A program made the position numbers and the translations under genes. DNA of 64,000 nucleotides, from contig NZ_JAHBGD010000005.1 in NCBI RefSeq assembly GCF_018390605.1, positions 124,001 through 188,000 on the forward strand, written 5' to 3'. The notes below the pieces were generated by a model. That model worked only from the letters and a program-made list of their open reading frames with translations, was not told the origin of the DNA and ran no database searches. Shown here in pieces: positions 1 through 64,000 of this stretch; the stretch's first letter is position 1, and each line of letters starts with the position of its first letter. This DNA is from Ancylobacter defluvii (GTDB lineage Bacteria > Pseudomonadota > Alphaproteobacteria > Rhizobiales > Xanthobacteraceae).

Positions 1-415
1 CGGTGGCGCCGGCGGGCCGGAGAAAGCGCAGCCGCACGCGCGGCGCCGCGCCCGGAGAGAGCGAGAGTGCCAGCGCGCAATTGTCCGGCGCGAGGTTCGG
101 CACCAGCCCATGCGACAGTAGCGGCACGGCGGCGACGATGCCGATAAGATTGGCGTATTCGGTGATGAAGAAGGCCGCCGCGCCCTTGGCATCGAGGCCG
201 GGCGTCGGCGCTTGCTGCCGCGCCAGCATCGCCTCGATAAAGCGTTCGTCGGCGAACAGCGCCGCGACGGGCGTGAAGCCCGGCTCCAGCCCGCCGATTT
301 CCACCTCCGGCAGTGACCAGTGACGCGCGAGAACGTCGAAGGCGGCGCTCAGGATCCGCGCCGCCTCCTCGTTCTCTCCGCCGCTTTCATGGCCGCCCTG
401 CTGCGACGCGCTCAT
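1..415 (-). CDS. FhuF-like siderophore-iron reductase, partial (N-terminal part)
   Basis: The gene runs off the left edge; about 138 N-terminal residues are visible. It starts at ATG 415, with GGGGAG nine bases upstream, 25 bases after the stop of the TonB receptor gene, so it is the distal gene of the iron operon. The visible part has a segment reading roughly FFITEYANLIGIVAAVPLLS followed by a valine/leucine-rich stretch. This resembles the N-terminal half of FhuF/IucC-C-terminal-like ferric reductases, which release iron from siderophores in the cytoplasm. The diagnostic C-terminal cysteines that bind the 2Fe-2S cluster lie outside the window, so the family call rests on the N-terminal pattern and on context. 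Confidence 0.55.
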   Translation of the reverse strand, partial: MSASQQGGHESGGENEEAARILSAAFDVLARHWSLPEVEIGGLEPGFTPVAALFADERFIEAMLARQQAPTPGLDAKGAAAFFITEYANLIGIVAAVPLLSHGLVPNLAPDNCALALSLSPGAAPRVRLRFLRPAGAT

Positions 416-440
416 GCGGAGGCGCTCCCCATCGCGCGGG

Positions 441-2882
441 TCAGAAGGTGGCGCGGGCGCGCACGCCGAGCACGCGGCCATCGCCGATATTGGCCTCCGA
501 ACCGAAGTCGTCGATATAGACGCCGGTGAGGTACTGCTCGTCGAAGATGTTCTTGGCGTAGAGGGTGAGCGACCAGTTCTTCGCCTCATAGCCCACCGCC
601 GCATTGACGAGGGTGAAGGCCGAGACACGCTCGTCTTCGGTGTTGGCGACGTCGCCCACCGAATAATAGCCATCCGTGTAGGAGAGGTCGGCCGAGGCGA
701 AGAAGCCGGAAGCATGCCGATACACGCCGCCAATGTTGAGGGTGGCGGCGGGCGCCTCGGGGAACTCGTTGCCGGTATAGTCGCCGGTCGCCATCACCGC
801 GCTGTCGAACTCGGTCTTCAGAAGACCGAGCGAGGCGAAGGCGGAGAATTCCTGCGTGATGCGGGCGCGCAGTTCGAATTCCGCGCCATAGGCATGCGCC
901 TCACCGGCATTCATGGTGATGGACTGCCGGTACAGCGGGTTGGGATCTTCGACGGCGATCTGGAGATCGCTGAACTTGTAGTAGAAGCCGTTGACGTTGA
1001 ATTCGAGCCGGTCGTCGAGCCATTTCGAGCGATAGGCCACCTCGTAAGCCCACAGCGTCTCGGGATCGACCTCGTACGGATTGCCAAAGGTATCGACGGC
1101 GGCAAAGCCGGCGCGGAACCCCTCGCTCACCGTGAAGGCGATGTTCTGCTTCGCGTCGATCTCGTAGGCGAGGCCGACCTTAGGCAGCGCCACCGTGTAG
1201 TCGGTGGAGGCGGTCTGGTCGATGGTGTCGTAACCGAAGGACCTGAGGTTCAGCACCTCGCCATTATTGGTGACGTCCACGGTCTCGTAGCCGAGGCGGC
1301 CGCCGAACATGAGCGACCACCGCTCGGTGAAGGCGTAGCGCATGTCCGCATAAAGCGCATAGGACGTCAGCGTGCTGGTGCCCAGAAGGTCCTGATACAG
1401 CATGTCGTACAGGCCATAGGCGGTGTTGGTCACCGTGATGCTTGAATCGCGCTCGTAGCTGAAGCGTCCGATATTGAGGCCGACGACGCCGCTCAGCGGG
1501 CGCACGCCTTCTTCCATTTCGAGGCGGAGATCCTCGGTGAAGTCGTTGCCGGGACGCACCTCGTCGCGAATGAAGGCGACCGCGCCTTCGGGGCTTTCAA
1601 TCGTCGCGTCGGTCTGGATGTAGGCCGTGACCGAGCGCAGCTTGATGCCCTCGCCGAGTTCCTGGGAGACGTTGGCGACGACGTTGGTGACGTCGGTCTG
1701 ACGCAGCTCGACGGCGGAGACGTCGGAATCGAAGCGGCGGGCGAAGAAATCCGGGCCGGTCACCGCCGAGACGGAGGGCTGGTCCGAGGTGCGGCTGATG
1801 GTGAACAGGGCTTCGAAACCGTCCAGCGCGGCTGGGGTCAGCAGGAACTTCGCCCGCAGCTGGCCGAAATGGCCGTCGCCCAGTTCCTGGTTCAGCGGGT
1901 CGGCATAGGCGATGCCGCTGTCATCGGCGAAATACTGGCCGGCGACGCGGAAGGCGAGCTGGTTCTCGACCATCGGGCCGGAGAGCATGAAGGCGCCGCT
2001 GCCGAGATCGCCGGAATCGGAGGAGGTGGCGAAGTCGCCTTCGAACGCCGCCTCGTAGTTCCAGGTCGGGTCGTTGGTGTTGACGATCACCGCGCCGCCC
2101 ATGGCGTTGCGGCCCTGAAGCGTGGATTGCGGGCCGCGGAACACCTCGACCTCGGCGACGTCCCAGGTGCCGCGATTGCCGCGGCGCAGGCCCTCGCCAT
2201 TCTGCGAGGCGCCGTCGACGATCAGCGCGATGGTGGGGGAGGAGTTGGTCGGCTGCGAGATGCCGTCCGAGGACAGGCCGCGGATGACGATGCCGCTATT
2301 GCCGCGATTGGCCGAGGAGACGCGGGTATTGGCGAGCTTGTTGAGCGCGCCGCTGACATCCTCGATGGCGTAGTCGAAGAACTGCTCGCCGGTGACGATG
2401 CCGACGCTGGAATAGACCTGCGATATGTCGCGGGCCAGCTTTTCGCCGGAGACGGTGATGGCGTCGAGCTCGATCATGTTCTCGTCGATCACCACGGCGG
2501 CGGTGGAGGCAAACGGCGCCTCGATGGTCACCGAGCGCGGCGAGGTGAAGCGCCAGTTGAGGCCGGTGCCGGCGAGGAGCTCGCCGAGCGCCTGCTCCGG
2601 CGTGCGGGCGCCCGACACGCCGGGCGATCTCAGCCCGCGGGCGATGGTGCTGTCATAGACGATCTGCACGCCGCTGGTGGCGCCGAAGGAGGCGAGGGCG
2701 CCCGAGACCGGCCCGGCGGGGATGGCATAGACGGCAGACTGCGCCTGCGCCGCCGCGCTTTGGGCCAGGCCCCCATTGCCCGCCATCCCCAGCGTCAGCG
2801 CCAGCAGCGCGCTGCCCGCCAGCAGAACCGCACGCCGTGCGCCGGCGCTCTTGCTTGCCATCATTCCCCGCATCCCCGTCAT
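441..2882 (-). CDS. TonB-dependent siderophore receptor with STN signalling domain (FecA type)
   Basis: This 813-residue outer-membrane receptor takes up a ferric siderophore or similar chelate using TonB energy. A long signal peptide (about 1-45) is followed by a secretin/TonB short N-terminal (STN) domain (about 51-122), a TonB-box-like ELDAITVSG (138-146), a plug domain (about 155-265, with GRNAMGG near its end) and a beta-barrel ending in an aromatic residue (RARATF). The STN domain marks a transducer that signals to a FecR-type anti-sigma factor, and fecR and fecI homologues lie directly upstream on the same strand. The ligand cannot be read from sequence. The start at 2882 keeps the whole signal peptide; ATGs a few codons downstream are possible. 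Confidence 0.9.
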   Translation of the reverse strand: MTGMRGMMASKSAGARRAVLLAGSALLALTLGMAGNGGLAQSAAAQAQSAVYAIPAGPVSGALASFGATSGVQIVYDSTIARGLRSPGVSGARTPEQALGELLAGTGLNWRFTSPRSVTIEAPFASTAAVVIDENMIELDAITVSGEKLARDISQVYSSVGIVTGEQFFDYAIEDVSGALNKLANTRVSSANRGNSGIVIRGLSSDGISQPTNSSPTIALIVDGASQNGEGLRRGNRGTWDVAEVEVFRGPQSTLQGRNAMGGAVIVNTNDPTWNYEAAFEGDFATSSDSGDLGSGAFMLSGPMVENQLAFRVAGQYFADDSGIAYADPLNQELGDGHFGQLRAKFLLTPAALDGFEALFTISRTSDQPSVSAVTGPDFFARRFDSDVSAVELRQTDVTNVVANVSQELGEGIKLRSVTAYIQTDATIESPEGAVAFIRDEVRPGNDFTEDLRLEMEEGVRPLSGVVGLNIGRFSYERDSSITVTNTAYGLYDMLYQDLLGTSTLTSYALYADMRYAFTERWSLMFGGRLGYETVDVTNNGEVLNLRSFGYDTIDQTASTDYTVALPKVGLAYEIDAKQNIAFTVSEGFRAGFAAVDTFGNPYEVDPETLWAYEVAYRSKWLDDRLEFNVNGFYYKFSDLQIAVEDPNPLYRQSITMNAGEAHAYGAEFELRARITQEFSAFASLGLLKTEFDSAVMATGDYTGNEFPEAPAATLNIGGVYRHASGFFASADLSYTDGYYSVGDVANTEDERVSAFTLVNAAVGYEAKNWSLTLYAKNIFDEQYLTGVYIDDFGSEANIGDGRVLGVRARATF

Positions 2883-2966
2883 CGAGCCCCGGGACGCCTT
2901 GCGGCCTCCCTATCAGGACAAGACGATGCGGAGGGCCGGACCCGAATCCCGGCGGCGAAAAAAATC

Positions 2967-3920
2967 TCAGGCCAGCAGCACGACGCCGGCGGGCAGCCGG
3001 GTCTCGCTGAGCTGCAGCGCCGCGGCGAGATGGGTGACGATCTCGTCGGGGCGGTCGAGATGGAACACGCCATCCACCCGCCGCGCGCCGAGACCGGGGC
3101 GCGCCAGCACGATGCGGCCGCGCCGGTGGCGGTTGATGTCCGCCACCACGTCGACCAATGGCCGGTTGCTGAAGACCAGCAGCCCGCGCCGCCAGGGGGC
3201 GGCGGTCGCCGGATCGACGCGCTCCGGCATGGAAGCGCCGCCGGCATCGAGGCTGACGCGCTCGCCGGCCTTCAGGCGCACCGTGCCGTTGCAGGCGACC
3301 TCGACGACGCCCCGCGTGCAATCGACGAGGCTCTGGTCGGTGCCGGCGGTGACGGCGAAGGCGCCGTCGCCCGTGGTCACCTCGCCCGGTCCGACCGCGA
3401 CGCGGAAGGGGCGGGAATCCGGCGCCACGTCGAAGGCGGCGGCGCCGGAGACCAGCCGCACGCCGCGCAGCGTATCGGTGATCCGCACATCAAGGGCGCT
3501 GGCGCTGTCGAGATCGACGGCCGAGCCGTCCGGCAGCGCGATATGTGCCTGCTCGCCAATGGCAGTGGCGTGGTCCGCCATCAACTGGTCGAGGCCGGGA
3601 AGCAGGCCGAGCGAGGCCCCCGCCCAGCCGGCGGCCAGCGCCGTGCCGGCGCCCGCCCCGACGAGGAACAGCCGCCGCGACGGTCGCGCGGGCGCATTGG
3701 ACGCCGCCGCCGCGCCAACTTGCCGCCAGGTGACGCTGGCGAGGCGGAAGGCCTGCTCATGCGCATCGCTGCGTGCGCGCCAGGCCTTCAGCCGCGCGGC
3801 ATCGTCCGCCGTGGCATCGCCGGAGGTGAGGCGCACGACCCAGGCGATCGCCTCGCGTCGCAGCGCGTCGGCCTCGCTTCCGCCGTCCCCACCAGCCGTC
3901 ATTCTCGTGCTCTGCGCCAT
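2967..3920 (-). CDS. fecR: FecR-family anti-sigma factor / sigma regulator
   Basis: This inner-membrane regulator receives the signal from the STN domain of the receptor and controls the partner ECF sigma factor. From this start it has about 317 residues: an N-terminal DUF4880-like cytoplasmic helix region (REAIAWVVRLTSGDATADD), a single membrane segment near residue 85-105 (VGAGAGTALAAGWAGASLG), a central FecR domain, and a C-terminal DUF4974-like domain (FSNRPLVDVVADINRHRRG). It sits 84 bases after the fecR stop-to-receptor gap and just downstream of the sigma gene. The start is uncertain: the frame is open to a GTG at 3995, with ATGs at 3974, 3920 and 3902. I chose 3920 because DUF4880 usually begins near the N-terminus. 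Confidence 0.88.
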   Translation of the reverse strand: MAQSTRMTAGGDGGSEADALRREAIAWVVRLTSGDATADDAARLKAWRARSDAHEQAFRLASVTWRQVGAAAASNAPARPSRRLFLVGAGAGTALAAGWAGASLGLLPGLDQLMADHATAIGEQAHIALPDGSAVDLDSASALDVRITDTLRGVRLVSGAAAFDVAPDSRPFRVAVGPGEVTTGDGAFAVTAGTDQSLVDCTRGVVEVACNGTVRLKAGERVSLDAGGASMPERVDPATAAPWRRGLLVFSNRPLVDVVADINRHRRGRIVLARPGLGARRVDGVFHLDRPDEIVTHLAAALQLSETRLPAGVVLLA

Positions 3921-4004
3921 CTCGCCGGAAACCCGGCACCCGCCAAGGGGCCGTCGGCCTCCTATATGCGCCATCGATGCGTTCCCGGACAACACCCGGA
4001 GGAC

Positions 4005-4502
4005 TCAATCGACCAGCGCGCGGGCGCAGTGGGCGAGCGCCTTCTGGATCTCGATCTCCACGGTGCGGGTGCTGATGCCATGGGTTTCGGCCAGCGTGCG
4101 GTGCGGGATGCCTTCGAGACGCGCGGCGACGAGAATCGCGCGGCGTCGCACTGGCAGCTCCGCCAACGCCTCCAGCATGCGCTCCACCCGATCCTTGGCG
4201 ATGAGGCGGGCTTCGGGATCGGCGGCGGGATCGGGCACTTCGAGAAGATCGTCGATCTCGGCGCTGGTCAGGCGGCGGCGGTTCTCCCGCCGGACCAGAT
4301 CGGTGGCGATATTCGCCGAGACGCTGCGCAGATAGGCCTGCGGATTGGCGATCGCGCCGATGTCGGTGGCAGCCAAGCGCGCGAAAACATCCTGCGACAG
4401 ATCCTCGGCCAAACTGGCGGAACCCGTCACCCGCCGAAAGAAGCTGACGACGGACGACCGGTCGGCGTCGAAAAGCGCGCGCAGTCCGTCTTTGCGGGAC
4501 AT
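4005..4502 (-). CDS. fecI: ECF RNA polymerase sigma factor, FecI family
   Basis: This 165-residue ECF sigma factor has region 2 (FFRRVTGSASLAEDLSQDVF, with the DLSQDVF core) and region 4 (LPVRRRAILVAARLEGIPHR followed by a helix-turn-helix ending EIQKALAHC). It is predicted to direct RNA polymerase to the TonB receptor operon when the receptor is occupied. The gene order sigma, FecR, receptor is the classical FecIRA arrangement. I prefer ATG 4502 because an AGG lies eight bases upstream. An in-frame ATG at 4529 would add nine residues but lacks a well-spaced ribosome site. An inverted repeat upstream (4552-4565) may be the operator of an iron-responsive repressor. Confidence 0.88.
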   Translation of the reverse strand: MSRKDGLRALFDADRSSVVSFFRRVTGSASLAEDLSQDVFARLAATDIGAIANPQAYLRSVSANIATDLVRRENRRRLTSAEIDDLLEVPDPAADPEARLIAKDRVERMLEALAELPVRRRAILVAARLEGIPHRTLAETHGISTRTVEIEIQKALAHCARALVD

Positions 4503-4888
4503 CGATTCAGCCTGAGAACGGAAAAACATTCCACGAGATCATCGGCGCAATATCGCAAATGCGATCAGATCAGCAATGCTTGCGGCGAATATTGGAATTG
4601 TTCTTGACGGGGCCTAATGATTGCTGCCGGTCTAGCCGGAATCCCGATATTGCCGCTCAACTGTCGGCGTTGCCGGCATGCGTCGCACGGCACTTCAGAC
4701 GGAGCTGGGCACTGTCTCGAATTTCCTCGCGCTCCGCGTCCCGCTCGCCCGCCTACCCGTTGCCGGTGGCGGGGAGGCGGGCACGCCGGCTTCTCGCCGG
4801 TTCGGCGCACGGTGCCGCTCGACGCTGGGCATGCGGGCCGTCATAAAGGCTGGCACCGCCCGCACACTTCCAGCCCCGGACCCCCGCC
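4503..4888. other. Divergent intergenic region between fecI and atoE
   Basis: No supportable gene. The part next to fecI (about 4530-4620) is visibly more AT-rich than its surroundings and holds the inverted repeat described separately. On the minus strand a possible promoter is TTGCTG, 16 bases, GATATT, reading toward fecI, with the repeat between the two elements. The half next to the transporter gene (4680-4888) is GC-rich and shows nothing I can name. Confidence 0.5.
4552..4565. promoter_or_regulatory. Inverted repeat ATCGCA-AA-TGCGAT upstream of fecI, candidate operator
   Basis: A 6-bp inverted repeat with a two-base spacer lies 50 bases upstream of the fecI start, between a weak -35 (TTGCTG) and -10 (GATATT) on the minus strand. 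FecI-type genes are usually repressed in iron-replete cells, so an iron-responsive repressor is the natural candidate. The sequence matches no Fur, Irr or RirA consensus I can state with certainty. Confidence 0.35.
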
Positions 4889-6319
4889 ATGCGCCCCGCC
4901 GATTCCGCCGCTCCCGCCGAGGGGTTGCTCGCGCGCGTCGCGCTGCGCTTCACCGCCCTGGCGGAGCGCTGGTTTCCGGATGCGTTCATCTTCGCCGCCG
5001 TCGCGGTGGTGGCGGTGGCGGCCGCGGCGCTGGCGAACGGCACCCCTGTGGCCGATGTCGCCCGCTCCTTCGGCGACGGCTTCTGGAGCCTGATCCCCTT
5101 CACCATGCAGATGGCCTTCGTGGCGATCGGCGGGTATGTGGTCGCGACCTCGCCGCCCGCCGCCCGGCTGATCCGGGCGCTGGCCCGCCTGCCGCGCAAC
5201 GGCTCCGGCGCCGTGGGGCTGGTCGCCGCGGTGAGCATGGGCGCGGCGCTGCTGAACTGGGGGCTGAGTCTCATCCTCGGCGGCCTGCTGGTGCGGGCGC
5301 TCGCCGGGCGGGACGATCTGCGCATGGACTACCGGGCCGCCGGAGCGGCCGCCTATCTCGGGCTTGGCGCCGTGTGGGCGCTGGGCCTCAGCTCGTCCGC
5401 CGCCCAGCTTCAGGCCAATGCCGCCAGCCTGCCGAAATCGCTGCTGCCGATCACCGGGGTGATCCCGTTCAGCCAGACCATCTTCCTGTGGCAATCCCTG
5501 CTCATCGCCGCGATTCTGATCGCCGTCTCGATCACCCTGTGCATCTGGTCGGCGCCCACCGGCGCCAATGCGGTGACGGCGGCGGATCTCGGCATCGCGC
5601 CGGCGCGCCAGGCGCCGCCGCCTTCCGACGTCCCCCGCCATCCCGGCGAGTGGCTGGAACATTCGCCGCTGATCACGCTGGCGCTGGTGGCGCTCGGCCT
5701 CGGCTGGTTCGTGCTGGAACTGTCGAGCAAGGACCCGGTGTCCGCGCTCTCCAACCTCAATACCTACAATTTGTTCTTTCTCATGCTCGGGCTGCTGCTG
5801 CACTGGCGCCCGCGCAGCTTTCTCGACGCGGTGGGCCGGGCGGTGCCGGCGACGACCGGCGTGCTCATCCAGTTTCCGCTCTATGGCGCCATCGCCGCGC
5901 TGATGACGGTGAAGGGCGCCGCCGACCTCGCGATCGCCGACCGGATCGCCCACCTGTTCGTCGGGCTGACCACGGAGCACTCGTTTCCGCTGTTCATGGG
6001 CATCTATTCGGCGGTGCTGGGATTCTTCGTCCCGTCCGGCGGCGGCAAATGGCTGCTGGAGGCGCCCTATGTGATGGAGGCCGCCAACCAGCTGAAGGTG
6101 CATCTGGGCTGGGCGGTGCAGATCTACAATGCCTGCGAGGCGCTGCCGAACCTGATCAACCCGTTCTGGATGCTGCCGCTGCTCGGCGTGCTCGGGCTGA
6201 AGGCGCGCGATATTGTCGGCTTCACCTTCCTGCAGTTCGTGGTGCACATGCCACTGGTGCTGTTCCTGCTGTGGGCGCTGGCGGGAACGCTCGACTACGT
6301 GCCGCCGATCCTGCCCTGA
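4889..6319 (+). CDS. atoE: Short-chain fatty acid transporter, AtoE family
   Basis: This 476-residue polytopic membrane protein has roughly twelve hydrophobic segments. Its N-terminal pattern (ALRFTALAERWFPDAFIFAA) and the conserved loops FTMQMAFVAIGGYVVATSPP and FVPSGGGKWLLEAPYVMEAA are typical of AtoE transporters, which take up short-chain fatty acids such as butyrate or acetoacetate. The length fits the family. It is transcribed alone: the iron operon diverges on one side and the NADH dehydrogenase gene converges on the other, 21 bases away. No atoDAB acyl-CoA transferase or thiolase genes are nearby, so the in vivo substrate is unproven. Confidence 0.87.
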   Translation: MRPADSAAPAEGLLARVALRFTALAERWFPDAFIFAAVAVVAVAAAALANGTPVADVARSFGDGFWSLIPFTMQMAFVAIGGYVVATSPPAARLIRALARLPRNGSGAVGLVAAVSMGAALLNWGLSLILGGLLVRALAGRDDLRMDYRAAGAAAYLGLGAVWALGLSSSAAQLQANAASLPKSLLPITGVIPFSQTIFLWQSLLIAAILIAVSITLCIWSAPTGANAVTAADLGIAPARQAPPPSDVPRHPGEWLEHSPLITLALVALGLGWFVLELSSKDPVSALSNLNTYNLFFLMLGLLLHWRPRSFLDAVGRAVPATTGVLIQFPLYGAIAALMTVKGAADLAIADRIAHLFVGLTTEHSFPLFMGIYSAVLGFFVPSGGGKWLLEAPYVMEAANQLKVHLGWAVQIYNACEALPNLINPFWMLPLLGVLGLKARDIVGFTFLQFVVHMPLVLFLLWALAGTLDYVPPILP

Positions 6320-6340
6320 ACCGACTCCCGCCCGCCGGGC

Positions 6341-7639
6341 TCACACTTCGGACGGGCCCTGCGGGGCGCCGGGATTTGACGGCTTGCCGGTGATCAGCCG
6401 TGCCGCCCGCTGCCGCGTCAGGTAGTTCCACAGCCAGTTCATCGCCACGGCGAAGCGGTTGCGGGCGCCGACGAGGAAATAGACGTGCACGACCCCCCAG
6501 AACGCCCAGCCGAGGAAGCCGGTCAGCTCCAGCCTTCCGAGCTTCACCACGGCGGCGTTCCGGCCGATGGTGGCGAGGTCGCCGGCATGGCGATAGCGGA
6601 ACCGCCCCGGCGCCGGGCGGCCGCCGACCCTGGCGGCGATCACCGCCGCCACATGGTCGCCCATCTGCTTGGCGGCAGGGGCGATGCCGGGCACCGGGCC
6701 GAGCTCCGGCGGCAGGGCGGCGGTATCGCCGACGACGAAAATCTCCGGTGCCCCGGCGACGGCGAGATCGGCATCGACGCGGCAGCGCCCGGCGCGGTCG
6801 GTCTCGGCCCCGAGCCATTGCCCCGCTGCCGAGGCCCGCACCCCCGCCGCCCAGATCTTGGTGGAGGACATGATCCGCTCGCCGCCGGCGAGTTCGACAT
6901 GATCGCCGCTGCACGCCACGACCGGCCGCCCGGTGAGCACCTCGACGCCCATGGCCTCCAGTCGCCGGTGCGTGTAGGCGGAGAGCTTGGGCGGAAACAC
7001 CGGCAGCAGCCGCTCGCCGGCTTCGATCAGCAGGATGCGCGCCGTGCGCGGGTCGATATGCTTGAAATCGGGGGTGAGGGAGTGGCGCGCCACCTCGGCG
7101 ACGGCACCGGCGAGCTCGACCCCGGTCGGCCCGCCGCCGATGATCACGAAGGTGAGCAGCTTGCGGCGCGTCGCCTCGTCCTGCGTCGCCTCGGCCCGCT
7201 CGAACGCGACCAGGATCTCGCGGCGCAGCTGCGTCGCATCCTCGATGTCCTTGAGCCCCGGCGCAAACGGCGCCCAGTCGTCGTGACCGAAATAGGAATG
7301 GGTGGCGCCGGTCGCCAGCACCAGGAAGTCATAGGGGATGGCGCCCTGATCGGTGAGCAGCGTGCGGGCCGCCCGGTCCACGCCCTCCACCTGCGCCATC
7401 AGCATGGTGACATTGTCCTGTCGCGACAGGATGTGCCGCACCGGCCAGGCAATGTCGGCCGGAGACAGCACGGCGGTCGCGACTTGATAGAGCAGCGGCT
7501 GGAAGCAGTGATAGTTGTGCCGGTCGACCAGTGTGATGTCGACCGGGGAACTCGCAAGCCCCCGCGCCACCTGTAGCCCGCCGAAGCCGGCCCCGGCTAT
7601 GACGACTCTCGGACGGGTCCGTTGCACCGGATCTACCAT
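6341..7639 (-). CDS. ndh: Type II NADH:quinone oxidoreductase (NDH-2)
   Basis: This 432-residue FAD enzyme transfers electrons from NADH to the quinone pool without pumping protons. It has an FAD-binding Rossmann motif at 12-22 (VVIAGAGFGGL), the NDH-2 signature HNYHCFQPLLYQVATA (41-56), an NADH-binding motif at 165-178 (VIIGGGPTGVELAG), and a C-terminal amphipathic membrane-anchoring stretch (AVAMNWLWNYLTRQRAARLI). Family length is normal. AAGAGCAGGA lies shortly upstream of the ATG. It is monocistronic, convergent with the fatty acid transporter and divergent from the autotransporter. Confidence 0.92.
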   Translation of the reverse strand: MVDPVQRTRPRVVIAGAGFGGLQVARGLASSPVDITLVDRHNYHCFQPLLYQVATAVLSPADIAWPVRHILSRQDNVTMLMAQVEGVDRAARTLLTDQGAIPYDFLVLATGATHSYFGHDDWAPFAPGLKDIEDATQLRREILVAFERAEATQDEATRRKLLTFVIIGGGPTGVELAGAVAEVARHSLTPDFKHIDPRTARILLIEAGERLLPVFPPKLSAYTHRRLEAMGVEVLTGRPVVACSGDHVELAGGERIMSSTKIWAAGVRASAAGQWLGAETDRAGRCRVDADLAVAGAPEIFVVGDTAALPPELGPVPGIAPAAKQMGDHVAAVIAARVGGRPAPGRFRYRHAGDLATIGRNAAVVKLGRLELTGFLGWAFWGVVHVYFLVGARNRFAVAMNWLWNYLTRQRAARLITGKPSNPGAPQGPSEV

Positions 7640-7908
7640 GTTCTTGGTCCTGCTCTTTCAAGATAGGCCACACCCGCCGGATCCCAGCTTTCAACCGGGC
7701 GCCGACGGAAGGCTTTCAGATTAGCCTGCCGTCCGTTCGCCAGAAAGGACGGCGCCGGGGGGCTGCCGCCCGATGACGCACGTGGCAACACCGACCTCAG
7801 CGGGGCTCGCGGGGCCCCTCTGAAGATAAGACCAGAAAGCGCCATCGCCATCTTCGCCCGCGACCGATAAGTTTTCGAAGGCTCCGAGTCGGAGCTGCGG
7901 GGCGCATC

Positions 7909-10842
7909 ATGAAAATTCGGTCGGTATCACTCGGTGCATCGCGGGCGAGGGCGCGCAAACTTGTCGCGATCGGCCTGGGTGTCGGCGGCTTTGCTCAGGC
8001 CGCACAGGCCGAACCTCCGCGTCCCGCGACGCCGACCACTTACCAGACGCTGAATTTCGGGACCAACGGCACGTTCCTCACCGGCATTCGCGGCGACAAC
8101 ATCGTCGGCAACTACACCATTCCCGGTTCGGGCGAGACCGGAGGCCTCTATTACAACATGGCGACGAAGGTCTGGTCGCCGATGCCGGAGGCCACCGCGA
8201 ACGGCGCGAATTTCCCCGGCGCCATCGGCTCCTCGCCCTATGGGCCCAATTTCGGCAATCCCGGCGGCATTCTGCGGGTGGTCGGCAGCTACCAGACCGC
8301 GACCTCGGCACCCTACGATCTGAGCTATTTCTACGATGCCGCGCGGGCGCCGGGGCAGGAGATCACCACCCTGGTCTATCCGAACCCGGACGTGCTCTAC
8401 ACCATCGCGCACAGCACGTTCGGCAACAAGATCGTCGGCAATTACGATACGAGGCTCGCGACCGGCAACGCCTTCATCTACGACATCAACACCGGCACCT
8501 ACACCACCAACAATATTCCCGGCGCCATCAGCACCACCGCCTATGGCATCTACGGTGACAAGATCGCCGGCGGCTATGGCGAGGTGATCGTCGGCGACCG
8601 TCTCCACGCGGAGCACGGCTACATCTACGACCAGGCGACCGGCACCTACGACACCTATGATCATCCCGGCGCGATCGCCACGCATTTCGAGGGCATAACC
8701 GGCGCCGGCCGGAGCGGGGAATACAATCTCGTCGCCAATTGGGTGACCGCGGACGGCGTCGTGCATCCCGCGGTGATGCATGTCGATGCTCTGGGCATCG
8801 CCACCTGGTACGAGATCGACATCCCCGGCGCGGTGGTGTCGTCCAATTCCGCCTATGGCGACAATGTCGTCGGCATCTATGTCGACAGCAACGGCATCAA
8901 TGGCTACCTCGCCACCATTCCCGGCATCTACAACCCGATCCGCAACACCGGCACGCTGACATCGAGCGCCGAGAACGAAGCTGCCCTGTCCGGCCGCAAG
9001 GGCGACGACATCATCAACAGCGGCACCGTCAACGTCAGCGGCACCGGCGGCATCGGCATGCGCGGCGAAACCTATGGCGTGCTGACCAATTCCGGCACCG
9101 TCACCGCTACCGGCCTCGTCGGCGCGGCGGTGGAATTGCACGGCCTCTACGGCACCTTGCTGAATTCCGGTACCTTGCAGACCGCCTTCGTCGCCGATGC
9201 GCTGCGCACCGGCCCCGACGCCTTCGGAACCGTGATCGTCAATACCGGCATCATCGACGGCCGCATTGCCGCGACGGCGGGTCTGGAGAAGCGGTTCGAG
9301 AACAGCGGCTGGATCGGCGTCACCGGCACCGGGGCGCCGATCACCAATCTGTTCGGCGGTACCTTCGTGCAGACCTCGGCCGGCACCCTTGCGGTGCGGG
9401 TGAGCGAGAACGGCAATGATGCGCTGGGCGTGGCCGGCACGGTGCGGCTCGCCGGCACGCTGGCCGCCTCGTTCCAGAGCACGAGTTTCGCCCCCACCTC
9501 CACGCTGGTGGCGGCGACGCAGGGGGTGACCGGCGCGTTCGACAGTTTCGTCACCGAAGGCCTGCCGGCGCTGTTCGACGCGACCCTCAGCTATGCGCCG
9601 ACCACCGTGACACTGAATGTCGCCGCCGATCTCGCCGGCCTGCCGAACCTCACGCCGAACCAGAATGCGGTCGGCGCCGCCATTGACGGCGTCATCAACA
9701 CCACCACGAACGGCCTGTTGACCAGCCTGCCTGAGGCGCTGGCCCCGCTCTACGATCTCACTTCGGCCGAACTGCCCGGCGCCCTCAACGCGCTGTCCGG
9801 CGAGGCCTATGCCAGCGAACAATCGGTGCTGATCGGCGACAGCCTCTACAGCCGGCAGGCCGTGCTCGGCCGCCTGCGGCAGGGCGCCTATGCCGACCAG
9901 GCCGGGCCGACCGCCGCGCTGGGCTATGGCGGGCCGGCGCTCGCCTATGCCGCGCCGGCCGCCACCGGCGTGCCGTTCCCGACCAAGGCGCCGGCCGCCC
10001 CGGCGCCGGCCTTCAACGGCACCGTCTGGGCGCAGGCCTTTGGCGGCTGGTCGGACTATGACGGCGGTGCCTCCGCGGCCAATGTCGACGAGACCATTGG
10101 CGGCATACTCACGGGTGCCGACGTCAAGATCGACGCCTGGCGGCTCGGCGCCGCGGTCGGCTACACGCATTCGAGCGCCGATATCGACACGCTCGGCAGT
10201 TCTTCCGATAGCGACAGCCTCGTGCTGGCGCTCTATGCCGGCACCAGCTCCGGCCCGTGGAACCTGCGCCTTGGCGGCAGTTACGCCTTCAACTGGATCG
10301 ATGCCGAGCGCGCCATCGCCTATTCCGGCTATGCCGAGCAGGCGAGGGCCGACTATGACGGCGGCACCGCACAGGTGTTCGGCGAAGTCGGCTACGGCTT
10401 CGCGCTCCAGCAACTGGCGCTCGAGCCGTTCGCCGGCCTCGCCTATGTCCATGTCGATACCGACGACTTCAGCGAAACCGGCGCCTCCGCCGGCCTGTCG
10501 GGTTCCGCCGACTCGATGGGGGTCGGTTATTCCTCGCTCGGCCTGCGGGTGGCGACGATGATGGAGCTCTCCGGCGGCATGGCGCTGAAGCCTCACGCCT
10601 CGGTCGCCTGGCAGTATGCCTTTGGCGACATCACGCCGGCGGCGCAGATGGCCTTCCTCAGCGCGCCCGGCGCGAACTTCACGGTGACCGGCCTGCCGCT
10701 CGCCGAGAACGCCGCGCTGGTCGAGATCGGCGCCGATCTGCAGATCAATGAACAGGCACGGGTCGGCCTATCCTATGTCGGCCAGTTCGCCGACAACGTG
10801 ACGACGAATGCCTTGCAGGCAAATCTGACATGGCGCTTCTGA
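7909..10842 (+). CDS. Autotransporter (type V secretion) with repeat-rich passenger
   Basis: This 977-residue protein begins with a signal peptide ending near AQAAQA (about residue 34). It ends in a 12-strand autotransporter beta-barrel (about 705-977) closing with LTWRF, a usual terminal phenylalanine. The passenger has two parts. Residues 45-340 contain recurring blades with the core G-(D/N)-(N/K)-(I/V)-(V/A)-G-x-Y (at about 62, 172, 217 and 317) alternating with IPGA/HPGA turns, suggestive of a beta-propeller. Residues 345-445 carry NSGT/NTGT repeats typical of a beta-helix. No protease or esterase motif was seen. The passenger may stay attached as an adhesin-like surface protein. It stands alone, with ATG 7909 close to GGGGCGCATC. 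Confidence 0.88.
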   Translation: MKIRSVSLGASRARARKLVAIGLGVGGFAQAAQAEPPRPATPTTYQTLNFGTNGTFLTGIRGDNIVGNYTIPGSGETGGLYYNMATKVWSPMPEATANGANFPGAIGSSPYGPNFGNPGGILRVVGSYQTATSAPYDLSYFYDAARAPGQEITTLVYPNPDVLYTIAHSTFGNKIVGNYDTRLATGNAFIYDINTGTYTTNNIPGAISTTAYGIYGDKIAGGYGEVIVGDRLHAEHGYIYDQATGTYDTYDHPGAIATHFEGITGAGRSGEYNLVANWVTADGVVHPAVMHVDALGIATWYEIDIPGAVVSSNSAYGDNVVGIYVDSNGINGYLATIPGIYNPIRNTGTLTSSAENEAALSGRKGDDIINSGTVNVSGTGGIGMRGETYGVLTNSGTVTATGLVGAAVELHGLYGTLLNSGTLQTAFVADALRTGPDAFGTVIVNTGIIDGRIAATAGLEKRFENSGWIGVTGTGAPITNLFGGTFVQTSAGTLAVRVSENGNDALGVAGTVRLAGTLAASFQSTSFAPTSTLVAATQGVTGAFDSFVTEGLPALFDATLSYAPTTVTLNVAADLAGLPNLTPNQNAVGAAIDGVINTTTNGLLTSLPEALAPLYDLTSAELPGALNALSGEAYASEQSVLIGDSLYSRQAVLGRLRQGAYADQAGPTAALGYGGPALAYAAPAATGVPFPTKAPAAPAPAFNGTVWAQAFGGWSDYDGGASAANVDETIGGILTGADVKIDAWRLGAAVGYTHSSADIDTLGSSSDSDSLVLALYAGTSSGPWNLRLGGSYAFNWIDAERAIAYSGYAEQARADYDGGTAQVFGEVGYGFALQQLALEPFAGLAYVHVDTDDFSETGASAGLSGSADSMGVGYSSLGLRVATMMELSGGMALKPHASVAWQYAFGDITPAAQMAFLSAPGANFTVTGLPLAENAALVEIGADLQINEQARVGLSYVGQFADNVTTNALQANLTWRF

Positions 10843-10974
10843 TCTGATCCGGCGGGTCTGGGTTCGCGCCGGTGAAGTTTCGCACCGCCATCCGCCGGCA
10901 CGGCTTGCTCACTACACCGCCGTCCCGATCTTTCGATCAGGACGGCTGCCGGTGACAAAGGTCGCTATCTGGAC

Positions 10975-11199
10975 CTAGTGCTGGCCGCCCTTTTGGCCGG
11001 CATTGCGCGCCCGTTCCTTGTCGTTGGCGACATTGCCGGAATTGTCTCGTTGGCCGCCCTGCTGGTGTCCTTCGCCGGCAGACTGGCTGTGCTGCTGGCT
11101 ACCTTGGGAGTGTTCGCCGCCCTTGCGGCCGGCTTCGCTGGCGCGTTCACGGTCGTTGGCAAAGTTGCCGGGACCGCCACGATGTTGCGTGTTCGCCAT
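10975..11199 (-). CDS. KGG-motif stress-induced protein
   Basis: A 74-residue, very hydrophilic protein rich in Gly, Gln, Asn and His. It contains two copies of the stress-protein KGG motif: GNFANDRERASEAGRKGG near the N-terminus and GNVANDKERARNAGQKGG at the C-terminus. A Gln/Ser/His linker joins them. Proteins of this type accumulate in stationary phase or under desiccation and osmotic stress; the biochemical role is unknown. ATG 11199 is preceded by AGGAG at proper spacing. A perfect EcfG promoter lies 38 bases upstream, so general stress response control is expected. The same frame is open further upstream, but that part has arginine-rich, non-conserved sequence and is not part of the gene. 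Confidence 0.9.
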   Translation of the reverse strand: MANTQHRGGPGNFANDRERASEAGRKGGEHSQGSQQHSQSAGEGHQQGGQRDNSGNVANDKERARNAGQKGGQH

Positions 11200-11236
11200 A
11201 TCGAATTCTCCTGCGTATCGCCCCCCCAGCTGAACC

Positions 11237-11261
11237 AACGGATCAGGCGGCAGGCTGTTCC
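11237..11261 (-). promoter_or_regulatory. EcfG-type general stress promoter for the KGG gene
   Basis: Reading on the minus strand the sequence is GGAAC, exactly 16 bases, CGTT, which matches the alphaproteobacterial EcfG consensus without mismatch. The -10 element ends 38 bases before the ATG of the KGG gene. The match is seen directly; its activity is inferred. Confidence 0.8.
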
Positions 11262-11409
11262 GCGGTAAAATCGGCCGGCGGCGCCCCCTTGCCCGTTTCG
11301 CTCGCCTGTTCGGAGATGCCGGCGCCCGACGTCCGGCTGGCGACAGCGAAGCTGGTGGCGACTGTCCTTGCGGACCGCTCGATTGTGTTCGCGACCGCAT
11401 CGGTCCTCT

Positions 11410-11434
11410 CGAACCGGATGCCGCATCGGGCGTT
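11410..11434 (+). promoter_or_regulatory. Degenerate EcfG-like promoter upstream of the MgtC-family gene
   Basis: The sequence is CGAAC, 16 bases, CGTT on the plus strand, one mismatch from the GGAAC-N16-CGTT consensus, 68 bases before ATG 11502. Because two perfect EcfG promoters flank it, stress control of the MgtC-like gene is plausible but not certain. Confidence 0.35.
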
Positions 11435-11501
11435 TGCTGAAACGCGGCTGCGGCGCGACGCCGCGCGGCCGGAGGCGGCCCGAACGACGAGGAGCATCAC
11501 G

Positions 11502-12029
11502 ATGGACTTTCTGTCGCCTTCCGACATCGAGGCGCTGTCGCGCCTGCTCGCCGCGGTAGGGTGCGGGATGCTCGTCGGCCTCAATCGCGACCTGCGGGGC
11601 AAGCCGACCGGCATGCGCACGCTTGGCCTTGTGAGCCTCGGGGCCGCCCTGATCTCGTTGACCGCGATGGGGGTGGACGGGATCGAGGGACACCCGGATG
11701 CCACCAGCCGCGTGGTGCAGGGCATCATCCAGGGCGTGCTCACCGGGATCGGTTTTCTGGGCGCCGGGGTGGTGCTGCGAAATCATCGCGAACTGGAAGT
11801 CCATGGCCTGACCACGGCGGCCGCGGTGTGGGTGACGGCGGCTCTGGGGGTCGCCTGCGCGCTGGCATCCTGGCATCTGATCGTGATGGCGCTGATCGTC
11901 ACCCTCGTGCTGCTGGCGCTGGTGCGGCCGCTGGAACGGCGGCTGGAGGCGACGGCGGCACATCGCCACGGACACCAAGAGGCCGGGCCTGATGCCGGAC
12001 CCGGCGACGCGCGCGGGGACGGCGGCTGA
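11502..12029 (+). CDS. MgtC/SapB family membrane protein
   Basis: This 175-residue protein has four to five membrane segments. It carries the MgtC signatures: LLAAVGCGMLVGLNRDLRGK (conserved Gly-x-x-Arg near the N-terminus), KPTGMRTLGLVSLGAALISL, and GIGFLGAGVVLRNHRE followed by GLTTAAAVWVTAALG. Family members modulate magnesium stress survival or F-type ATP synthase and are found in many bacteria. The C-terminal tail is short, hydrophilic and His/Gly-rich, with no ACT-like domain. ATG 11502 follows GAGGAG by eight bases; the same frame is open upstream but carries no conserved sequence. It sits in the stress island, divergent from the KGG gene and convergent with the 17M-like gene. Confidence 0.9.
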   Translation: MDFLSPSDIEALSRLLAAVGCGMLVGLNRDLRGKPTGMRTLGLVSLGAALISLTAMGVDGIEGHPDATSRVVQGIIQGVLTGIGFLGAGVVLRNHRELEVHGLTTAAAVWVTAALGVACALASWHLIVMALIVTLVLLALVRPLERRLEATAAHRHGHQEAGPDAGPGDARGDGG

Positions 12030-12113
12030 ACGCGGCGCGGCTCCTGCGTCGCTGGTGCAACCGGCACCTTTTGCGTCACGGAACGGCGGATCGAGCCGGA
12101 CGTCTCGAAAGGG

Positions 12114-12157
12114 ATGGCCCGTACAGGACGACCCTCGTGGTCGCCTGTTCGGGCCAT
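12114..12157. terminator. Long hairpin between convergent genes, candidate bidirectional terminator
   Basis: ATGGCCCG-TACAGG and a matching right arm ending GGGCCAT form an almost perfect stem of about 19 pairs with a small bulge and a five-base loop. It lies between the stops of the MgtC-like gene (12029) and the 17M-like gene (12200). There is no long T-run (GATCTTTC follows on the plus strand), so intrinsic termination is only likely. Confidence 0.45.
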
Positions 12158-12199
12158 GATCTTTCTCGACGCAGGCCGGAGCCGGCCTGGCCGCTTCGT

Positions 12200-12826
12200 C
12201 TAGAGCCGGTGGCGCTCGCGTTCGCGGACCACCTCATCGCTGGTGTAGACCGGGGCATCGGGATCGAAGCGCGACCAACCCTCCTCGCGATACACCCGCT
12301 CGCGCGCCGTGAGATCGACCGCGGCCTCTTCGTCCAGGATGGCCTGGGCCTCGGCGACCTGGTCGTCATCGACCTTCGCCGACACCACCGTGCCGCCACG
12401 GCGTACGCCTTCGGCATAGAGATGCGCATCGCGCTCCGGGACACCCGCCGAGGTCATGGCGCCGACCAGCCCGCCCACGGCGCCGCCGGCCGCTGCGCCG
12501 GCAACCGCTCCAAGGCCGGTTGCGGCAAGCCAGCCGGCGGCCACCACCGGGCCGACGCCGGGAATCGCCATCACGCCGAGGCCGGCGAGCAATCCACCGG
12601 CGCCGCCGAGGACCGCACCGATGCCGGCACCGGTGCCGGCGCCTTCGCCGGCGCCTTTGCTGGCATGGCCATTGTCATCGCGATCAACGGCGCGCTGGCC
12701 GTACCAGTCGCCGGAATTGTTGGCGACGATGCTGATGCTGGCCCGGTCGATGCCCAGGGCCTGGAGCTTGTTCACCGCCGTGAGGGCGTCGTCATAATTG
12801 TCAAAGAGACCAGAAACGGTAGCCAT
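12200..12826 (-). CDS. General stress protein 17M-like glycine-zipper protein
   Basis: This 208-residue protein has three parts. An N-terminal domain (about 1-60, ATVSGLFDNYDDALTAVNKL) is of the GSP17M type and resembles a small ferredoxin-like fold. A glycine-zipper hydrophobic stretch follows (about 60-130, with repeated GxxxG). The C-terminal domain repeats the alpha-beta theme (VPERDAHLYAEGVRRGGTVV) and ends in a charged tail (VVRERERHRL). It is expected to be membrane-associated and stress-induced; the molecular function is unknown. I chose ATG 12826, six bases after GGAGGA, over the ATG two codons upstream that overlaps the ribosome site. It follows the periplasmic protein gene by 32 bases and probably shares its EcfG promoter. 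Confidence 0.85.
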   Translation of the reverse strand: MATVSGLFDNYDDALTAVNKLQALGIDRASISIVANNSGDWYGQRAVDRDDNGHASKGAGEGAGTGAGIGAVLGGAGGLLAGLGVMAIPGVGPVVAAGWLAATGLGAVAGAAAGGAVGGLVGAMTSAGVPERDAHLYAEGVRRGGTVVSAKVDDDQVAEAQAILDEEAAVDLTARERVYREEGWSRFDPDAPVYTSDEVVRERERHRL

Positions 12827-12858
12827 GTGCATTCCTCCGGTGGATATGACGGGTGAAC

Positions 12859-13173
12859 TCAGTTGGGAAAAACGTTGCCCTGATAGTCCAAGGCGACGTC
12901 ATGGGAGGCGCCGGCTTTCATTGCCTTTCCGCGCCACACGCCGTCCTTGTCCTTCGCGAGCCCGGAGACATTCGAGAAGCCCTTGGCCTCGATGCGGGAG
13001 GTCGCCTGCGCTTCGGTGAAGCTGTTGGCGCCCTTTGCCGGCTCGGCCGGGCGCGGCGTTTCCGGAGTGGTCACCGCCGGGGTGGCGGGACTGGGATTTG
13101 CCGTTTGAGCGAGCGCTGGAGACGACAAGGCGATAGCGATCGCGGCCACGATGACGCGGTTCATATTAGCCAT
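12859..13173 (-). CDS. Small secreted protein with PepSY-like C-terminal domain
   Basis: A 104-residue protein with a cleavable signal peptide (VIVAAIAIALSSPALAQ, about 1-23), a Pro/Thr/Ala-rich linker (24-45), and a small folded C-terminal part (NSFTEAQATSRIEAKGFSNV to the end). The latter resembles the PepSY/BLIP-like fold: a helix with an xIxxxGF motif, then three strands. It probably acts in the periplasm; no catalytic residue is recognised. A perfect EcfG promoter lies 28 bases upstream, and the 17M-like gene follows on the same strand, suggesting a two-gene stress operon. An alternative ATG is at 13164. Confidence 0.75.
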   Translation of the reverse strand: MANMNRVIVAAIAIALSSPALAQTANPSPATPAVTTPETPRPAEPAKGANSFTEAQATSRIEAKGFSNVSGLAKDKDGVWRGKAMKAGASHDVALDYQGNVFPN

Positions 13174-13200
13174 CCATTTGCTCAGAGGGTGTGCAGATTG

Positions 13201-13225
13201 AACGCCACCTGGGCAGGATGGTTCC
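13201..13225 (-). promoter_or_regulatory. EcfG-type general stress promoter for the PepSY-like/17M operon
   Basis: On the minus strand: GGAAC, exactly 16 bases, CGTT, a perfect EcfG consensus, with the -10 element 28 bases before ATG 13173. The rest of the 13174-13478 gap holds no gene. Its right end (13375-13425) is AT-rich and may carry the promoter of the hydrolase gene. Confidence 0.8.
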
Positions 13226-13478
13226 GGGTGGTAACCTGCAGGGCGGAGGCGGCGGCCGGGTTTGGCGGCGGCTCACGGGCACCGTACGACGGTTCCCAAC
13301 GCGCGCGGCAGTGGCTGAGGTGATGCCTTGAAACCGGCGGCAGCGCGAGCGGGGCTCACAGTGTGCTCGCTCGTATTCATTAGTTGGACTTACTGGTCTT
13401 ATTAGATCAATCAGCCTTATCGAGGAATGAGAGCATGGTTACGGTCGCTGCGACGCCGACGCAGCAGACGAGGGACGA

Positions 13479-14570
13479 ATGCCTTCCATCGACAGAAAAA
13501 CTTCCGCACTGCCGTTGCTGTTCACGGCCGGGTTGCTGACCGCGGCACCGGCGCTGGCTCAGTCCCCGGGACAGCCGGAGCCGATCACGATCCGGGCGCA
13601 GGGCAGCTTCACGGTGGGCGGCACGGTGGCGACCGCGCCGGGAACGTTCGATCCGCTCAAGCCGCTGCAGCCGGCGGGGCAGACCTTCCATGGCGACCAC
13701 CTCTACACATTCTACCAAGTGCCGGTGAACCCGCGAAAATATCCCATCGTGATGTGGCATGGGGCGGGCCAGTTCTCGAAGACCTGGGAGACCACGCCGG
13801 ACGGTCGCGAGGGTTTCCAGAACATCTTCCTGCGCCGGCACTTCGCGACCTACGTCATCGACCAGCCGCGCCGCGGGAATGCCGGGCGCAGCACGATCGA
13901 GGCCACGATCAAGCCGACGCCGGACGAGCAGTTCTGGTTCGGCCAGTTCCGCCTCGGCATCTGGCCCGACTATTTCGACGGCGTCCAGTTCGATCGCAAG
14001 CCCGAGACGCTCGACCAGTACTTCCGGCAGATGACGCCGAACACCGGCCCCTTCGATGCCGGACTGATCTCCGACAGCGTGTCGGCGCTGTTCGCCAAGA
14101 TCGGTCCCGGCATTCTGATGACGCATTCGCAAAGCGGCGGGCCCGGCTGGCTGACCGCGATCAAAAGCCGGAATGTCAAAGCGATCGTCGCCTTCGAGCC
14201 GGGAAGCGGCTTCGTCTTTCCGCAAGGCGAATTGCCGAAGCCGGTGCCGACATCCTTCGACACGCTGGAAGGAACGCCGGTGCCGATGGCGGACTTCCTG
14301 GCCCTGACCAAAGTGCCGATCCTCATTTTCTACGGCGACAACATCCCCGCCGCACCGACCGAGGTGCCGACGCAGGATGCGTGGCGCGGCCGGCTGGAGA
14401 TGGCGCGGCTATGGCGTGACACCGTCAACAAGCATGGCGGTCAGGTGTCCCTAGTCCACCTGCCGGAGATCGGCATTCGCGGCAATACGCACTTTCCGTT
14501 CTCGGATCTGAACAATGTCGAGATCGCCGACCAGGTTTCGCAGTTCCTTGCGGCAAAGGGGCTGGATTGA
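13479..14570 (+). CDS. Secreted alpha/beta hydrolase (esterase-like)
   Basis: This 363-residue alpha/beta-hydrolase has an N-terminal signal peptide (LPLLFTAGLLTAAPALAQ, about 10-28). It shows the oxyanion motif HGAGQ (94-98), a nucleophile elbow read as THSQSG (serine 217, with Ser in place of the last Gly of GxSxG), a candidate acid in FYGDN (Asp287) and a candidate catalytic His in GNTHF (His338). It probably hydrolyses an ester or similar bond in the periplasm; the substrate is unknown. GAGGGACGA precedes the ATG. It converges with a LysR gene across a hairpin. The unusual elbow lowers confidence in classical esterase activity. Confidence 0.82.
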   Translation: MPSIDRKTSALPLLFTAGLLTAAPALAQSPGQPEPITIRAQGSFTVGGTVATAPGTFDPLKPLQPAGQTFHGDHLYTFYQVPVNPRKYPIVMWHGAGQFSKTWETTPDGREGFQNIFLRRHFATYVIDQPRRGNAGRSTIEATIKPTPDEQFWFGQFRLGIWPDYFDGVQFDRKPETLDQYFRQMTPNTGPFDAGLISDSVSALFAKIGPGILMTHSQSGGPGWLTAIKSRNVKAIVAFEPGSGFVFPQGELPKPVPTSFDTLEGTPVPMADFLALTKVPILIFYGDNIPAAPTEVPTQDAWRGRLEMARLWRDTVNKHGGQVSLVHLPEIGIRGNTHFPFSDLNNVEIADQVSQFLAAKGLD

Positions 14571-14577
14571 TCTTCCT

Positions 14578-14614
14578 GATGCTTCCCCGGCGCGATCGGC
14601 CTCGGGGAGGCATC
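14578..14614. terminator. Hairpin between the convergent hydrolase and lysR genes
   Basis: GATGCTTCCCCG pairs with CGGGGAGGCATC (one G-T pair) around a 13-base loop. It spans the short gap between the hydrolase stop and the lysR stop. A T-run is absent, so this may be a weak or Rho-assisted bidirectional terminator. Confidence 0.4.
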
Positions 14615-15506
14615 AGCCGCGCTCGTGCAGAGCATCGACCAGCACCGACAGCGCCGGCGAGAAGTGCCGCCGGCTCGGATAATAGAGGTGATAGCCGGGG
14701 AAGGGCGGGCACCAATCCTCGAGCACCCGCACCAGCCTGCCTTCGCCGATATGCGGCAGCACCTGATCCTCGGGCATATAGGCGAGGCCGAGCCCGTCCA
14801 GCGCCGAGTGCAGTCGCAAAGCGAGACTGTTGAACACCAGTTGCCCGTCCGCGCGTACCTTCACTTCCTGGCCGTCTTTCTCCAGCCCCCAGGCGAACAG
14901 CCCGCCATAAGTCGGCAATCGGGAGGCGATGCAGTTGTGGGAGGCCAGGTCCTGCGGGGTTTTCGGAATGCCGTGGCGCTCCAGATAGGCGGGCGATCCG
15001 ACGACGGCCATCCGCATGTCGGGGCCGATCCGTACGGCGATCATGTCCTTCGCCACCTGCTCGCCGAGCCTGACGCCGGCATCGTAACCCGCCGCGACGA
15101 TGTCCACGAGGCCGTATTCGACGGTGATCTCGACCTTGATGTCGGGATGGGTCGGGAGAAATCGCCGCAGCGCCGGTTGCAGGATCGAGATAGCCGCATG
15201 CTCACCGGCGGTGATGCGGATGGTCCCTGCCGGCTTGCCACGCAGTTCGCCAAGAGCGGCCAATTCGGCCTCGATTTCCTCGAACCGCGGCCCCACCGTC
15301 TCCAGCAGCCTCAGGCCGGCTTCCGTCGGCGCGACGCTGCGCGTGGTGCGCGTCAGTAGCCGCAGCTTCAGTCGCTCCTCCAGCGCCTTGATGGTTTGGC
15401 TCAGTGCGGATTGCGAGACGCCCAGCTTGGCGCCGGCCCGCGTGAAGCTGCGTTCCTTCGCCACCATGGCGAAGGCGGCCAGATCGTTGAAGTTCGGCTG
15501 CGGCAT
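14613..15506 (-). CDS. LysR-family transcriptional regulator
   Basis: This 297-residue LysR regulator has an N-terminal winged helix-turn-helix (FTRAGAKLGVSQSALSQTIK, about 21-40, followed by the wing RLLTRTTRSVAPTEAG). The C-terminal periplasmic-binding-like effector domain has the CrgA/AaeR-like pattern LTIRITAGEHAAISILQPAL. It is transcribed toward the hydrolase gene. Its target is not evident; neighbouring esterase or phosphoribosyltransferase genes are possible. No clear T-N11-A box was identified around its start. Confidence 0.9.
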   Translation of the reverse strand: MPQPNFNDLAAFAMVAKERSFTRAGAKLGVSQSALSQTIKALEERLKLRLLTRTTRSVAPTEAGLRLLETVGPRFEEIEAELAALGELRGKPAGTIRITAGEHAAISILQPALRRFLPTHPDIKVEITVEYGLVDIVAAGYDAGVRLGEQVAKDMIAVRIGPDMRMAVVGSPAYLERHGIPKTPQDLASHNCIASRLPTYGGLFAWGLEKDGQEVKVRADGQLVFNSLALRLHSALDGLGLAYMPEDQVLPHIGEGRLVRVLEDWCPPFPGYHLYYPSRRHFSPALSVLVDALHERG

Positions 15507-15613
15507 TGATTAGGGTGCCTTATGAGACCACCCGGATTGTAGCGCCAATGTCTCGTCGCCGACACGGCGATAGGGGCCGCCCGTCAACTCACGCGCCGGC
15601 CTGAGTGGCGGGG

Positions 15614-16255
15614 CTATGCCAGAAAGGTTTCCGGTATCGGCGCCCATGCCGCTCCCGTGGCCCGGAACTGCGGGATATGGCCGAGGCTGTGGATCAGCGC
15701 GCTGTCCGGGCCGAGCGCCTGCTGCCACTCGCGCGCCTCGGTGAGGATCACGCCGACACCGACCACATGGCCGCCGGCGCTGCGCACCAGCTCGATGGAG
15801 CCCTTCAAGCTGGAACCGGAAGCGACCACGTCGTCGACGACCACGACCCGACGGCCGGCCAGCAGCGGTATCATGCGGCGGTCGAGCAGCAGCCGCTGTT
15901 CGCCCTTGGAGGTGATCGACGATATCCGCTGGACCAGCGCATCCTGTAGGTGAACCTTGGGCGACTTCTGCAGGATCACATACTGGTCCAGGCCGAGGGC
16001 GCGGCTGACCTCGATGGCAATCGGAATGCCGAGCGTGGCGGCTCCGACCACCACGTCGGGCTCCAGTGGCCTCAGCTTGTCCGCCAGACGCTGGCCGACG
16101 AACTCGCCAAATTTCACGCCGAGATCGATTACCATCATCAGCGAGATGGCGAAGTCCGGCTTGATCGGCACGATCGGCAGGTCGACACGAAGACCATCGA
16201 CATCGGCGGGCCATGTCTGGCCGCTGGCCGCGGGGGACGCGCTGTCTGTGGTCAT
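15614..16255 (-). CDS. Phosphoribosyltransferase of the adenine/orotate type
   Basis: This 213-residue type I phosphoribosyltransferase has a clear PRPP-binding loop RRVVVVDDVVASGSS (135-149) and a basic loop containing QKSPKVHLQD. It should transfer phosphoribose from PRPP to a purine or pyrimidine-like base, as adenine, xanthine or orotate phosphoribosyltransferases do; the base cannot be determined. It lies 158 bases downstream of the REC-kinase gene on the same strand, so co-transcription is possible but not shown. The end of the protein (GAAWAPIPETFLA) is short of any extra domain. Confidence 0.82.
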   Translation of the reverse strand: MTTDSASPAASGQTWPADVDGLRVDLPIVPIKPDFAISLMMVIDLGVKFGEFVGQRLADKLRPLEPDVVVGAATLGIPIAIEVSRALGLDQYVILQKSPKVHLQDALVQRISSITSKGEQRLLLDRRMIPLLAGRRVVVVDDVVASGSSLKGSIELVRSAGGHVVGVGVILTEAREWQQALGPDSALIHSLGHIPQFRATGAAWAPIPETFLA

Positions 16256-16413
16256 TCTGCCGCTCCGTTCGCCGCTCGGCGGGGCTTGCCTGGACCGCTA
16301 CCGATCCAATGGGTGACTAGCATGCCGTCGTCCTCGACCGACGACGAACAGCGGCGCCAGAGCGGAGCCGCGCCGCAAGGCGAGGCGGCAGGGCGCGCAG
16401 GGGGCGTTGCCAT

Positions 16414-17463
16414 CTACTGCGACGGTAGCGGAAAGCGGACGGAGATCGAGGTGCCGCCCCCTCTGGGGAGCCATTGCAGCTCGCCGCCGAGGACCCCGAC
16501 CATGGACCGTACGATGCGCGTGCCGAGCCCGGTGCCTTTTGCGCTGCCGGTACCGTCCCAGCCGACGCCGTCGTCCTCGACCGCCAGTTCCGCCGCATGG
16601 CTGTCTGCCTCGGCGCGGAGAGATACCCGCACTTCGCCAATCTGACCGTCCGGATAGGCGTATTTGAAGGCGTTGGTCACCAGTTCGGTCACCAGCACGC
16701 CGATGGCCACGGCACGGTCGGTGGGGACGGTGAGGGGCTGGGCCTCGAGCTGCAGCTGCGAAAAACTGCCGGCCTGGCGCATCGAGGATCTCAGATCATC
16801 CGCCAGTCCCAGCAGATACTCGTCCAAGGCAACGAAACGCACATCCGACGAGGTATAGAGGCGGCGATGCACGCCGGCGATCGCCATGATGCGTGCCTGG
16901 GTTTCCGCCAGCGCCGCACGGCAGGCCTTGTCCTCGATCGAGTTCGACTGCAGGCGCACCAGGGAGACCACCATGGCGAGGCTGTTGGCGACGCGGTGGT
17001 TCACCTCCGCAAGCAACGCCTCGGCACGGTCGCGCGCCTCGCGCACCTCCTGCTCGGCGCGCTCCTTCGCCCGCCGCAGCCGCGCCGTCTCGATCGCCTG
17101 GTCAATGGCGCTGGTGAGCAGTTCGATGAACTCGATCTCGATCGTCTTCGGTACGTAGTCGATGGCGCCGGCCTTGAGCGCCTGCACCGCGACCGTGGTT
17201 TCCGCCGAGGCCGTCACATAGACGACAGGCGGGGCATCGGCTTGCTGGCGCAAGGCGGCGAGTACATCAAGGCCGGTGCCGGTCGGCAGAAAATGATCCA
17301 GCGCCACCACATGCACGTCGTTCTCGTCGACGAGGCGAAGGCCATCGACTGCGTCGCCGGCAAGCAGGACCTCATAGCCGCGGCGCGTCAGGGCTTTCTG
17401 GACCAGGCGCGCCATGCCTGGATCGTCGTCGATATAGAGGACACGGCGAATGCTGGAGGGCAT
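16414..17463 (-). CDS. Response regulator receiver / HisKA_2-type histidine kinase hybrid
   Basis: This 349-residue soluble protein has an N-terminal receiver domain (1-125; acidic pocket IDDDP, phospho-acceptor Asp56 in VALDHFLP, Lys106 in VPKT). A coiled-coil linker (about 120-150) follows, then a HisKA_2 dimerisation region with His157 in LAEVNHRVANSLAMV, and a HATPase domain with the N-box ELVTNAFKYAYPDG. Such kinases resemble HWE/HisKA_2 enzymes that feed the PhyR general stress response in alphaproteobacteria. It is the third gene of a phosphorelay operon, three bases after the stand-alone receiver gene. Confidence 0.9.
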   Translation of the reverse strand: MPSSIRRVLYIDDDPGMARLVQKALTRRGYEVLLAGDAVDGLRLVDENDVHVVALDHFLPTGTGLDVLAALRQQADAPPVVYVTASAETTVAVQALKAGAIDYVPKTIEIEFIELLTSAIDQAIETARLRRAKERAEQEVREARDRAEALLAEVNHRVANSLAMVVSLVRLQSNSIEDKACRAALAETQARIMAIAGVHRRLYTSSDVRFVALDEYLLGLADDLRSSMRQAGSFSQLQLEAQPLTVPTDRAVAIGVLVTELVTNAFKYAYPDGQIGEVRVSLRAEADSHAAELAVEDDGVGWDGTGSAKGTGLGTRIVRSMVGVLGGELQWLPRGGGTSISVRFPLPSQ

Positions 17464-17466
17464 GAA

Positions 17467-17913
17467 TCAGGTGGTCTCGGGGACTTGCATCACGGAAAAG
17501 AACAACCCGAGTTGACGGATCGCATTGGCGAATCCGTCATAGTTGACCGGCTTGGTGATGTACACATTGGCGCCGAGATCATAACAGCGCTGAATCTCGC
17601 GCGCGTCGTCGGTCGTCGTCAGCACCACTACCGGGGTGAGCCGGGTGTGCGGGTTGGCTTTCACCTTTTCGAGGATTTCGATGCCGGTCATGTCCGGCAG
17701 GTTGAGATCGAGCAGGATCAGCAGCGAACGCCCGCTGCTGACTTCTCCCGAGCCATTGGGCCCGAAGAGGAAAGCCAGCGCATCGGTGCCGTTCGCGAAC
17801 GGCACGATCTGGTTGTTGACGCCCGCACGCCGGATATTCTTCTCGATGAGGCGGGCATGGCCCTCATCATCCTCGATCATGATGATGGTCACGGACTTCG
17901 CATTGTCGCTCAC
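17467..17913 (-). CDS. Single-domain response regulator (Rcp1-like)
   Basis: This 148-residue protein consists of a receiver domain only: the acidic pair in MIEDDEGH (15-16), phospho-acceptor Asp69 in LLDLNLPD, Thr in LTTTDD and Lys121 in ITKPVNYD. The sequence resembles Rcp1-type regulators that partner with membrane or phytochrome kinases. It probably passes phosphate between the CHASE3 kinase and the downstream REC-kinase. It starts with GTG in the sequence GTGA, overlapping the kinase stop by four bases, so translation is coupled. Confidence 0.93.
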   Translation of the reverse strand: MSDNAKSVTIIMIEDDEGHARLIEKNIRRAGVNNQIVPFANGTDALAFLFGPNGSGEVSSGRSLLILLDLNLPDMTGIEILEKVKANPHTRLTPVVVLTTTDDAREIQRCYDLGANVYITKPVNYDGFANAIRQLGLFFSVMQVPETT

Positions 17914-19406
17914 GCTGCCATACTCCGGGTGGTGGCCCGCAACTGCGCGGGCAGGACCAGGGTGAATACGCTGCCTTGTCCAAAAGTGGAGTTAAGTGTG
18001 ATGTCGCCGCCAAGGTTCCGGGCCATGGCGCGAACATGGGAAAGCCCGATGCCTTCGCCCGGCTGATCCTGCTGGCCGGAGCGGCGGAACAGCTCGAAGA
18101 TGCGCTCGTGATCCCGGGCGTCGATGCCGCGGCCATTGTCCTCGATCGTGATGTTCACCAATCCCCCCGGCCGCGCGACCGCCTGTAGCTTAATGCGCAA
18201 GGGCACGTCGCGACGTCGATACTTCACCGCATTGTCGAGGAGGTTGCCGACGATCTGCTCGAGCGAGAGCCGATCGGAAACAAGTTTCGGCACCCGCACA
18301 TCGACCGATACCTCGCCCTCGGCATCCGCGACCTGATGCGCGACGGCCGCCACCGCGTTCTCCAGCAGCGCCGACAGATTGATTGGCTCCGGTTTCAGCA
18401 CGCGCCGGCCTTCGCGCGATAGCTTGAGAATGGCGTTGATGAGGCCATCCATCTTGCGGGTCGAGGAGCGGATGAAGCCTAACGCCTCCGGGAGCTCCTC
18501 CTGCGCCGCCAGCTTGGCCGCCTCATATTCCGGCCCGGTCTCGCGCTCGCCGGCGTCCGCGACGAAGGATTGCAGCGTGGTGACACCTTGTTCCAGCTCG
18601 GCGGTGAAACCCATGATGTTGACGAGCGGCGCGCGCAGATCATGGGTGACGATGTAGGCGAAGCGCTGGATTTCCTCATTGGCGCGGCCGAGCTCGGCGG
18701 TGCGCTCGCGCACCCGTTCCTCGAGATTGACGTTGAGTGCCTCGACCTCCTGCCGGGTCACCGCAAGCTGGCGCAGATAGCTGAGGATGGTGAGCAGGCC
18801 GGCGAGAGTGATCGCCACCACGATGATCCCGCCGACGACCGACACCCACCAGAGCGCATTGGCGCTCTCGGCCTGGGCGCGGCCAAGCCGGCCGAGCCGG
18901 TCTTCCGCCGCTGAGACGACCTCCTGAAGGATCAGCCGCGCCTGATCCATCAGACTTTTACCCCGATCGCTGCGCACGATCCCGATCGCCGCCTGTCGCT
19001 GGTCCTGCTGGGCGAGCTCGACGGTCTGGCGCAGCTCGTCGAGGCGGGCATTGATGATGCCGGCCAATTGCTCGATGCGCGGGCGCAGCTCGGGCATCGC
19101 CTCCGCCGCTTTGGTCAGCCGGTCCATATAGCCCGCGAGATTGGCGAGGGCGTCGTTGTAGGGCTGCAGGTAGTTCGGGTCGTCGGTGATCAGGAACCCG
19201 CGCTGTCCGGTCTCGGCGTCCTGCAGCCGCGACCGCAGATCGACGCCTGCCGCCCGCAAGCGCCGCAACTCCGTGACCTCGGTGACATAGTCCTGCGTCC
19301 TCTGCACAAGCCACACATTGGTGACGACCACGCCGGCGAGCGCGATGAGGCCAAGCAGCAGGAGGGACAACGTTCGAAGGAGAAAGGAACTGCGTGAGAG
19401 CGGCAT
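17910..19406 (-). CDS. CHASE3-domain membrane histidine kinase
   Basis: This 498-residue sensor kinase has two transmembrane helices (about 9-33 and 185-210) flanking a periplasmic CHASE3 domain (about 40-180, with the family motif DAETGQRGFLITDDPNYLQPY). A coiled coil (about 212-248), a HisKA domain with His255 in YIVTHDLRAPLVN, and a HATPase domain (LLDNAVKYRR, then DNGRGIDARDHERIF) follow. It senses an extracytoplasmic signal and phosphorylates a receiver, most likely the one encoded by the overlapping next gene. It heads the three-gene phosphorelay operon. Confidence 0.93.
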   Translation of the reverse strand: MPLSRSSFLLRTLSLLLLGLIALAGVVVTNVWLVQRTQDYVTEVTELRRLRAAGVDLRSRLQDAETGQRGFLITDDPNYLQPYNDALANLAGYMDRLTKAAEAMPELRPRIEQLAGIINARLDELRQTVELAQQDQRQAAIGIVRSDRGKSLMDQARLILQEVVSAAEDRLGRLGRAQAESANALWWVSVVGGIIVVAITLAGLLTILSYLRQLAVTRQEVEALNVNLEERVRERTAELGRANEEIQRFAYIVTHDLRAPLVNIMGFTAELEQGVTTLQSFVADAGERETGPEYEAAKLAAQEELPEALGFIRSSTRKMDGLINAILKLSREGRRVLKPEPINLSALLENAVAAVAHQVADAEGEVSVDVRVPKLVSDRLSLEQIVGNLLDNAVKYRRRDVPLRIKLQAVARPGGLVNITIEDNGRGIDARDHERIFELFRRSGQQDQPGEGIGLSHVRAMARNLGGDITLNSTFGQGSVFTLVLPAQLRATTRSMAA

Positions 19407-19561
19407 GAATATTCCGGCAATGGCGGCCCAGTCCGAGTCGAGACGATAGGTGAGCGTGGGAGATTCAGCCAGCGATGATCAATCCCGATCCGGTCGGGGG
19501 CTCAGCCCGCGGGGGGCGGAGAGAATTGTGTGTGCAAACCGACCGGCGGCCTCGCACGCGG

Positions 19562-19586
19562 GGAACCTCGCGATTCTCCGGCGGTT
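19562..19586 (+). promoter_or_regulatory. EcfG-like promoter (one mismatch) upstream of the decarboxylase
   Basis: GGAAC, 16 bases, GGTT on the plus strand, one mismatch from the EcfG consensus in the -10 element, about 93 bases before ATG 19679. The -35 is perfect. Its use is uncertain. Confidence 0.35.
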
Positions 19587-19678
19587 CTCCTCTCGGTACC
19601 GATTCCTTTCCTTCCTTCCGTCACGGCCGTGCCCGTGAACCGGTGTCTTCACCGGCCAATGCCTCATCGGAGCCCATC

Positions 19679-21322
19679 ATGACCCTCACCGTCATCCAGC
19701 ATGTCCTGACCCGGTTGCAGGAGATCGGCATTTCCGACGTTTTCGGGGTGCCCGGCGACTTCGCCTTCCCGGTCAACGACGCGATCTGCCGGCAGCCGGG
19801 GATGCGGTGGATCGGCTGCGCCAACGAGCTGAATGCCGCTTATGCCGCCGACGGCTATGCCCGCATCAAGGGTGTGGCGGCGCTGAGCACGACCTATGGC
19901 GTCGGCGAACTCAGCGCATTGGCCGGCGTCGCCGGGGCCTATGCCGAGCGCCTGCCGATCTTCCATCTGGTGGGTACGCCGCGCATGGCGGTGCAGCGCG
20001 CCCGCGCCATCGTGCATCACACCCTGGGCACGGGCGAATATGACCTGTTCCGCCGGATGAGCGAGCCGGTGGTGTGCGCGCATGCGGTGATGACGCCGCA
20101 GAACGTCGCCTACGAGACCGAACGGCTCATCGCCGAGGCCCTCTATCATCTGCGGCCGGTCTACATGGCATTCCCGGCCGACCTCGCCAACCAGCCGGTG
20201 GTGAGCCGTGCCAGCCCGGTTCCGCTGCCGCAGAGCGATCCCACGCAGCTGGCGGCGGCAACCCGCGCTGTCGTCGCCGCGCTTGAGGACGCCGAGACCG
20301 CCTGCCTGCTGCCGGGCCTTATCGTCGCCCGGCTCGGCGCCGGGGATCGCCTGCAGCGGCTGGTCGATGCCTCGGGCCTGCCCTTCGCCACCATGTTCCA
20401 CGACAAGACCGTGCTCGATGAGCAGCAATCATCCTATGCGGGCATGTATGACGGCGCGCTGATGAACAAGGACGTGCAATCCTTCGTCGAGGGCCGCGAC
20501 CGCATCGTCACCGTCGGCACGCTGATGACGGACTTCAATACCGGCTCCTTCACCGCAAATCTCGACCCGAAACGCACCATCGCCATCGACCATCACAGCG
20601 TCAGCGTCGATGGCCATACCTATCCCAGCGTCGAGCTCGGCGATGTCCTGGATGCGCTGACGGCAGCAATGGCAAAGCGCGACTGGCCCCGCATCAGCGC
20701 CGGCTCCCTCGGGCCGATGGTGGGCGAGGGCGACGCGCCGATCACCGCCGAGGCGCTCTATCCGCGCTGGGCGGCCTTCATCCGTCCGGGGGACATCGTG
20801 GTCGCCGAGACCGGCACCGCCTCGATGGGCCTCGGCTTCGCCCGCATGCCATCGGGCGCGAACTTCTACAACCAGACGCTCTGGGGGGCGATCGGCTGGG
20901 CGACGCCGGCGGCCGTAGGAGCCGCGCTTGCCGATCCCACGCGCCGCACCGTGCTCATCACCGGCGAAGGCTCGCACCAACTCACCGTGCAGGAATTGGG
21001 ACTTTTCGGGCAGCTGGGGCTGAAGCCGGTCGTCTTCGTGCTGAACAATGACGGCTATCTGATCGAGCGGCTGCTCTGCAAGGACCCGGAGATCAGCTAC
21101 AACGACATCGCGCCCTGGCGCTATACCGAGCTGCCGCATGCGTTTGGCTGCGATGGCTGGACGGTGGCCCGTGTCGCCACCTGCGCCGACTTCGATGCCG
21201 CGCTGACTGCTGCCGCCGAGGCGAATTCGGGGGCCTATATCGAGGTCGTCACCGGACGCTATGAGGCGTCGCCGCTGTCGCTGAAGCTGAGCGAGAAAAT
21301 GAAGCAGGCGGCGGAAGGCTGA
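19679..21322 (+). CDS. ThDP-dependent 2-oxo acid decarboxylase (pyruvate/indolepyruvate decarboxylase type)
   Basis: This 547-residue ThDP enzyme has the cofactor-activating Glu50 (CANELNAAYAADGYAR), the His-His pair at 113-114 (VHHTLGTG) typical of pyruvate and indolepyruvate decarboxylases, and a C-terminal ThDP/Mg motif beginning GEGSHQLTVQELG and ending LNNDGYLIERL. It should decarboxylate pyruvate, indolepyruvate or a branched 2-oxo acid to the aldehyde. The first Gly-Asp-Gly position reads Gly-Glu-Gly here. I start at ATG 19679, where homology begins with VIQHVLTRLQEIGISDVFGV; the frame is open upstream but unconserved. It is monocistronic, divergent from the kinase operon. Confidence 0.88.
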   Translation: MTLTVIQHVLTRLQEIGISDVFGVPGDFAFPVNDAICRQPGMRWIGCANELNAAYAADGYARIKGVAALSTTYGVGELSALAGVAGAYAERLPIFHLVGTPRMAVQRARAIVHHTLGTGEYDLFRRMSEPVVCAHAVMTPQNVAYETERLIAEALYHLRPVYMAFPADLANQPVVSRASPVPLPQSDPTQLAAATRAVVAALEDAETACLLPGLIVARLGAGDRLQRLVDASGLPFATMFHDKTVLDEQQSSYAGMYDGALMNKDVQSFVEGRDRIVTVGTLMTDFNTGSFTANLDPKRTIAIDHHSVSVDGHTYPSVELGDVLDALTAAMAKRDWPRISAGSLGPMVGEGDAPITAEALYPRWAAFIRPGDIVVAETGTASMGLGFARMPSGANFYNQTLWGAIGWATPAAVGAALADPTRRTVLITGEGSHQLTVQELGLFGQLGLKPVVFVLNNDGYLIERLLCKDPEISYNDIAPWRYTELPHAFGCDGWTVARVATCADFDAALTAAAEANSGAYIEVVTGRYEASPLSLKLSEKMKQAAEG

Positions 21323-21640
21323 AGGCCGTGCCGATGGGGAGGGGCCGTCAATGCGGCGCCCGCGGCAATCTTCGGCACCGCCGAACCTATGGGGCGAAGA
21401 GCCGCCCCTCGCACATCGGCCGGTCAGGAGGCTCGACCGCCCGGCCGGTCGGTGCCCGCTGAAGCGCGGCTCGAGCGATCTTATTAGGCACGCTCATCGC
21501 ATTGCGGGTGTCGGTATGGTTTCCCGATGCCGCCTGCCATCGAGACTGGCGATTTGCCACGAAAACACGGTGAAAATCATTGAGTTGCGCTGGCCCCCCT
21601 CTATTTTCGCCGGTCGGACCCGTTCGGTTGTGATTGAGCC
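21323..21640. other. Intergenic region before the GAF kinase gene
   Basis: No gene can be supported. The right half becomes AT-rich (about 21540-21610). A weak plus-strand promoter, TTGAGT with TATTTT about 16 bases later, could serve the kinase gene. Confidence 0.4.
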
Positions 21641-22861
21641 ATGGCGCACGACTTAGGCAACGATATCAATATCATCCGCCAGATCCCGGCGGTTCCTACC
21701 ATTCTCGAGGTCATCTGCAAGACCACCGGGATGGGTTTCGCGGCCGTCGCCCGGGTGACGCAGGACAGGTGGGTCGCCTGCGAGGTGCTCGACACCATCG
21801 ATTTCGGCCTGAAATCGGGAGGTGAGCTGAAGGTCGAGACGACGATCTGCGATGAAATCCGCGATAGCGGCCGGGCCGTCATCATCGATCATGTGGCGGA
21901 GGACGCGACGTATTGCAGCCATCCGACGCCTGCGATGTACGGCTTTCAAAGCTACATATCGGTGCCGATCATCCTGGCGGACGGCGGCTTTTTCGGAACG
22001 CTCTGTGCGATCGACCCGCGCCCGGCTCGCGTGAGTTCGACGGAGATCGTCGGCATGTTCAAACTATTTGCCGAACTGATCGCCGTTCACGTGGATGCGA
22101 GAGAAAGGCTGCTCGATTCCCAGAAGGACCTCGCCTCCGAGCGTGACAAGCTCGCGATTTCGCAGGGTAGTCTGCTGGACGAGCGCAATACGTCGGAGCT
22201 GCGCGAGCAGTTCATCGCCGTTCTCGGCCATGATCTGCGCAATCCGCTGGCCTCGATCAATGGTGGCGTTCATCTGCTCTCGCGCTTGCCGCAAGTCGAT
22301 CGGGGCAAGACCATCCTCACCATGATGCTGGCCAGTGTGCAGAGGATGAGCGGGCTCATAGACAATGTGCTGGATTTTGCTCGGGGGCGGCTGGGAGGAG
22401 GGCTTGCCCTGGATAAAAGCACATTCCAGCTCGAGCCCGTGTTCCAGCAGGTGATCGACGAAATCCGTCTGGCGTTCCCCGACCGTGCCATCGAAACCCG
22501 GTTCGACCTCGACGTCCCGTTCCTCGGCGACAAGGGGCGGATGGCGCAGCTCTTTTCCAATCTGCTCGGCAACGCCGTCACCCATGGATCGGATGACACG
22601 CCGATCCGGATCGAAGCCTCGAACGGTCCCGACGGCTTGAAGCTCGCGGTGGCAAATGGTGGCGATCCGATACCGGAGGACGCCATGTCGCGGCTGTTCC
22701 AGCCGTTCTATCGTGGCGACGTTCGCTCCAGCCTGCAGGGATTGGGGCTCGGTCTGTTCATCGCGTCGGAGATCGCCGGCCAGCATGGTGGAAAGCTGGG
22801 CGCGTCTTCCACCCCGGAGGAGACCCGGTTCACGTTGACGGTTCCACCGGCCGCTGGCTGA
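21641..22861 (+). CDS. GAF-domain sensor histidine kinase
   Basis: This 406-residue cytosolic kinase has an N-terminal GAF domain (about 18-152, including TTICDEIRDSGRAVIIDHV and a FFGTLCAIDPRP core), a short coiled coil (155-188), a HisKA domain with His197 in AVLGHDLRNPLASI, and a HATPase domain (FSNLLGNAVTHGSD; GLGLGLFIASEIA). The GAF pocket could sense a small molecule, light through a bilin, or redox state; Cys123 in the core might bind a chromophore but this is unproven. No response regulator gene is adjacent on this strand. Confidence 0.9.
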   Translation: MAHDLGNDINIIRQIPAVPTILEVICKTTGMGFAAVARVTQDRWVACEVLDTIDFGLKSGGELKVETTICDEIRDSGRAVIIDHVAEDATYCSHPTPAMYGFQSYISVPIILADGGFFGTLCAIDPRPARVSSTEIVGMFKLFAELIAVHVDARERLLDSQKDLASERDKLAISQGSLLDERNTSELREQFIAVLGHDLRNPLASINGGVHLLSRLPQVDRGKTILTMMLASVQRMSGLIDNVLDFARGRLGGGLALDKSTFQLEPVFQQVIDEIRLAFPDRAIETRFDLDVPFLGDKGRMAQLFSNLLGNAVTHGSDDTPIRIEASNGPDGLKLAVANGGDPIPEDAMSRLFQPFYRGDVRSSLQGLGLGLFIASEIAGQHGGKLGASSTPEETRFTLTVPPAAG

Positions 22862-22950
22862 TCGGCGCAGCGCTCCCGAGCGGTCGCACAGTGCCGTGAT
22901 CGAACGGCCTTGCCGCACACCGGGGCCGGATCTCCGGGCAGGTGTCTGCC

Positions 22951-23259
22951 TCAGGAGGCCGGCCGGGCCAGATATGGTTCGGCTGCAAGCAAGGCCGGTT
23001 CGCAGGCCGGAACCTCGGCGCGGAGAACGGCGCTGTAGGTCGTCGTGCCGGACCAGAGGCGGAACGCGGTCACCACACCGCGTACCGGATCCTCGCTGTA
23101 GAGTTGCGCCAGGATCGGCGCGGCCGCGGTGACGCAGCTTGTGACGTCCTTGGTGATCGCCGGAGGAGCGCCGAGCTTGGCGAGCCGATTGCCGATTTCG
23201 GCTTGCGCCGGTTCCACGACGAGCATGTTTACGAGCGTGAGGAATAGTTGGCTGAGCAT
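22951..23259 (-). CDS. Small hypothetical protein
   Basis: A 102-residue protein starting at ATG 23259, with AAGGGAG five bases upstream. It begins with a hydrophobic stretch (LSQLFLTLVNMLVV) that could be a signal anchor or amphipathic helix. A soluble part follows with two cysteines (TSCVTAAAP and VPACEPA) and the segment YSEDPVRGVVTAFRLWSG. I do not recognise a family. Good codon structure and ribosome site support a real gene. It converges with the GAF kinase gene. Confidence 0.6.
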   Translation of the reverse strand: MLSQLFLTLVNMLVVEPAQAEIGNRLAKLGAPPAITKDVTSCVTAAAPILAQLYSEDPVRGVVTAFRLWSGTTTYSAVLRAEVPACEPALLAAEPYLARPAS

Positions 23260-23952
23260 GGCGGCTCCCTTCTGATGGCGGTGTCGCTGTGATCCGACAT
23301 CGCGCAAGTGCCGAGCAGCAAGTGCCGAGCAATTGCGCCAGAGGGGCCCGGACCGGGTCTGCCGAATTTGATGCGCATCGCCGCTGTCACAGTCAACCTA
23401 TGAAAACGGAGGGGCGGCCGGCGGGAGCGCGCCGGCTCCGGCGGCCGGAAGCGGCATCGCGCCCTTGCCGGCGCAAGCGCATCGGGGCCGATGGGCGGTA
23501 GGCCGTTTGCCGGCGCAAGGCAGATGAGGACTTCACAAAAATGCCGGGCCCGGATCGCCAGCCATGCATCTGGCGGGGGCGGTCCGGCCGGCTTTCCCGG
23601 CATCTTGGGGAGCATGGCATGCCCGCCTTCGTGGACGGCGCCGGCGGCACCGATCCCCCTTGAAGGGCGCTCATGTCACTTCGTTCGGTTGATGCAATGC
23701 AGCAATCGCCTGTCGCCGCTGGGGCATCTGCTGAAAGATCACGGATTATTTGATCGATAAAATCTATCAATCTCATGAGGCGACTTGCCACAGGTTGTGG
23801 CTTTCAGTCACGCTTCCATTGTGAATCATTCCACTTTCAATCTGCTCCTCTCTAAAATTTATCCGTTGAAAAATATAAACTTCATGCCTAACTCTAGCTC
23901 CGACAGCCGGGCGAGCCCGTCGCGCGGAGTTATCTGGCATTATGTATAATGA
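23260..23952. other. Long intergenic region with an AT-rich right end
   Basis: No convincing gene; short frames here lack conserved sequence. The left half is GC-rich. From about 23740 to 23958 the sequence is markedly AT-rich compared with the whole window and contains several inverted repeats: TTGATCGAT with ATCTATCAA (23751-23771, one mismatch) and GCCACA-GGT-TGTGGC (23788-23802). It probably contains the regulated promoter of the molybdopterin oxidoreductase gene. A TATAAT at 23945-23950 lies only eight bases before the ATG. Confidence 0.5.
23304..23331. repeat. 14-bp tandem duplication
   Basis: GCAAGTGCCGAGCA occurs twice in immediate succession, perfectly conserved. It looks like a recent replication slippage product in non-coding DNA. 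Confidence 0.9.
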
Positions 23953-23958
23953 TTGAAA

Positions 23959-26259
23959 ATGTCGATTAACGATACGTCACGCACGCTCAAGAAATCACAC
24001 GCGGCCGGCGGCTGGGGTGCCCTTCGCAGCTGCGGCAAACACCTGCTGGCCAGCGGCTCCGCACTGACCGGTGCCAAGACCCTGCTCAAGGCGAACCAGC
24101 CGGACGGCTTCGACTGCCCGGGCTGCGCCTGGGGCGATCCCGAGCACGGCTCGTCCTTCGAGTTCTGCGAGAATGGCGTGAAGGCGGTGGCCTGGGAGGC
24201 GACCGACCGGCGGGCGACACCGGCGTTCTTCGCCGCCCATACCGTGAGCGAACTGCGCGGCTGGAGCGACTATGAGCTGGAGAACCAGGGACGCCTCACC
24301 GAGCCGATGGTCTATGACCGCGCCACCGATCGCTATCGCCCGGTGTCCTGGGAGGACGCCTTTGCCGGCATCGCCGCCGAGCTGAAGGCGCTCGCCGATC
24401 CCAACGAGGCCGAGTTCTACACCTCGGGCCGGGCCAGCAACGAGGCCGCCTTCCTCTACCAGCTGTTCGTGCGCATGTTCGGCACCAATAATTTTCCGGA
24501 CTGCTCGAACATGTGCCACGAGGCCAGCGGCCTCGGCCTGATGCAATCGATCGGCGTCGGCAAGGGCACGGTGCTGCTCGAGGATTTCGAGCATGCCGAT
24601 GCCATCATCGTCATCGGCCAGAATCCCGGCACCAATCACCCGCGCATGCTCGGCGACCTGCGCCGTGCCGCCATGCGCGGGGCGCGCGTCGCGGTGCTCA
24701 ACCCGGTGCGCGAGCGGGGGCTCGAGCGCTTCGCCGACCCTCAGGACAAGATCGAGATGCTGCGCGGCGGCGCGACCTCGATCGCCAGCCACTATTTCCG
24801 GCCGAAGCTCGGCGGCGACATGGCGGCGATCCGCGGCACGGCCAAGGTGGTGTTCGCCCGTGACGCCGAACGGCGCGCCGGCGGCCATGCCAGCCTGCTC
24901 GACCTCGACTTCATCGCCCATCACACGGTGGGCCTCGACGACTGGCGCGCCGAGGTGGAGGCCACCTCCTGGGACGTCATCGAGGACCAGTCCGGCCTGA
25001 CCCGCGCCGAGATCGAAAGCCTCGCCGACGTCTATCTCGGCGCCGAGCGGGTGATTGCCACCTGGGCAATGGGCGTCACCCAACACCGCCACTCGGTGGC
25101 GACGGTGCGCGAGATCGCCAATCTGCTGCTGCTGCGCGGCCATGTCGGACGCGCGGGCGCCGGCCTGTGCCCGGTGCGCGGCCATTCCAACGTGCAGGGC
25201 GACCGCACCGTCGGCATCAATGAGAACGCGCCGGAATGGTTCATCGCCGCCCTGGAGCGGGAATTCGACCTCACCCTGCCGCGCGCGCCCGGCCACAACG
25301 TGCTGCACGCCATCCACGCGATGGTGGAAGGCCGCTCGAAGGCCTTTATCGGGCTCGGCGGCAATTTCGTGCGGGCGACGCCGGACACCGATCTGGTCCA
25401 TGCGGCGCTGACCCGGTGCCGGCTCACCGTGCAGATCGCCACCAAGCCGAACCATAGCCATCTGGCGCCCGGCAAGGCGGCCTATCTGCTGCCGTGCCTT
25501 GGCCGTACCGAGATCGACCGCAATTCCAAGCGTCGCCCGCAGATCGTCACCGTCGAGGATTCGATGAGCATGGTGCACGGCTCGGGCGGCATCAACCGTC
25601 CGGCCGCGCCCACCCTGCGCTCGGAAGTGCAGATCATCGCCGGCATCGCCGCCGCGACGGTCGGTTCGGACAAGGTCCGCTGGCTGGCGATGGCCGATGA
25701 TTACGACCTCGTCCGCGATCACATCTCGCGGGTGATCCCCGGCTTCGAGGACTTCAATGTCCGCGTGCGCAAGCCGCGCGGTTTCCATCTGCGCAACGCC
25801 GCCGCCGAGCGCGAGTGGAACACCGCTTCCGGCCGGGCGGAGTTCTCGGCCACGCCGCTGCCGCGCGAGGTGGAGCACCAGCAGGCGCGCAGCCAGCCGG
25901 GCACCTTCGTGCTACAGACCTTCCGCAGCCACGACCAGTACAACACCACAGTGTATGGCCTCGACGACCGCTATCGCGGCGTCTATGGCGAGCGGCGGGT
26001 GGTGTTCGCCCATCCCGACGACATCGCCGCGCTCGGTGCGCTGCCGAATGCGCGGGTGGATGTCATCGGCTCCGACGAGGACGGCCGCACGCGGGTGGCG
26101 GAGGATTTCCGCCTCGTTGCCTACGACCTGCCGCGCGGCTGCGTCGCCGGCTACTATCCCGAACTCAATGCCGTGGTGCCGTTCAACAAGGCCGGGGAGG
26201 GCAGCGACACCCCGCTGTCCAAATCGGTGATGGTGACGTTTCGTGCGAGGGCGGCATGA
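23959..26259 (+). CDS. FdhF/YdeP-family molybdopterin oxidoreductase
   Basis: This 766-residue protein belongs to the YdeP branch of bis-MGD oxidoreductases, a formate dehydrogenase alpha relative. Typical features are the N-terminal cysteine motif FDCPGCAWGD (Cys53, Cys56), GRASNEAAFLYQLFVRMFG, the active-site region CSNMCHEASG, GQNPGTNHPRML, and the C-terminal molydop-binding motif QTFRSHDQYNTTVYGLDDRYRG. Members are implicated in acid resistance or formate metabolism, but their reaction is unproven. There is no signal peptide, so it is cytoplasmic. ATG 23959 is preferred over TTG 23953; no good ribosome site precedes either. The stop overlaps the start of the next small gene by four bases. 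Confidence 0.9.
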   Translation: MSINDTSRTLKKSHAAGGWGALRSCGKHLLASGSALTGAKTLLKANQPDGFDCPGCAWGDPEHGSSFEFCENGVKAVAWEATDRRATPAFFAAHTVSELRGWSDYELENQGRLTEPMVYDRATDRYRPVSWEDAFAGIAAELKALADPNEAEFYTSGRASNEAAFLYQLFVRMFGTNNFPDCSNMCHEASGLGLMQSIGVGKGTVLLEDFEHADAIIVIGQNPGTNHPRMLGDLRRAAMRGARVAVLNPVRERGLERFADPQDKIEMLRGGATSIASHYFRPKLGGDMAAIRGTAKVVFARDAERRAGGHASLLDLDFIAHHTVGLDDWRAEVEATSWDVIEDQSGLTRAEIESLADVYLGAERVIATWAMGVTQHRHSVATVREIANLLLLRGHVGRAGAGLCPVRGHSNVQGDRTVGINENAPEWFIAALEREFDLTLPRAPGHNVLHAIHAMVEGRSKAFIGLGGNFVRATPDTDLVHAALTRCRLTVQIATKPNHSHLAPGKAAYLLPCLGRTEIDRNSKRRPQIVTVEDSMSMVHGSGGINRPAAPTLRSEVQIIAGIAAATVGSDKVRWLAMADDYDLVRDHISRVIPGFEDFNVRVRKPRGFHLRNAAAEREWNTASGRAEFSATPLPREVEHQQARSQPGTFVLQTFRSHDQYNTTVYGLDDRYRGVYGERRVVFAHPDDIAALGALPNARVDVIGSDEDGRTRVAEDFRLVAYDLPRGCVAGYYPELNAVVPFNKAGEGSDTPLSKSVMVTFRARAA

Positions 26260-26549
26260 GCGCGGCAGTCTCCGATCCGTTCATGCATGAGGTGACGGCG
26301 CTGGTGGCGGATCAGCCGGAGCTTTCGCCGCTCGATGCCGGGGTTCTGGTGGCGCTGGTGCATGGGGTGGCGAGCGACACCCGCAGCTTCGCGCGCCTGT
26401 TCGGCATCGCCCATGCGCTGGTACTGCGCGCCGCCAGCGAACTGGAAGATCGCTTCGGCCTCGTCGCCACCGAACATCTTCTGGCGAAGACGCAGCGGCG
26501 ACGGCTGGTTCTGACCGAAGTCGGGCATCTGCTGCTCTCGCCGAAATAG
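26256..26549 (+). CDS. Small winged-helix-like protein coupled to the YdeP-type oxidoreductase
   Basis: A 97-residue protein starting in ATGA overlap with the oxidoreductase stop, so the two are translationally coupled. The pattern (SDTRSFARLFGIAHALVLRAASELEDRFGLV followed by RRLVLTEVGHLLLS) suggests a winged-helix fold with a recognition helix and wing. It may be a regulator or a small accessory subunit of the oxidoreductase. I know no characterised homologue. No cysteine motif is present that would indicate an FdhD-like sulfurtransferase. Confidence 0.7.
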   Translation: MSAAVSDPFMHEVTALVADQPELSPLDAGVLVALVHGVASDTRSFARLFGIAHALVLRAASELEDRFGLVATEHLLAKTQRRRLVLTEVGHLLLSPK

Positions 26550-26613
26550 CGCGGCTCCGCACGCGTTCCGATGCGCTTTTCGGGTGGCCGGAGGCCGTCG
26601 TGCCCCCGGGCGC

Positions 26614-27396
26614 TCAGGGGCGTTCCCCCGGCTCGACATCGACGACATATTCGATGTGGCGCCGCCCTCCGACGCCATCGCGGATGTGGACCTCGACGCC
26701 GAAGACCTGGCGGATGAGCTCGGGGGTGAGCACGTTTTCCGGCGAGCCCGACGCCACCAGCCTGCCGGCATGCAGCACGCCGATCCGGTCGCAGAACAGC
26801 GACGCCAGATTGAGGTCGTGCAGCGCGACGATGCAGGTCAGTCCCAGGCGGCGGATCAGCCCCAGAATGGAGAGCTGATGCTGGATGTCGAGATGATTGG
26901 TCGGCTCGTCGAGGATCAGCTCGCGCGGATCCTGGGCGAGGGCGCGGGCGATGTGGACGCGCTGGCGCTCGCCGCCCGACAGCGTGTGCCATGGCTGATC
27001 GTGGCGCTCGGCGAGGCCGACCCGCTCCAGTGCGGCTTCGACGGCGTGCTCGTCCGCCTCTGTCCATGATGCGAAGGCGGCGCGGTGCGGCGTGCGCCCG
27101 AGGCGCACCACATCGCACACAGTGAGCTGGACGTCGGTCGTTGCCTGTTGCTCGACGAAGGCGAGGCGCCGCGCCAGTTCGCGCCGCGGCAGCGCGGCGA
27201 TGTCGCGCCCATCGAGCGTCACCACCCCGCTGGCCACGCCGCGCAGCCGGCAAAGCAGGCGGAGCAGGCTGGATTTGCCGGAGCCGTTCGGGCCGATCAG
27301 GCCGAGGATACGGCCGGGCGGCGCCGACAGCGTGATGCCGTCGACGATCATCCGCCCGCCCGCACCCCAGCGGACATCATGGGTGGCGAGCGTCAT
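26614..27396 (-). CDS. ABC transporter ATPase, cobalamin/iron-complex family (BtuD-like)
   Basis: This 260-residue ATPase has Walker A GPNGSGKSS (35-43), signature LSGGERQR (139-146), Walker B ELILDEPTNHLD (159-170) and the H-loop His193. The sequence is of the FecE/BtuD/HmuV class, including the downstream VFGVEV segment. It energises the FecCD-type permease encoded just upstream, with a four-base ATGA overlap. Because the operon sits behind a cobalamin riboswitch, the cargo is most likely vitamin B12 or another corrinoid, though iron-siderophore import cannot be excluded from sequence alone. Confidence 0.88.
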   Translation of the reverse strand: MTLATHDVRWGAGGRMIVDGITLSAPPGRILGLIGPNGSGKSSLLRLLCRLRGVASGVVTLDGRDIAALPRRELARRLAFVEQQATTDVQLTVCDVVRLGRTPHRAAFASWTEADEHAVEAALERVGLAERHDQPWHTLSGGERQRVHIARALAQDPRELILDEPTNHLDIQHQLSILGLIRRLGLTCIVALHDLNLASLFCDRIGVLHAGRLVASGSPENVLTPELIRQVFGVEVHIRDGVGGRRHIEYVVDVEPGERP

Positions 27397-28430
27397 GCCG
27401 GCCGTCGCGCGCGGTAGAGGATTACGGCGAAGGCCGGGGCGCCGAACAAGGCGGTGACGATGCCGATCGGCAGGATCTGCTGCGGCACCAGAATGCGCGA
27501 GAGGATATCGGCCAGGATCATGAAGATGGCGCCGATGACCAGGCAGGCCGGCAGCAGGCGCGCGTGACCCGGGCCGACCAGAAAGCGCGCGGCGTGGGGG
27601 ATGACGAGGCCGACGAAGCCGATCGTGCCGACAATGGCGACCATGGTCGCCGTGAGCAGCGCCGTGGTCGCCAGCAGCACCAGCCGCACGCGGGTGACGG
27701 CGACGCCCAGCGATTGCGCCGCGTCGGCGCCGAAGGCGAAGGCATCGAGCGCCTTGGCGTTGATCATGCAGACGACGAAGCCGATCAGCGCGACCGGCGT
27801 CGCCACCCACAGGTCCGGCCAGCGCACGCCGCCGAAATTGCCGAGCAGCCAGAACATCACCCCGCGCGCCTGCTCGGCGCTGGCGAGCGTGGTGACGATG
27901 GTGGCGGTGGCCGCGTTGAAGAGCTGGGAGCCGGCAACGCCCGCCAGGATCACCCGGTCGCTGGCGCCTCCCGCGCCTGTCGCCAGCAGCGCCACGACCG
28001 CCAGCGCCGCCACGGCGCCCAAGAAGGCGCCGCCGGACAGGCCGAGCGTGGCGCCGCCGAAACCGAGGATCATCACGCAGACCGCCCCGGTCGAGGCGCC
28101 GGCCGACACGCCGAGAATATAGGGCTCGGCCAACGGGTTGCGCAGCAGCGCCTGGAGGATTGCTCCCGAAATCGCCAAAGCGCCGCCGCACAGCGCCGCC
28201 ATGACGGCCCGGCTCAGGCGGTAGTCGAAGATCACTCCCTGCTGGATGGCGCTGACCGGCAGGCCGAGGTCGAACAGGCCGTTGCCGAGCGCCCGGAAGG
28301 CGATCGGCAGCGGGATCGTCATTTCTCCCACGCTCACCGCCAGAGCGACGGCGAAGATAAACGCGGCGAGCGCGATGGCGGCGACGCCGATCCGCGCCGC
28401 CCAGTTCGGTCCGATGACGGCGTGGCTCAA
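27393..28430 (-). CDS. ABC transporter permease, FecCD/BtuC family, with TTG start
   Basis: A 345-residue FecCD-type permease with about ten membrane helices and the signatures LPIAFRALGNGLFDLGLP, LRNPLAEPYILGVSAGAS and GTIGFVGLVIPHAAR. I place the start at TTG 28430 because it gives the usual family length and overlaps the binding protein stop as TTGA. The next in-frame candidate codons (GTG, ATG near 28340-28320) would remove the first helix. No ribosome site precedes the TTG, consistent with translational coupling. The permease imports the cargo delivered by the upstream binding protein, probably a corrinoid. Confidence 0.85.
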   Translation of the reverse strand: MSHAVIGPNWAARIGVAAIALAAFIFAVALAVSVGEMTIPLPIAFRALGNGLFDLGLPVSAIQQGVIFDYRLSRAVMAALCGGALAISGAILQALLRNPLAEPYILGVSAGASTGAVCVMILGFGGATLGLSGGAFLGAVAALAVVALLATGAGGASDRVILAGVAGSQLFNAATATIVTTLASAEQARGVMFWLLGNFGGVRWPDLWVATPVALIGFVVCMINAKALDAFAFGADAAQSLGVAVTRVRLVLLATTALLTATMVAIVGTIGFVGLVIPHAARFLVGPGHARLLPACLVIGAIFMILADILSRILVPQQILPIGIVTALFGAPAFAVILYRARRPA

Positions 28431-29482
28431 TTGGTGAGGCCGAATTTTTGGACCGCCGTCGCAATGGCTTCGATGCCGTCGATCGCATCGACGCCCGGCC
28501 GGGTGGCGCCGACGTCGACCATCACGATCCTGCCGCTGCGCACCGCCGACAGCTTGCTGGCGACCGGATCGGTGTTCAGGAAGTTCAGCTTGGCGTCGAT
28601 GTCGTCGGCCGGAAAGCGGCGGCGGTCCATCTTCACGATGACGAGCACGTCGGGATCGCTGGCCGCGATGCTCTCCCAGCCGACCAGGGGCCATTCCTCA
28701 TCGGTGGTGATCACGTTGCGTGCCCTGAGCTTCGACAGGATATAGGCCGGGACGCCATTCTTGCCGGCCATGAAGGCATCGCCCTTGATGTCCTTGCTGG
28801 AGAACCAGACCGCCATGGACACGTTCTTCGCCTCCAGCCCGGCGACGGAGCGTACGGCGGCGGCCTCGCGCTGCTGCAGGCTGGCGACCAGCGCCTCGGC
28901 CCGATCCGCCACGTCGAAGATCTCGCCATATTCGCGGATGTTCCGATACAGCAGCTCCATCGAGTACATCTGCGTGCGCACCCCGTCGCCGGCGCCGGTA
29001 TTGTCCTTGCCGACGCAATCGGTCGGCGAGACATAGACCGGCACCTGCACGCCGTCGAAGCGGTCGCGCTTGCCGACGATGCCGTTCGGGCCGATGTGCC
29101 ATTCATACATGGCGACGACGAGGTCGGGTTCCTGCGCCACCACCGCCTCGAAGCTCGGGTCGTTGTCGGCCAGGCGCTTCACCTTGGCGTTCGCCGCTTC
29201 AAAGGGCTTGGCCACCGGGCTGAACCAGACGGCGGTTCCCACCAGGCGGTCGCCCAGGCCGAGGGCATAGAGGATTTCCGTCTGCGCCTGACCGAGGCTG
29301 ACGATGCGTTGCGGCGCGCGGTCGATCACCACCTTCGACCCGCAATTCTCCAGCGTGAGCGGGTAGTGCGTCGGCCCGGCCAGCGCCGCGTCGGCGCCGC
29401 CGATGCCGACCAGAACACCGAGCGCCAGGGCGAAGCCGCTGCCGCCTCGCCCAAGGGAATTACCCAGGAATTTCTTGAACAT
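28427..29482 (-). CDS. ABC transporter substrate-binding protein, BtuF/FepB class
   Basis: This 351-residue periplasmic binding protein has a signal peptide (about 10-35). The class III binding fold begins at YPLTLENCGSKVVIDRAPQRIVSLGQAQTEIL, the standard FepB/BtuF opening. It has a long lobe-connecting helix and the closing motif GATRPGVDAIDGIEAIA. It delivers its ligand to the permease encoded next. The upstream cobalamin riboswitch makes a corrinoid the leading candidate. ATG 29482 has GGTGA three bases upstream and GGGAAG somewhat further; the latter lies in the right arm of a hairpin (29490-29517) that may control access. Confidence 0.88.
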   Translation of the reverse strand: MFKKFLGNSLGRGGSGFALALGVLVGIGGADAALAGPTHYPLTLENCGSKVVIDRAPQRIVSLGQAQTEILYALGLGDRLVGTAVWFSPVAKPFEAANAKVKRLADNDPSFEAVVAQEPDLVVAMYEWHIGPNGIVGKRDRFDGVQVPVYVSPTDCVGKDNTGAGDGVRTQMYSMELLYRNIREYGEIFDVADRAEALVASLQQREAAAVRSVAGLEAKNVSMAVWFSSKDIKGDAFMAGKNGVPAYILSKLRARNVITTDEEWPLVGWESIAASDPDVLVIVKMDRRRFPADDIDAKLNFLNTDPVASKLSAVRSGRIVMVDVGATRPGVDAIDGIEAIATAVQKFGLTN

Positions 29483-29489
29483 GTTTCAC

Positions 29490-29517
29490 CGCTTCCCAAA
29501 AAGGAAGACGGGAAGCG
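29490..29517 (-). promoter_or_regulatory. Hairpin at the ribosome-binding region of the B12 importer, candidate expression platform
   Basis: On the minus strand CGCTTCCC pairs perfectly with GGGAAGCG around an 11-base loop, and the right arm lies 8-15 bases before ATG 29482, where a ribosome site would be. It also carries CTTTTT in the loop. It could be the switchable element of the upstream cobalamin riboswitch, acting on translation. Confidence 0.5.
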
Positions 29518-29606
29518 CGGAGGGAACCGGCGCATTCAGCGGATGGAAGACGCCCGCTGCCGACCGGCAACCTTCGGAGCACCCCGCCCGAAAGATGGTT
29601 GGCGAT

Positions 29607-29796
29607 CAGGGCAGGTCTCCTGGCTTGCGGGTCGACGCTGGCTCTGCCCGGCCTTCCCGACGCGGCACGAGGCTTAGCATCAGTGGACGATGGGCAGAGG
29701 GCTCGCCGCTTACAGTTGCGGGGGCAGCTTCGGATTTGGCGCGGAGCACCTCACCGAATTCCCTCTTAGCTTCAGGCGCGAACACCTGAAGAACCT
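29607..29796 (-). promoter_or_regulatory. Cobalamin (AdoCbl-type) riboswitch
   Basis: Reading the minus strand, the conserved blocks appear in order: a TTCAGG/CCTGAA hairpin, AGCTAAGAGGGAA, GGTG, GAAGCTGCCCCCGCAACTGT, AAGCGG, CCACTG, GGGAAGGCCGG, and the 3' box AAGCCAGGAGACCTGCC. This is a complete cobalamin riboswitch. It sits about 125 bases upstream of the binding-protein gene and should lower expression of the importer when B12 is plentiful. Confidence 0.95.
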
Positions 29797-29907
29797 TGAT
29801 CGGCGGCGACCATAGCCGGCTTGGCCGCAACGTCAAGTGTGGCTCTCGCTCACGCCGGGTTCGCCAGAGCCGGCGGAACTCCCTCCGCCGGCTCTGGCCT
29901 CGTCCGC

Positions 29908-30870
29908 TCAGTGGTCGGAAGCGACCGGTGGAGTCCCGTGAGTGTGGAAGCTCTCGATCGTCTTGAGACCCCAGGCCTGCCCCTTCTTCCGCTCGGTTTC
30001 CGTCCAGGTGACAGGCTGCCAATCGGGGTCGAGAATGAGCCTCGCTCCGGCATTGGCCACTTCCACCCGGTTGCCGGCCGGCTCGTAGACATAGAGGAAG
30101 AAAGTCTGCTGCACGGCGTGCTTGTGCGGCCCGGTCTCGATGAAGACGCCGTTCTCGAGGAAGATGTCGGCCGCTTCCAGCACGTGCTCGCGCTGGTCGA
30201 CCGCATAGGTCACGTGATGGAAGCGCCCCTCGCTGTTGGTGAAGTCGCGCGTATAGGCGATGTCGTAGGTCTTGTTGTTGACCGTCAGCCAGCAGCCGGC
30301 CACCGCGCCGGAATCGAGCACGATCTGCTCCGTCACCCGGCTGCCCAACGCCGCGGGCAGGAATTCGCGGATCGCCGCCACGTCGCGGGCGAGCAGGTTG
30401 ACATGGTCGAGCCGGCGCACGGCACAGCCGCGGCCGTGGTTTCGCTGCGCCTGGTTCTTGAGCGCCGGCCGCTCTCCCGGCGGCGGGGTGTATTTCCGGG
30501 TGTCGAAATAGATTTCGAACACATGCCGGTCCGGATCGTGAAAGCGATAGGCGCGGCCATGGCCCAGGTCGCCCCCCACCCAGCCAATGCCGGCGCCGAG
30601 CTTCTCGATGGCGGCGACGCGGCGTGCCAGTGCCTGCTCGCTGGTGGCGCGGTAGGCGATGTGGCCGACGCCGGTGCGGGACGCGGCGGTGAGCTTGAGG
30701 GTGTGGAACTCATAATCGTCCCACGCGCGCAGATAGATGCTGTCGCCCTCGCGCCCGCTCTCGGTGAGGCCAAGAATATTGACGAAGAAGTCGAGGCTTT
30801 CGGCCGGTTTGTCGGTCAACAGTTCGACATGCGCGAGATGGGCGATGTCGTGAATGGGTTCGGGCGTCAT
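29908..30870 (-). CDS. Type I (VOC) extradiol ring-cleavage dioxygenase, catechol-2,3-dioxygenase like
   Basis: This 320-residue two-domain vicinal-oxygen-chelate protein has the complete iron ligand set of catechol 2,3-dioxygenases: His156 (RLDHVNLL), His219 (RFHHVTYAVD) and Glu270 (GNRVEV), with nearby His251 and Tyr260. The tail PDWQPVTWTETERKKGQAWG is typical of this branch. It cleaves a catechol-like ring next to the hydroxyls. It is the last gene of a ten-gene operon with GalD, GalB and GalC homologues and a LIV-type importer. No LigAB/GalA-type dioxygenase is present, so this enzyme is the only ring-cleaving candidate; a gallate-like substrate is inferred, not shown. Confidence 0.88.
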   Translation of the reverse strand: MTPEPIHDIAHLAHVELLTDKPAESLDFFVNILGLTESGREGDSIYLRAWDDYEFHTLKLTAASRTGVGHIAYRATSEQALARRVAAIEKLGAGIGWVGGDLGHGRAYRFHDPDRHVFEIYFDTRKYTPPPGERPALKNQAQRNHGRGCAVRRLDHVNLLARDVAAIREFLPAALGSRVTEQIVLDSGAVAGCWLTVNNKTYDIAYTRDFTNSEGRFHHVTYAVDQREHVLEAADIFLENGVFIETGPHKHAVQQTFFLYVYEPAGNRVEVANAGARLILDPDWQPVTWTETERKKGQAWGLKTIESFHTHGTPPVASDH

Positions 30871-30897
30871 TTCCTTCCTTTTTCCTTTTCGTGCGGC

Positions 30898-31653
30898 CTA
30901 GCGGGGCGTACCCGTTGGCCGAGCCTCGCCGGATGGCTTCGCCGCCGGGGACCTTGCCACGCCGAGAAAGCCCTGCAGCATGGCGTCGTCGTCGAGTAGT
31001 GCCGCGCTGGCTGCCCGGTGCACGACGCGCCCGCGTTCCAGTATCATGGCGTCGTCGGTGATCTTGAGGATCTTGCGGGCGTGCTGCTCGACAATGATCG
31101 CGGCGAGACCCTCGGCCTTGAAGATGTCGCGCAGCGCCTTCAGCAGTTCCTCGACGATGATCGGCGCGAGACCTTCGGTCGGCTCGTCGAGCAAGAGCAG
31201 CTTCGGATTGAGCACCAGAGCACGGGCGATGGCGAGCATCTGCTGCTCGCCGCCGGAGAGCTGGTCGCCCATATTGGCGCGCCGCTCGCCGAGCCGCGGG
31301 AACATGGCGAAGACGCGCTCGGGCGTCCATGCGCCCGGACGGGCAACGGCGGTGAGGTTTTCCAGAACGGTCAGCGAGCGGAAGATGTTGCGCTCCTGCG
31401 GCACCCAGCCGATCCCGGCCCGTGCCCGCTTCTCCGGCCCGAAACTGGTGACGGCGATGTCGCCAAGCCGGATTTCGCCCGCCGTGCGGCGGGTGACCCC
31501 GATGATGCTGTTGAGCAGCGTCGTCTTGCCGACGCCATTGCGACCCAGGAGTGCGAGGCTGCGCCCCTCGGCGAGGCTGAAGCCGATGTCGTGCAGCACC
31601 ATGGCCTGGCCGTAGCCGGCGCTCAGGCGCTCGACGCTGAGCAGGTCACGCAT
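30898..31653 (-). CDS. livF: Branched-chain-type ABC transporter ATPase LivF
   Basis: This 251-residue ATPase has Walker A GRNGVGKTT, the LivF marker QERNIFRSLTVLENL, signature LSGGEQQML and Walker B LLLLDEPTEGLAP. It pairs with LivG to energise the LivH-LivM permease. Its ATG overlaps the livG stop by eight bases. Embedded in a ring-cleavage operon, this LIV system more likely imports an aromatic acid than amino acids. The C-terminus carries a proline/threonine-rich tail beyond the usual family end. Confidence 0.93.
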   Translation of the reverse strand: MRDLLSVERLSAGYGQAMVLHDIGFSLAEGRSLALLGRNGVGKTTLLNSIIGVTRRTAGEIRLGDIAVTSFGPEKRARAGIGWVPQERNIFRSLTVLENLTAVARPGAWTPERVFAMFPRLGERRANMGDQLSGGEQQMLAIARALVLNPKLLLLDEPTEGLAPIIVEELLKALRDIFKAEGLAAIIVEQHARKILKITDDAMILERGRVVHRAASAALLDDDAMLQGFLGVARSPAAKPSGEARPTGTPR

Positions 31654-32401
31654 CCTTGCCCTCTCCGAGATAGGCCGCCCGGACCGCCGGGTCGGCGGCG
31701 ATGGCCGCGGGTTCGCCATCGGCGATCACCGCGCCGTTCACCAGCACGGTGATGCGGGTGGCGAAGCGGAAGACGAGGTCCATGTCGTGCTCGATCAGCA
31801 AGACGCTGACGTCCTCAGGCAGTTCGGCCACGGTGTCGAGCAGGTCCTGGCGCTCGGCCTCCGGCACGCCGGCCGCGGGCTCGTCGAGCAGCAGCACCTT
31901 GGGCCGGGCGGCGAAGGCGGCGGCGATCTCCAGCTGGCGCTGCTTGCCGTAGGACAGGGTGGCGATGGTCGCGTCGATGACGTCGTCGAGGCGGAAGCGC
32001 TCGGCGATCGTCGCCGCCTCGCGCACGAGGTCGGCGCGCGCGTCGAGCCGGCTCCAGAAGTGCAGCCCGCGCCCTTCGCGCTCGCCGAGCACGAGCAGCA
32101 GCATCTCCAGCGGCGTCATGGTGCGGAACAGCTGGTTGATCTGAAAGGTCCGGCTCATGCCCAGCCGCACCCGCGCCTCCGGCCGGCGGTGGGTGATGTC
32201 CTCGCCCTCGAGGCGGATCTGCCCCTCGGTCGGCGTGAGCACGCCGGTCAGCTGGTTGACGAACGTGGTCTTGCCGGCGCCGTTGGGTCCGATAAGCGCA
32301 TGGCGCGCGCCGCGCCGGAGGGTGAAGGAGACGTGGTCAGTGGCGAGCAGGCCGCCGAAGCGCTTGACGAGGCCGATGGTTTCCAGAACCGGGGTGCTCA
32401 T
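31646..32401 (-). CDS. livG: Branched-chain-type ABC transporter ATPase LivG
   Basis: This 251-residue ATPase has Walker A GPNGAGKTT, the LivG-specific stretch RTFQINQLFRTMTPLEMLLL, signature LSYGKQRQLE and Walker B VLLLDEPAAGVPEAE. The signature has the LSYG form common in LivG proteins. ATG 32401 lies in an ATGA overlap with the livM stop. It works with LivF on the LivH-LivM channel. Confidence 0.93.
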   Translation of the reverse strand: MSTPVLETIGLVKRFGGLLATDHVSFTLRRGARHALIGPNGAGKTTFVNQLTGVLTPTEGQIRLEGEDITHRRPEARVRLGMSRTFQINQLFRTMTPLEMLLLVLGEREGRGLHFWSRLDARADLVREAATIAERFRLDDVIDATIATLSYGKQRQLEIAAAFAARPKVLLLDEPAAGVPEAERQDLLDTVAELPEDVSVLLIEHDMDLVFRFATRITVLVNGAVIADGEPAAIAADPAVRAAYLGEGKDA

Positions 32402-33489
32402 GCGCGGCGCCCTCCGAACAGGGCGGCAATCCGCCGGCGCAGGGCCGCGCCTGCCTTGTGCACCGCCTCGCGACCGCCCGAGACGAAGACCACCAGCAGC
32501 AGCCCGACCCAGAACTGCCAATACTGTGGCGTGGCGGCGGAGACGACATCCTGGAACAGCTCGAACAGCACCGCGCCGACCAGGCCGCCATAGAGCCAGC
32601 CGGTGCCGCCGATGATGAGCACCAGCATCAGGTCCGCCGAACGGTGGAACTCCAGCACGTCGAGCGAGACGAATTGCGTGGTCTGGGCGAGCAGCCCTCC
32701 GGCAGCGCCGGCATAGGCAGCGGCGAGCGTGTAGACCAGGACAAGCCGCTCGTTGACGCCGACACCGGAGGCGGAGGCGCGCAGCCGGTTGTCGCGCAGG
32801 GCGCGCAGTGACAGGCCGAAGGGCGAGCCCATCATCCGCCGCGCCGCCAGGAACAGCAGGAACAGCACGGCGAGGGAGTAGAGGTAAGCGGTGCGGCCCT
32901 GCAGGTCGAAGTCGAACAGGCCGAGCACCGGGCCTATAGTGATGCCCTGCAGGCCGTCGGCGCCGCCGGTAAGCGAGCGCCAGCTATTGGCAGCCTCGAA
33001 GACCAGCAGCGCCACGCCCAGCGTCACCATCAGCCGCGTGAGATCGCTGCCGCGCAGCACCAGGAAGCTGGACAGGAGGCCGAGTACAGAGGCGGCGAGC
33101 ATCGCCGCGACGAGACCGGCGAGCGGATCGGTGCTGACATTGAGCGCGAAAAGGCCGGCGGCATAGGCGCCGACGCCGAGGAAGGCGGCATGACCGAGCG
33201 AGACGATGCCGGCATAGCCGAGGATGAGGTCCAGCGACAGCGCGAAAAGGCCGAGGATGGCGATCTCGTTCATCAGCAGCATCGAGCGCGGCAGCATCAG
33301 CGGCGCCAGGATCGCCACGCCCCAGAACAGCAGCTCGACGGGCTTCCAGGCCCGGCGACGGCGCAGCAGCGTACCTGCGAGGCTGGTCGTGTCCGGGGCG
33401 GGCGCGGCGGTGGTTGCTGCCGGTGCCGCGGTGCCGGCGACGGGCAGGTTGGCGGCGGGGAGGGAGGCGGTCGGGCGGGCCATGCTCAT
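32398..33489 (-). CDS. livM: Branched-chain-type ABC transporter permease LivM
   Basis: This 363-residue permease starts in an ATGA overlap with livH. A hydrophilic Ala/Pro/Thr-rich N-terminal extension (about 1-45) precedes the membrane region. The LivM core shows LILGYAGIVSLGHAAFLGVGAYAAG and the EAA-like loop SLRALRDNRLRASASGVGV. It forms the import channel with LivH. The N-terminal extension has low complexity and may have arisen by start-site drift. Confidence 0.92.
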   Translation of the reverse strand: MSMARPTASLPAANLPVAGTAAPAATTAAPAPDTTSLAGTLLRRRRAWKPVELLFWGVAILAPLMLPRSMLLMNEIAILGLFALSLDLILGYAGIVSLGHAAFLGVGAYAAGLFALNVSTDPLAGLVAAMLAASVLGLLSSFLVLRGSDLTRLMVTLGVALLVFEAANSWRSLTGGADGLQGITIGPVLGLFDFDLQGRTAYLYSLAVLFLLFLAARRMMGSPFGLSLRALRDNRLRASASGVGVNERLVLVYTLAAAYAGAAGGLLAQTTQFVSLDVLEFHRSADLMLVLIIGGTGWLYGGLVGAVLFELFQDVVSAATPQYWQFWVGLLLVVFVSGGREAVHKAGAALRRRIAALFGGRRA

Positions 33490-34340
33490 CGCGCCGCCGC
33501 GAACAGGCCCTGCGGCCGGACCAGAAGCACGAGGATCATCAGCGCATAGATGATGAAGGCGCCGGCCTGCGGCAGGTAGTATTTGCCGGCCACGTCGGCG
33601 ACGCCGATCAGCAGTGCCGCGAGGAAGGGGCCGATAAGTCCGGCGCGGCCGCCGACCGTCACCACGATGAGAAAGTAGATCATGAACTTCAGCGGGAAGG
33701 TGGGGTCGAGGCCGAGCATCTCGGCGCCGAGCGCGCCGCCGAGGCCGGAAAGGCCGGAGCCGACGGCAAAGGTGAGCGTGAACAGCGTGCCGACCTCGAT
33801 GCCGAGCCCGCGCGCCACACGCTGGTCGTCCACCGCCGCGCGCAGCTGGCTGCCGAAACGGGTGCGGGTGAGCGCGAACTGCAGCAGCACGGTGATGACG
33901 ATGCACACCGCGATGACGAAGCTGCGGTAGCGGCCGACCCCGACCCCGCCGATGTCGAAGCGCCCCCGCAGCCAGGACGGCACATGCACCAGCTGCTGCT
34001 GCGAGCCCATGAAATAGTCCACCGCCGCCACCGACATGAACACTAGGCCGATGGAGAACAGCACCTGGTCGAGGTGGGACTTGTCGTAAAGCGGGCGATA
34101 GAGCGTGCGCTCCAGCGCCGCGCCGATCAGCGCCGGCACCAGAAAAGCCACCGGCAGCGTCGCCAGAAAGCCCATGCCGTAGCGCTGCATGAGCACCACG
34201 GTGACATATCCGCCCGCCATGGCGAACGACCCGTGAGCGAGGTTCACGAAGTTCATCAGGCCGAGCGTGACGGCGAGGCCGGACGCCAGGATGAAGAGCA
34301 GCATCCCATAGGCCACGCCATCGAAGAGGATGGTCAGCAT
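33486..34340 (-). CDS. livH: Branched-chain-type ABC transporter permease LivH
   Basis: This 284-residue permease with about eight membrane helices has the LivH signatures LGLMNFVNLAHGSFAMAGGYV, the cytoplasmic loop GSQLRAAVDDQRVARGLGIEV, and GRAGLIGPFLAALLIGV. It lies five bases downstream of galC, so importer and catabolic enzymes share one transcript. The substrate is inferred from the operon as an aromatic carboxylate. Confidence 0.93.
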   Translation of the reverse strand: MLTILFDGVAYGMLLFILASGLAVTLGLMNFVNLAHGSFAMAGGYVTVVLMQRYGMGFLATLPVAFLVPALIGAALERTLYRPLYDKSHLDQVLFSIGLVFMSVAAVDYFMGSQQQLVHVPSWLRGRFDIGGVGVGRYRSFVIAVCIVITVLLQFALTRTRFGSQLRAAVDDQRVARGLGIEVGTLFTLTFAVGSGLSGLGGALGAEMLGLDPTFPLKFMIYFLIVVTVGGRAGLIGPFLAALLIGVADVAGKYYLPQAGAFIIYALMILVLLVRPQGLFAAAR

Positions 34341-34345
34341 CGCGC

Positions 34346-35035
34346 TCAGCCTTCCGGGTCGTCGATATAGACGAGGCCTGCCTTGGCGAGCGGTTCGCGC
34401 ATCGCATACATGTCGAGGCCGAGCACGCCGGAGGCGAGGCGCCGGCGCTTCTCCTCCTCATTGGCCTCGCGCTGGCGGGCGGCGGCAGCCACCGCCGCCG
34501 CCTCCAGACGGGGCACGATCACCACGCCGTCATCGTCGGCCACCACCACGTCGCCCGGATTGACCAGCACGCCGCCACACACCACCGGGACATTGACGCT
34601 GCCCGGCGTCGCCTTCACCGTGCCCTTGGCGGAGATCGCCTTGGCCCACACCGGAAAGCCCATCTCCTTCAGCACCTTGACGTCGCGCACCCCGGCATCG
34701 GTGACGAGGCCGATGCCGCCGCGCGCCTTCAGCGAGGTGGCGAGCAGGTCGCCGAACATGCCGTCGGTATTGTCGGCGGTGCAGCCGACCACGATGATGT
34801 CGCCCGGCTTCACCTGCTCGATGGCGACGTGCAGCATCCAGTTGTCGCCGGGCTGGGCGAGCACCGTCACCGCGGTGCCGGCGATCTGCGCGCCGGGATA
34901 GATCGGGCGCATATAGGGCTTCATCAGCCCCAGCCGGCCGAACGCCTCGTGGGTGGTGGAAACGCCGAGCTCGCCGAGCGTGGCGATGTCGGCGGCGTCG
35001 GCCCGCTTGCTGGTACGAACGACGACGGGCTTCAT
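34346..35035 (-). CDS. galC: 4-carboxy-4-hydroxy-2-oxoadipate aldolase, GalC/LigK type (RraA-like fold)
   Basis: This 229-residue RraA-fold protein has the class II pyruvate aldolase pattern of GalC/HMG aldolases: [52 protein letters not shown] (Arg-Asp of the metal site) and [17 protein letters not shown]. It splits 4-carboxy-4-hydroxy-2-oxoadipate into pyruvate and oxaloacetate, the last step of the gallate/protocatechuate 4,5-cleavage route, and usually also decarboxylates oxaloacetate. ATG 35035 overlaps the galB stop as ATGA. A plain RNase E inhibitor RraA is unlikely given the neighbours. Confidence 0.88.
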
Positions 35036-35757
35036 GCCAGCACCTCCACGGCTTCGGGGAACAGTCGCTGATAGGCCTCGCCATAGGTCATGGCGCGGCC
35101 GGAATTGCGCCCGCCCTGCATGCCGCGGTTGAGCGCGACGCGGGTGTAGTATTCCCAGAGGTGCTGCTGGGCGGCGAGCACCTCGAAGGCGCGGCGCTTC
35201 ACCTCCCACACCTCGTCGATATTGAGGATCAGCGTCGGCTTGTAGTTGCACTGCTCCGGCTGGTGCGGCTCGAACAGGAACACCGGCGGCGCCGAATAGG
35301 GCCTGTTCGGATCCGGCTTGTGGCCAGCGGCCTGGGCGATGATCCGCGCCTCCTGGGCGAAGCGGGTCGCCTCGGGATGGTCGACGTTGTAGGGGTCCTG
35401 CAGCGAGTGGGTGAGCACGAAGCTCGGCGTGAGCTCGTGGAAGATATCGACGGCGCGGTCGAGCATCGCCTCGGTGGTGCGCAGCGGATAATCGCCGGCA
35501 TCCATGAACTCGATTTCGGCGCCGAGGATGGTGGCGGCGCGCTCGGCCTCGTCGCGACGCTGCGCCTTGACGTCTTCCATCTTCACCCCGGCCTTCTTCC
35601 AGGCGAACTGGCTCTCGCCGCGCTCGCCATAGGACAGGCACAGGATCTTCACCCGGTAGCCGCGCTTGACGTGCAACGCCACCGCGCCGCCCGTGCGCCA
35701 CACGAAATCGCCGGGATGCGCGGTGACGACCAGACCTGTCTTCTGCAGGCTCGACAT
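35032..35757 (-). CDS. galB: 4-oxalomesaconate hydratase, GalB type (PIG-L family)
   Basis: This 241-residue PIG-L-fold zinc protein has TAHPGDFVW at 12-20, which carries the metal ligands (His14, Asp17), and a third ligand in [10 protein letters not shown]. The segment [20 protein letters not shown] is characteristic of GalB of Pseudomonas putida, a PIG-L relative that hydrates 4-oxalomesaconate rather than deacetylating sugars. Sitting between galD and galC strongly supports this. I start at ATG 35757 because AGAGGA lies ten bases upstream and homology begins there; the open upstream frame overlaps the end of galD and is not conserved. Confidence 0.86.
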
Positions 35758-35782
35758 GCGAACTCGATCCTCTCGGTTTTCA

Positions 35783-36898
35783 TCATTCGGCGGCGCGGAG
35801 CGCGCCATCGGTTTGCGCCGATGCGGCCCGCGCCGGGACATAGGCGGATCCGTCCATCAGGATGCGGGCGGTGCGCAGCAGGCCGCCGCGCTCGACGACC
35901 GGGCGGTCCGGCGTGCCGCCGACCGTCAGATGCACGGTGAACTCGCCGGTGGGATGCTCCACCGACACCGACTTCTCGCGCCCCGGCGGCAACTGCGCGA
36001 CCGAGGCCGCAGGCGAGCCGGGCAGGGCGGCGGCGGTGGCGACGGTGAGCGCCGCGAACACGCCGATGGAGGCGTGGCATTCATGCGGAATGAAGCTGCG
36101 TGTCGCGATGGCGCCGCCGGCTCGTGGCGATGCCACCAGTGCGATCTTCGGCACCACCTTGCTGGAGACGTCGCCGAGATTCATCAATGGGCCGGCTGCC
36201 AGCCGGATCCGCTCGATGCGTGCCTTCAGTTCGACATCCTTGTCGAGCGCCTCGCGGCTCTCATAGCCGGTGCGCCCGACATCTGCGGCCCTGAGTACGA
36301 TCACCGGCATGCCGTTGTCGATCAACGTCACCTCGACGCCATCGACCACGTCCACCGCATTGCCGGTGGGCAGCAGCGTGCCGCAGACCGAGCCCTCGGT
36401 GTCGCGGAAGCCGATATTGATCGGCGCCGAGGTGCCGGGCACGCCATCGATGCGCGCGGTGCCGTCCGTGCGCGCCTCGCCGTTGGCGATCTCGACCCTC
36501 AGATCGGCAATGGTGCCGGTATTGAGCGTGCGCACCCGCAAGGTGGTCACCGGCTCTTCGATGGGCACCAGCCCGCGGGCGATGGCGAACGGTCCGACTC
36601 CCGAAAGGATGTTGCCGCAATTGGGCGTGGTGTCGACATGCGCGGTGTCGACGCCGACCTGTGCGAACAGGAAGTCGACGTCGCACGCCGGGTCGGCGGA
36701 GGGCGAGACGATCGCTACCTTGCTTGTGAGCGGATGTGCCCCGCCCAGCCCGTCGATCTGGCGCTTGTCCGGCGAGCCCATCACGGCGAGCAGCAGTGCA
36801 TCGCGTGCGTCGCGATCCTGCGGCAGGTCGGAGGCGAGGAAATAAGCCCCCTTGGACGTTCCTCCCCGGATGAGCATGCACCTAACGCGGCTCTGCAT
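35783..36898 (-). CDS. galD: 4-oxalomesaconate tautomerase, GalD type (PrpF family)
   Basis: This 371-residue PrpF/DapF-like isomerase opens with RCMLIRGGTSKGAYFLASDL, the typical GalD start, and has PNCGNILSGVGPFAIARGL with the active-site Cys, followed by HECHASIGVFAALTVATA. It converts keto and enol forms of 4-oxalomesaconate so that the hydratase can act. It is four bases from the orphan tctC stop upstream and 25 bases before galB. A methylaconitate isomerase role is the alternative, but galB and galC next door favour GalD. Confidence 0.9.
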   Translation of the reverse strand: MQSRVRCMLIRGGTSKGAYFLASDLPQDRDARDALLLAVMGSPDKRQIDGLGGAHPLTSKVAIVSPSADPACDVDFLFAQVGVDTAHVDTTPNCGNILSGVGPFAIARGLVPIEEPVTTLRVRTLNTGTIADLRVEIANGEARTDGTARIDGVPGTSAPINIGFRDTEGSVCGTLLPTGNAVDVVDGVEVTLIDNGMPVIVLRAADVGRTGYESREALDKDVELKARIERIRLAAGPLMNLGDVSSKVVPKIALVASPRAGGAIATRSFIPHECHASIGVFAALTVATAAALPGSPAASVAQLPPGREKSVSVEHPTGEFTVHLTVGGTPDRPVVERGGLLRTARILMDGSAYVPARAASAQTDGALRAAE

Positions 36899-36901
36899 CT
36901 G

Positions 36902-37900
36902 TCAGCCTCCGGCTTTTATCTGGGCCTGGGTGATGACCTCGCGCCACACCGGCAGTTCCGAGGCGATCAGCTCGCCGAAGGCTTCCGGCGGGCGGGGAGT
37001 GGCGACCGCACCGTCCTTTTCCAGCACGGCGGCGAATTCGGGGGTGGCGAGCTGCGCGTTGATCTCGCGGTTCAGGCGATCGACGATCTCGCGCGGCGTG
37101 CCCTTCGGCGCGACGATCCCGTACCATTGCACCGCCTCGAAGCCGGGAAGGCCGCTCTCGGCGATGGTGGGCAGCTGCGGTGCGAAGGTGGCGCGCTCGG
37201 CGCTGGCGACGCCGAGTGCCCGCAATTGGCCCTTGCTGGCGAAGGGCAGCACCGCCGGCCCGCCGGTGAGGGTAAACTGCACGACGCCGCCGATCAGATC
37301 GACCACCGAGGGAGCGGTGCCGCGATAGGGCACGTGTACCGCCTGGAAGCCCGCCTTGTAGGCAAGATAGGCACCGGCGATGTGAGCGGCGCTGCCCTGG
37401 CCGCCCGAGCTGTAGTTCAGCTTGCCGGGATTGGCCTTGGCGTAGGCGACGAATTCCTGGAAATCCTTGGCCGGAACCTCCGGATTGACGACGAGGATGT
37501 TCGGCACCGACGCGACCAGCGCCACCGGCTCGAAGTCGCGGATCGGATCGTAGGGCAGGTCCGGATAGAGCGCCGGATTGAAAGCCAGCGTGCCGATATG
37601 GCCCATCATCAGCGTGTGGCCGTCGGGGGCGGCCTTCGCCACCTGTGCGGCGGCGATGGTGCCGCCGGCGCCGGCCTTGTTTTCGATGATGAAGCCGGGA
37701 CCGCCGATGGTCGGCGCGATCTTGGCGGCGATCAGCCGGGCGAGCACGTCGGTGCTGCCGCCGGGCGTGAACGGCACCACGATCTTCACCACCTGCGAGG
37801 GCCAAGCCTGCGAAGCTTCGGCCGCCTGGGCGCGCAGGACGGCGGGAGCGCAGACGCCGGCAAGACCGAGGCCGGCAATGAGCGAGCGTCGATTAAGCAT
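36902..37900 (-). CDS. TctC-family periplasmic binding protein (orphan, within ABC operon)
   Basis: This 332-residue solute-binding protein of the tripartite tricarboxylate transport family has a signal peptide with a twin-arginine-like start (LNRRSLIAGLGLAG). It shows the Bug-family signatures VPFTPGGSTDVLARLIA, IENKAGAGGTIAA, and YSSGGQGSAAHIAG with VPYRGTAPSVVDL. Bug proteins bind carboxylates or aromatic acids. No tctA or tctB accompanies it in this operon. It may supply the TctAB pair encoded about 8 kb away, or may sense ligand. ATG 37900 follows GGAGGAGA. Confidence 0.9.
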   Translation of the reverse strand: MLNRRSLIAGLGLAGVCAPAVLRAQAAEASQAWPSQVVKIVVPFTPGGSTDVLARLIAAKIAPTIGGPGFIIENKAGAGGTIAAAQVAKAAPDGHTLMMGHIGTLAFNPALYPDLPYDPIRDFEPVALVASVPNILVVNPEVPAKDFQEFVAYAKANPGKLNYSSGGQGSAAHIAGAYLAYKAGFQAVHVPYRGTAPSVVDLIGGVVQFTLTGGPAVLPFASKGQLRALGVASAERATFAPQLPTIAESGLPGFEAVQWYGIVAPKGTPREIVDRLNREINAQLATPEFAAVLEKDGAVATPRPPEAFGELIASELPVWREVITQAQIKAGG

Positions 37901-37923
37901 GGTTCTCTCCTCCATCTTGCCGT

Positions 37924-39105
37924 TCAGAGACCGGCCTTGGACGGGTCTTTGACATTGGGGATGGTGGCGAATTCGACATTGTAGAGCTCGCCACCCATGC
38001 GCTCGACGCGGCGGATGTAGATGTTCTGGATCGGCTCGCGGGTGGCGGGATCGATGGTGAAGGGCCCGCGCGGGCTTTCCCAGGACAGGCCTTTCATGGC
38101 CTCGACCAGTTGCTGGCCGTTGGTCGAGCCGCCAGTCTTCTTCAGCGCCTCGTAGACGAGCCGCATGCCGTCATAGGCATGCACGGCTATGTGGTTGGGC
38201 CGGTGGCCATAGGCCTTGCGGAAGGCCTCGACGAAGGCGGCGTTCTCCGGGCTCTTATGCGCCGCCGAATAATGGTGCGCGGTGATCATGCCCAGAACGG
38301 AATCGTCCATCTGGGTGATGATGTCGTCCTCGGTGACGCTGCCTTCGCCGAGCACCTTGATGCCCGACTTGTCGAGGCCGCGTTCGACGAACTGCTTCAT
38401 CAGCGCCGCCCCGAGACCGGTCGGAACGAACACGAACAGCGCTTCCGGCTTGGCATCGACCGCCCGCTGCAGGAACGGAGCGAAATCACGGGTACTCAGC
38501 GGCACGCGGATGGCTTCGAGCACCTCGCCGCCTTCCGCCTTGAAGCGGTTGTTGAAGCCCGCCTCGGAATCGAGGCCCGGCGCGTAGTCGGCGACGATGC
38601 TCACCACCTTGCGAATGCCGTTCTGGTAGGCCCAGTCGGCGAGCGGCACGGTGGTCTGCGCCTGGGTGAAGGCCGGGCGGACGATAAAGGGCGAACGCTC
38701 CGTGACCACCGAGGTCGCCGCCATCATCACGATCTCCGGCACCTTGGCCTGCGTCGCCAGCGGCGCGACGGCCAGCGCCAGCGGCGTCAGGCCGAAGCCG
38801 GTGAGGATGGTGACGCCGTCATTCGCCACCATTTCCTGGGCGATGCGCTTGGTGACGTCGGCGACGCCGGTGTCGTCGCGCACGATCAACTCGATCTTCT
38901 TGCCGGCGACGGTGTCGCCCGCCTGTTTCATGTAGAGCCGCACACCCTCCTCCAGCATGCGGCCGGTGGAGGTGAACGGGCCGGTCATCGGAGCGATGAG
39001 CCCGATCTTCACGACGTTGTCGTCCGCCATGGCCTTGCGGGCCATTGTGGGGACGGCGAACGCCAATCCGGCGCTCGCCAGAAGGGCGCGGCGATTGATG
39101 GCCAT
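37924..39105 (-). CDS. LIV-type ABC transporter substrate-binding protein (first gene of the aromatic operon)
   Basis: This 393-residue periplasmic binding protein of the leucine/aromatic-acid family (Peripla_BP_6) has a signal peptide with RRALLASAGLAFAVPTMA. The opening VKIGLIAPMTGPFTSTGRMLEEGVRLYM, the central ADYAPGLDSEAGFNNRFKAEGG and the closing NHIAVHAYDGMRLVYEALK are typical. It probably delivers the aromatic substrate to LivHMGF encoded five genes downstream. ATG 39105 follows AGGAA by seven bases. Its 5' leader is strikingly rich in C and A. The gene follows lysR on the same strand after a 250-base gap with a LysR box. Confidence 0.9.
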   Translation of the reverse strand: MAINRRALLASAGLAFAVPTMARKAMADDNVVKIGLIAPMTGPFTSTGRMLEEGVRLYMKQAGDTVAGKKIELIVRDDTGVADVTKRIAQEMVANDGVTILTGFGLTPLALAVAPLATQAKVPEIVMMAATSVVTERSPFIVRPAFTQAQTTVPLADWAYQNGIRKVVSIVADYAPGLDSEAGFNNRFKAEGGEVLEAIRVPLSTRDFAPFLQRAVDAKPEALFVFVPTGLGAALMKQFVERGLDKSGIKVLGEGSVTEDDIITQMDDSVLGMITAHHYSAAHKSPENAAFVEAFRKAYGHRPNHIAVHAYDGMRLVYEALKKTGGSTNGQQLVEAMKGLSWESPRGPFTIDPATREPIQNIYIRRVERMGGELYNVEFATIPNVKDPSKAGL

Positions 39106-39326
39106 GATGCGTTTCCTGAGCGTTTGTTTTTTTGGCGTGTTGTTGTTGGCGCGCTTGTTGTTGGCTTGTCGTTTGTCGACGGCGGCGGTTCGCCGGATGC
39201 CTCCGTGCGCTCGGCCTCGGCTGCAGGATGAGCACGCCCGGCACGCGTCGCCGCAGGCCGTGCCAGCGATCCTCGGCTTTGTTGACGCCAAGGGTGCGAG
39301 GAAAAAATTACTGAATCAAATGAGAG

Positions 39327-39348
39327 TTTTGCAGCGATTGATGCAAAA
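39327..39348 (-). promoter_or_regulatory. LysR-type box TTTTGCA-N8-TGCAAAA upstream of the aromatic operon
   Basis: A perfect 7-bp inverted repeat with eight bases between contains a T-N11-A core. It lies just after the lysR stop and about 220 bases before the binding-protein gene. On the minus strand a TGCAAA overlapping the box stands 17 bases before TAATTT, giving a plausible promoter whose -35 region is covered by the box, as in activator-dependent LysR targets. Confidence 0.6.
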
Positions 39349-39358
39349 GATGCATCTG

Positions 39359-40261
39359 TCAGTCGGCGATGCTTTCGTGCAGTGCGGCGATGACCAGATC
39401 GAGCAGGTCACGGGCGGCCGGGCGCAGCGGCAGCCCCTTGCGCGTCACGATGCCGAGTGTGCGCGTCACCGTGGGCGAGCGCAGCGGGATCGCCACGATG
39501 TCGTCCCGCGAGACGACATCCAGCGCCAGCTTGGGCACTACGGCGCAGCCAATGCCCGAGCGCACCAGGCTGACCGCGGTGACCACCCGCTGCACTTCGT
39601 AGCGCCACAACAGCGTCTCGCTGCGCGCGCCGAGCGCGTCGTCGATGAGGATGCGATTGCCGGTTTCCGAGCTGATACGCACCAGCGGCATGCCGCCGAG
39701 CTCGGCCCAGCTGATCGAGGATGCGCCGGCCATCGGCATGCTGCGGTGGCAGACCAGCACGAAGGGTTCCTTCACGATCGGCTTGAGTTCGAGGTCCCAG
39801 CGATTGGCCGACATGATGGTCACGCCGAACTCGGCTTCGCCCGACTGCACCTTGTCGGCGATCTCCAGCACCGAATTGTCGTGGACGGTGACCTGGACAT
39901 TGCCGTAGCGGGCGACGAAGGCGGCGATCACCTCCGGCATGCAGCGCATCGCCACCGTGGGCAGGCAGCCCATCACCACCCGCTCCTCCGCCTCGCGGGC
40001 GGTGGTGCGCAGATCTTCCAGCGTGGTGCCGAGCTCCTCGAACACTTTTCGAGCGCGGGGCAGCAAAGCGGTGCCGGCCGGCGTCAGCGTCACCTGCCGG
40101 GTCGTGCGCACCAGCAATTGCAGCGACAGCGATTCCTCGAGCTTGCGGATGCGGTGGCTGAGCGCGGTCTGCGACAGATTCAGATGCGAGGCGGCCGCCC
40201 GGAAGCTGCCCCGTTCGGCGATGCTGACGAATGCCTGAAGTCCCAACACGTCGATTCGCAT
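39359..40261 (-). CDS. LysR-family regulator of the aromatic (gal-like) operon
   Basis: This 300-residue LysR regulator has an N-terminal winged helix-turn-helix (FVSIAERGSFRAAASHLNLSQTALS, then RTTRQVTLTPAG) and an effector domain (EERVVMGCLPTVAMRCMPEVI onward). It is encoded just upstream of, and in the same direction as, the ten-gene operon, with a LysR box between them. It is therefore the likely activator, analogous to GalR, a LysR regulator of gallate genes in Pseudomonas putida. I start at ATG 40261, where the domain begins (RIDVLGLQAF). A palindrome in the divergent gap may be its autoregulatory site. Confidence 0.92.
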   Translation of the reverse strand: MRIDVLGLQAFVSIAERGSFRAAASHLNLSQTALSHRIRKLEESLSLQLLVRTTRQVTLTPAGTALLPRARKVFEELGTTLEDLRTTAREAEERVVMGCLPTVAMRCMPEVIAAFVARYGNVQVTVHDNSVLEIADKVQSGEAEFGVTIMSANRWDLELKPIVKEPFVLVCHRSMPMAGASSISWAELGGMPLVRISSETGNRILIDDALGARSETLLWRYEVQRVVTAVSLVRSGIGCAVVPKLALDVVSRDDIVAIPLRSPTVTRTLGIVTRKGLPLRPAARDLLDLVIAALHESIAD

Positions 40262-40332
40262 GGCGACCTCCGATTGCGGGCGCGTGGCCAGCGACTGGCT
40301 TATCCGATGCCGGCCCGGCCGAACAGCCGGCT

Positions 40333-40347
40333 GTGACGGGCCGTCAC
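40333..40347. promoter_or_regulatory. LysR-type operator GTGACGG-G-CCGTCAC between divergent lysR genes
   Basis: A perfect 7-bp inverted repeat with one central base contains TGACGGGCCGTCA, a T-N11-A motif. It lies in the 164-base gap between the two divergent lysR genes, 72 bases from one start and 79 from the other, where shared autoregulation would be expected. Confidence 0.5.
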
Positions 40348-40425
40348 GTACTGGACAAGGCCGGTGGCGGCGGGCATCCCTGTGGGTGTTTCCGGCCGCA
40401 AACGGCACGGCAGGGCGGACCCATC

Positions 40426-41370
40426 ATGCGGCAGAAGCTGAGTTCCCGTCTGAAGTTGCGGCAGATCGAAATCGTCATCGCGGTTGCGGAGCAGGGGAGC
40501 TTCCTCGCCGCCTCGCATCAGCTGGAGCTGAGCCAGCCGGCGGTGTCGAAGGCGGTGCAGGAGATCGAGGCCATTCTGGGCCAGCCGATCTTCGATCGGG
40601 TGCCGCGCGGCGTGCTTATCAATCCGTTCGGCAAGGCGGTCGTCGAGAGGGGACGCGCCATGCTGTCGCTCGTCGAGCGTCTCGGCGACGACGTCGTGCT
40701 CATCGAGCAGGGCCTTGCCGGCACGCTGGTGATCGGCGCCCTGCCGACCGCGGCGTCAAGCGTGCTGCCGGCGGCACTCGGCCGGCTGCGGGCAACCAAT
40801 CCGGATCTCAACATCCGCATCGTGCAGGGGCGCACGGTGGAACTCATGCCGCAACTCGAAAGCGGCAAGCTCGACATTATTGTCGGCCGCCTCTACGAGG
40901 CCGAGACCTCCCAGGATGTGCAGCGCGAAACCATCTATCATGAGCCGATCTCGATGATCGTGCGGGCCGACCACCCGCTGCTGAAGCACGGAAAGGTCGA
41001 TGTGGAGACCTTAGCCCGCTACGGGCTGGTGCTGCCCTCGCTGGAGCAGCGGCTGGGGCAGGAGGTGGATTCGGTGCTGGCCTATTCCAACCTGCTGCCG
41101 AGCACGCCGCCGCTGCGCTCGACCTCGCTCTCGTTCATTCGCGAACTCATCCTTTCCAGCGATTTCGTCACCGTCCTGCCACGCCTCATGCTGGCGGGCG
41201 ACCTCACGCGCGGTGCGGTGCACCTGCTGCCGGTGGCGCTGGTCTCGGTGAGCCGGCCGGCCGGCATCGTCTCCCTACGCCACCGGCGGCGGCCGGCCAG
41301 CGTCGCGGCCCTGATCACGGCGCTGCGCGAGCATCTGCGCGAACTGCAAAAGACCGGTCTGCTGGACTGA
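40426..41370 (+). CDS. LysR-family regulator, GbpR/CbbR-like
   Basis: This 314-residue LysR regulator has a winged helix-turn-helix at about 18-45 (GSFLAASHQLELSQPAVSKAV) and the GbpR-like wing FDRVPRGVLINPFGKAVVE. Its effector domain (GTLVIGALPTAASSVLPAAL) resembles GbpR, which binds sugars or aromatic acids. Its stop is 112 bases before the nitroreductase gene, so it probably controls the plus-strand catabolic operon. ATG 40426 follows a weak GGCGGA; homology begins at SRLKLRQIEIV. It is divergent from the other lysR. Confidence 0.9.
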   Translation: MRQKLSSRLKLRQIEIVIAVAEQGSFLAASHQLELSQPAVSKAVQEIEAILGQPIFDRVPRGVLINPFGKAVVERGRAMLSLVERLGDDVVLIEQGLAGTLVIGALPTAASSVLPAALGRLRATNPDLNIRIVQGRTVELMPQLESGKLDIIVGRLYEAETSQDVQRETIYHEPISMIVRADHPLLKHGKVDVETLARYGLVLPSLEQRLGQEVDSVLAYSNLLPSTPPLRSTSLSFIRELILSSDFVTVLPRLMLAGDLTRGAVHLLPVALVSVSRPAGIVSLRHRRRPASVAALITALREHLRELQKTGLLD

Positions 41371-41388
41371 AGGCGCGGCCGACGCAGG

Positions 41389-41405
41389 TATAACTTTTAG
41401 CTATA
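41389..41405 (+). promoter_or_regulatory. Possible LysR box TAT-N11-ATA upstream of the plus-strand catabolic operon
   Basis: TATAACTTTTAGCTATA is a short, AT-rich imperfect palindrome with TAT and ATA separated by 11 bases, 78 bases before ATG 41483. It stands out in GC-rich DNA and has the T-N11-A spacing, but only three symmetric bases per arm. Confidence 0.35.
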
Positions 41406-41482
41406 GATATTTTGCCGTTTGGCCGGACGACGGGCCATCGATTCTTGTGTCTATTTCCGCCCAACAAACGGTGGAAACGACC

Positions 41483-42112
41483 ATGGACGCCAATACCGAC
41501 GCGACGCGGACCGACGCGACGCGGCAGCGTGTCGCCGACAGCGCTCTCGACCTGATTTTCCGTGACGCGCGAACCTATTATGGCTGGCTACCGAAGCCGG
41601 TCGGGGAAGCGGATCTGCGGGCCCTCTACGAGATCGCCAAGCTGCCGCCGACCAGCAGCAACATCTGCCCGCAGCGCATCGTCTTCGTGGTCTCGCCGGA
41701 AGCCAAGGAACAACTCAGGCCCTGCCTGAAGCCGGGCAATGTCGACAAGACCATGGCGGCGCCGGTGACGGCGGTGCTCGGCATCGACACCGCCTTCTAC
41801 GAACATCTGGAGACGCTGGCGCCGCATGCGGTCGACCGGCGCGAGACCTACATCGCCGATCCGGATCTCGCCTGGCGGGCCGCCTTCCGCAACGCGACGC
41901 TGCAGGGCGCCTATCTGCTCCTGGCGGCACGGGCGCTCGGCCTCGATTGTGGCCCGATGTCCGGCTTCCTGCACGACGCGGTGGACGAGACCTTTTTCCC
42001 CGGCGGGCGCGTCAAGTCGAACTTCCTCGTCAATATCGGCTACGGCGACCCGGCGAGCCTGCGGCCCCGTGCAGCCCGCTTCGACTTCGACGATGTGTGC
42101 CGGATTCTCTGA
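41483..42112 (+). CDS. Nitroreductase-family FMN oxidoreductase, RutE-like
   Basis: This 209-residue protein of the nitroreductase fold has the RutE/HadB-type pattern LIFRDARTYYGWLPKPVGE, LPPTSSNICPQRIVFVV (FMN contacts), NVDKTMAAPVTAVLGID, RNATLQGAYLLLAARALGLDCGPMSGF and FLVNIGYGD. RutE reduces malonic semialdehyde in pyrimidine breakdown; other members reduce nitro groups or enones. Here it is the first gene of the plus-strand operon beside dehydrogenases and a TTT transporter, so reduction of a semialdehyde intermediate is plausible. ATG 41483 is preceded by GGTGGAA; a GTG at 41447 is an alternative. Confidence 0.85.
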   Translation: MDANTDATRTDATRQRVADSALDLIFRDARTYYGWLPKPVGEADLRALYEIAKLPPTSSNICPQRIVFVVSPEAKEQLRPCLKPGNVDKTMAAPVTAVLGIDTAFYEHLETLAPHAVDRRETYIADPDLAWRAAFRNATLQGAYLLLAARALGLDCGPMSGFLHDAVDETFFPGGRVKSNFLVNIGYGDPASLRPRAARFDFDDVCRIL

Positions 42113-42123
42113 GGGGCATGAAC

Positions 42124-43032
42124 ATGTCTGACGCCGGTCTTCACCCCGACGGCAAGCTGCCGCCGAAACTCTGCTTCATCGGCTTCGGCGAAGCCGGGCA
42201 AGCCTTTGCCGGCGGCCTGATGCAAGCGGGCATTCGCGAGGTCGCGGCGTTCGATATTGCCGGCCACGAGGCCCGTATATGCGTGCCGGCCGAACGGCTT
42301 GGCGTGCGCCTCGCCGCCGACCCCGCAACCGCGCTGGAAGGCGCCGATTACGTGTTTTCAGCGGTCACGGCCGAGTCGAGCCTCGATGCGGCGCGCCGTG
42401 TCGCTCCGCTGCTCGGGCCGCACCAGCTTTTCGTCGATGTGAATTCGGTGTCCCCCGGTCGCAAGCGCGCCGCGGCCGCAGCCATCGGCCGGCCCGGCGG
42501 CTATCTCGACCTCGCGATCATGGCGCCGGTGCATCCGCGCCAGCACCAGACGCCCTGCCTCGCCGCCGGCCCGTCCGCGGAGAGCTTCGTCGCCGTGTTC
42601 GGCGACTATGGCATGAACCTCTCCGTCGCGGGTCCGGAGATCGGCGCGGCGACACAGGTGAAGATGGTGCGCAGCGTCATGGTGAAGGGCCTCGAGGCAC
42701 TTTGCTACGAGTGTTTCGCCGCCGCGCGGTCGGCGGGGATAGAGGCCGATATCCTCGCATCCCTCCAACGTAGCTATCCGGGGATCGCGTGGCGGGATGT
42801 CGCTTCCTACAACGTCAGCCGGATGCTCGACCATGGTGTGAGGCGTGCGGCCGAAATGCGCGAGGTCGCTCTCACGCTGCGCGAGCTCGGCGTCGAGCCG
42901 GCGGTGACCGAGGGCACGGTGGCGCAGCAGGAACGGCTCGGCCGCCTCGCCCTCGAGACCTATCCGCCGGATCTGGAGGAGATGCTCGACCTGGTCCGCC
43001 GGGAACTGAAGGACGCGAACGTGCTGGCCTGA
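42124..43032 (+). CDS. NAD(P)-dependent beta-hydroxyacid dehydrogenase-like protein with DUF1932 domain
   Basis: This 302-residue protein has an N-terminal Rossmann domain (LCFIGFGEAGQAFAGGL; GxGxxG) of the 6-phosphogluconate/3-hydroxyisobutyrate dehydrogenase type. The catalytic helix is TQVKMVRSVMVKGLEALCYE, with the Lys at the family's catalytic position. The C-terminal part (YPGIAWRDVASYNVSRMLDHGVRRAAEM) matches DUF1932. It should oxidise or reduce a hydroxy acid; the substrate is unknown. I prefer ATG 42124 because GAGGGG is seven bases upstream; ATG 42118 is too close to that site. Eleven bases separate it from the nitroreductase gene. Confidence 0.88.
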   Translation: MSDAGLHPDGKLPPKLCFIGFGEAGQAFAGGLMQAGIREVAAFDIAGHEARICVPAERLGVRLAADPATALEGADYVFSAVTAESSLDAARRVAPLLGPHQLFVDVNSVSPGRKRAAAAAIGRPGGYLDLAIMAPVHPRQHQTPCLAAGPSAESFVAVFGDYGMNLSVAGPEIGAATQVKMVRSVMVKGLEALCYECFAAARSAGIEADILASLQRSYPGIAWRDVASYNVSRMLDHGVRRAAEMREVALTLRELGVEPAVTEGTVAQQERLGRLALETYPPDLEEMLDLVRRELKDANVLA

Positions 43033-43140
43033 TCGGCCGGAAGAGACCGAGTTTTCCAGCGCGCCGGTCCGGCGCGGCAACGAGAGAAACCGGGATATTC
43101 AATCGGGAAACGCCGTCTTCGAGGCGTGAGGAACGACCCA

Positions 43141-44625
43141 ATGTACATTGATGGCATCAAGACCCCCGACGTTCTGCCGAAGAACCGCGAACTCTATTAC
43201 GGCGGCGCCTGGCGGGCGCCGGTGCAGAATGCGCGGATCGAGCTCACCAATCCGGCCAAGGGCTCGTCGCTCGGCTTCGTGGCGCAGGCCGATGCGTCGG
43301 ATGTGGATGCGGCGGTCAAGGCGGCGAAGGCGGCCTATCGCGAATGGCGCAAGGTCCGGCCGGCCGAGCGGGCCAAGATCCTCCGGCAGATCGCCCGCAT
43401 CGTCCGCGAGAACGCCGACGAGTTGGCGCTGATCGACGCGATCGACGGCGGCAACCCCGTGCACGAGATGGCCGGCGATGTCGCCAACGCCGCGGCGCAG
43501 CTCGATTTCTTCGCCGGCCTCGTCACCGAAATGAAGGGGCACTCGGTGCCGCTCGGGCCTGACTCGGTGAATTTCTCGGTGCGCGAACCGCGCGGCGTCA
43601 TCGGCCGCATCATCCCCTTCAACCATCCCTTCATGTTCTGTGCCGCCAAGTCGGCGGCACCGCTTGCGGCGGGCAATGTCGTGGTGGTCAAGCCGCCGGA
43701 CCAGGCGCCGCTGAGCTCGCTGCGCTTCGCCGAACTCATTGACGGCCTGCTGCCGCCGGGCGTGTTCAGCGTGCTGCCGGGCGGTCGCGAGACCGGCGCG
43801 GCGCTGGCCTCGCACCCGGACGTGGCGATGATCTCGCTGATCGGCAGCGTGCAGGCCGGCCGGGCGGTGATGAAGGCCGGCGCCGACACCATCAAGCCGG
43901 TGCTGCTGGAACTCGGCGGCAAGAATGCGCTGATCGCCCGCGCTGATGCCGACCCGGACGAGGTGGCGAGCGCGGTGGTCGCCGGCATGAACTTCACCTG
44001 GTGCGGCCAGTCCTGCGGCTCGACCAGCCGGGTGTTTCTGCACGAGGCGATCCATGACGCGGTGGTCGAACGCATCGCGCGCAAGATCGATCATTTCAAG
44101 CCCGGCGATCCCGCCGATCCGGCGACCACCATGGGCGCCATCATCAGCCGCGCCCAGTTCGACAAGGTGATGAGCTTCATCGCCGACACCAAGGCCGAGG
44201 GCGCGACGCTGCTGTGCGGCGGCGGCGTGCCGGAAGATCCAGCACTGGCCGGCGGCAATTTCGTCCAGCCGACCATCTTCACCGAGGTCACGCCGCAGAT
44301 GCGCCTCGCCCGCGAGGAGGTGTTCGGCCCGGTGCTCGCAATATTCCGCTGGTCCGACGAGGCGCGGATGCTGGAGACGGTCAACAGCGTCGAATACGGA
44401 CTGACCTGCTCGATCTGGACCGACGACGTGCGCGAAGCGCATCGGCTGGCGGGCGAGGTCGAAGCCGGTTTCGTCTGGATCAACGAGGTCTCCCGCCATT
44501 TCCTCGGCACGCCCTTCGGTGGCTACAAGCAATCCGGCCTCGGCCGCGAGGAATGCCTGGAGGAACTGCTGGCCTACACCCAGGAGAAGCACATCCACGT
44601 CAATCTGAAGCGCCCGGCTCGCTGA
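43141..44625 (+). CDS. NAD(P)-dependent aldehyde dehydrogenase
   Basis: This 494-residue aldehyde dehydrogenase has the NAD motif VIGRIIPFNHPFMFCAAKSA, KPPDQAPLSSLRFAELI, catalytic Glu in PVLLELGGKNALI, catalytic Cys in WCGQSCGSTSR, and the C-terminal GTPFGGYKQSGLGREE. The CGQSCG context is slightly unusual because one Cys precedes the catalytic one by four residues. It oxidises an aldehyde to the acid, probably a semialdehyde of the pathway. ATG 43141 follows GAGGAA; a GTG lies 15 bases upstream. Confidence 0.93.
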   Translation: MYIDGIKTPDVLPKNRELYYGGAWRAPVQNARIELTNPAKGSSLGFVAQADASDVDAAVKAAKAAYREWRKVRPAERAKILRQIARIVRENADELALIDAIDGGNPVHEMAGDVANAAAQLDFFAGLVTEMKGHSVPLGPDSVNFSVREPRGVIGRIIPFNHPFMFCAAKSAAPLAAGNVVVVKPPDQAPLSSLRFAELIDGLLPPGVFSVLPGGRETGAALASHPDVAMISLIGSVQAGRAVMKAGADTIKPVLLELGGKNALIARADADPDEVASAVVAGMNFTWCGQSCGSTSRVFLHEAIHDAVVERIARKIDHFKPGDPADPATTMGAIISRAQFDKVMSFIADTKAEGATLLCGGGVPEDPALAGGNFVQPTIFTEVTPQMRLAREEVFGPVLAIFRWSDEARMLETVNSVEYGLTCSIWTDDVREAHRLAGEVEAGFVWINEVSRHFLGTPFGGYKQSGLGREECLEELLAYTQEKHIHVNLKRPAR

Positions 44626-44692
44626 GCCGGCGGTCCAACCGACGAAACCCCCGCAGAGGGGTTCGCAAGCAAGACCTTACATGGAGAGGAAA

Positions 44693-45664
44693 ATGAACGC
44701 CCTTCGTCGTCCGGTTGTGGCCGCCCTGTCCGCGGCCGCCATCCTGCTCGGTTGCACGGGTCTCGTGCGCGCGCAGGCCAGCGCCTACCCGCAGGATCGC
44801 GTCACCCTGACCGTCGCCTTCGCGGCGGGCGGCTTCGTCGATTCCTTCGCACGGATCATCGCCCAGGAGCTGAGCACCAAATGGGGCAAGGCCGTCACCG
44901 TCGAAAACAAGGCCGGGGCCGGCGGCAACACCGCGGCCTCGATCGTCGCCAACGCCAAGCCCGACGGCCTGACCCTGCTCGTCACCTCGACGGCGATCGC
45001 CATCAACGAGACGCTCTACAAGCAGCGCGACTATTCGCTCGACCAGCTTGCACCGATCTCGATTTCCGTCTCCTCGCCTGAAACCATCGCCACCCACCCG
45101 TCGAATCCGGGCGACCTGAAGGATTATCTGGCCTGGGCCAAGGATCGCGAGATCACCTTCGCCACCGCCGGCGTCGGCAGCGGATCGCACATCGCCGCCG
45201 AATATTTCCTGCGCAAGCTCGCCAAGACACCGGCCACACATGTGCCGTTCCGCGGCGGCGCGCTGTCGGTGCAGGCTGCATTGGGCAACCAGGTCGACAT
45301 GGTCGCCTCCTCCTTCGGCGTCATCCCGCAGGTGACGGAAGGCAAGCTGAACGGCCTCGCCGTCGCCAGCGAGACCCGCGTCTCCGCCATGCCGGACGTG
45401 CCGACCTATACCGAGAAGGGGTTCCCCTTCGTGGCGGAATCCTGGGTGGCGGTGCTGGCGCCGGGCAAGACCCCGGCCGACATCGTCGAGAAGATCAATA
45501 CCGACATCGGCGAGATCCTGGCGCGCAAGGACATCCAGGAGAAGCTCATCGGCATGGGCTACCAGCTCCACAAGCGCAATGTCGCAGAGGTGTCGGTCTA
45601 TCTGAAGGACGAGGTCAACAAGTGGGGCGAGATGGTGCGGACCATCGGCGTCACTGTTGAATGA
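44693..45664 (+). CDS. tctC: Tripartite tricarboxylate transporter binding protein TctC
   Basis: This 323-residue Bug-family binding protein heads a complete TctC-TctB-TctA set. It shows VAFAAGGFVDSFARIIAQEL, VENKAGAGGNTAASIV, AGVGSGSHIAAEYF and VPFRGGALSVQAALGNQVDMV. The signal sequence contains LLGC, which fits a lipobox, so it may be a lipoprotein; cleavage after VRA is the alternative. It should bind a carboxylate or aromatic acid in the periplasm. ATG 44693 follows GGAGAGGAAA; an ATG four codons upstream carries the ribosome site itself. Confidence 0.92.
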   Translation: MNALRRPVVAALSAAAILLGCTGLVRAQASAYPQDRVTLTVAFAAGGFVDSFARIIAQELSTKWGKAVTVENKAGAGGNTAASIVANAKPDGLTLLVTSTAIAINETLYKQRDYSLDQLAPISISVSSPETIATHPSNPGDLKDYLAWAKDREITFATAGVGSGSHIAAEYFLRKLAKTPATHVPFRGGALSVQAALGNQVDMVASSFGVIPQVTEGKLNGLAVASETRVSAMPDVPTYTEKGFPFVAESWVAVLAPGKTPADIVEKINTDIGEILARKDIQEKLIGMGYQLHKRNVAEVSVYLKDEVNKWGEMVRTIGVTVE

Positions 45665-45722
45665 GGGCGGCCCGGCCGGCCGCCTCCGTCCGAAATGCGA
45701 CAGCTCTATCGAGGAGGCTCGC

Positions 45723-46223
45723 ATGTCTTTGCTGAAACGGGATGCGCAGGGACCGCATCCCGCCATCCGCTCGCCGCAGAATTTCGTCGCCGGGGCCTTC
45801 CTGATCGTCGCCGCCGCCTTCGTCGTCTGGATGCTCAGCGGCCTGCCGCAGGGCACCCTGCGCACGATGGGACCGGCGATGGTGCCGCGCTGGACGGCGA
45901 TCGGCATCGGCATCGGCGGTGCTGTGCTGGTGGTGCTGAGCTTCGTCAAGGAAGGCGAGGCACTGGAGCGCTGGCAGCTGCGCGGCCCGATCTTCGTGCT
46001 GGCATCGCTCGTCATCTTCGCGGCGATGATCCGCTCGGTGGGTTTCCTCGTCGCGGCGCCCTTGTCGATGTTGGTGGCCGGCTTTGGTTCGCGCGAGGTG
46101 CGGCCGGTCGAACTCGCCATCTTCACCGTGGTGATGACGGTGTTCTGCGCCGTCGTCTTCCGCGGCCTGCTGAACCAGCCGCTGCCGATGCTGATCCTTC
46201 CGGCCCTCTCGATCCAGTTCTGA
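45723..46223 (+). CDS. tctB: Tripartite tricarboxylate transporter small membrane subunit TctB
   Basis: This 166-residue protein has four membrane helices (from FVAGAFLIVAAAFVVWML to the PMLILPALSI end), as expected for TctB. The first loop has the usual TctB pattern GTLRTMGPAMVPRWTAIGIG. It forms the small integral-membrane subunit with TctA. GAGGAGGC lies just upstream of ATG 45723. It follows tctC by 58 bases and precedes tctA by seven. Confidence 0.92.
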   Translation: MSLLKRDAQGPHPAIRSPQNFVAGAFLIVAAAFVVWMLSGLPQGTLRTMGPAMVPRWTAIGIGIGGAVLVVLSFVKEGEALERWQLRGPIFVLASLVIFAAMIRSVGFLVAAPLSMLVAGFGSREVRPVELAIFTVVMTVFCAVVFRGLLNQPLPMLILPALSIQF

Positions 46224-46230
46224 GCTCCCG

Positions 46231-47730
46231 ATGGACTTCCTGCAAAATCTCGCCCATGGCATGGGCGTCGCGATGTCGCCGATCAACGTGCTGCTGTGCT
46301 TCGCCGGCTGCATGCTCGGCACGCTGATCGGCGTGCTGCCCGGCATCGGCCCCATCGCCACCATTGCCATCCTGCTGCCGCTGACCTTCGGTCTCGATCC
46401 GACGGCGGCGCTGATCATGCTCGCCGGAATCTATTACGGCGCGCAATATGGCGGTTCCACCGCCTCGATCCTGTTGAACATTCCCGGCGAGTCCAGCGCC
46501 GTCGTCACCGCGCTCGACGGCCACGAAATGGCGCGGCAGGGGCGGGCGGGCATCGCTCTCGGCATCTCGGCGATCGGCTCCTTCGTCGCCGGCACCATCG
46601 CCACGGTGGTCATTGCTGCGCTGGCCTCGCCGCTCGCCAGCCTGGCGCTGGTGTTCGGCCCGGCCGAGTATTTCGCGCTGATGCTGACCGGCCTCGCCTT
46701 TGCCGTGCTGCTCGCCCGCGGCTCGGTGTTCAAGGCGATCATCATGATCCTGATCGGTGTGCTGCTGTCGACCGTCGGGCCGGACCTGACCACCGGCCAG
46801 CTGCGCCTCACCTTCGGCGCGGTGTGGCTCGCCGACGGCATCGAGATCGCACTGCTGGGCATGGGCCTGTTCGGCATCGCCGAAGTGTTCCGCAGCCTCG
46901 AACATGGCGAGGCGCGGCAGGTGAAGCAGACGCAGATAGGCCGCCTGCTGCCGGGCCCGGACGAGTTGCGGGCCGCTGCCAAGCCGATCCTGCGCGGCAC
47001 GCTGCTCGGCAGCATTCTCGGTATCCTGCCCGGCAATGGTGCGGTGCTGGCTCCCTATGCCTCCTATACGCTGGAGAAGAAGCTTTCGCGAACGCCCGGC
47101 CGCTTCGGGCGCGGGGCGATCGAAGGAGTGGCGGGACCCGAGAGCGCCAACAATGCCGGCGCGCAAACCTCCTTCATCCCGCTGCTCACCCTCGGCATTC
47201 CGCCCAATGCGGTGATGGCGCTGATGGTCGGCGCGATGACCATTCACGGCATCGTGCCCGGCCCGCAGATCATGACGAAGATGCCCGACCTGTTCTGGGG
47301 CCTCATCGCCTCGATGTGGATGGGCAACCTGATGCTGCTGGTCATCAACCTGCCGATGGTCGGGCTGTGGGTGAAGCTGTTGAACGTGCCGTACCGGCTC
47401 ATGTTCGTCGGCATCGTCATTTTTTGCTGCATCGGCGTCTACTCGATCAATTCCGAGCCCGCCGACATCCTGATCATGGCCGCCCTTGCGGTGTTCGGAT
47501 ACGCATTGAGCAAGTTCAACTTCGAGCCGGCGCCGCTGACCCTCGGCTTCGTGCTCGGCCGGATGATGGAGGAGAACCTGCGCCAGGCGCTGATGATCTC
47601 GCGCGGCAGTTTCCTCACCTTCGTCGAGCGGCCGATCGCCGCCTTTTTCATCGTGCTCGCCATCGTCATGCTCGTCGTCGGCATCCTGCCGTCCATCCGG
47701 CGGGGACGTGACGAGGTCTTTGTCGACTGA
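46231..47730 (+). CDS. tctA: Tripartite tricarboxylate transporter large permease TctA
   Basis: This 499-residue permease has about eleven membrane helices and the TctA signatures LIGVLPGIGPIATIAILLPLTF, YYGAQYGGSTASILLNIPGE, and GAIEGVAGPESANNAGAQTSF with IPLLTLGIPPNAVMALM. It is the ion-coupled channel of the TTT system fed by TctC. It lies in the plus-strand catabolic operon between TctB and the ThDP enzyme. Confidence 0.95.
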   Translation: MDFLQNLAHGMGVAMSPINVLLCFAGCMLGTLIGVLPGIGPIATIAILLPLTFGLDPTAALIMLAGIYYGAQYGGSTASILLNIPGESSAVVTALDGHEMARQGRAGIALGISAIGSFVAGTIATVVIAALASPLASLALVFGPAEYFALMLTGLAFAVLLARGSVFKAIIMILIGVLLSTVGPDLTTGQLRLTFGAVWLADGIEIALLGMGLFGIAEVFRSLEHGEARQVKQTQIGRLLPGPDELRAAAKPILRGTLLGSILGILPGNGAVLAPYASYTLEKKLSRTPGRFGRGAIEGVAGPESANNAGAQTSFIPLLTLGIPPNAVMALMVGAMTIHGIVPGPQIMTKMPDLFWGLIASMWMGNLMLLVINLPMVGLWVKLLNVPYRLMFVGIVIFCCIGVYSINSEPADILIMAALAVFGYALSKFNFEPAPLTLGFVLGRMMEENLRQALMISRGSFLTFVERPIAAFFIVLAIVMLVVGILPSIRRGRDEVFVD

Positions 47731-47747
47731 CAGACCGGAACGGATAG

Positions 47748-49526
47748 ATGAATACCGCCATGAAGACCGAAGAGACGTTGACGGCGCAGGAGCAACTCTG
47801 GGGCAGCGACGTGGTTGCCCAGACCGTCCGCGCGCTCGGCTATCGCTATATCGCGCTGGTGCCCGGGGCGAGCTTCCGCGGCCTGCACGACAGCCTGGTG
47901 AACCACCTCGGCAACCATCATCCGGAAATGATCGTGTGCCTGCACGAGGGGCACGCGGTCGCCATCGCCGACGGGTTCTCGCGCGTCGCCAACGAGCCGA
48001 TGGCGGTGGCGCTGCATTCCAATGTCGGCCTGATGCACGCCACCATGTCGATCTTCAATGCGTGGTGCGACCGCCGGCCGATGCTGATCCTCGGCGCCAC
48101 CGGCCCGGTCGACGCTCATCGCCGTCGTCCCTGGATCGACTGGATCCACACCGCGCGCGACCAGGGCGCGCTGGTGCGCCACTACACCAAATGGGACGAC
48201 CAGCCGGCCTCGGCGGAGGCAGCGGTGGAGTCGGTGCTGCGGGCGGACCAGATCGCCCGCACCGCGCCTACCGGCCCGGTCTATGTCTGCCTCGACGCCG
48301 AGATGCAGGAGAGCCGGCTCGATCGTGAGGTGAAGGTGCCGGACGTTCGCCGTTACGCCGCGCCACATCCGCCTGCGGCCGGTAGCGAGGACATGGAGCG
48401 CGTCATCGGGCTGCTGCGCGGGGCGCGCGCGCCGGTGCTGCTGTTCGGGCGCGGCTCGCGCGCGGCGGATGACTGGGATCGCCGCGTCGAACTCGCCGAG
48501 TGCCTCGGGGCCACGGTGATGACCACGCTGCACAATGCCTCGGTGTTTCCCACCGAGCATTGCCTGCACGCCCTCGCACCGGTGGGCGAGCGGCCAACGG
48601 AGGCGGAGGCGGAGGTGCTGGCCGCCGCCGATCTCATCGTCAGCTTCGACTGGCACGATCTTGCCGGCTTCCTTTCGGCGCGCTCAGGGGCGTCGCAGAC
48701 GCAGGAGCCGGTCGCCGCCGCCATCGTCCACTGCTCGCTCGACAGCTACGTCCATAACGGCTGGAGCATGGACCACCAGGCGCTGCCGGCGGCGGATCTG
48801 CGTGTGCTCGCCGATCCCGACCGATTCATCGCCCAACTGCTGGAGCGACTGACCGCCGCCGACGACTGGCAGCCGGCATCGCCGCTGTTGCCGGCCGATC
48901 GGCATTGGACGCTGGATGCACCGACCGGGCCCGACGAGACGGCGCCGTTCAATTCCGAGCAACTTGCCTTCACTATCGCCGCCTTCGGCCGTGAACGGCC
49001 CGTCACTTTCGCCCGCCTGGCCTTTGGCTGGCCGCGGCAGGCCTCGCGCTTCCGCACGCCGCTCGACTTCCTCGGCAAGGATGGCGGCGGCGCGGTGGGC
49101 AGCGGACCGGGCCACACCATCGGCGCGGCCATCGCCTTGCGCGGCAGCGGCCGGATGACGGTCGGCGTCATCGGCGACGGCGATTATCTGATGGGCGTCA
49201 ACGCACTGTGGACTGCCGCGCGTCTCGATGTTCCGATGATGCTCGTGGTGTCCAACAACCGGTCCTATTTCAACGACGAGGTCCATCAGGAGCGGATGGC
49301 GCGGGAGCGTGGCCGGCCGGTGGAGAACAAGTGGATCGGCCAGCGGCTCGACGATCCGCCGCCGGACATTATCGGCCTCGCCAAGGCGCAGGGTTTCGCT
49401 GGCGACGCCTCTGTCTCCAGCGTCGCCGAACTGCGTGCCGCGCTCGAAAAGGGCACGGCGGTGGTGGCCGCCGGTGGACGCTATGTCATCGATGCGCTGA
49501 TCGTGCCGGGTTATTCGAGCAAATGA
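47748..49526 (+). CDS. ThDP-dependent enzyme (acetolactate synthase/benzoylformate decarboxylase superfamily)
   Basis: This 592-residue ThDP enzyme has cofactor-activating Glu67 in CLHEGHAVAIADGFSR, a central FAD/nucleotide-like domain, and a C-terminal ThDP/Mg motif IGDGDYLMGVNALW ending in LVVSNNRSYFNDEVHQERM. The last stretch is characteristic of a poorly studied subgroup often linked to TTT transporters. It may decarboxylate an aromatic 2-oxo acid or carboligate; the reaction is unknown. Its stop overlaps the start of the next gene as ATGA. Start ATG 47748 follows GGAACGGATAG. Confidence 0.88.
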   Translation: MNTAMKTEETLTAQEQLWGSDVVAQTVRALGYRYIALVPGASFRGLHDSLVNHLGNHHPEMIVCLHEGHAVAIADGFSRVANEPMAVALHSNVGLMHATMSIFNAWCDRRPMLILGATGPVDAHRRRPWIDWIHTARDQGALVRHYTKWDDQPASAEAAVESVLRADQIARTAPTGPVYVCLDAEMQESRLDREVKVPDVRRYAAPHPPAAGSEDMERVIGLLRGARAPVLLFGRGSRAADDWDRRVELAECLGATVMTTLHNASVFPTEHCLHALAPVGERPTEAEAEVLAAADLIVSFDWHDLAGFLSARSGASQTQEPVAAAIVHCSLDSYVHNGWSMDHQALPAADLRVLADPDRFIAQLLERLTAADDWQPASPLLPADRHWTLDAPTGPDETAPFNSEQLAFTIAAFGRERPVTFARLAFGWPRQASRFRTPLDFLGKDGGGAVGSGPGHTIGAAIALRGSGRMTVGVIGDGDYLMGVNALWTAARLDVPMMLVVSNNRSYFNDEVHQERMARERGRPVENKWIGQRLDDPPPDIIGLAKAQGFAGDASVSSVAELRAALEKGTAVVAAGGRYVIDALIVPGYSSK

Positions 49527-50512
49527 GCGGGGTCCAGATTTCGCCGGCCGAGGTGCTGACCATCGGCTGCGGTGCCTATGACCGTACCTGGCCGCTCATC
49601 GCGGGGGTGATCCGCCCGCCGGGTTACCGGCTGGACTGGGCCATCCTGCCGCCGGAGGAGGTGTTCCTGCGGGGCATGCTGGGCGGCGAGTTCGACATCA
49701 CCGAAATGTCGCTCAGCACCTACTCGCTGCTGCGCTCTCGCGGGACCTGCCGCTATGTCGGCCTGCCGATCTTCGTCTCGCGCAAGTTCCGGCACAGCGC
49801 CATCTACATTCGCGCCGACGCCGATATCGCCCGGCCGGAAGATCTGCGCGGCCGACGCATCGGGATGCCGGAATATCAGCTGACCGCGAATGTGTGGGTG
49901 CGCGGCCTGCTCTCCGACGAGTACGGAGTGAGTGCGGACAGCGTGCATTGGATGATCGGCGGCATCGACGCGCCGGGGCGCGAGGAGAAGGTGCCGATCG
50001 ATCTGCCGACCCGCTTTACCGTCACCCGGCTCGGCGCCGGCGAGACACTGTGGCAGATGCTGCTGGAGGGGAGGGTCGATGCCATCATCGCCCCACGCGC
50101 GCCGCAGGCCTTCGCGCAGGGTCATCCGGCAATCCGGCGCCTCTTCGCCGACGTGCCGGGCGCGGAGAGGGACTATTATCGTCGCACCGGGCTGTTTCCG
50201 CTGATGCATGTCATCGGCGTCCGCCAGGACGTCATGGAGCGGCATGTCGGCCTGCCGGCGGCGCTGAGCGAGGCTTTCAGCGCCGCAAAAGCCTTCGCCG
50301 CCGGCGAGCTGCATCAATATGCCTACGACGCCGCCATGCTTCCCTGGCAGGAGGCGTCACTGCGCGAGACCGAGGCGACGATGGGAGCGGACTATTGGCC
50401 CTATGGGCTGGAGCCGAACCGCATGGCGATCGAGGCATTTGCCCGATACCAGTTCGAGCAGGGCATCGTGGAGCGCGTCCAGTCGGCATCGGACATCTTT
50501 CCCATCGACTGA
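49523..50512 (+). CDS. 4,5-dihydroxyphthalate decarboxylase-like protein
   Basis: A 329-residue protein without a signal peptide, with a periplasmic-binding-like fold (GCGAYDRTWPLIAGVIRPPG, FDITEMSLSTYSLLRSRG, LRGRRIGMPEYQLTANVWVRG, LEGRVDAIIAPRAP). The sequence and length match proteins annotated as 4,5-dihydroxyphthalate decarboxylase, which convert 4,5-dihydroxyphthalate to protocatechuate. The fold is shared with NMT1-type binding proteins, and many such annotations are untested. Absence of a signal peptide and coupling to the ThDP gene argue for an enzyme. It is the last gene before a strong terminator. Confidence 0.78.
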   Translation: MSGVQISPAEVLTIGCGAYDRTWPLIAGVIRPPGYRLDWAILPPEEVFLRGMLGGEFDITEMSLSTYSLLRSRGTCRYVGLPIFVSRKFRHSAIYIRADADIARPEDLRGRRIGMPEYQLTANVWVRGLLSDEYGVSADSVHWMIGGIDAPGREEKVPIDLPTRFTVTRLGAGETLWQMLLEGRVDAIIAPRAPQAFAQGHPAIRRLFADVPGAERDYYRRTGLFPLMHVIGVRQDVMERHVGLPAALSEAFSAAKAFAAGELHQYAYDAAMLPWQEASLRETEATMGADYWPYGLEPNRMAIEAFARYQFEQGIVERVQSASDIFPID

Positions 50513-50623
50513 GGGCGCTGGCCTCGATGTCACGCTGGCCTGTCGGGTCATACGGCGCGAGGAGCGCGCGGCGAGGTTGAAAGGGCCGGGCTGATCGCTC
50601 GTCGACGCGCCGATTTGTCGACA

Positions 50624-50658
50624 CACGAGGCGGCGCACCATGCCGCCTCGTGCTTTTC
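50624..50658 (+). terminator. Rho-independent terminator of the plus-strand catabolic operon
   Basis: CACGAGGCGGC and GCCGCCTCGTG form a perfect 11-bp stem with a seven-base loop, followed by CTTTTCC. It lies about 110 bases after the last gene. On the minus strand no T-run follows, so it is directional. Confidence 0.85.
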
Positions 50659-50664
50659 CATCTT

Positions 50665-51660
50665 TCAAAGCGCGAGTTCGCGGCGCAGCGTTTCCAGCCG
50701 CTCCATGGCAACCACGCCGTCGGCGATGGTCGGAGCCGCGGTCTCGGCTCCGGCGAGCGCGGGTACGACATCGGCAAGCAGCGCGTGATAGCCCTTCGGG
50801 TCTTCATTCGCCGCGGCGGTGAAGTTGGGTTTCCAGGTGAGCGAATCCACGTCATCGGCGAGCGTCGCGTTGGGATCGGCCACCTTGAAGGGCGGGTTGC
50901 GATGCCAGCGGATCTCGATCACATCCTCGACCTCGATACGCTGGTGATCGCCCATCAGCTCGATCCGCTCCACCGGCGTGCCGCGAGACTGGATCGTGCC
51001 CATGGCGATGTTGCCGATCGCCCCGCATTCGAACTCGAAGCCGACATGGAACAGCACCCGGCCGGGGACCTTCTCGACCTTGCGGGCGGAGATCGTCTTC
51101 ACCGGCGAGACCAGGAAGGAGACGAGGTCCATGTAGTGCACGCAGTGGTGCAGGAAGAAGCCGGTATAATCGACATTGCCGACGAAATAGCCGGGGGCCG
51201 TCATGTAATAGCCGGTCAGGCCCAGCACGTCGCCGAAGCGGCCGGAGCGCACGATATTGGCGGCCATCTTGTTGCCGACCGAATAGCGCTTCATGAAGCC
51301 CACCAGCAGCGGCTTCCTGGCCTTTTCCGAGGCGGCGAGCAGTTCGCGCGCGCCCGCAGCGGTGCCCGACGGCGGCTTCTCCATGAACACGCCGAGCCCG
51401 CGCTCCAATGCCTTCTTGCCGAAGGCGAGATGCTGGTCGGGACCGACCGCCATGCCCACCGCGTCGATGCCGGGCGTCGACAAGAGGGTATCGACGTCGT
51501 CGGTGAGGTTCGAGACGCCGAATTGCCGGCCGGCATCGGCGAGGCGGGCGCCATCGATGTCGCACAGCGCGACCAGCTTGACGTCGTGGCGCACGAGTTG
51601 CGGAAGCAGCATCTGGGTGGCGTGGATGCCGCAGCCGATCCAACCGATATTCAGGGTCAT
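50665..51660 (-). CDS. Gfo/Idh/MocA-family oxidoreductase
   Basis: This 331-residue NAD(P)-dependent oxidoreductase has an N-terminal Rossmann fold (LNIGWIGCGIHATQMLLPQL), the family motif EKPPSGTAAGARELL with the conserved Lys, and a C-terminal substrate domain (GFMKRYSVGNKMAANIV, then FLHHCVHYMDLVSFL). It should oxidise or reduce a sugar or cyclitol in the pathway served by the adjacent sugar importer. ATG 51660 overlaps the isomerase stop as ATGA. It is the last gene of the operon. Confidence 0.9.
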   Translation of the reverse strand: MTLNIGWIGCGIHATQMLLPQLVRHDVKLVALCDIDGARLADAGRQFGVSNLTDDVDTLLSTPGIDAVGMAVGPDQHLAFGKKALERGLGVFMEKPPSGTAAGARELLAASEKARKPLLVGFMKRYSVGNKMAANIVRSGRFGDVLGLTGYYMTAPGYFVGNVDYTGFFLHHCVHYMDLVSFLVSPVKTISARKVEKVPGRVLFHVGFEFECGAIGNIAMGTIQSRGTPVERIELMGDHQRIEVEDVIEIRWHRNPPFKVADPNATLADDVDSLTWKPNFTAAANEDPKGYHALLADVVPALAGAETAAPTIADGVVAMERLETLRRELAL

Positions 51661-52538
51661 CGACGGTATTCCGTGAGAGTGATGTGGGACTTCATGAAGG
51701 CGACGCTGGCCGAGAGACGGTCGCTCTCGTCCTCGTGCGGCGCGCGCCACTGTGCGAAGGGCACGCCGAAGCGGTCGTCGCGGCGGCGGAAGGGCTCGAG
51801 CGAGATCGGGCCGGCATAGCCGATCTCGTGCAGCGCGCGGCAGACGGCGACCCAGTCGGTGGCGCCGGTGCCGGGGAAGCCGCGATGGTTCTCGTTGGCC
51901 TGGAAATGCACGACGCGGCCGGCGGCGAGGCGGATCGCCTCCGGGATCGAGCTCTCTTCCATGTGCATGTGGAAGGTGTCGAGCATCAGCTGGATCGCCG
52001 GATGGTCGACCGCGTCCAAGAGCTCGATGGCCTGCTGGGTGGTGCACAGCACGTCGCTCTCGAAGCGGTTCAGCGGCTCGACGGCGAGCAGGATGCCGTG
52101 CTTCGCCGCGTAGTCGCCAGCCTCGCGCAGGCCGTCGACACAGCGCTGCTTGCGGGCGAGGCGCTCCTCCTCCGGCACCGGCTGCGGCGGCCGGCCGGCG
52201 AACACCAGCGGATTGCCGGTGAGCGGGCCGCCGACGATCTTCGCGCCCAGCGCCACCGCCTGATCGACGGTGTATTTCAGGTAGTCGATGCCGGCCCGGT
52301 GCGCGTCCGCCTCGGCGGAGGAGAGGTTGCGCTGGAGATTGACGCGGGCGGCGAGAACCACGTCGAGACCGGCGTCATCGAGCGCCTTGCGGGCGGCCTT
52401 GGCATCGATCTCGCCGACTTCGGGCACCAGCAATTCGACGAAGTCGTAACCGTGCTCGCGCATGCGGGCGAAGAGAGGAAAATGCTCGGCCGTGAACGGC
52501 CGCGCATATTGCATGGAGATCAACCCGACCGGGTTCAT
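51657..52538 (-). CDS. Sugar phosphate isomerase/epimerase-like TIM-barrel protein
   Basis: This 293-residue AP endonuclease 2-type TIM barrel has the metal-site pattern of sugar epimerases: Glu in LLAVEPLNRFES, Asp/His in QLMLDTFHMHMEE, the His of VVHFQANENHRG and Glu in GPISLEPFRRR. Such enzymes epimerise ketoses such as tagatose or psicose, or isomerise cyclitols. It is translated in ATGA overlap with the dehydrogenase gene and follows the permease genes by 56 bases. I start at ATG 52538, where the fold begins; the upstream open frame overlaps the permease gene. Confidence 0.88.
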   Translation of the reverse strand: MNPVGLISMQYARPFTAEHFPLFARMREHGYDFVELLVPEVGEIDAKAARKALDDAGLDVVLAARVNLQRNLSSAEADAHRAGIDYLKYTVDQAVALGAKIVGGPLTGNPLVFAGRPPQPVPEEERLARKQRCVDGLREAGDYAAKHGILLAVEPLNRFESDVLCTTQQAIELLDAVDHPAIQLMLDTFHMHMEESSIPEAIRLAAGRVVHFQANENHRGFPGTGATDWVAVCRALHEIGYAGPISLEPFRRRDDRFGVPFAQWRAPHEDESDRLSASVAFMKSHITLTEYRR

Positions 52539-52594
52539 GGACACGTCCTCAGTGAAGGCCCGCACCGCCTGATTGCGGCGGCGGGCGTGTAGGT

Positions 52595-53428
52595 TCAGCC
52601 CTTCACGGCGCCCTGGGTCATGCCACCGATGAGGTGGCGCTGGACGAACAGGAAGAGCAAGGTGGCGGGGAGGGCGCCGACGACCGCACCGGCGGCGAGC
52701 AGGCCCCATTCGATCTGGTATTCGCCGATCAGCGTCTGGATCGCCACGGTGACCGGGCGCACGTTCCGTCCGCCCAGCGTCAGCGCGTAGAGGTATTCGT
52801 TCCAGGCGGTGATGAAGATGTAGATGCCGGTCGAGATGATGCCCGGCACCATCAGCGGCAGCACGATGCGTCGCAGCGTGGTCAGCCGCGAGCAGCCATC
52901 GGTCATCGCCGCCTCGTCGAGGCTCTTGGGGATGGCGCCGACATAGCTGGTCAGCATCCACACCGCGAAGGGAATGGCGACGGTGGAGTTGGCGAGGATC
53001 AGCCCGACATGGGTGTCGAGCAGGCCGAAGCGGCGCATCAGCACGAAGAGCGGCAGGATCAGCAGCACCACCGGGAACATGTTGATGAGCAGGAATTGCA
53101 GCATCAGCAGCCGCCGGCCGGGGAAGCGGAAGCGCGAGAACGCGTAGGCCGCCGTCACCGCCACCACGAGGCCGAGCAGCATGGTGCCGACGGCGATGAT
53201 GAGGCTGTGCAGCATGTTCATCAGGAACGAGGTCTGCTCGATCAGCCGCCAGTAATTGTCGAGGCTCCAGCCGGCCGGCGACAGCGAGACGCCGCTGGAG
53301 GTGATCAGCGCCGAGGGGGTCAGCGAGGTCAGGATCATCCAGGCGAAGGGCGCCATGGCGAACAGCACGATCAGCGCCACCGGCAGGTCGGTGGTGAGGA
53401 TGCGGCGCAGCGTCGAGGGTTTGGTCAT
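52595..53428 (-). CDS. Carbohydrate ABC transporter permease (MalG type)
   Basis: This 277-residue CUT1 permease has six membrane helices and the EAA loop DEAAMTDGCSRLTTLRRIVL followed by LPLMVPGI. It forms the channel with the MalF-like partner, whose gene overlaps by four bases (ATGA). The cargo is inferred to be a sugar or sugar derivative. Confidence 0.93.
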   Translation of the reverse strand: MTKPSTLRRILTTDLPVALIVLFAMAPFAWMILTSLTPSALITSSGVSLSPAGWSLDNYWRLIEQTSFLMNMLHSLIIAVGTMLLGLVVAVTAAYAFSRFRFPGRRLLMLQFLLINMFPVVLLILPLFVLMRRFGLLDTHVGLILANSTVAIPFAVWMLTSYVGAIPKSLDEAAMTDGCSRLTTLRRIVLPLMVPGIISTGIYIFITAWNEYLYALTLGGRNVRPVTVAIQTLIGEYQIEWGLLAAGAVVGALPATLLFLFVQRHLIGGMTQGAVKG

Positions 53429-54348
53429 TTCTCCACCTCGCGCATGGTGCGGGCCAGATAGACGGCGACGAAGCTGCCGAGCAGGATGGTGAAGGTCACG
53501 GCGATGGCGGTGCCGTAGCCGAAATCGAGGTTCTGCCGCGCCTTGATGAAGGCGTAGAGCGGCAGCGTATGGGTGGAATAGCCGGGGCCGCCGCCGGTCA
53601 TCACGAAGATGACGTCCATCGAGTTCGCCACCCAGATCACCCTGAGCAGGCCGGCGGTGGCGAGCACCGGCATGATGCCGGGCAGGGTGATGTGCAGGAA
53701 CTGCCGCCAGGGCGAGGCGCCGTCGAGAGAGGCGGCTTCATATTGGCTCTTCGGGATGCCCTGAAGGCCGGCGAGGATCATCACCGCGAAGAAGGGGAAG
53801 CCCTGCCAGGTCAGCGTGGCGATCACGGCGTAGAGAGCCAGATGCGGATCCGCCAGCCACGGCACGGCGCCCTGCACCACCGAGAGGTAGATGAGGAGGT
53901 CGTTGAGCACGCCGGTGTTGGGATCGTAGATCCAGCGCCACATCAGCGCGATCACCACGCTCGGCAGCGCCCAGGGGATGATGATCAGCGCGCGGGCGAG
54001 GCCGCGCCAGGGGAATTCACGGTTGAGCAGGATGGCGGTGATAAGGCCGAGCCCCATCTGCAGCGGCACGGTGAGGCCGATCCAGATGACGGTGTTCCAC
54101 AGCGCCGTCCAGAAGACCGGATCCTGAAACAGCCTGATGTAGTTGCCGAAGCCGACGAAACGGCTGGCATTCGGCCGGAACAGGATGAGGTCGTAGAAGC
54201 TGGTGGCCACCGCCTGCAGCATGGGCAGGAAGACGATGACGGCGGTCACCACGACGGCCGGCGCCAGCAGCCAGTAGGGAGTGAGGTGCGCCCGCCGCCA
54301 GAAGGAGCCCGATCTTTCGGCGGCGCGCGTGGTGGTGACGATCGACAT
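53425..54348 (-). CDS. Carbohydrate ABC transporter permease (MalF type)
   Basis: This 307-residue CUT1 permease has six membrane helices (first at LLAPAVVVTAVIVFLPMLQA) and an EAA loop YEAASLDGASPWRQFLHITL followed by PGIMPVL. It partners the MalG-like subunit. It lies about 100 bases downstream of the binding-protein gene. Confidence 0.93.
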   Translation of the reverse strand: MSIVTTTRAAERSGSFWRRAHLTPYWLLAPAVVVTAVIVFLPMLQAVATSFYDLILFRPNASRFVGFGNYIRLFQDPVFWTALWNTVIWIGLTVPLQMGLGLITAILLNREFPWRGLARALIIIPWALPSVVIALMWRWIYDPNTGVLNDLLIYLSVVQGAVPWLADPHLALYAVIATLTWQGFPFFAVMILAGLQGIPKSQYEAASLDGASPWRQFLHITLPGIMPVLATAGLLRVIWVANSMDVIFVMTGGGPGYSTHTLPLYAFIKARQNLDFGYGTAIAVTFTILLGSFVAVYLARTMREVEK

Positions 54349-54447
54349 GCTGAATCCCGTGGCTGTCGCGCGTGGGGAGAGGTTCCGGCCGAAGACCGGA
54401 GCCCGATGGCGTCGCGGGCATCGGCGCAGGGCCGATGCCCGGCTGGG

Positions 54448-55659
54448 TCACTGCGCGACGAGTGCGTTCAGTTCTTCCATCATCTGCTGCGAGGTGATCT
54501 GGCCGGTCAGTGCCCGCTGCATGGCAGTCTGCCAGGCGGTGTTCACGAACTCCGAAGTGGCGGCGTTCTGCGGCAGCACATGGGCGAAGGGCAGCGAGTC
54601 GACGGTGGCGTCGACAAAGCGGCGCTCATGCAGCTTCCAGTCCTTGGCGCCGCTCTTGGTGACGGTCATCTGACCGGTGGCGCTGTTGAAGGCGACGTTG
54701 TTCTGCCCTTCCGCGAGGAAGGAGATCCACTTCCACGCCGCGTCCTTGGACGGCGAGGTGGAGAACACCGCCAGTGATTCATCGCCATAGGAGGTCCAGT
54801 GACCGTCACCACATTTCGGCACCGGCACCGCCGACACCTTGTCGCCGAGCGCGGCCACGAGATCCTTGGACGAGCCGATGTGGTGGATGGTCATCGCGGT
54901 CTTGCCGGCCTTGAAGGCGCCGATGATCTCCTGGAAGCCGTCATTGGGCGCCGAGGGCGGAATCACCTTGTCCTTGCGGAACAGGTCGATCACCCACTGA
55001 TTGGCGGCGACCGCCTGCGGGTTGGTCAGCCCGCCGGGCTTCAGAGCGCCGCCCTGCGAGAACACGAAGGCGCCCCACTGGTCCCAGCCGCCCTTGCCGC
55101 CGCGCAGGCCGAACCCGTAGGTTTCCGGCGCCTTGGTGAGCTTGATCGCCGCGTCGCGGAATTCCTCGCAGGTGGTCGGCGGCTTGAGGCCGGCGGCGGC
55201 GAGCAGGTCGGTGCGGTAGTAGAGATAGAGCACGACGTACTGGATCGGCAGGTAGTACTGCTTGCCGTCCGGCCCCTTGTTCAGTTCGAGCAGGTTGTCG
55301 AGCAGGTCGGCCTTGCCGGGCCAGGCGTCGATACGCGCGCCGAGCGGCTCGAGCGCGCCCATCTCGACGAGGCGCGGCTGGGCGAACAGCTTGACCATCG
55401 CCGCGTCGGGGGCGTTGCCGCCGATGAGTGCGGTATAGAGATTATCGTAGTAGCTGTTCCAGGGGACGTTCTCGGCGTCGATCTTGATCCCCGGATTGGC
55501 CTTTTCGAATTTCGCCACCAGTTCCGACATCGGGTTGGCCGGATTGTCGAAATGGTACCAGAAGCGAACCGTCTCAGCCTGGGCCGAGCCGATCGCCATC
55601 GACGCGGCGAATGTCGCGGCGACGGCGAGGCCGGCCGCAAATGTCTTGAAAAATCCCAT
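54448..55659 (-). CDS. Carbohydrate ABC transporter substrate-binding protein (UgpB/MalE type)
   Basis: This 403-residue extracellular binding protein has a signal peptide (FAAGLAVAATFAASMAIGSAQA, about 6-28) and the family 1 opening RFWYHFDNPANPMSELVAKF, then KANPGIKIDAENVPWNSYYD. The hinge FRDAAIKLTKAPETYGFGLR and C-terminal FSTSPSKDAAWKWISFLAEG are typical. It captures a sugar-like ligand for the MalF/MalG permease. ATG 55659 has GGAGGAAG upstream. The esterase gene lies 20 bases upstream. Confidence 0.93.
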   Translation of the reverse strand: MGFFKTFAAGLAVAATFAASMAIGSAQAETVRFWYHFDNPANPMSELVAKFEKANPGIKIDAENVPWNSYYDNLYTALIGGNAPDAAMVKLFAQPRLVEMGALEPLGARIDAWPGKADLLDNLLELNKGPDGKQYYLPIQYVVLYLYYRTDLLAAAGLKPPTTCEEFRDAAIKLTKAPETYGFGLRGGKGGWDQWGAFVFSQGGALKPGGLTNPQAVAANQWVIDLFRKDKVIPPSAPNDGFQEIIGAFKAGKTAMTIHHIGSSKDLVAALGDKVSAVPVPKCGDGHWTSYGDESLAVFSTSPSKDAAWKWISFLAEGQNNVAFNSATGQMTVTKSGAKDWKLHERRFVDATVDSLPFAHVLPQNAATSEFVNTAWQTAMQRALTGQITSQQMMEELNALVAQ

Positions 55660-55679
55660 GACGCACTTCCTCCATTGGT

Positions 55680-56654
55680 TCAGGTTTTTGCTTTGTTTTT
55701 GATTGTTCGTGCGACCTCGCCCGCCACTTCCAGCGCATCGCGCGCGGCGGCGAGTTCGTTCGTGTTCTGCAGGAATCCGTGGGTGACGCCGGGCACCACA
55801 TCGAAACGGTCGGTACGTCCCAGCGCCTTCAGCCGGGCGTCCAGCGACACCGTGTCGGAGAACAGCGGGTCGACGCCCGCCGCCATCAGATAGAGCGGCG
55901 GCAGCGCGGCCAGAGCGGCGTCCGAGGCGGCGAGCGGGCTGGCGAGGGGATCGCCTGCCAGATCGCGCCCGGCGACGTACCACGCCCAGTAGCGGCCCAT
56001 GCGCGCGGTGGTGAGGCCCGGCCCGTTCTCGAAGCGGCGATAGGACGGCCCGGTGAGATCGACGGTGTAGTTGCCGTAGAACAGCAGGGCGCCGTCCGGC
56101 AGCTCCCGGTCGGCAGCCTGCTCATGCAGCATGGCGGCAAGGGCGAGATTGGCGCCGGCGGAATCGCCGGAAACCAGTATCGGGCCGTGCAGGCCGTCGA
56201 CGGCGCCGGCGAGCACCGCCCGCATGGTCGCGATGGTATCGAGCAGGCCGGCGGGGTAGGGGTGTTCCGGCGCCAGGCGATAATCCGGCAGCGCGACGCT
56301 CATCCGCGTCGCGTTCGCCAGCACGCGGGCGCAGCGCTCATGCGTCTCCGGCGAGCAGAAGGCGAAGCCGCCGCCATGGACGAACAGGATGGTGCCGCGC
56401 TCCGCCTCATGCGGCGTAAGGATGTGCAGGCGGATATCGGCTGATCCTAGCGCCGCATCGGCCGGAACGGTGACTTCCCGGTCGTCGGCCATCTCCGGCA
56501 GATTGACGTTCCAGCGCCGGTTGTTCTGCGCGGCGAGTGCGCGTCCCTCGGCCGCCGGCAGCAGGGTTGCGTCCGGCTGCGGGCCGGTCTCGGCGGCGAC
56601 CTTGTCGAGCAAAGCGCGCATGTCGGCGGAGAGGATGCCGGGATCGATGCTCAT
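55680..56654 (-). CDS. Alpha/beta hydrolase, hormone-sensitive-lipase family esterase
   Basis: This 324-residue cytoplasmic esterase has the oxyanion motif HGGGF (in LFVHGGGFAF), nucleophile elbow SGDSAGANL, an Asp in MAAGVDPLFSDT and the His in GVTHGFLQNT, the complete HSL-family triad. It probably hydrolyses an acyl ester, perhaps deacylating an imported sugar derivative. ATG 56654 overlaps the gntR stop as ATGA. Its place in a sugar operon is the only hint to its substrate. Confidence 0.92.
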   Translation of the reverse strand: MSIDPGILSADMRALLDKVAAETGPQPDATLLPAAEGRALAAQNNRRWNVNLPEMADDREVTVPADAALGSADIRLHILTPHEAERGTILFVHGGGFAFCSPETHERCARVLANATRMSVALPDYRLAPEHPYPAGLLDTIATMRAVLAGAVDGLHGPILVSGDSAGANLALAAMLHEQAADRELPDGALLFYGNYTVDLTGPSYRRFENGPGLTTARMGRYWAWYVAGRDLAGDPLASPLAASDAALAALPPLYLMAAGVDPLFSDTVSLDARLKALGRTDRFDVVPGVTHGFLQNTNELAAARDALEVAGEVARTIKNKAKT

Positions 56655-57337
56655 TGATGCGGTCCCGGAAAGAGCTCGGGACCGAAGTCGACGATGGTCG
56701 CGATATGGCGGCGCATGGCGGTGGTGGCGCTGGCGATATCGCCGCTGGCGATGGCGTCGATCAGGCTGCGGTGACGTTGTGCCGTCGCCTGCAAATCGCG
56801 CACGCCGCGGCTGCGGGAAATCTTGAAGCGATGGTTATGCACCAGGCAGCGGTGCAGGATCGGATCGAGCGCCGGCAGCCGGGCGTCCTGCAGGATGCGC
56901 CGGTGGAAATCGCGGTCGATCGAGGCGAGCAGAAGCTCATCATCGGCGTCGGCCGCCTGAAGCATCTGCGCCATCATGGCGTTGAGATCGTCGATCAGCG
57001 ACGGGCTCGGCGAGCGCATGACGCGCGGCAGGCCAGCGGATTCGATGTGGTCGCGCAGCCGGAACATCTCGACCGCCTCATCCTCGGTGCAGTCGGAAAC
57101 CTGCGTGCCGCGATGGCCCTGGCGACGCACCAGGCCCTCTTCCTGCAATTGCAGCAGCGCCTCACGCACGGTTCCCTGGCTGCACTGGAAGTGTGCGGCA
57201 AGGTCGAGCTCGGTCAAACCGGTGCCGGCCGGCAACGTGCCGAGCATGATGTCGCGCTTCAGCGCATTGAACGCAGCGCTTGCCTTGGGGGGCCTGCCGC
57301 CGCCTCTGCTCGGGGATTTGGTGGAAAAATACACCAT
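56651..57337 (-). CDS. GntR-family regulator, FCD subfamily
   Basis: This 228-residue regulator has an N-terminal winged helix-turn-helix (LAAHFQCSQGTVREALLQLQEEGLV, about 47-71) and a C-terminal all-helical FCD domain with metal-binding His residues (DRDFHRRIL, VHNHRFKI, RHRSLIDAI). It heads the sugar operon and probably represses it together with the divergent ATPase gene. A 22-bp perfect palindrome lies in the 101-base gap. Metal-dependent effector binding in the FCD domain is typical of the family. Confidence 0.93.
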   Translation of the reverse strand: MVYFSTKSPSRGGGRPPKASAAFNALKRDIMLGTLPAGTGLTELDLAAHFQCSQGTVREALLQLQEEGLVRRQGHRGTQVSDCTEDEAVEMFRLRDHIESAGLPRVMRSPSPSLIDDLNAMMAQMLQAADADDELLLASIDRDFHRRILQDARLPALDPILHRCLVHNHRFKISRSRGVRDLQATAQRHRSLIDAIASGDIASATTAMRRHIATIVDFGPELFPGPHQ

Positions 57338-57372
57338 CGAACGTGCCGGTTCCGTGTTGCCTCATGGGCATA

Positions 57373-57394
57373 TTATCATTATCGATAATGATAA
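57373..57394. promoter_or_regulatory. 22-bp perfect palindrome, predicted GntR operator
   Basis: The half-site TTATCATTATC is followed directly by its exact complement GATAATGATAA, forming an uninterrupted perfect palindrome centred at 57383/57384. A further partial copy CGATAATT follows. It lies between gntR (start 57337) and the divergent ATPase gene (start 57439), the expected place for an autoregulated shared operator. The region is AT-rich against a GC-rich background. Confidence 0.75.
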
Positions 57395-57438
57395 CGATAA
57401 TTCAGTCAAGCCAAAACGGCAAGTCGAGGAGGAAAAGG

Positions 57439-58515
57439 ATGTCAGCGATAGCCCTGAAGGGTGTGCGCAAATCCTATGGCGATGTGCAGGTCATCCGCAG
57501 CATCGACATCGAGATCGAAAGCGGTGAGTTCCTGGTGCTGGTGGGGCCATCGGGCTGCGGCAAGTCGACCTTGCTGCGCATGATTGCAGGCCTCGAGGAG
57601 ATCAGCGCCGGCGATCTCATCATTGCCGGCATCCGCGTGAACGAGCTGCCGCCGGCGCAACGGGACATCGCCATGGTGTTCCAGGACTATGCGCTCTATC
57701 CGCATATGAGCGTCGAGGACAACATGTCCTTCGGCCTCAAGATGCGCGGGGCCAACGAGAACGACGTGGGGCGGCGGGTCGGGCTGGCGGCCGATATCCT
57801 CAAGATCCGGGACTATCTGAAGCGGCGGCCTTCCCAGCTGTCCGGCGGACAGCGTCAGCGCGTCGCCATGGGCCGCGCCATCGTGCGGGAGCCGGCCGCC
57901 TTCCTGTTCGACGAGCCGCTGTCGAATCTCGATGCCGCCCTGCGGGTGGAAATGCGGCTTGAAATCGCCAAGCTGCACAACCGCATGAAGGCGACCACCG
58001 TCTATGTCACCCACGATCAGGTGGAGGCGATGACGCTCGCCGACCGCATCGTGGTGATGAATGCCGGCAATGTGGAGCAGATCGGCGCGCCGCTCGAGCT
58101 CTACCACCGGCCGGCGACGCTGTTCGTGGCCCGCTTCATCGGCAGCCCGACCATGAACACATTGCCGGGGTCGGCGATGGTGTCGGCGAGCGGTGCGGCG
58201 CTGACGCTCGCCCAGGGCACGATCACGCTCCAGCAGGAGGCGTCGATTCGCGACGGACAGCCGATCATTCTCGGCGTGCGGCCGGAGGATCTCGCACTAT
58301 GCGAGGAGGGCGAGGCCTGGTTCGTTGGCGAGATTGCCGTCGCCGAGCGGCTGGGCAGCCAGACCTACGCCTATGTCGATATCGGCCACACCCGCATGCT
58401 GACCATCGAATGCCCGCGCGAGGCGGAGATCCATGTCGGCGACAAGGTGCATGTGCGCGGCAATCCGGCCAAGCTGCACATCTTCGACGAGGCGTCCGGC
58501 CAGCGGGTGAACTGA
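57439..58515 (+). CDS. Sugar ABC transporter ATPase, UgpC/MsmK family
   Basis: This 358-residue ATPase has Walker A GPSGCGKST, the Q-loop VFQDYALYPHMSV, signature LSGGQRQRV, Walker B AFLFDEPLSNLD, and a C-terminal TOBE/OB domain (VRPEDLALCEEGEAW onward). It powers the CUT1 permease encoded divergently. ATG 57439 follows GAGGAGGAAAAGG. Having the ATPase gene divergent from the rest, with one shared palindrome, ensures co-regulation. Confidence 0.94.
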   Translation: MSAIALKGVRKSYGDVQVIRSIDIEIESGEFLVLVGPSGCGKSTLLRMIAGLEEISAGDLIIAGIRVNELPPAQRDIAMVFQDYALYPHMSVEDNMSFGLKMRGANENDVGRRVGLAADILKIRDYLKRRPSQLSGGQRQRVAMGRAIVREPAAFLFDEPLSNLDAALRVEMRLEIAKLHNRMKATTVYVTHDQVEAMTLADRIVVMNAGNVEQIGAPLELYHRPATLFVARFIGSPTMNTLPGSAMVSASGAALTLAQGTITLQQEASIRDGQPIILGVRPEDLALCEEGEAWFVGEIAVAERLGSQTYAYVDIGHTRMLTIECPREAEIHVGDKVHVRGNPAKLHIFDEASGQRVN

Positions 58516-58595
58516 AGCGCCGGTGCGGCTCGCTGCTATGGCGGGCCGCACTTGGTATCGGGCGCGAAGAACTGTGCGCAACCGATTGGATATAA

Positions 58596-58630
58596 AAGAA
58601 AAGGGCGCCGCAAGGCGCCCTTTGTCATTT
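58596..58630. terminator. Bidirectional Rho-independent terminator between the ATPase gene and rpmG
   Basis: AAAGGGCGCC (58600-58609) and GGCGCCCTTT (58614-58623) form a perfect 10-bp stem with the loop GCAA. On the minus strand it is followed by TCTTTTAT, fitting the end of the rpmG transcript. On the plus strand only the stem T-run and GTCATTT follow, so termination in that direction is probably weaker. Confidence 0.85.
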
Positions 58631-58647
58631 CCGCCGGAACGGCAAGA

Positions 58648-58815
58648 TCACTTGATCTTGCCTTCGCGGAACTCGACGTGCTTCTTCGCGACCGGGTCGT
58701 ACTTCTTCACGACCAGCTTGTCGGTCATCGTGCGGGAGTTCTTCTTCGTCACGTAGAAGAAGCCGGTGTCGGCGCTCGACACGAGCTTGATCTTGATGGT
58801 CGTCGCCTTGGCCAT
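58648..58815 (-). CDS. rpmG: 50S ribosomal protein L33
   Basis: This 55-residue ribosomal protein has the L33 sequence [20 protein letters not shown], the motif [11 protein letters not shown] and the C-terminus FREGKIK. It lacks the cysteine pairs of zinc-binding paralogues, so it is the zinc-independent form. ATG 58815 follows a short leader with AGGAGAC. A strong terminator follows the stop. Confidence 0.97.
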
Positions 58816-58953
58816 GACCGGTCTCCTGGAAAGTGGCTCGCGCCCCCGCTTGCAGGGATCGCGTCGAATTCATCGGGTTCGCGCGGCAGCGATGCCGCTC
58901 GTTGGGCGTCCGTATCCGTGATCGGCGCCCAATTGTCAAGGAAGGCGTGAGGT

Positions 58954-60120
58954 TCAACGGTCGCGGATCAGCTGAACCGCTACCACCAGCACATAGACCA
59001 GCAGGAATGCGGCCAGCATGACCGCGAATCCATGCGGTCCCATCAGCCCCATCCCCGTGCCGACGGAAATCGGGCCGACGATGAGGCCGATGGAGTAGAG
59101 CATGACGAAGGCGGCATTGGCGGTTGCCAGCGCCGCGCCGTCGAATCGCGCGCCCAGCAGCGTGAGGCCGACGGTGTAGAGGCCGGCGACGATGCCGGTC
59201 ATCACGAACACCGTCGCCATCATGGCGAGGCCGTCGATGGCGAGGAAGGGAATCAGCACCGCGCCGGCAAGGCCGACCAGGCCGCAGGCCAGCAGCAGCT
59301 TGCGCCGGTCCATGCGGTCGCTGATGAGGCCGAGCGGGATCTGCAGGCCGACATTGCCGAGTTCAGCGATGGTGAGCAGCAGCGCCGCCTCATTCTCTCC
59401 CAGCCCGCGCCGCAGCCCGTAGAGCGGCAGGAAGTTGACGAGGCCCGTCTCGACCGCGCCGAAGACGAAGGCCGCCAGCGTCGCGGCGGGCGCGATACGC
59501 AGCAGGCTCAGCACGCCGCGCGAGCTTTCCTTCTCGATCACCGGCGCCTGCGAGGCACCGATCATCACCGGGATCGAGGCAAGGAAGAAGAAGGCGGCGC
59601 CGATGACATAGGGCGCCCAGCCGCTGGTGCCGACCAGCGAGAGAATGGCCGGGCCACCGGCAAAGCCCAGCGACAGGGTCGTCGCATAGACGCCGATGAC
59701 GAGGCCGCGGCGGTTGGCGGGAGCGGCGGCGTTGATCCAGAACTCGCTGACCACGAACAAGACGCACAGCGAGGCGCCGAACAGGAAGCGCAGCGGGAAC
59801 CACAAGATAAAGGCGTCGGTGACCTTGAAGGCAAGCAGGCTGGCCGCCCCGAGCGCCACCGCGCCCATCATCATCGGCCCGGCACCGTGGCGGCGCACCA
59901 GATCGGGTAGGAACGGCGCGCACAGGATGGTGGCGATGCCGCCGACGGCGGTGTTCAGCCCGATCCAGGTGCTGGAGATGCCGCGTGCGTCGAGTTCGAA
60001 GGCGAGCAGCGGGATGGAGAGGGCAAGACCCAGGCCCACCACCGAAATGGCGGCGATCGCCGCCGCAAGGGAGGCGATGTTGAGGCGGGCAACGGGCAGG
60101 TGGGCATGCATGGGAGGCAA
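58954..60120 (-). CDS. Major facilitator superfamily transporter (YcaD-like)
   Basis: This 388-residue membrane protein has about twelve helices, a first-half signature LPDLVRRHGAGPMMMGAVAL and a cytoplasmic loop with FVVSEFWINAAAPANRRGLV, a pattern seen in the YcaD/YfkF group of drug or metabolite exporters. Substrate unknown. It lies between the NUDIX gene and rpmG on the same strand, 99 bases after the NUDIX stop. Confidence 0.9.
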   Translation of the reverse strand: MPPMHAHLPVARLNIASLAAAIAAISVVGLGLALSIPLLAFELDARGISSTWIGLNTAVGGIATILCAPFLPDLVRRHGAGPMMMGAVALGAASLLAFKVTDAFILWFPLRFLFGASLCVLFVVSEFWINAAAPANRRGLVIGVYATTLSLGFAGGPAILSLVGTSGWAPYVIGAAFFFLASIPVMIGASQAPVIEKESSRGVLSLLRIAPAATLAAFVFGAVETGLVNFLPLYGLRRGLGENEAALLLTIAELGNVGLQIPLGLISDRMDRRKLLLACGLVGLAGAVLIPFLAIDGLAMMATVFVMTGIVAGLYTVGLTLLGARFDGAALATANAAFVMLYSIGLIVGPISVGTGMGLMGPHGFAVMLAAFLLVYVLVVAVQLIRDR

Positions 60121-60219
60121 CGGCTCTGCGAAAAGGCGGGCCGTCGGCTTTAGAACATGTCCGGTGAAAACTGAATGACTTTTGTGATCACATTGCTGCC
60201 CTGCGCGACAACGGGCAGC

Positions 60220-60960
60220 TCACTCAAGCGTCTCGCGCATCATGCGGCCATGGCGGGTCGCATAGAACGGCACCGGCAGCCAGGGCTTGTTGCCGCCCGC
60301 CAGACGCGCCTCGATCTCTTCGAGGATGGCGTGGGTGATGGTCGGCACCTCTGCCTGCTTGGCGTCGGCGAAATTTAGCCAGGCGAGTTCCACCAGCTCC
60401 GAATCGGGTCCGGTCACATCGGGGATGCGGTGGGCGATATCGCTCGCATCGGCCATGAAGAAGCGGGTGTCGAAGCGGCGCGACAGCCGCGGCGGGGTGA
60501 TGGCGCGGGCGACGAAGGTGAGCGCTTCCAGATTGGGAAAGGCACCGGCCTGTGCGAAGGCCTCCCAACCGGCCGGCATCGTCTCCGGCGTCCCGGCCTC
60601 GTGCGAGCCGATGAGCAGGCCGGTCTCCTCGCAGGTCTCGCGGATGGCGGCCAGCGCGAGAGCCCGGGCCCGGCCGAGGCTCGGGCGCACCACGCGCGCC
60701 TGCAGCCGGCGCTCGGACAGGGCGTCGAGCATGCCGTAGACTGGCACGTTGCGGTCCTGTGGGTCGACGCGCCCGCCTGGAAACACCAGCTTGCCGGGCA
60801 TGAACTTCTGCGCCGGATTGCGGCGGCCGAGCAGCACGCGCGGCTTGCGGCCGGAGCGGTCGATCAGGATCAGCGTCGCGGCGTCAACCGGGCGGCGATA
60901 GGCATGGGCGGCGTCGGGCCGGTTGGCCGCGAAGCGATCGGAAACGTCGATGGCGGTCAT
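60220..60960 (-). CDS. NUDIX hydrolase
   Basis: This 246-residue NUDIX protein has GKLVFPGGRVDPQD and the Nudix-box core AAIRETCEETGLLIG, followed by the C-terminal FYATRHGRMMRETLE typical of RPP4A/YfcD-like relatives in the rnr neighbourhood of alphaproteobacteria. It may clean up nucleoside diphosphate derivatives. ATG 60960 overlaps the DUF983 stop as ATGA. Confidence 0.93.
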   Translation of the reverse strand: MTAIDVSDRFAANRPDAAHAYRRPVDAATLILIDRSGRKPRVLLGRRNPAQKFMPGKLVFPGGRVDPQDRNVPVYGMLDALSERRLQARVVRPSLGRARALALAAIRETCEETGLLIGSHEAGTPETMPAGWEAFAQAGAFPNLEALTFVARAITPPRLSRRFDTRFFMADASDIAHRIPDVTGPDSELVELAWLNFADAKQAEVPTITHAILEEIEARLAGGNKPWLPVPFYATRHGRMMRETLE

Positions 60961-61391
60961 GTGGAGCGAGCAAGTCCTTGGGGGCGGCGGCTGGGGGGCA
61001 CCGGGTCGTGCTCCTCGCTGGTGGGGTCGAAGCCGTGCATGCGCAGGGCCCATTGGTAGCCGACCAGCGCCCCCTTCACCGGCGGCAGCAGAAGCAGGCT
61101 GAGGATCAGGGTGAGCGGCAGCCATACCGCCATATGCACCCATTCCGCCGGGTGCCAGGCGATCTCCACCGCCAGCACCGCGGGCACGATGATGTGGCCG
61201 ACAATGGTGATGACCATGTAGGGAGGGGCGTCATCGGCACGGTGGTGCCATAGCTCCTCGCCGCAGGCGGCGCAGCGTTCGTTCACCTTCAGATAGGAGC
61301 TGAACAGCGGGCCTTCGCCGCATTTCGGGCAGCGCAGGCGGAAGCCGTTCTTCATCGCCGGGCCGACCGGCCGTGCGGGCTGAAAGCTCAT
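60957..61391 (-). CDS. DUF983 membrane protein
   Basis: This 144-residue protein has an N-terminal zinc ribbon (RCPKCGEGPLF and RCAACGEELWH) and two hydrophobic helices (VGHIIVPAVLAVEIA and VWLPLTLILSLLLLPPVKGALVGYQ). The family is widespread in alphaproteobacteria and of unknown function. It is encoded 47 bases after rnr and overlaps the NUDIX gene start. Confidence 0.94.
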   Translation of the reverse strand: MSFQPARPVGPAMKNGFRLRCPKCGEGPLFSSYLKVNERCAACGEELWHHRADDAPPYMVITIVGHIIVPAVLAVEIAWHPAEWVHMAVWLPLTLILSLLLLPPVKGALVGYQWALRMHGFDPTSEEHDPVPPSRRPQGLARST

Positions 61392-61438
61392 GCGATCCCT
61401 GCTCCTTGCCGCGATTTCCGGCTAACGGTGCTTCCCGG

Positions 61439-63775
61439 CTACCGGCGCTTGCCGACCTTTGGTGGCCCACGCCGCACGCTGCCTGTCTCGCGGCGTATGC
61501 CGCGCGGCCCCTTGCGAGACGGGCCGCCCCTGCCGGCCTTCACATAGTCGCCCTTGCTGAGAAGCTCAAATCGCAGCGCGCCCGCGACGGGAGCCGCCTC
61601 CACCAGCTTCACCTCCACCCGGTCGCCGAGCCGGTGCATCTCGCCGGTGCGCTCGCCGATCAGCGCGTGGCGGCTTTCGTCATACCAGTAGTAATCCTGC
61701 CCAAGCGTCGCCGCCGGGATGAAGCCGTCGGCGCCGGTGTCGTCGAGCGCGACGAACAGCCCCGATTTGGTGACGCCGGCGATCCGGCCCTTGAAGGTGG
61801 CACCGATCTGCTCGGCCATGTGGTGGGCGATCAGCCGGTCGATGGTCTCGCGCTCGGCGGTCATCGCGCGGCGCTCGCTGGCCGAGATGCGGGCGGCGAT
61901 CTCGGCCAGCTGCTCGGGCGTCGTGCTTTCCGGCAGGCCGTCCGACCCGAGGTCGAGCGCGCGGATCAGCGCGCGGTGAACGATCAGGTCGGCATAGCGG
62001 CGGATCGGCGAGGTGAAATGCGCGTAGCGGCGCAGATGCAGGCCGAAATGGCCATAATTCTCATTGGCATATTCCGCCTGCGCCTGGCTGCGAAGGATCA
62101 CCTGATTGACCAGTGGGGCCAATTCGGTGCCATCGACGCGGGCGAGGATGTCGTTGAAATGCGCCGGACGCACCGTTTCGGTCTTGGGCAGGGCGATGTC
62201 GAGCGTCTTCAGGAACTCGCGCAGCGCCGACACCTTCTCCAGCGAGGGCTGGTCATGCACCCGGTAGACGAGGGGGATGCGCTTGTCCTCCAGCGTCTCG
62301 GCGGCGGCGACATTGGCGAGGATCATGAATTCCTCGATCAGCCGATGTGCGTCGAGCCGTTCGGGCACCACCACCTTGTCGACCGTGCCGTCGGGCTTCA
62401 GCAGGATCTTGCGCTCCGGTAGGTCGAGCTCCAGCGGGCTGCGGGTGTCGCGTGCCTTCTTCACCAGCGCATAGGCGGCGTAGAGCGGCTTCAGGATCGG
62501 CTCGACGATCAGGTCGGTCACGTCGTCGGTCCGGCCTTCGATCGCCGCCTGCGCCTGCGCGTAGGCGAGCTTGGCGGCCGAGCGCATCATCACCCGATGG
62601 AAGCTGTGGGTCTTCTTGCGGCCATTGGCGCCGATGACCAGCCGCACCGCGATGGCGGGGCGGTCTTCCAGCGGGCGCAACGAACACAGGTCGTTGGAGA
62701 TGCGCTCCGGCAGCATCGGCACCACGCGGTCGGGGAAATACACCGAATTGCCGCGCGCCAGCGCTTCCTTGTCGAGCCCGCTGCCGGGATGGACGTAGTG
62801 GGCGACGTCGGCGATGGCGACGGTAACGATGTAGCCGCCGGTATTGGCCGGGTCCTCGTCCGGCGCGGCATGGACGGCGTCGTCATGGTCCTTGGCGTCG
62901 GGCGGGTCGATGGTGACCAGCGGCAACTCGCGCCAGTCCTCGCGTCCCCGCAGCGTCGCCGGCCGTGCCTTCTCCGCCTCGGCCAGCGCCTCGCGGCGGA
63001 AGACGTTGGGGATGCCGTGGGCGTGGATGGCGATGAGGCTGATCGCCTTCTCGGTGGCGAGCGAGCCGAGCCTGTCCTTCACCTTGGCCGTGGGTAGGCC
63101 ATAGGCATGGTGGCGGGTGATCTCCACCGCCACGAGATCGCCGTCCTCGGCTTCGCCCTCGGCGCCGGGCGGCACGGCCAGCTCGCGGCCCATGTTGCGC
63201 TTATCGACCGGAATGATGCGGCCCCCGGCATCCGGCCGGCTCTTGTCGGCGCGGTAGATGCCGAGCACTTGTGACCGCGCCTTCTCGATCAGCTTAAGCA
63301 CCCGGCCGGTGTGGCGGATGCGGCCGTCGGCCTCGGGAATCTCATCGGTCTTGAGCAGGACCCGATCGCCGATGGTGGGGGCCGGGCCGGCGAGGCGGCC
63401 GCGCCGTGCGAGCTTGACCAGAATGCGCGGGGCCTCGCCGTGCTCCTCGGTATCCCAGTCGATGGGTTCGGCGATGAGTTCGCCATCCTCGTCGCGCTCG
63501 ACCACCTCCGCCATCACCACCGCGGGGAGGGCGCCGGCCACATGCAGCTTGTTGCGCTTGCGGCCGACGAGCCCCTCGTCGGAAAGCTCGCGCAGCATGG
63601 CCTTCAGCGCGATGCGATCGCTGCCGTCCAGCCCGAAGGCGCGGGAAATCTCCCGCTTGCCGACCTCGCCGCCATGGGAGGCGATGAAGGCGGTGAGGTC
63701 TTCCTTGTTCGGCAGGCCCCGGGGCAGGCGGGGGGCGGCCGGCTTGCGGATCTTAGGCTTGATGGGCTTGCGCAC
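61439..63775 (-). CDS. rnr: Ribonuclease R
   Basis: This 778-residue exoribonuclease has an N-terminal helix-turn-helix (about 25-75), cold-shock-type domains, the catalytic RNB motif IDPPDAKDHDDAVHAAPD with the magnesium-binding aspartates, RVHDQPSLEKVSALREFL, and a C-terminal S1 domain followed by a basic tail. It degrades structured RNA 3' to 5'. It heads a minus-strand operon with DUF983 and NUDIX genes. The usual upstream partner topA is not adjacent here. Confidence 0.96.
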   Translation of the reverse strand: MRKPIKPKIRKPAAPRLPRGLPNKEDLTAFIASHGGEVGKREISRAFGLDGSDRIALKAMLRELSDEGLVGRKRNKLHVAGALPAVVMAEVVERDEDGELIAEPIDWDTEEHGEAPRILVKLARRGRLAGPAPTIGDRVLLKTDEIPEADGRIRHTGRVLKLIEKARSQVLGIYRADKSRPDAGGRIIPVDKRNMGRELAVPPGAEGEAEDGDLVAVEITRHHAYGLPTAKVKDRLGSLATEKAISLIAIHAHGIPNVFRREALAEAEKARPATLRGREDWRELPLVTIDPPDAKDHDDAVHAAPDEDPANTGGYIVTVAIADVAHYVHPGSGLDKEALARGNSVYFPDRVVPMLPERISNDLCSLRPLEDRPAIAVRLVIGANGRKKTHSFHRVMMRSAAKLAYAQAQAAIEGRTDDVTDLIVEPILKPLYAAYALVKKARDTRSPLELDLPERKILLKPDGTVDKVVVPERLDAHRLIEEFMILANVAAAETLEDKRIPLVYRVHDQPSLEKVSALREFLKTLDIALPKTETVRPAHFNDILARVDGTELAPLVNQVILRSQAQAEYANENYGHFGLHLRRYAHFTSPIRRYADLIVHRALIRALDLGSDGLPESTTPEQLAEIAARISASERRAMTAERETIDRLIAHHMAEQIGATFKGRIAGVTKSGLFVALDDTGADGFIPAATLGQDYYWYDESRHALIGERTGEMHRLGDRVEVKLVEAAPVAGALRFELLSKGDYVKAGRGGPSRKGPRGIRRETGSVRRGPPKVGKRR

Positions 63776-63977
63776 GATTCTCGCGTTCCTCGAACGGTCG
63801 TGCTGACGCTAAACGTTACGCCCGGCTACGTCGACCTTTCCGCGCGATGCCTAATTTATCACCCGACTACGTTTTTCGGTTCGTGATAGCGACGGGAGCA
63901 GGCGGACCCTTGCCAAGCGCTGGCGGCGGAGCCAATTTGCGCCGCCATCACCCGGGGGGCCGGGAAGGAAACAACCA

Positions 63978-64000
63978 ATGGATGCCCGCTCGACCGCTCC
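63978..64000 (+). CDS. Start of a plus-strand gene, truncated by the window edge
   Basis: ATG 63978 is preceded by GGGAAGGAAACAACCA, a good ribosome site. Only seven codons (MDARSTA) are visible, so no function can be assigned. It diverges from rnr across about 200 bases of non-coding sequence. Confidence 0.4.

Follow-up and report, generated by a model that had tools for sequence, protein, structure and literature searches.

A VOC-fold dioxygenase with tyrosine in place of the catalytic histidine is a candidate gallate dioxygenase in an operon with GalD, GalB and GalC

Which enzyme opens the aromatic ring in an operon that joins the gallate lower pathway to a VOC-fold dioxygenase? Gallate, which hydrolysable tannins contain as their acid and which also arises when syringate is degraded, carries three adjacent hydroxyls. 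The gallate dioxygenases GalA of Pseudomonas putida and DesB of Sphingobium SYK-6 have the LigB (type II) fold (PMC3962378, PMC4250580). The operon studied here occupies positions 29908-39105, on the minus strand, of the 64,000-nucleotide stretch of Ancylobacter defluvii DNA that we analysed (the window), and encodes two binding proteins, GalD, GalB, GalC, LivHMGF and the VOC dioxygenase:

29908..30870, minus strand: VOC-fold dioxygenase, proposed gallate dioxygenase, with a His156/His219/Glu270 triad and Tyr202 replacing the catalytic His
30898..31653, minus strand: LivF-type ABC ATPase, named from a 64% relative in locus L096 (ABC transporter ATP-binding protein)
31646..32401, minus strand: LivG-type ABC ATPase
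32398..33489, minus strand: LivM-type permease, named from a 55% relative in L096 (branched-chain amino acid ABC transporter permease)
33486..34340, minus strand: LivH-type permease
34346..35035, minus strand: GalC/LigK, 4-carboxy-4-hydroxy-2-oxoadipate aldolase (NF006731 and TIGR02798 matches)
35032..35763, minus strand: GalB-type 4-oxalomesaconate hydratase of the PIG-L fold, starting at ATG 35757 or GTG 35763
35783..36898, minus strand: GalD, 4-oxalomesaconate tautomerase (NF033377 match)
36902..37900, minus strand: TctC-type binding protein, whose best solved relatives include terephthalate-binding proteins
37924..39105, minus strand: LIV-type periplasmic binding protein, closest to the solved structures 4ey3/4eyg/4eyk (500 bits)
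39359..40261, minus strand: LysR-type regulator lying upstream of the operon, with a manually chosen start codon
42109-43032: DUF1932 dehydrogenase, outside the operon

Recomputing the coordinates bore out the earlier description of ten genes running in one direction with gaps of at most 27 bases and ATGA-type overlaps: from the first gene to the last the gaps are 23, 3, 25 (presupposing the GalB start at ATG 35757), -4, 5, -4, -4, -8 and 27 bases, with three 4-base overlaps. All frames are open and contain zero internal stops. Family-model scans covered eight of the ten operon genes, LivF and LivM being named from relatives. GalD scored 514 bits against NF033377 (cut-off 440), and GalC 376 bits against NF006731 (cut-off 179) and 366 bits against TIGR02798 (cut-off 304.5). 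No NCBIfam GalB model was among the family-model matches of GalB, whose best solved relative is the 4-oxalomesaconate hydratase 5cgz (E = 1.2e-82). The gallate lower pathway is thus complete in the operon, with GalD, GalB and GalC all present. On the transport side, the structures closest to the LIV-type protein are ones that we take to be bound to hydroxybenzoates, protocatechuate among them, and no TctAB accompanies the TctC-type protein within the operon. Relatives of the LysR-type regulator occur near gal genes in many loci.

The VOC protein matches PF00903 and passes the curated cut-off of the catechol 2,3-dioxygenase model TIGR03211 (326.3 bits; cut-off 320.2). Its AlphaFold2 model (mean pLDDT 83.8, below 50 at residues 298-314) shows a two-domain VOC fold that Foldseek matched over the full length to catechol 2,3-dioxygenases, with a TM-score of 0.90 to 3lm4. 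We aligned 84 family rows, comprising 78 of 80 VOC loci (L005 and L062, which have a stop inside the aligned stretch, were excluded), the window copy (L081) and five plasmid copies. The iron triad His156, His219 and Glu270 is kept in 84/84 rows, so that the ligands named in the earlier note are correct by alignment. Its assignment of a type I dioxygenase held for the fold and the triad, but overlooked that the equivalent of the catalytic His200 of homoprotocatechuate 2,3-dioxygenase (HPCD) is Tyr202. This second-sphere histidine is a much-studied catalytic base, thought essential in extradiol enzymes. Tyrosine occupies the position in all 84 rows, and the catalytic histidine in 9/9 reference extradiol enzymes and HPCD. 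Tyr202 was also found in 36 of the 37 places checked in an order-wide sample (37 of 39 VOC places fetched; the window's own copy and that of genome G146 left out); a phylum draw added 12 more places, 11 of which have it. Judged from the alignments, the family-wide tyrosine, which is new relative to the earlier note, makes the enzyme an atypical type I extradiol member.

Comparison with characterized relatives sharpens this picture. The operon enzyme shares the two-domain fold, the iron triad and the TIGR03211 match with the type I extradiol catechol 2,3-dioxygenases and AphC (3lm4, 7q2a, 1mpy), but differs from them in Tyr202, and the semialdehyde-pathway context usual for catechol 2,3-dioxygenases is replaced by GalDBC. 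The nearest paralogs that have the histidine (L109, L178 and Thermus L101) lie among semialdehyde-pathway genes. HPCD (1f1x, 1q0c), about 28% identical, has the same fold and triad, and the equivalents of its Tyr257, His248, Asn157 and Trp192 are invariant in the VOC-family alignments; Trp192 and His200 align with positions 194 and 202, and the differences are His200 to Tyr202 and Arg243 to Thr246. The closest solved sequence, PDB 9wgj ("Catechol 1,2-dioxygenase"; 53% identity), likewise has tyrosine at the His200 position, but it lacks Arg277 and His249 and is sister to the VOC family clade. Six residues (Arg277, His249, Ala252, Gln254, Arg294 and His309) do not vary within the family, and none of the nine references has them. 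Lys296, considered as a counterpart of HPCD Arg293, was weakened as a candidate: it aligns with Arg292, and Gly297 with Arg293. Because of this misalignment and the poor model at 298-314, we claim no carboxylate-binding residue.

The earlier note saw no LigB-fold dioxygenase and called for a whole-genome check for a LigAB/GalA homologue, which came back negative: PF02900 (LigB) matched nothing in the whole genome (completeness 99.95%) at E = 0.001, and the control matched 4 of 14 named genomes. A hidden LigB enzyme in this genome was therefore rejected. Likewise, no close relative of the 2-pyrone-4,6-dicarboxylate (PDC) hydrolase LigI was found genome-wide, the best being 36% identical and part of an unrelated cluster that also holds a Rieske-like gene, and no DesA-family gene was found in this genome. 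A tannase search of this genome gave no match, and its control likewise matched nowhere. Protocatechuate is handled by a pca route of its own (PcaH, a second intradiol gene, QuiC-like and AroQ genes). Ordinary catechol meta-cleavage was rejected, as there was no semialdehyde dehydrogenase, hydratase or DmpFG among the eight scanned operon genes; an aldehyde dehydrogenase at 43126-44625 belongs to a separate cluster and scores too low for either the HpaE or the hydroxymuconic semialdehyde dehydrogenase cut-off.

Across 249 genomes of the order, VOC was present in 38 and GalB in 56; 35 carried the two together (Fisher p = 1.4e-24, with no correction for kinship), so that the co-occurrence of VOC and GalB, first seen in this operon, holds in 35/38 VOC genomes. 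The two genes lie at most 12 kb apart in 23 of the 35. Of the 33 genomes that have GalB but no strong LigB match, 26 carry VOC; the other seven have neither, and GalB alone is therefore no proof of ring cleavage. Both VOC and GalB are missing from a congener (G121). No LigB match was found in 26 of the 49 VOC-carrying genomes searched, and 11/50 had VOC with neither LigB nor a LigI homologue (E = 1e-10), their completeness not being given and three of them being MAGs of 3.0-3.4 Mb; in these 11 the product should be 4-oxalomesaconate itself. At the level of loci, at least one Gal gene accompanies VOC in 61/80 (62 without masking), in many gene orders, and the clusters reach Actinomycetota, with galB-galC-galD-VOC in Nonomuraea. 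Relatives of HpaH and HpaI, and semialdehyde dehydrogenases at ≥40%, were each found in 0/80 loci. One Tyr copy (L179) sits among unrelated genes.

Several neighbours hint at the substrate. In one of the four annotated plasmid regions opened, a tannase (PF07519, 438 bits) directly follows galB-VOC-galC-galD, and a 51% relative of it occurs in one of the 80 loci (L074). In L044 the syringate O-demethylase DesA (882 bits, cut-off 800) and VOC-GalBCD are 3.3 kb apart; L045 and L047 hold relatives of this DesA at 93-96%, and a LigM-type demethylase (635 bits, cut-off 580) lies 3 kb from VOC in L112. These tannase and demethylase neighbours point to gallate or 3-O-methylgallate as the substrate. 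A MetE-like gene was present in 24/80 loci, mostly directly before VOC. Relatives of the DUF1932 dehydrogenase occur in 43/80 loci (E = 1e-10; 29 by stricter clustering), and LigI-like genes in 4/80, plus L122, L125, L127, L136, L138 and L140. The larger DUF1932 count, the second tannase neighbour (L074) and a third LigB-bearing locus (L075) pull in opposing directions for a gallate substrate and leave its probability unchanged.

We put at roughly two in three the probability that this operon imports a hydroxybenzoate and degrades gallate, with the VOC protein acting as a gallate (or 3-O-methylgallate) dioxygenase that is a His-to-Tyr variant of the catechol 2,3-dioxygenase fold. The proposal of the earlier note that the enzyme opens gallate or a relative gains support from the lack of a LigB match genome-wide, the co-occurrence with GalB and the neighbours described above, from which we infer the substrate. 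The LIV-type and perhaps also the TctC-type binding proteins would, with LivHMGF, take up the acid; the VOC enzyme would cut the ring of gallate, possibly also of 3-O-methylgallate, using Fe(II) and O2; and GalD, GalB and GalC would take 4-oxalomesaconate on to pyruvate and oxaloacetate. The catalytic histidine helps extradiol enzymes to avoid intradiol cleavage. Cleavage of the C4-C5 bond of gallate would count as intradiol or as extradiol depending on which of the two hydroxyl pairs is considered, either mode giving the same diacid, and a gallate enzyme would for this reason not need the intradiol-avoiding histidine. The product, the role of Tyr202 and this two-mode chemistry are putative. 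Some observations run against gallate: neither the DUF1932 dehydrogenase nor a LigI-like gene would be required by a route for gallate alone, three of the 38 VOC genomes have no GalB (among them G214, with a LigM-type neighbour), the DesA family is present in just 6/50 VOC genomes, and LigB shares a stretch with VOC in 3/80 loci (L049, L060, L075) as well as in G114, G125, G146 and Roseomonas L099.

The main rival, which we consider unlikely, is that the VOC enzyme acts as a protocatechuate 4,5-dioxygenase and yields 4-carboxy-2-hydroxymuconate semialdehyde, which the DUF1932 enzyme would convert to 2-pyrone-4,6-dicarboxylate and the amidohydrolase LigI to 4-oxalomesaconate for consumption by GalDBC. 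The presumed hydroxybenzoate-binding relatives of the LIV-type protein, the frequency of DUF1932 relatives, the adjacency of DUF1932, VOC and LigI in L125, and the presence of VOC and LigI without LigB in G044 (the source of the LigI query) all favour it. The aldolase GalC also serves the end of the protocatechuate 4,5 route (PMC5065237). However, the distant LigI relative and the existing pca route argue against it in this genome, as do, more widely, the 11 VOC genomes that have neither LigI nor LigB. DUF1932 also accompanies GalD/GalB without VOC, both in L116, from a genome without LigB, and in L117 and L119, from genomes with only weak LigB matches, and the six genomes with LigI relatives of at least 64%, outside two Agrobacterium genomes, all have a strong LigB. 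The protocatechuate route is hardest to dismiss for relatives that have the DUF1932 dehydrogenase or a LigI-like gene.

A still less probable alternative is a syringate route in which the enzyme acts mainly on 3-O-methylgallate and less on gallate, releasing either the methyl ester or 2-pyrone-4,6-dicarboxylate. Consistent with it, VOC has a DesA or LigM-type demethylase nearby in 5/80 loci and in G214, and some copies have LigI-like genes beside them, and the MetE-like gene could, speculatively, provide a methyl-transfer step; yet the DesA family is rare among VOC genomes, this genome has neither DesA nor a close LigI, and the two tannase neighbours indicate gallate itself. Finally, it is very improbable that the protein, lacking the histidine, cleaves no ring and has as its substrate a later intermediate or something unrelated, another protein opening the ring or OMA-like acids being imported. 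In favour of this, HPCD is reported to lose rate without His200 (PMC10760822), and some GalB/GalD clusters have neither VOC nor strong LigB (L117, for example, has the tricarballylate dehydrogenase TcuA), but the triad and the four further HPCD equivalents are invariant and the model fits catechol 2,3-dioxygenases over its full length.

If gallate is the substrate, the enzyme would resemble GalA and DesB in its proposed reaction, gallate to 4-oxalomesaconate, and in the GalD, GalB and GalC downstream, and differ in having the VOC rather than the LigB fold in a genome that gave no PF02900 match. We suggest, more tentatively and at somewhat less than even odds, that it represents a convergent second gallate dioxygenase, a widespread monophyletic family in which His200 was lost once to tyrosine, a loss tolerated because the intradiol and extradiol modes give the same 4-oxalomesaconate. 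Our literature search, confined to openly licensed papers seen in part, returned no report of a VOC-fold gallate dioxygenase. Were this correct, gallate would be opened by two unrelated protein folds, the second hidden in databases under the catechol 2,3-dioxygenase name, since it scores above the curated threshold for that family, and many soil Alphaproteobacteria would be wrongly scored as lacking gallate catabolism. The family would also be a natural experiment on the purpose of His200, in which a natural His-to-Tyr exchange would let acid-base catalysis and the control of extradiol versus intradiol cleavage be probed with a one-product substrate.

The context of the VOC-fold dioxygenase gene supports, short of proof, the earlier note's reading that a type I (VOC) dioxygenase opens gallate or a relative and feeds GalD, GalB and GalC (4-oxalomesaconate tautomerase, hydratase and aldolase). 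All ten genes of the gal operon were confirmed on the minus strand, with the tight spacing described before (gaps of at most 27 bases, three 4-base overlaps). The identities of the lower-pathway genes also held: GalD and GalC scored above their curated equivalog cut-offs, and the top solved relative of GalB was 5cgz, a 4-oxalomesaconate hydratase. The features are arranged as follows:

29908-39105, minus strand: ten-gene gal operon, the last gene encoding the VOC protein (29908-30870)
about 39359-40261, minus strand: LysR regulator, upstream of the operon and on its strand
40426-49526, plus strand: second catabolic cluster, divergent from the gal operon, with genes for a PcaQ-like LysR, a nitroreductase-family protein, a DUF1932 dehydrogenase, an aldehyde dehydrogenase, TctC/TctB/TctA and a thiamine-pyrophosphate enzyme

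TctC/TctB/TctA of the second cluster were named by sequence reading, length and order, with no NCBIfam match; the TctAB encoded there could partner the gal operon's orphan TctC. The nearest solved relatives of the operon's LIV-type binding protein were 4ey3, 4eyg and 4eyk (500 bits), structures reportedly with hydroxybenzoates as bound ligands.

The VOC protein, whose closest relatives in the genome collection are from Ancylobacter (93-94%), was modelled as a two-domain VOC fold matching 3lm4 (TM 0.90) and structures of homoprotocatechuate 2,3-dioxygenase (HPCD). The iron ligands are retained, as claimed, at the equivalents of HPCD His155, His214 and Glu267 (numbering from the chain), together with those of Asn157, Trp192, His248 and Tyr257, whereas His200 is replaced by Tyr202 and Arg243 by Thr246. 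The protein nonetheless passes NCBIfam TIGR03211 (326.3 bits; cut-off 320.2) despite the absent catalytic His, so that automatic naming as a catechol 2,3-dioxygenase is likely.

Tyr202 occurred in 84/84 family rows (78 of the 80 retrieved loci, two with a stop being dropped, plus the window's own copy and five plasmid copies), in contrast to the His at this position in 9/9 references, including catechol 2,3-dioxygenases, HpaD, 3lm4 and the Thermus enzyme. Across the order-wide sample Tyr was present at 36 of 37 places checked. The sole His place, L109, is a 51% paralog beside genes for 2-hydroxymuconic semialdehyde dehydrogenase (898 bits against a cut-off of 693), HpaH (373 vs 351.5) and, below its cut-off, an HpaI-type aldolase (340 vs 368.8); the same genome also holds a Tyr copy, accompanied by GalB, GalC and GalD. 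A phylum draw gave VOC matches at E 1e-60 in 24/397 genomes, and 12 further places from it carried Tyr in 11 and His in 1. This last (L178) is a 50% paralog neighboured by DmpE/H-type, acetaldehyde dehydrogenase and 4-hydroxy-2-oxovalerate aldolase genes, similar to the neighbours of the Thermus locus L101. A FastTree phylogeny built from 43 selected sequences placed all 31 that carry Tyr in a single clade, with local support of 0.895, or 0.975 when PDB 9wgj was left out. That structure, 53% identical to the VOC protein and also carrying Tyr, was named catechol 1,2-dioxygenase by its depositors, and neither source nor publication was found for it; should that name rest on an assay, Tyr is not confined to enzymes acting on gallate.

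The VOC family also travels with GalB. When 249 genomes were drawn evenly from the order, 38 carried VOC (E 1e-40) and 56 carried GalB (E 1e-30); 35 had both genes, and in 23 these lay at most 12 kb apart. Fisher's test gave p 1.4e-24 for the co-occurrence, but related genomes are not independent samples. LigB (PF02900), the fold of the known gallate dioxygenases, matched at 170 bits or more in 32 genomes; VOC was present in 26 of the 33 GalB genomes lacking such a match, and in 10 of the 14 lacking any LigB match at E 1e-10. Counting against the reading are three VOC genomes without GalB, seven GalB genomes with neither VOC nor strong LigB, and three (G114, G125, G146) with VOC and LigB both near GalB. 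The sole congener drawn had neither VOC nor GalB.

At an identity of 45% or more, one or more of GalB, GalC and GalD turned up in the retrieved sequence of 61 of the 80 loci (62 with low-complexity masking off), and 43 had all three at E 1e-10; several of the 19 loci without Gal genes are short contigs. Gene order is variable (galDBC-liv-VOC, VOC-galBCD, galB-VOC-galCD and divergent forms), as is the transporter type (LIV, TRAP (DctM) or DctA), and galB, galC, galD and VOC are contiguous even in Nonomuraea (Actinomycetota; tblastn). Relatives of HpaH and HpaI, and semialdehyde dehydrogenase at 40% or more, were found in 0/80 loci. One locus of the order-wide draw, L152 (G219:C8:100713-101659), has a VOC gene that looks broken, since it matches as two pieces with a stop inside; GalB and GalC relatives are close by.

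Three neighbours, a tannase, DesA and a LigM-type demethylase, point to the substrate. One of four annotated plasmid regions examined with a VOC family member, from Agrobacterium, carries galB, VOC, galC and galD followed by a tannase (PF07519, 438 bits), and the Methylobacterium locus L074 has, 4 kb beyond VOC, a 51% relative of this tannase (over 574/576 residues), the sole case in the 80. In Chelativorans (L044), syringate O-demethylase DesA (882 bits, cut-off 800) is 3.3 kb from VOC-GalBCD, with relatives at 93-96% in L045 and L047 and at 49-51% in L043 and L060; the DesA cut-off was passed in 3 genomes, and any DesA-family match (E 1e-50) occurred in 6/50. Syringate is converted to gallate via DesA and LigM (PMC6888825). 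In G214, a genome without GalB, a gene 3 kb away from VOC encodes a LigM-type demethylase (635 bits against a cut-off of 580). VanA-type genes in L049, L077, L080 and L099 fit protocatechuate or gallate alike. In 24/80 loci (L006-L026 of Bosea and relatives, L014, L064, L077, L080) there is a gene for a MetE-like protein of the PRK06520 subfamily (551 bits for the L064 copy), mostly immediately before VOC; a methyl-transfer step for methoxylated substrates would be a speculative role.

The strongest rival is that the VOC enzyme acts in protocatechuate 4,5-cleavage, in keeping with DUF1932 dehydrogenase relatives in 43/80 loci, when the known gallate route requires no dehydrogenase, and with genes like LigI (2-pyrone-4,6-dicarboxylate hydrolase) close to some VOC copies. 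It fits this genome poorly. The best LigI relative has 36% identity and sits among Rieske and LIV transport genes (read from the sequences), and protocatechuate has a separate route, given that PcaH (322 bits against a cut-off of 296) and another intradiol gene are clustered elsewhere on the contig with AroQ and a QuiC-like dehydratase below its cut-off. DUF1932 moreover accompanies GalB/GalD without VOC in L116 (genome without LigB) and in L117 and L119 (weak LigB only). The window's own DUF1932 gene, 6-phosphogluconate-dehydrogenase-like, lies at 42109-43032, and such genes recur near VOC and GalD/GalB. In L117:4573-12761, where VOC is absent and LigB weak in the genome, GalB and GalD have a LigI-like amidohydrolase, DUF1932 and the tricarballylate dehydrogenase TcuA as neighbours; handling imported tricarboxylates may be a further role of the gal lower-pathway genes.

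The earlier note had asked whether the genome holds a LigAB/GalA homologue: PF02900 had zero matches at E 0.001 (the control matched in 4/14 genomes), and the VOC gene is single-copy (E 0.001). Among the genomes of the 80 loci, 26 of 49 searched lacked a LigB match. A LigI homologue (E 1e-10) was not found in 14 of 50 (those 49 plus the window's own), 11 of which also lacked LigB, an absence that is weaker for three of the 11, being MAGs of 3.0-3.4 Mb (completeness figures were not given for the 11). In these 11 the VOC stretch holds GalB and GalC in 11/11 and GalD in 10/11. Clusters with both LigB and VOC (L049, L060, L075, L099, G114, G125, G146) may serve two substrates, or else count against substitution of one enzyme for the other. 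LigA and LigB immediately precede VOC in L075, and LigA, LigB, an alpha/beta hydrolase and VOC are adjacent on a Roseomonas mucosa plasmid (L099:10055-12972), with a VanA-type demethylase nearby.

How a gallate-opening VOC enzyme could dispense with His200 is suggested by the substrate itself. A paper titled 'Conversion of Extradiol ...' reportedly used His200 variants. In HPCD this residue is a second-sphere acid-base without which the rate vanishes (PMC10760822), and calculations (PMC6308299) have the choice of extradiol over intradiol cleavage controlled by Tyr257, His200 and His248. The C4-C5 bond of gallate would be intradiol for one hydroxyl pair and extradiol for the other, and either cleavage mode would yield 4-carboxy-2-hydroxymuconate, the enol of 4-oxalomesaconate. 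Because both modes would give one product, the selectivity role of His200 may be dispensable, and protons might be supplied by Tyr202 or by gallate's third hydroxyl. It is this His-to-Tyr change that makes the finding more interesting than the earlier note stated.
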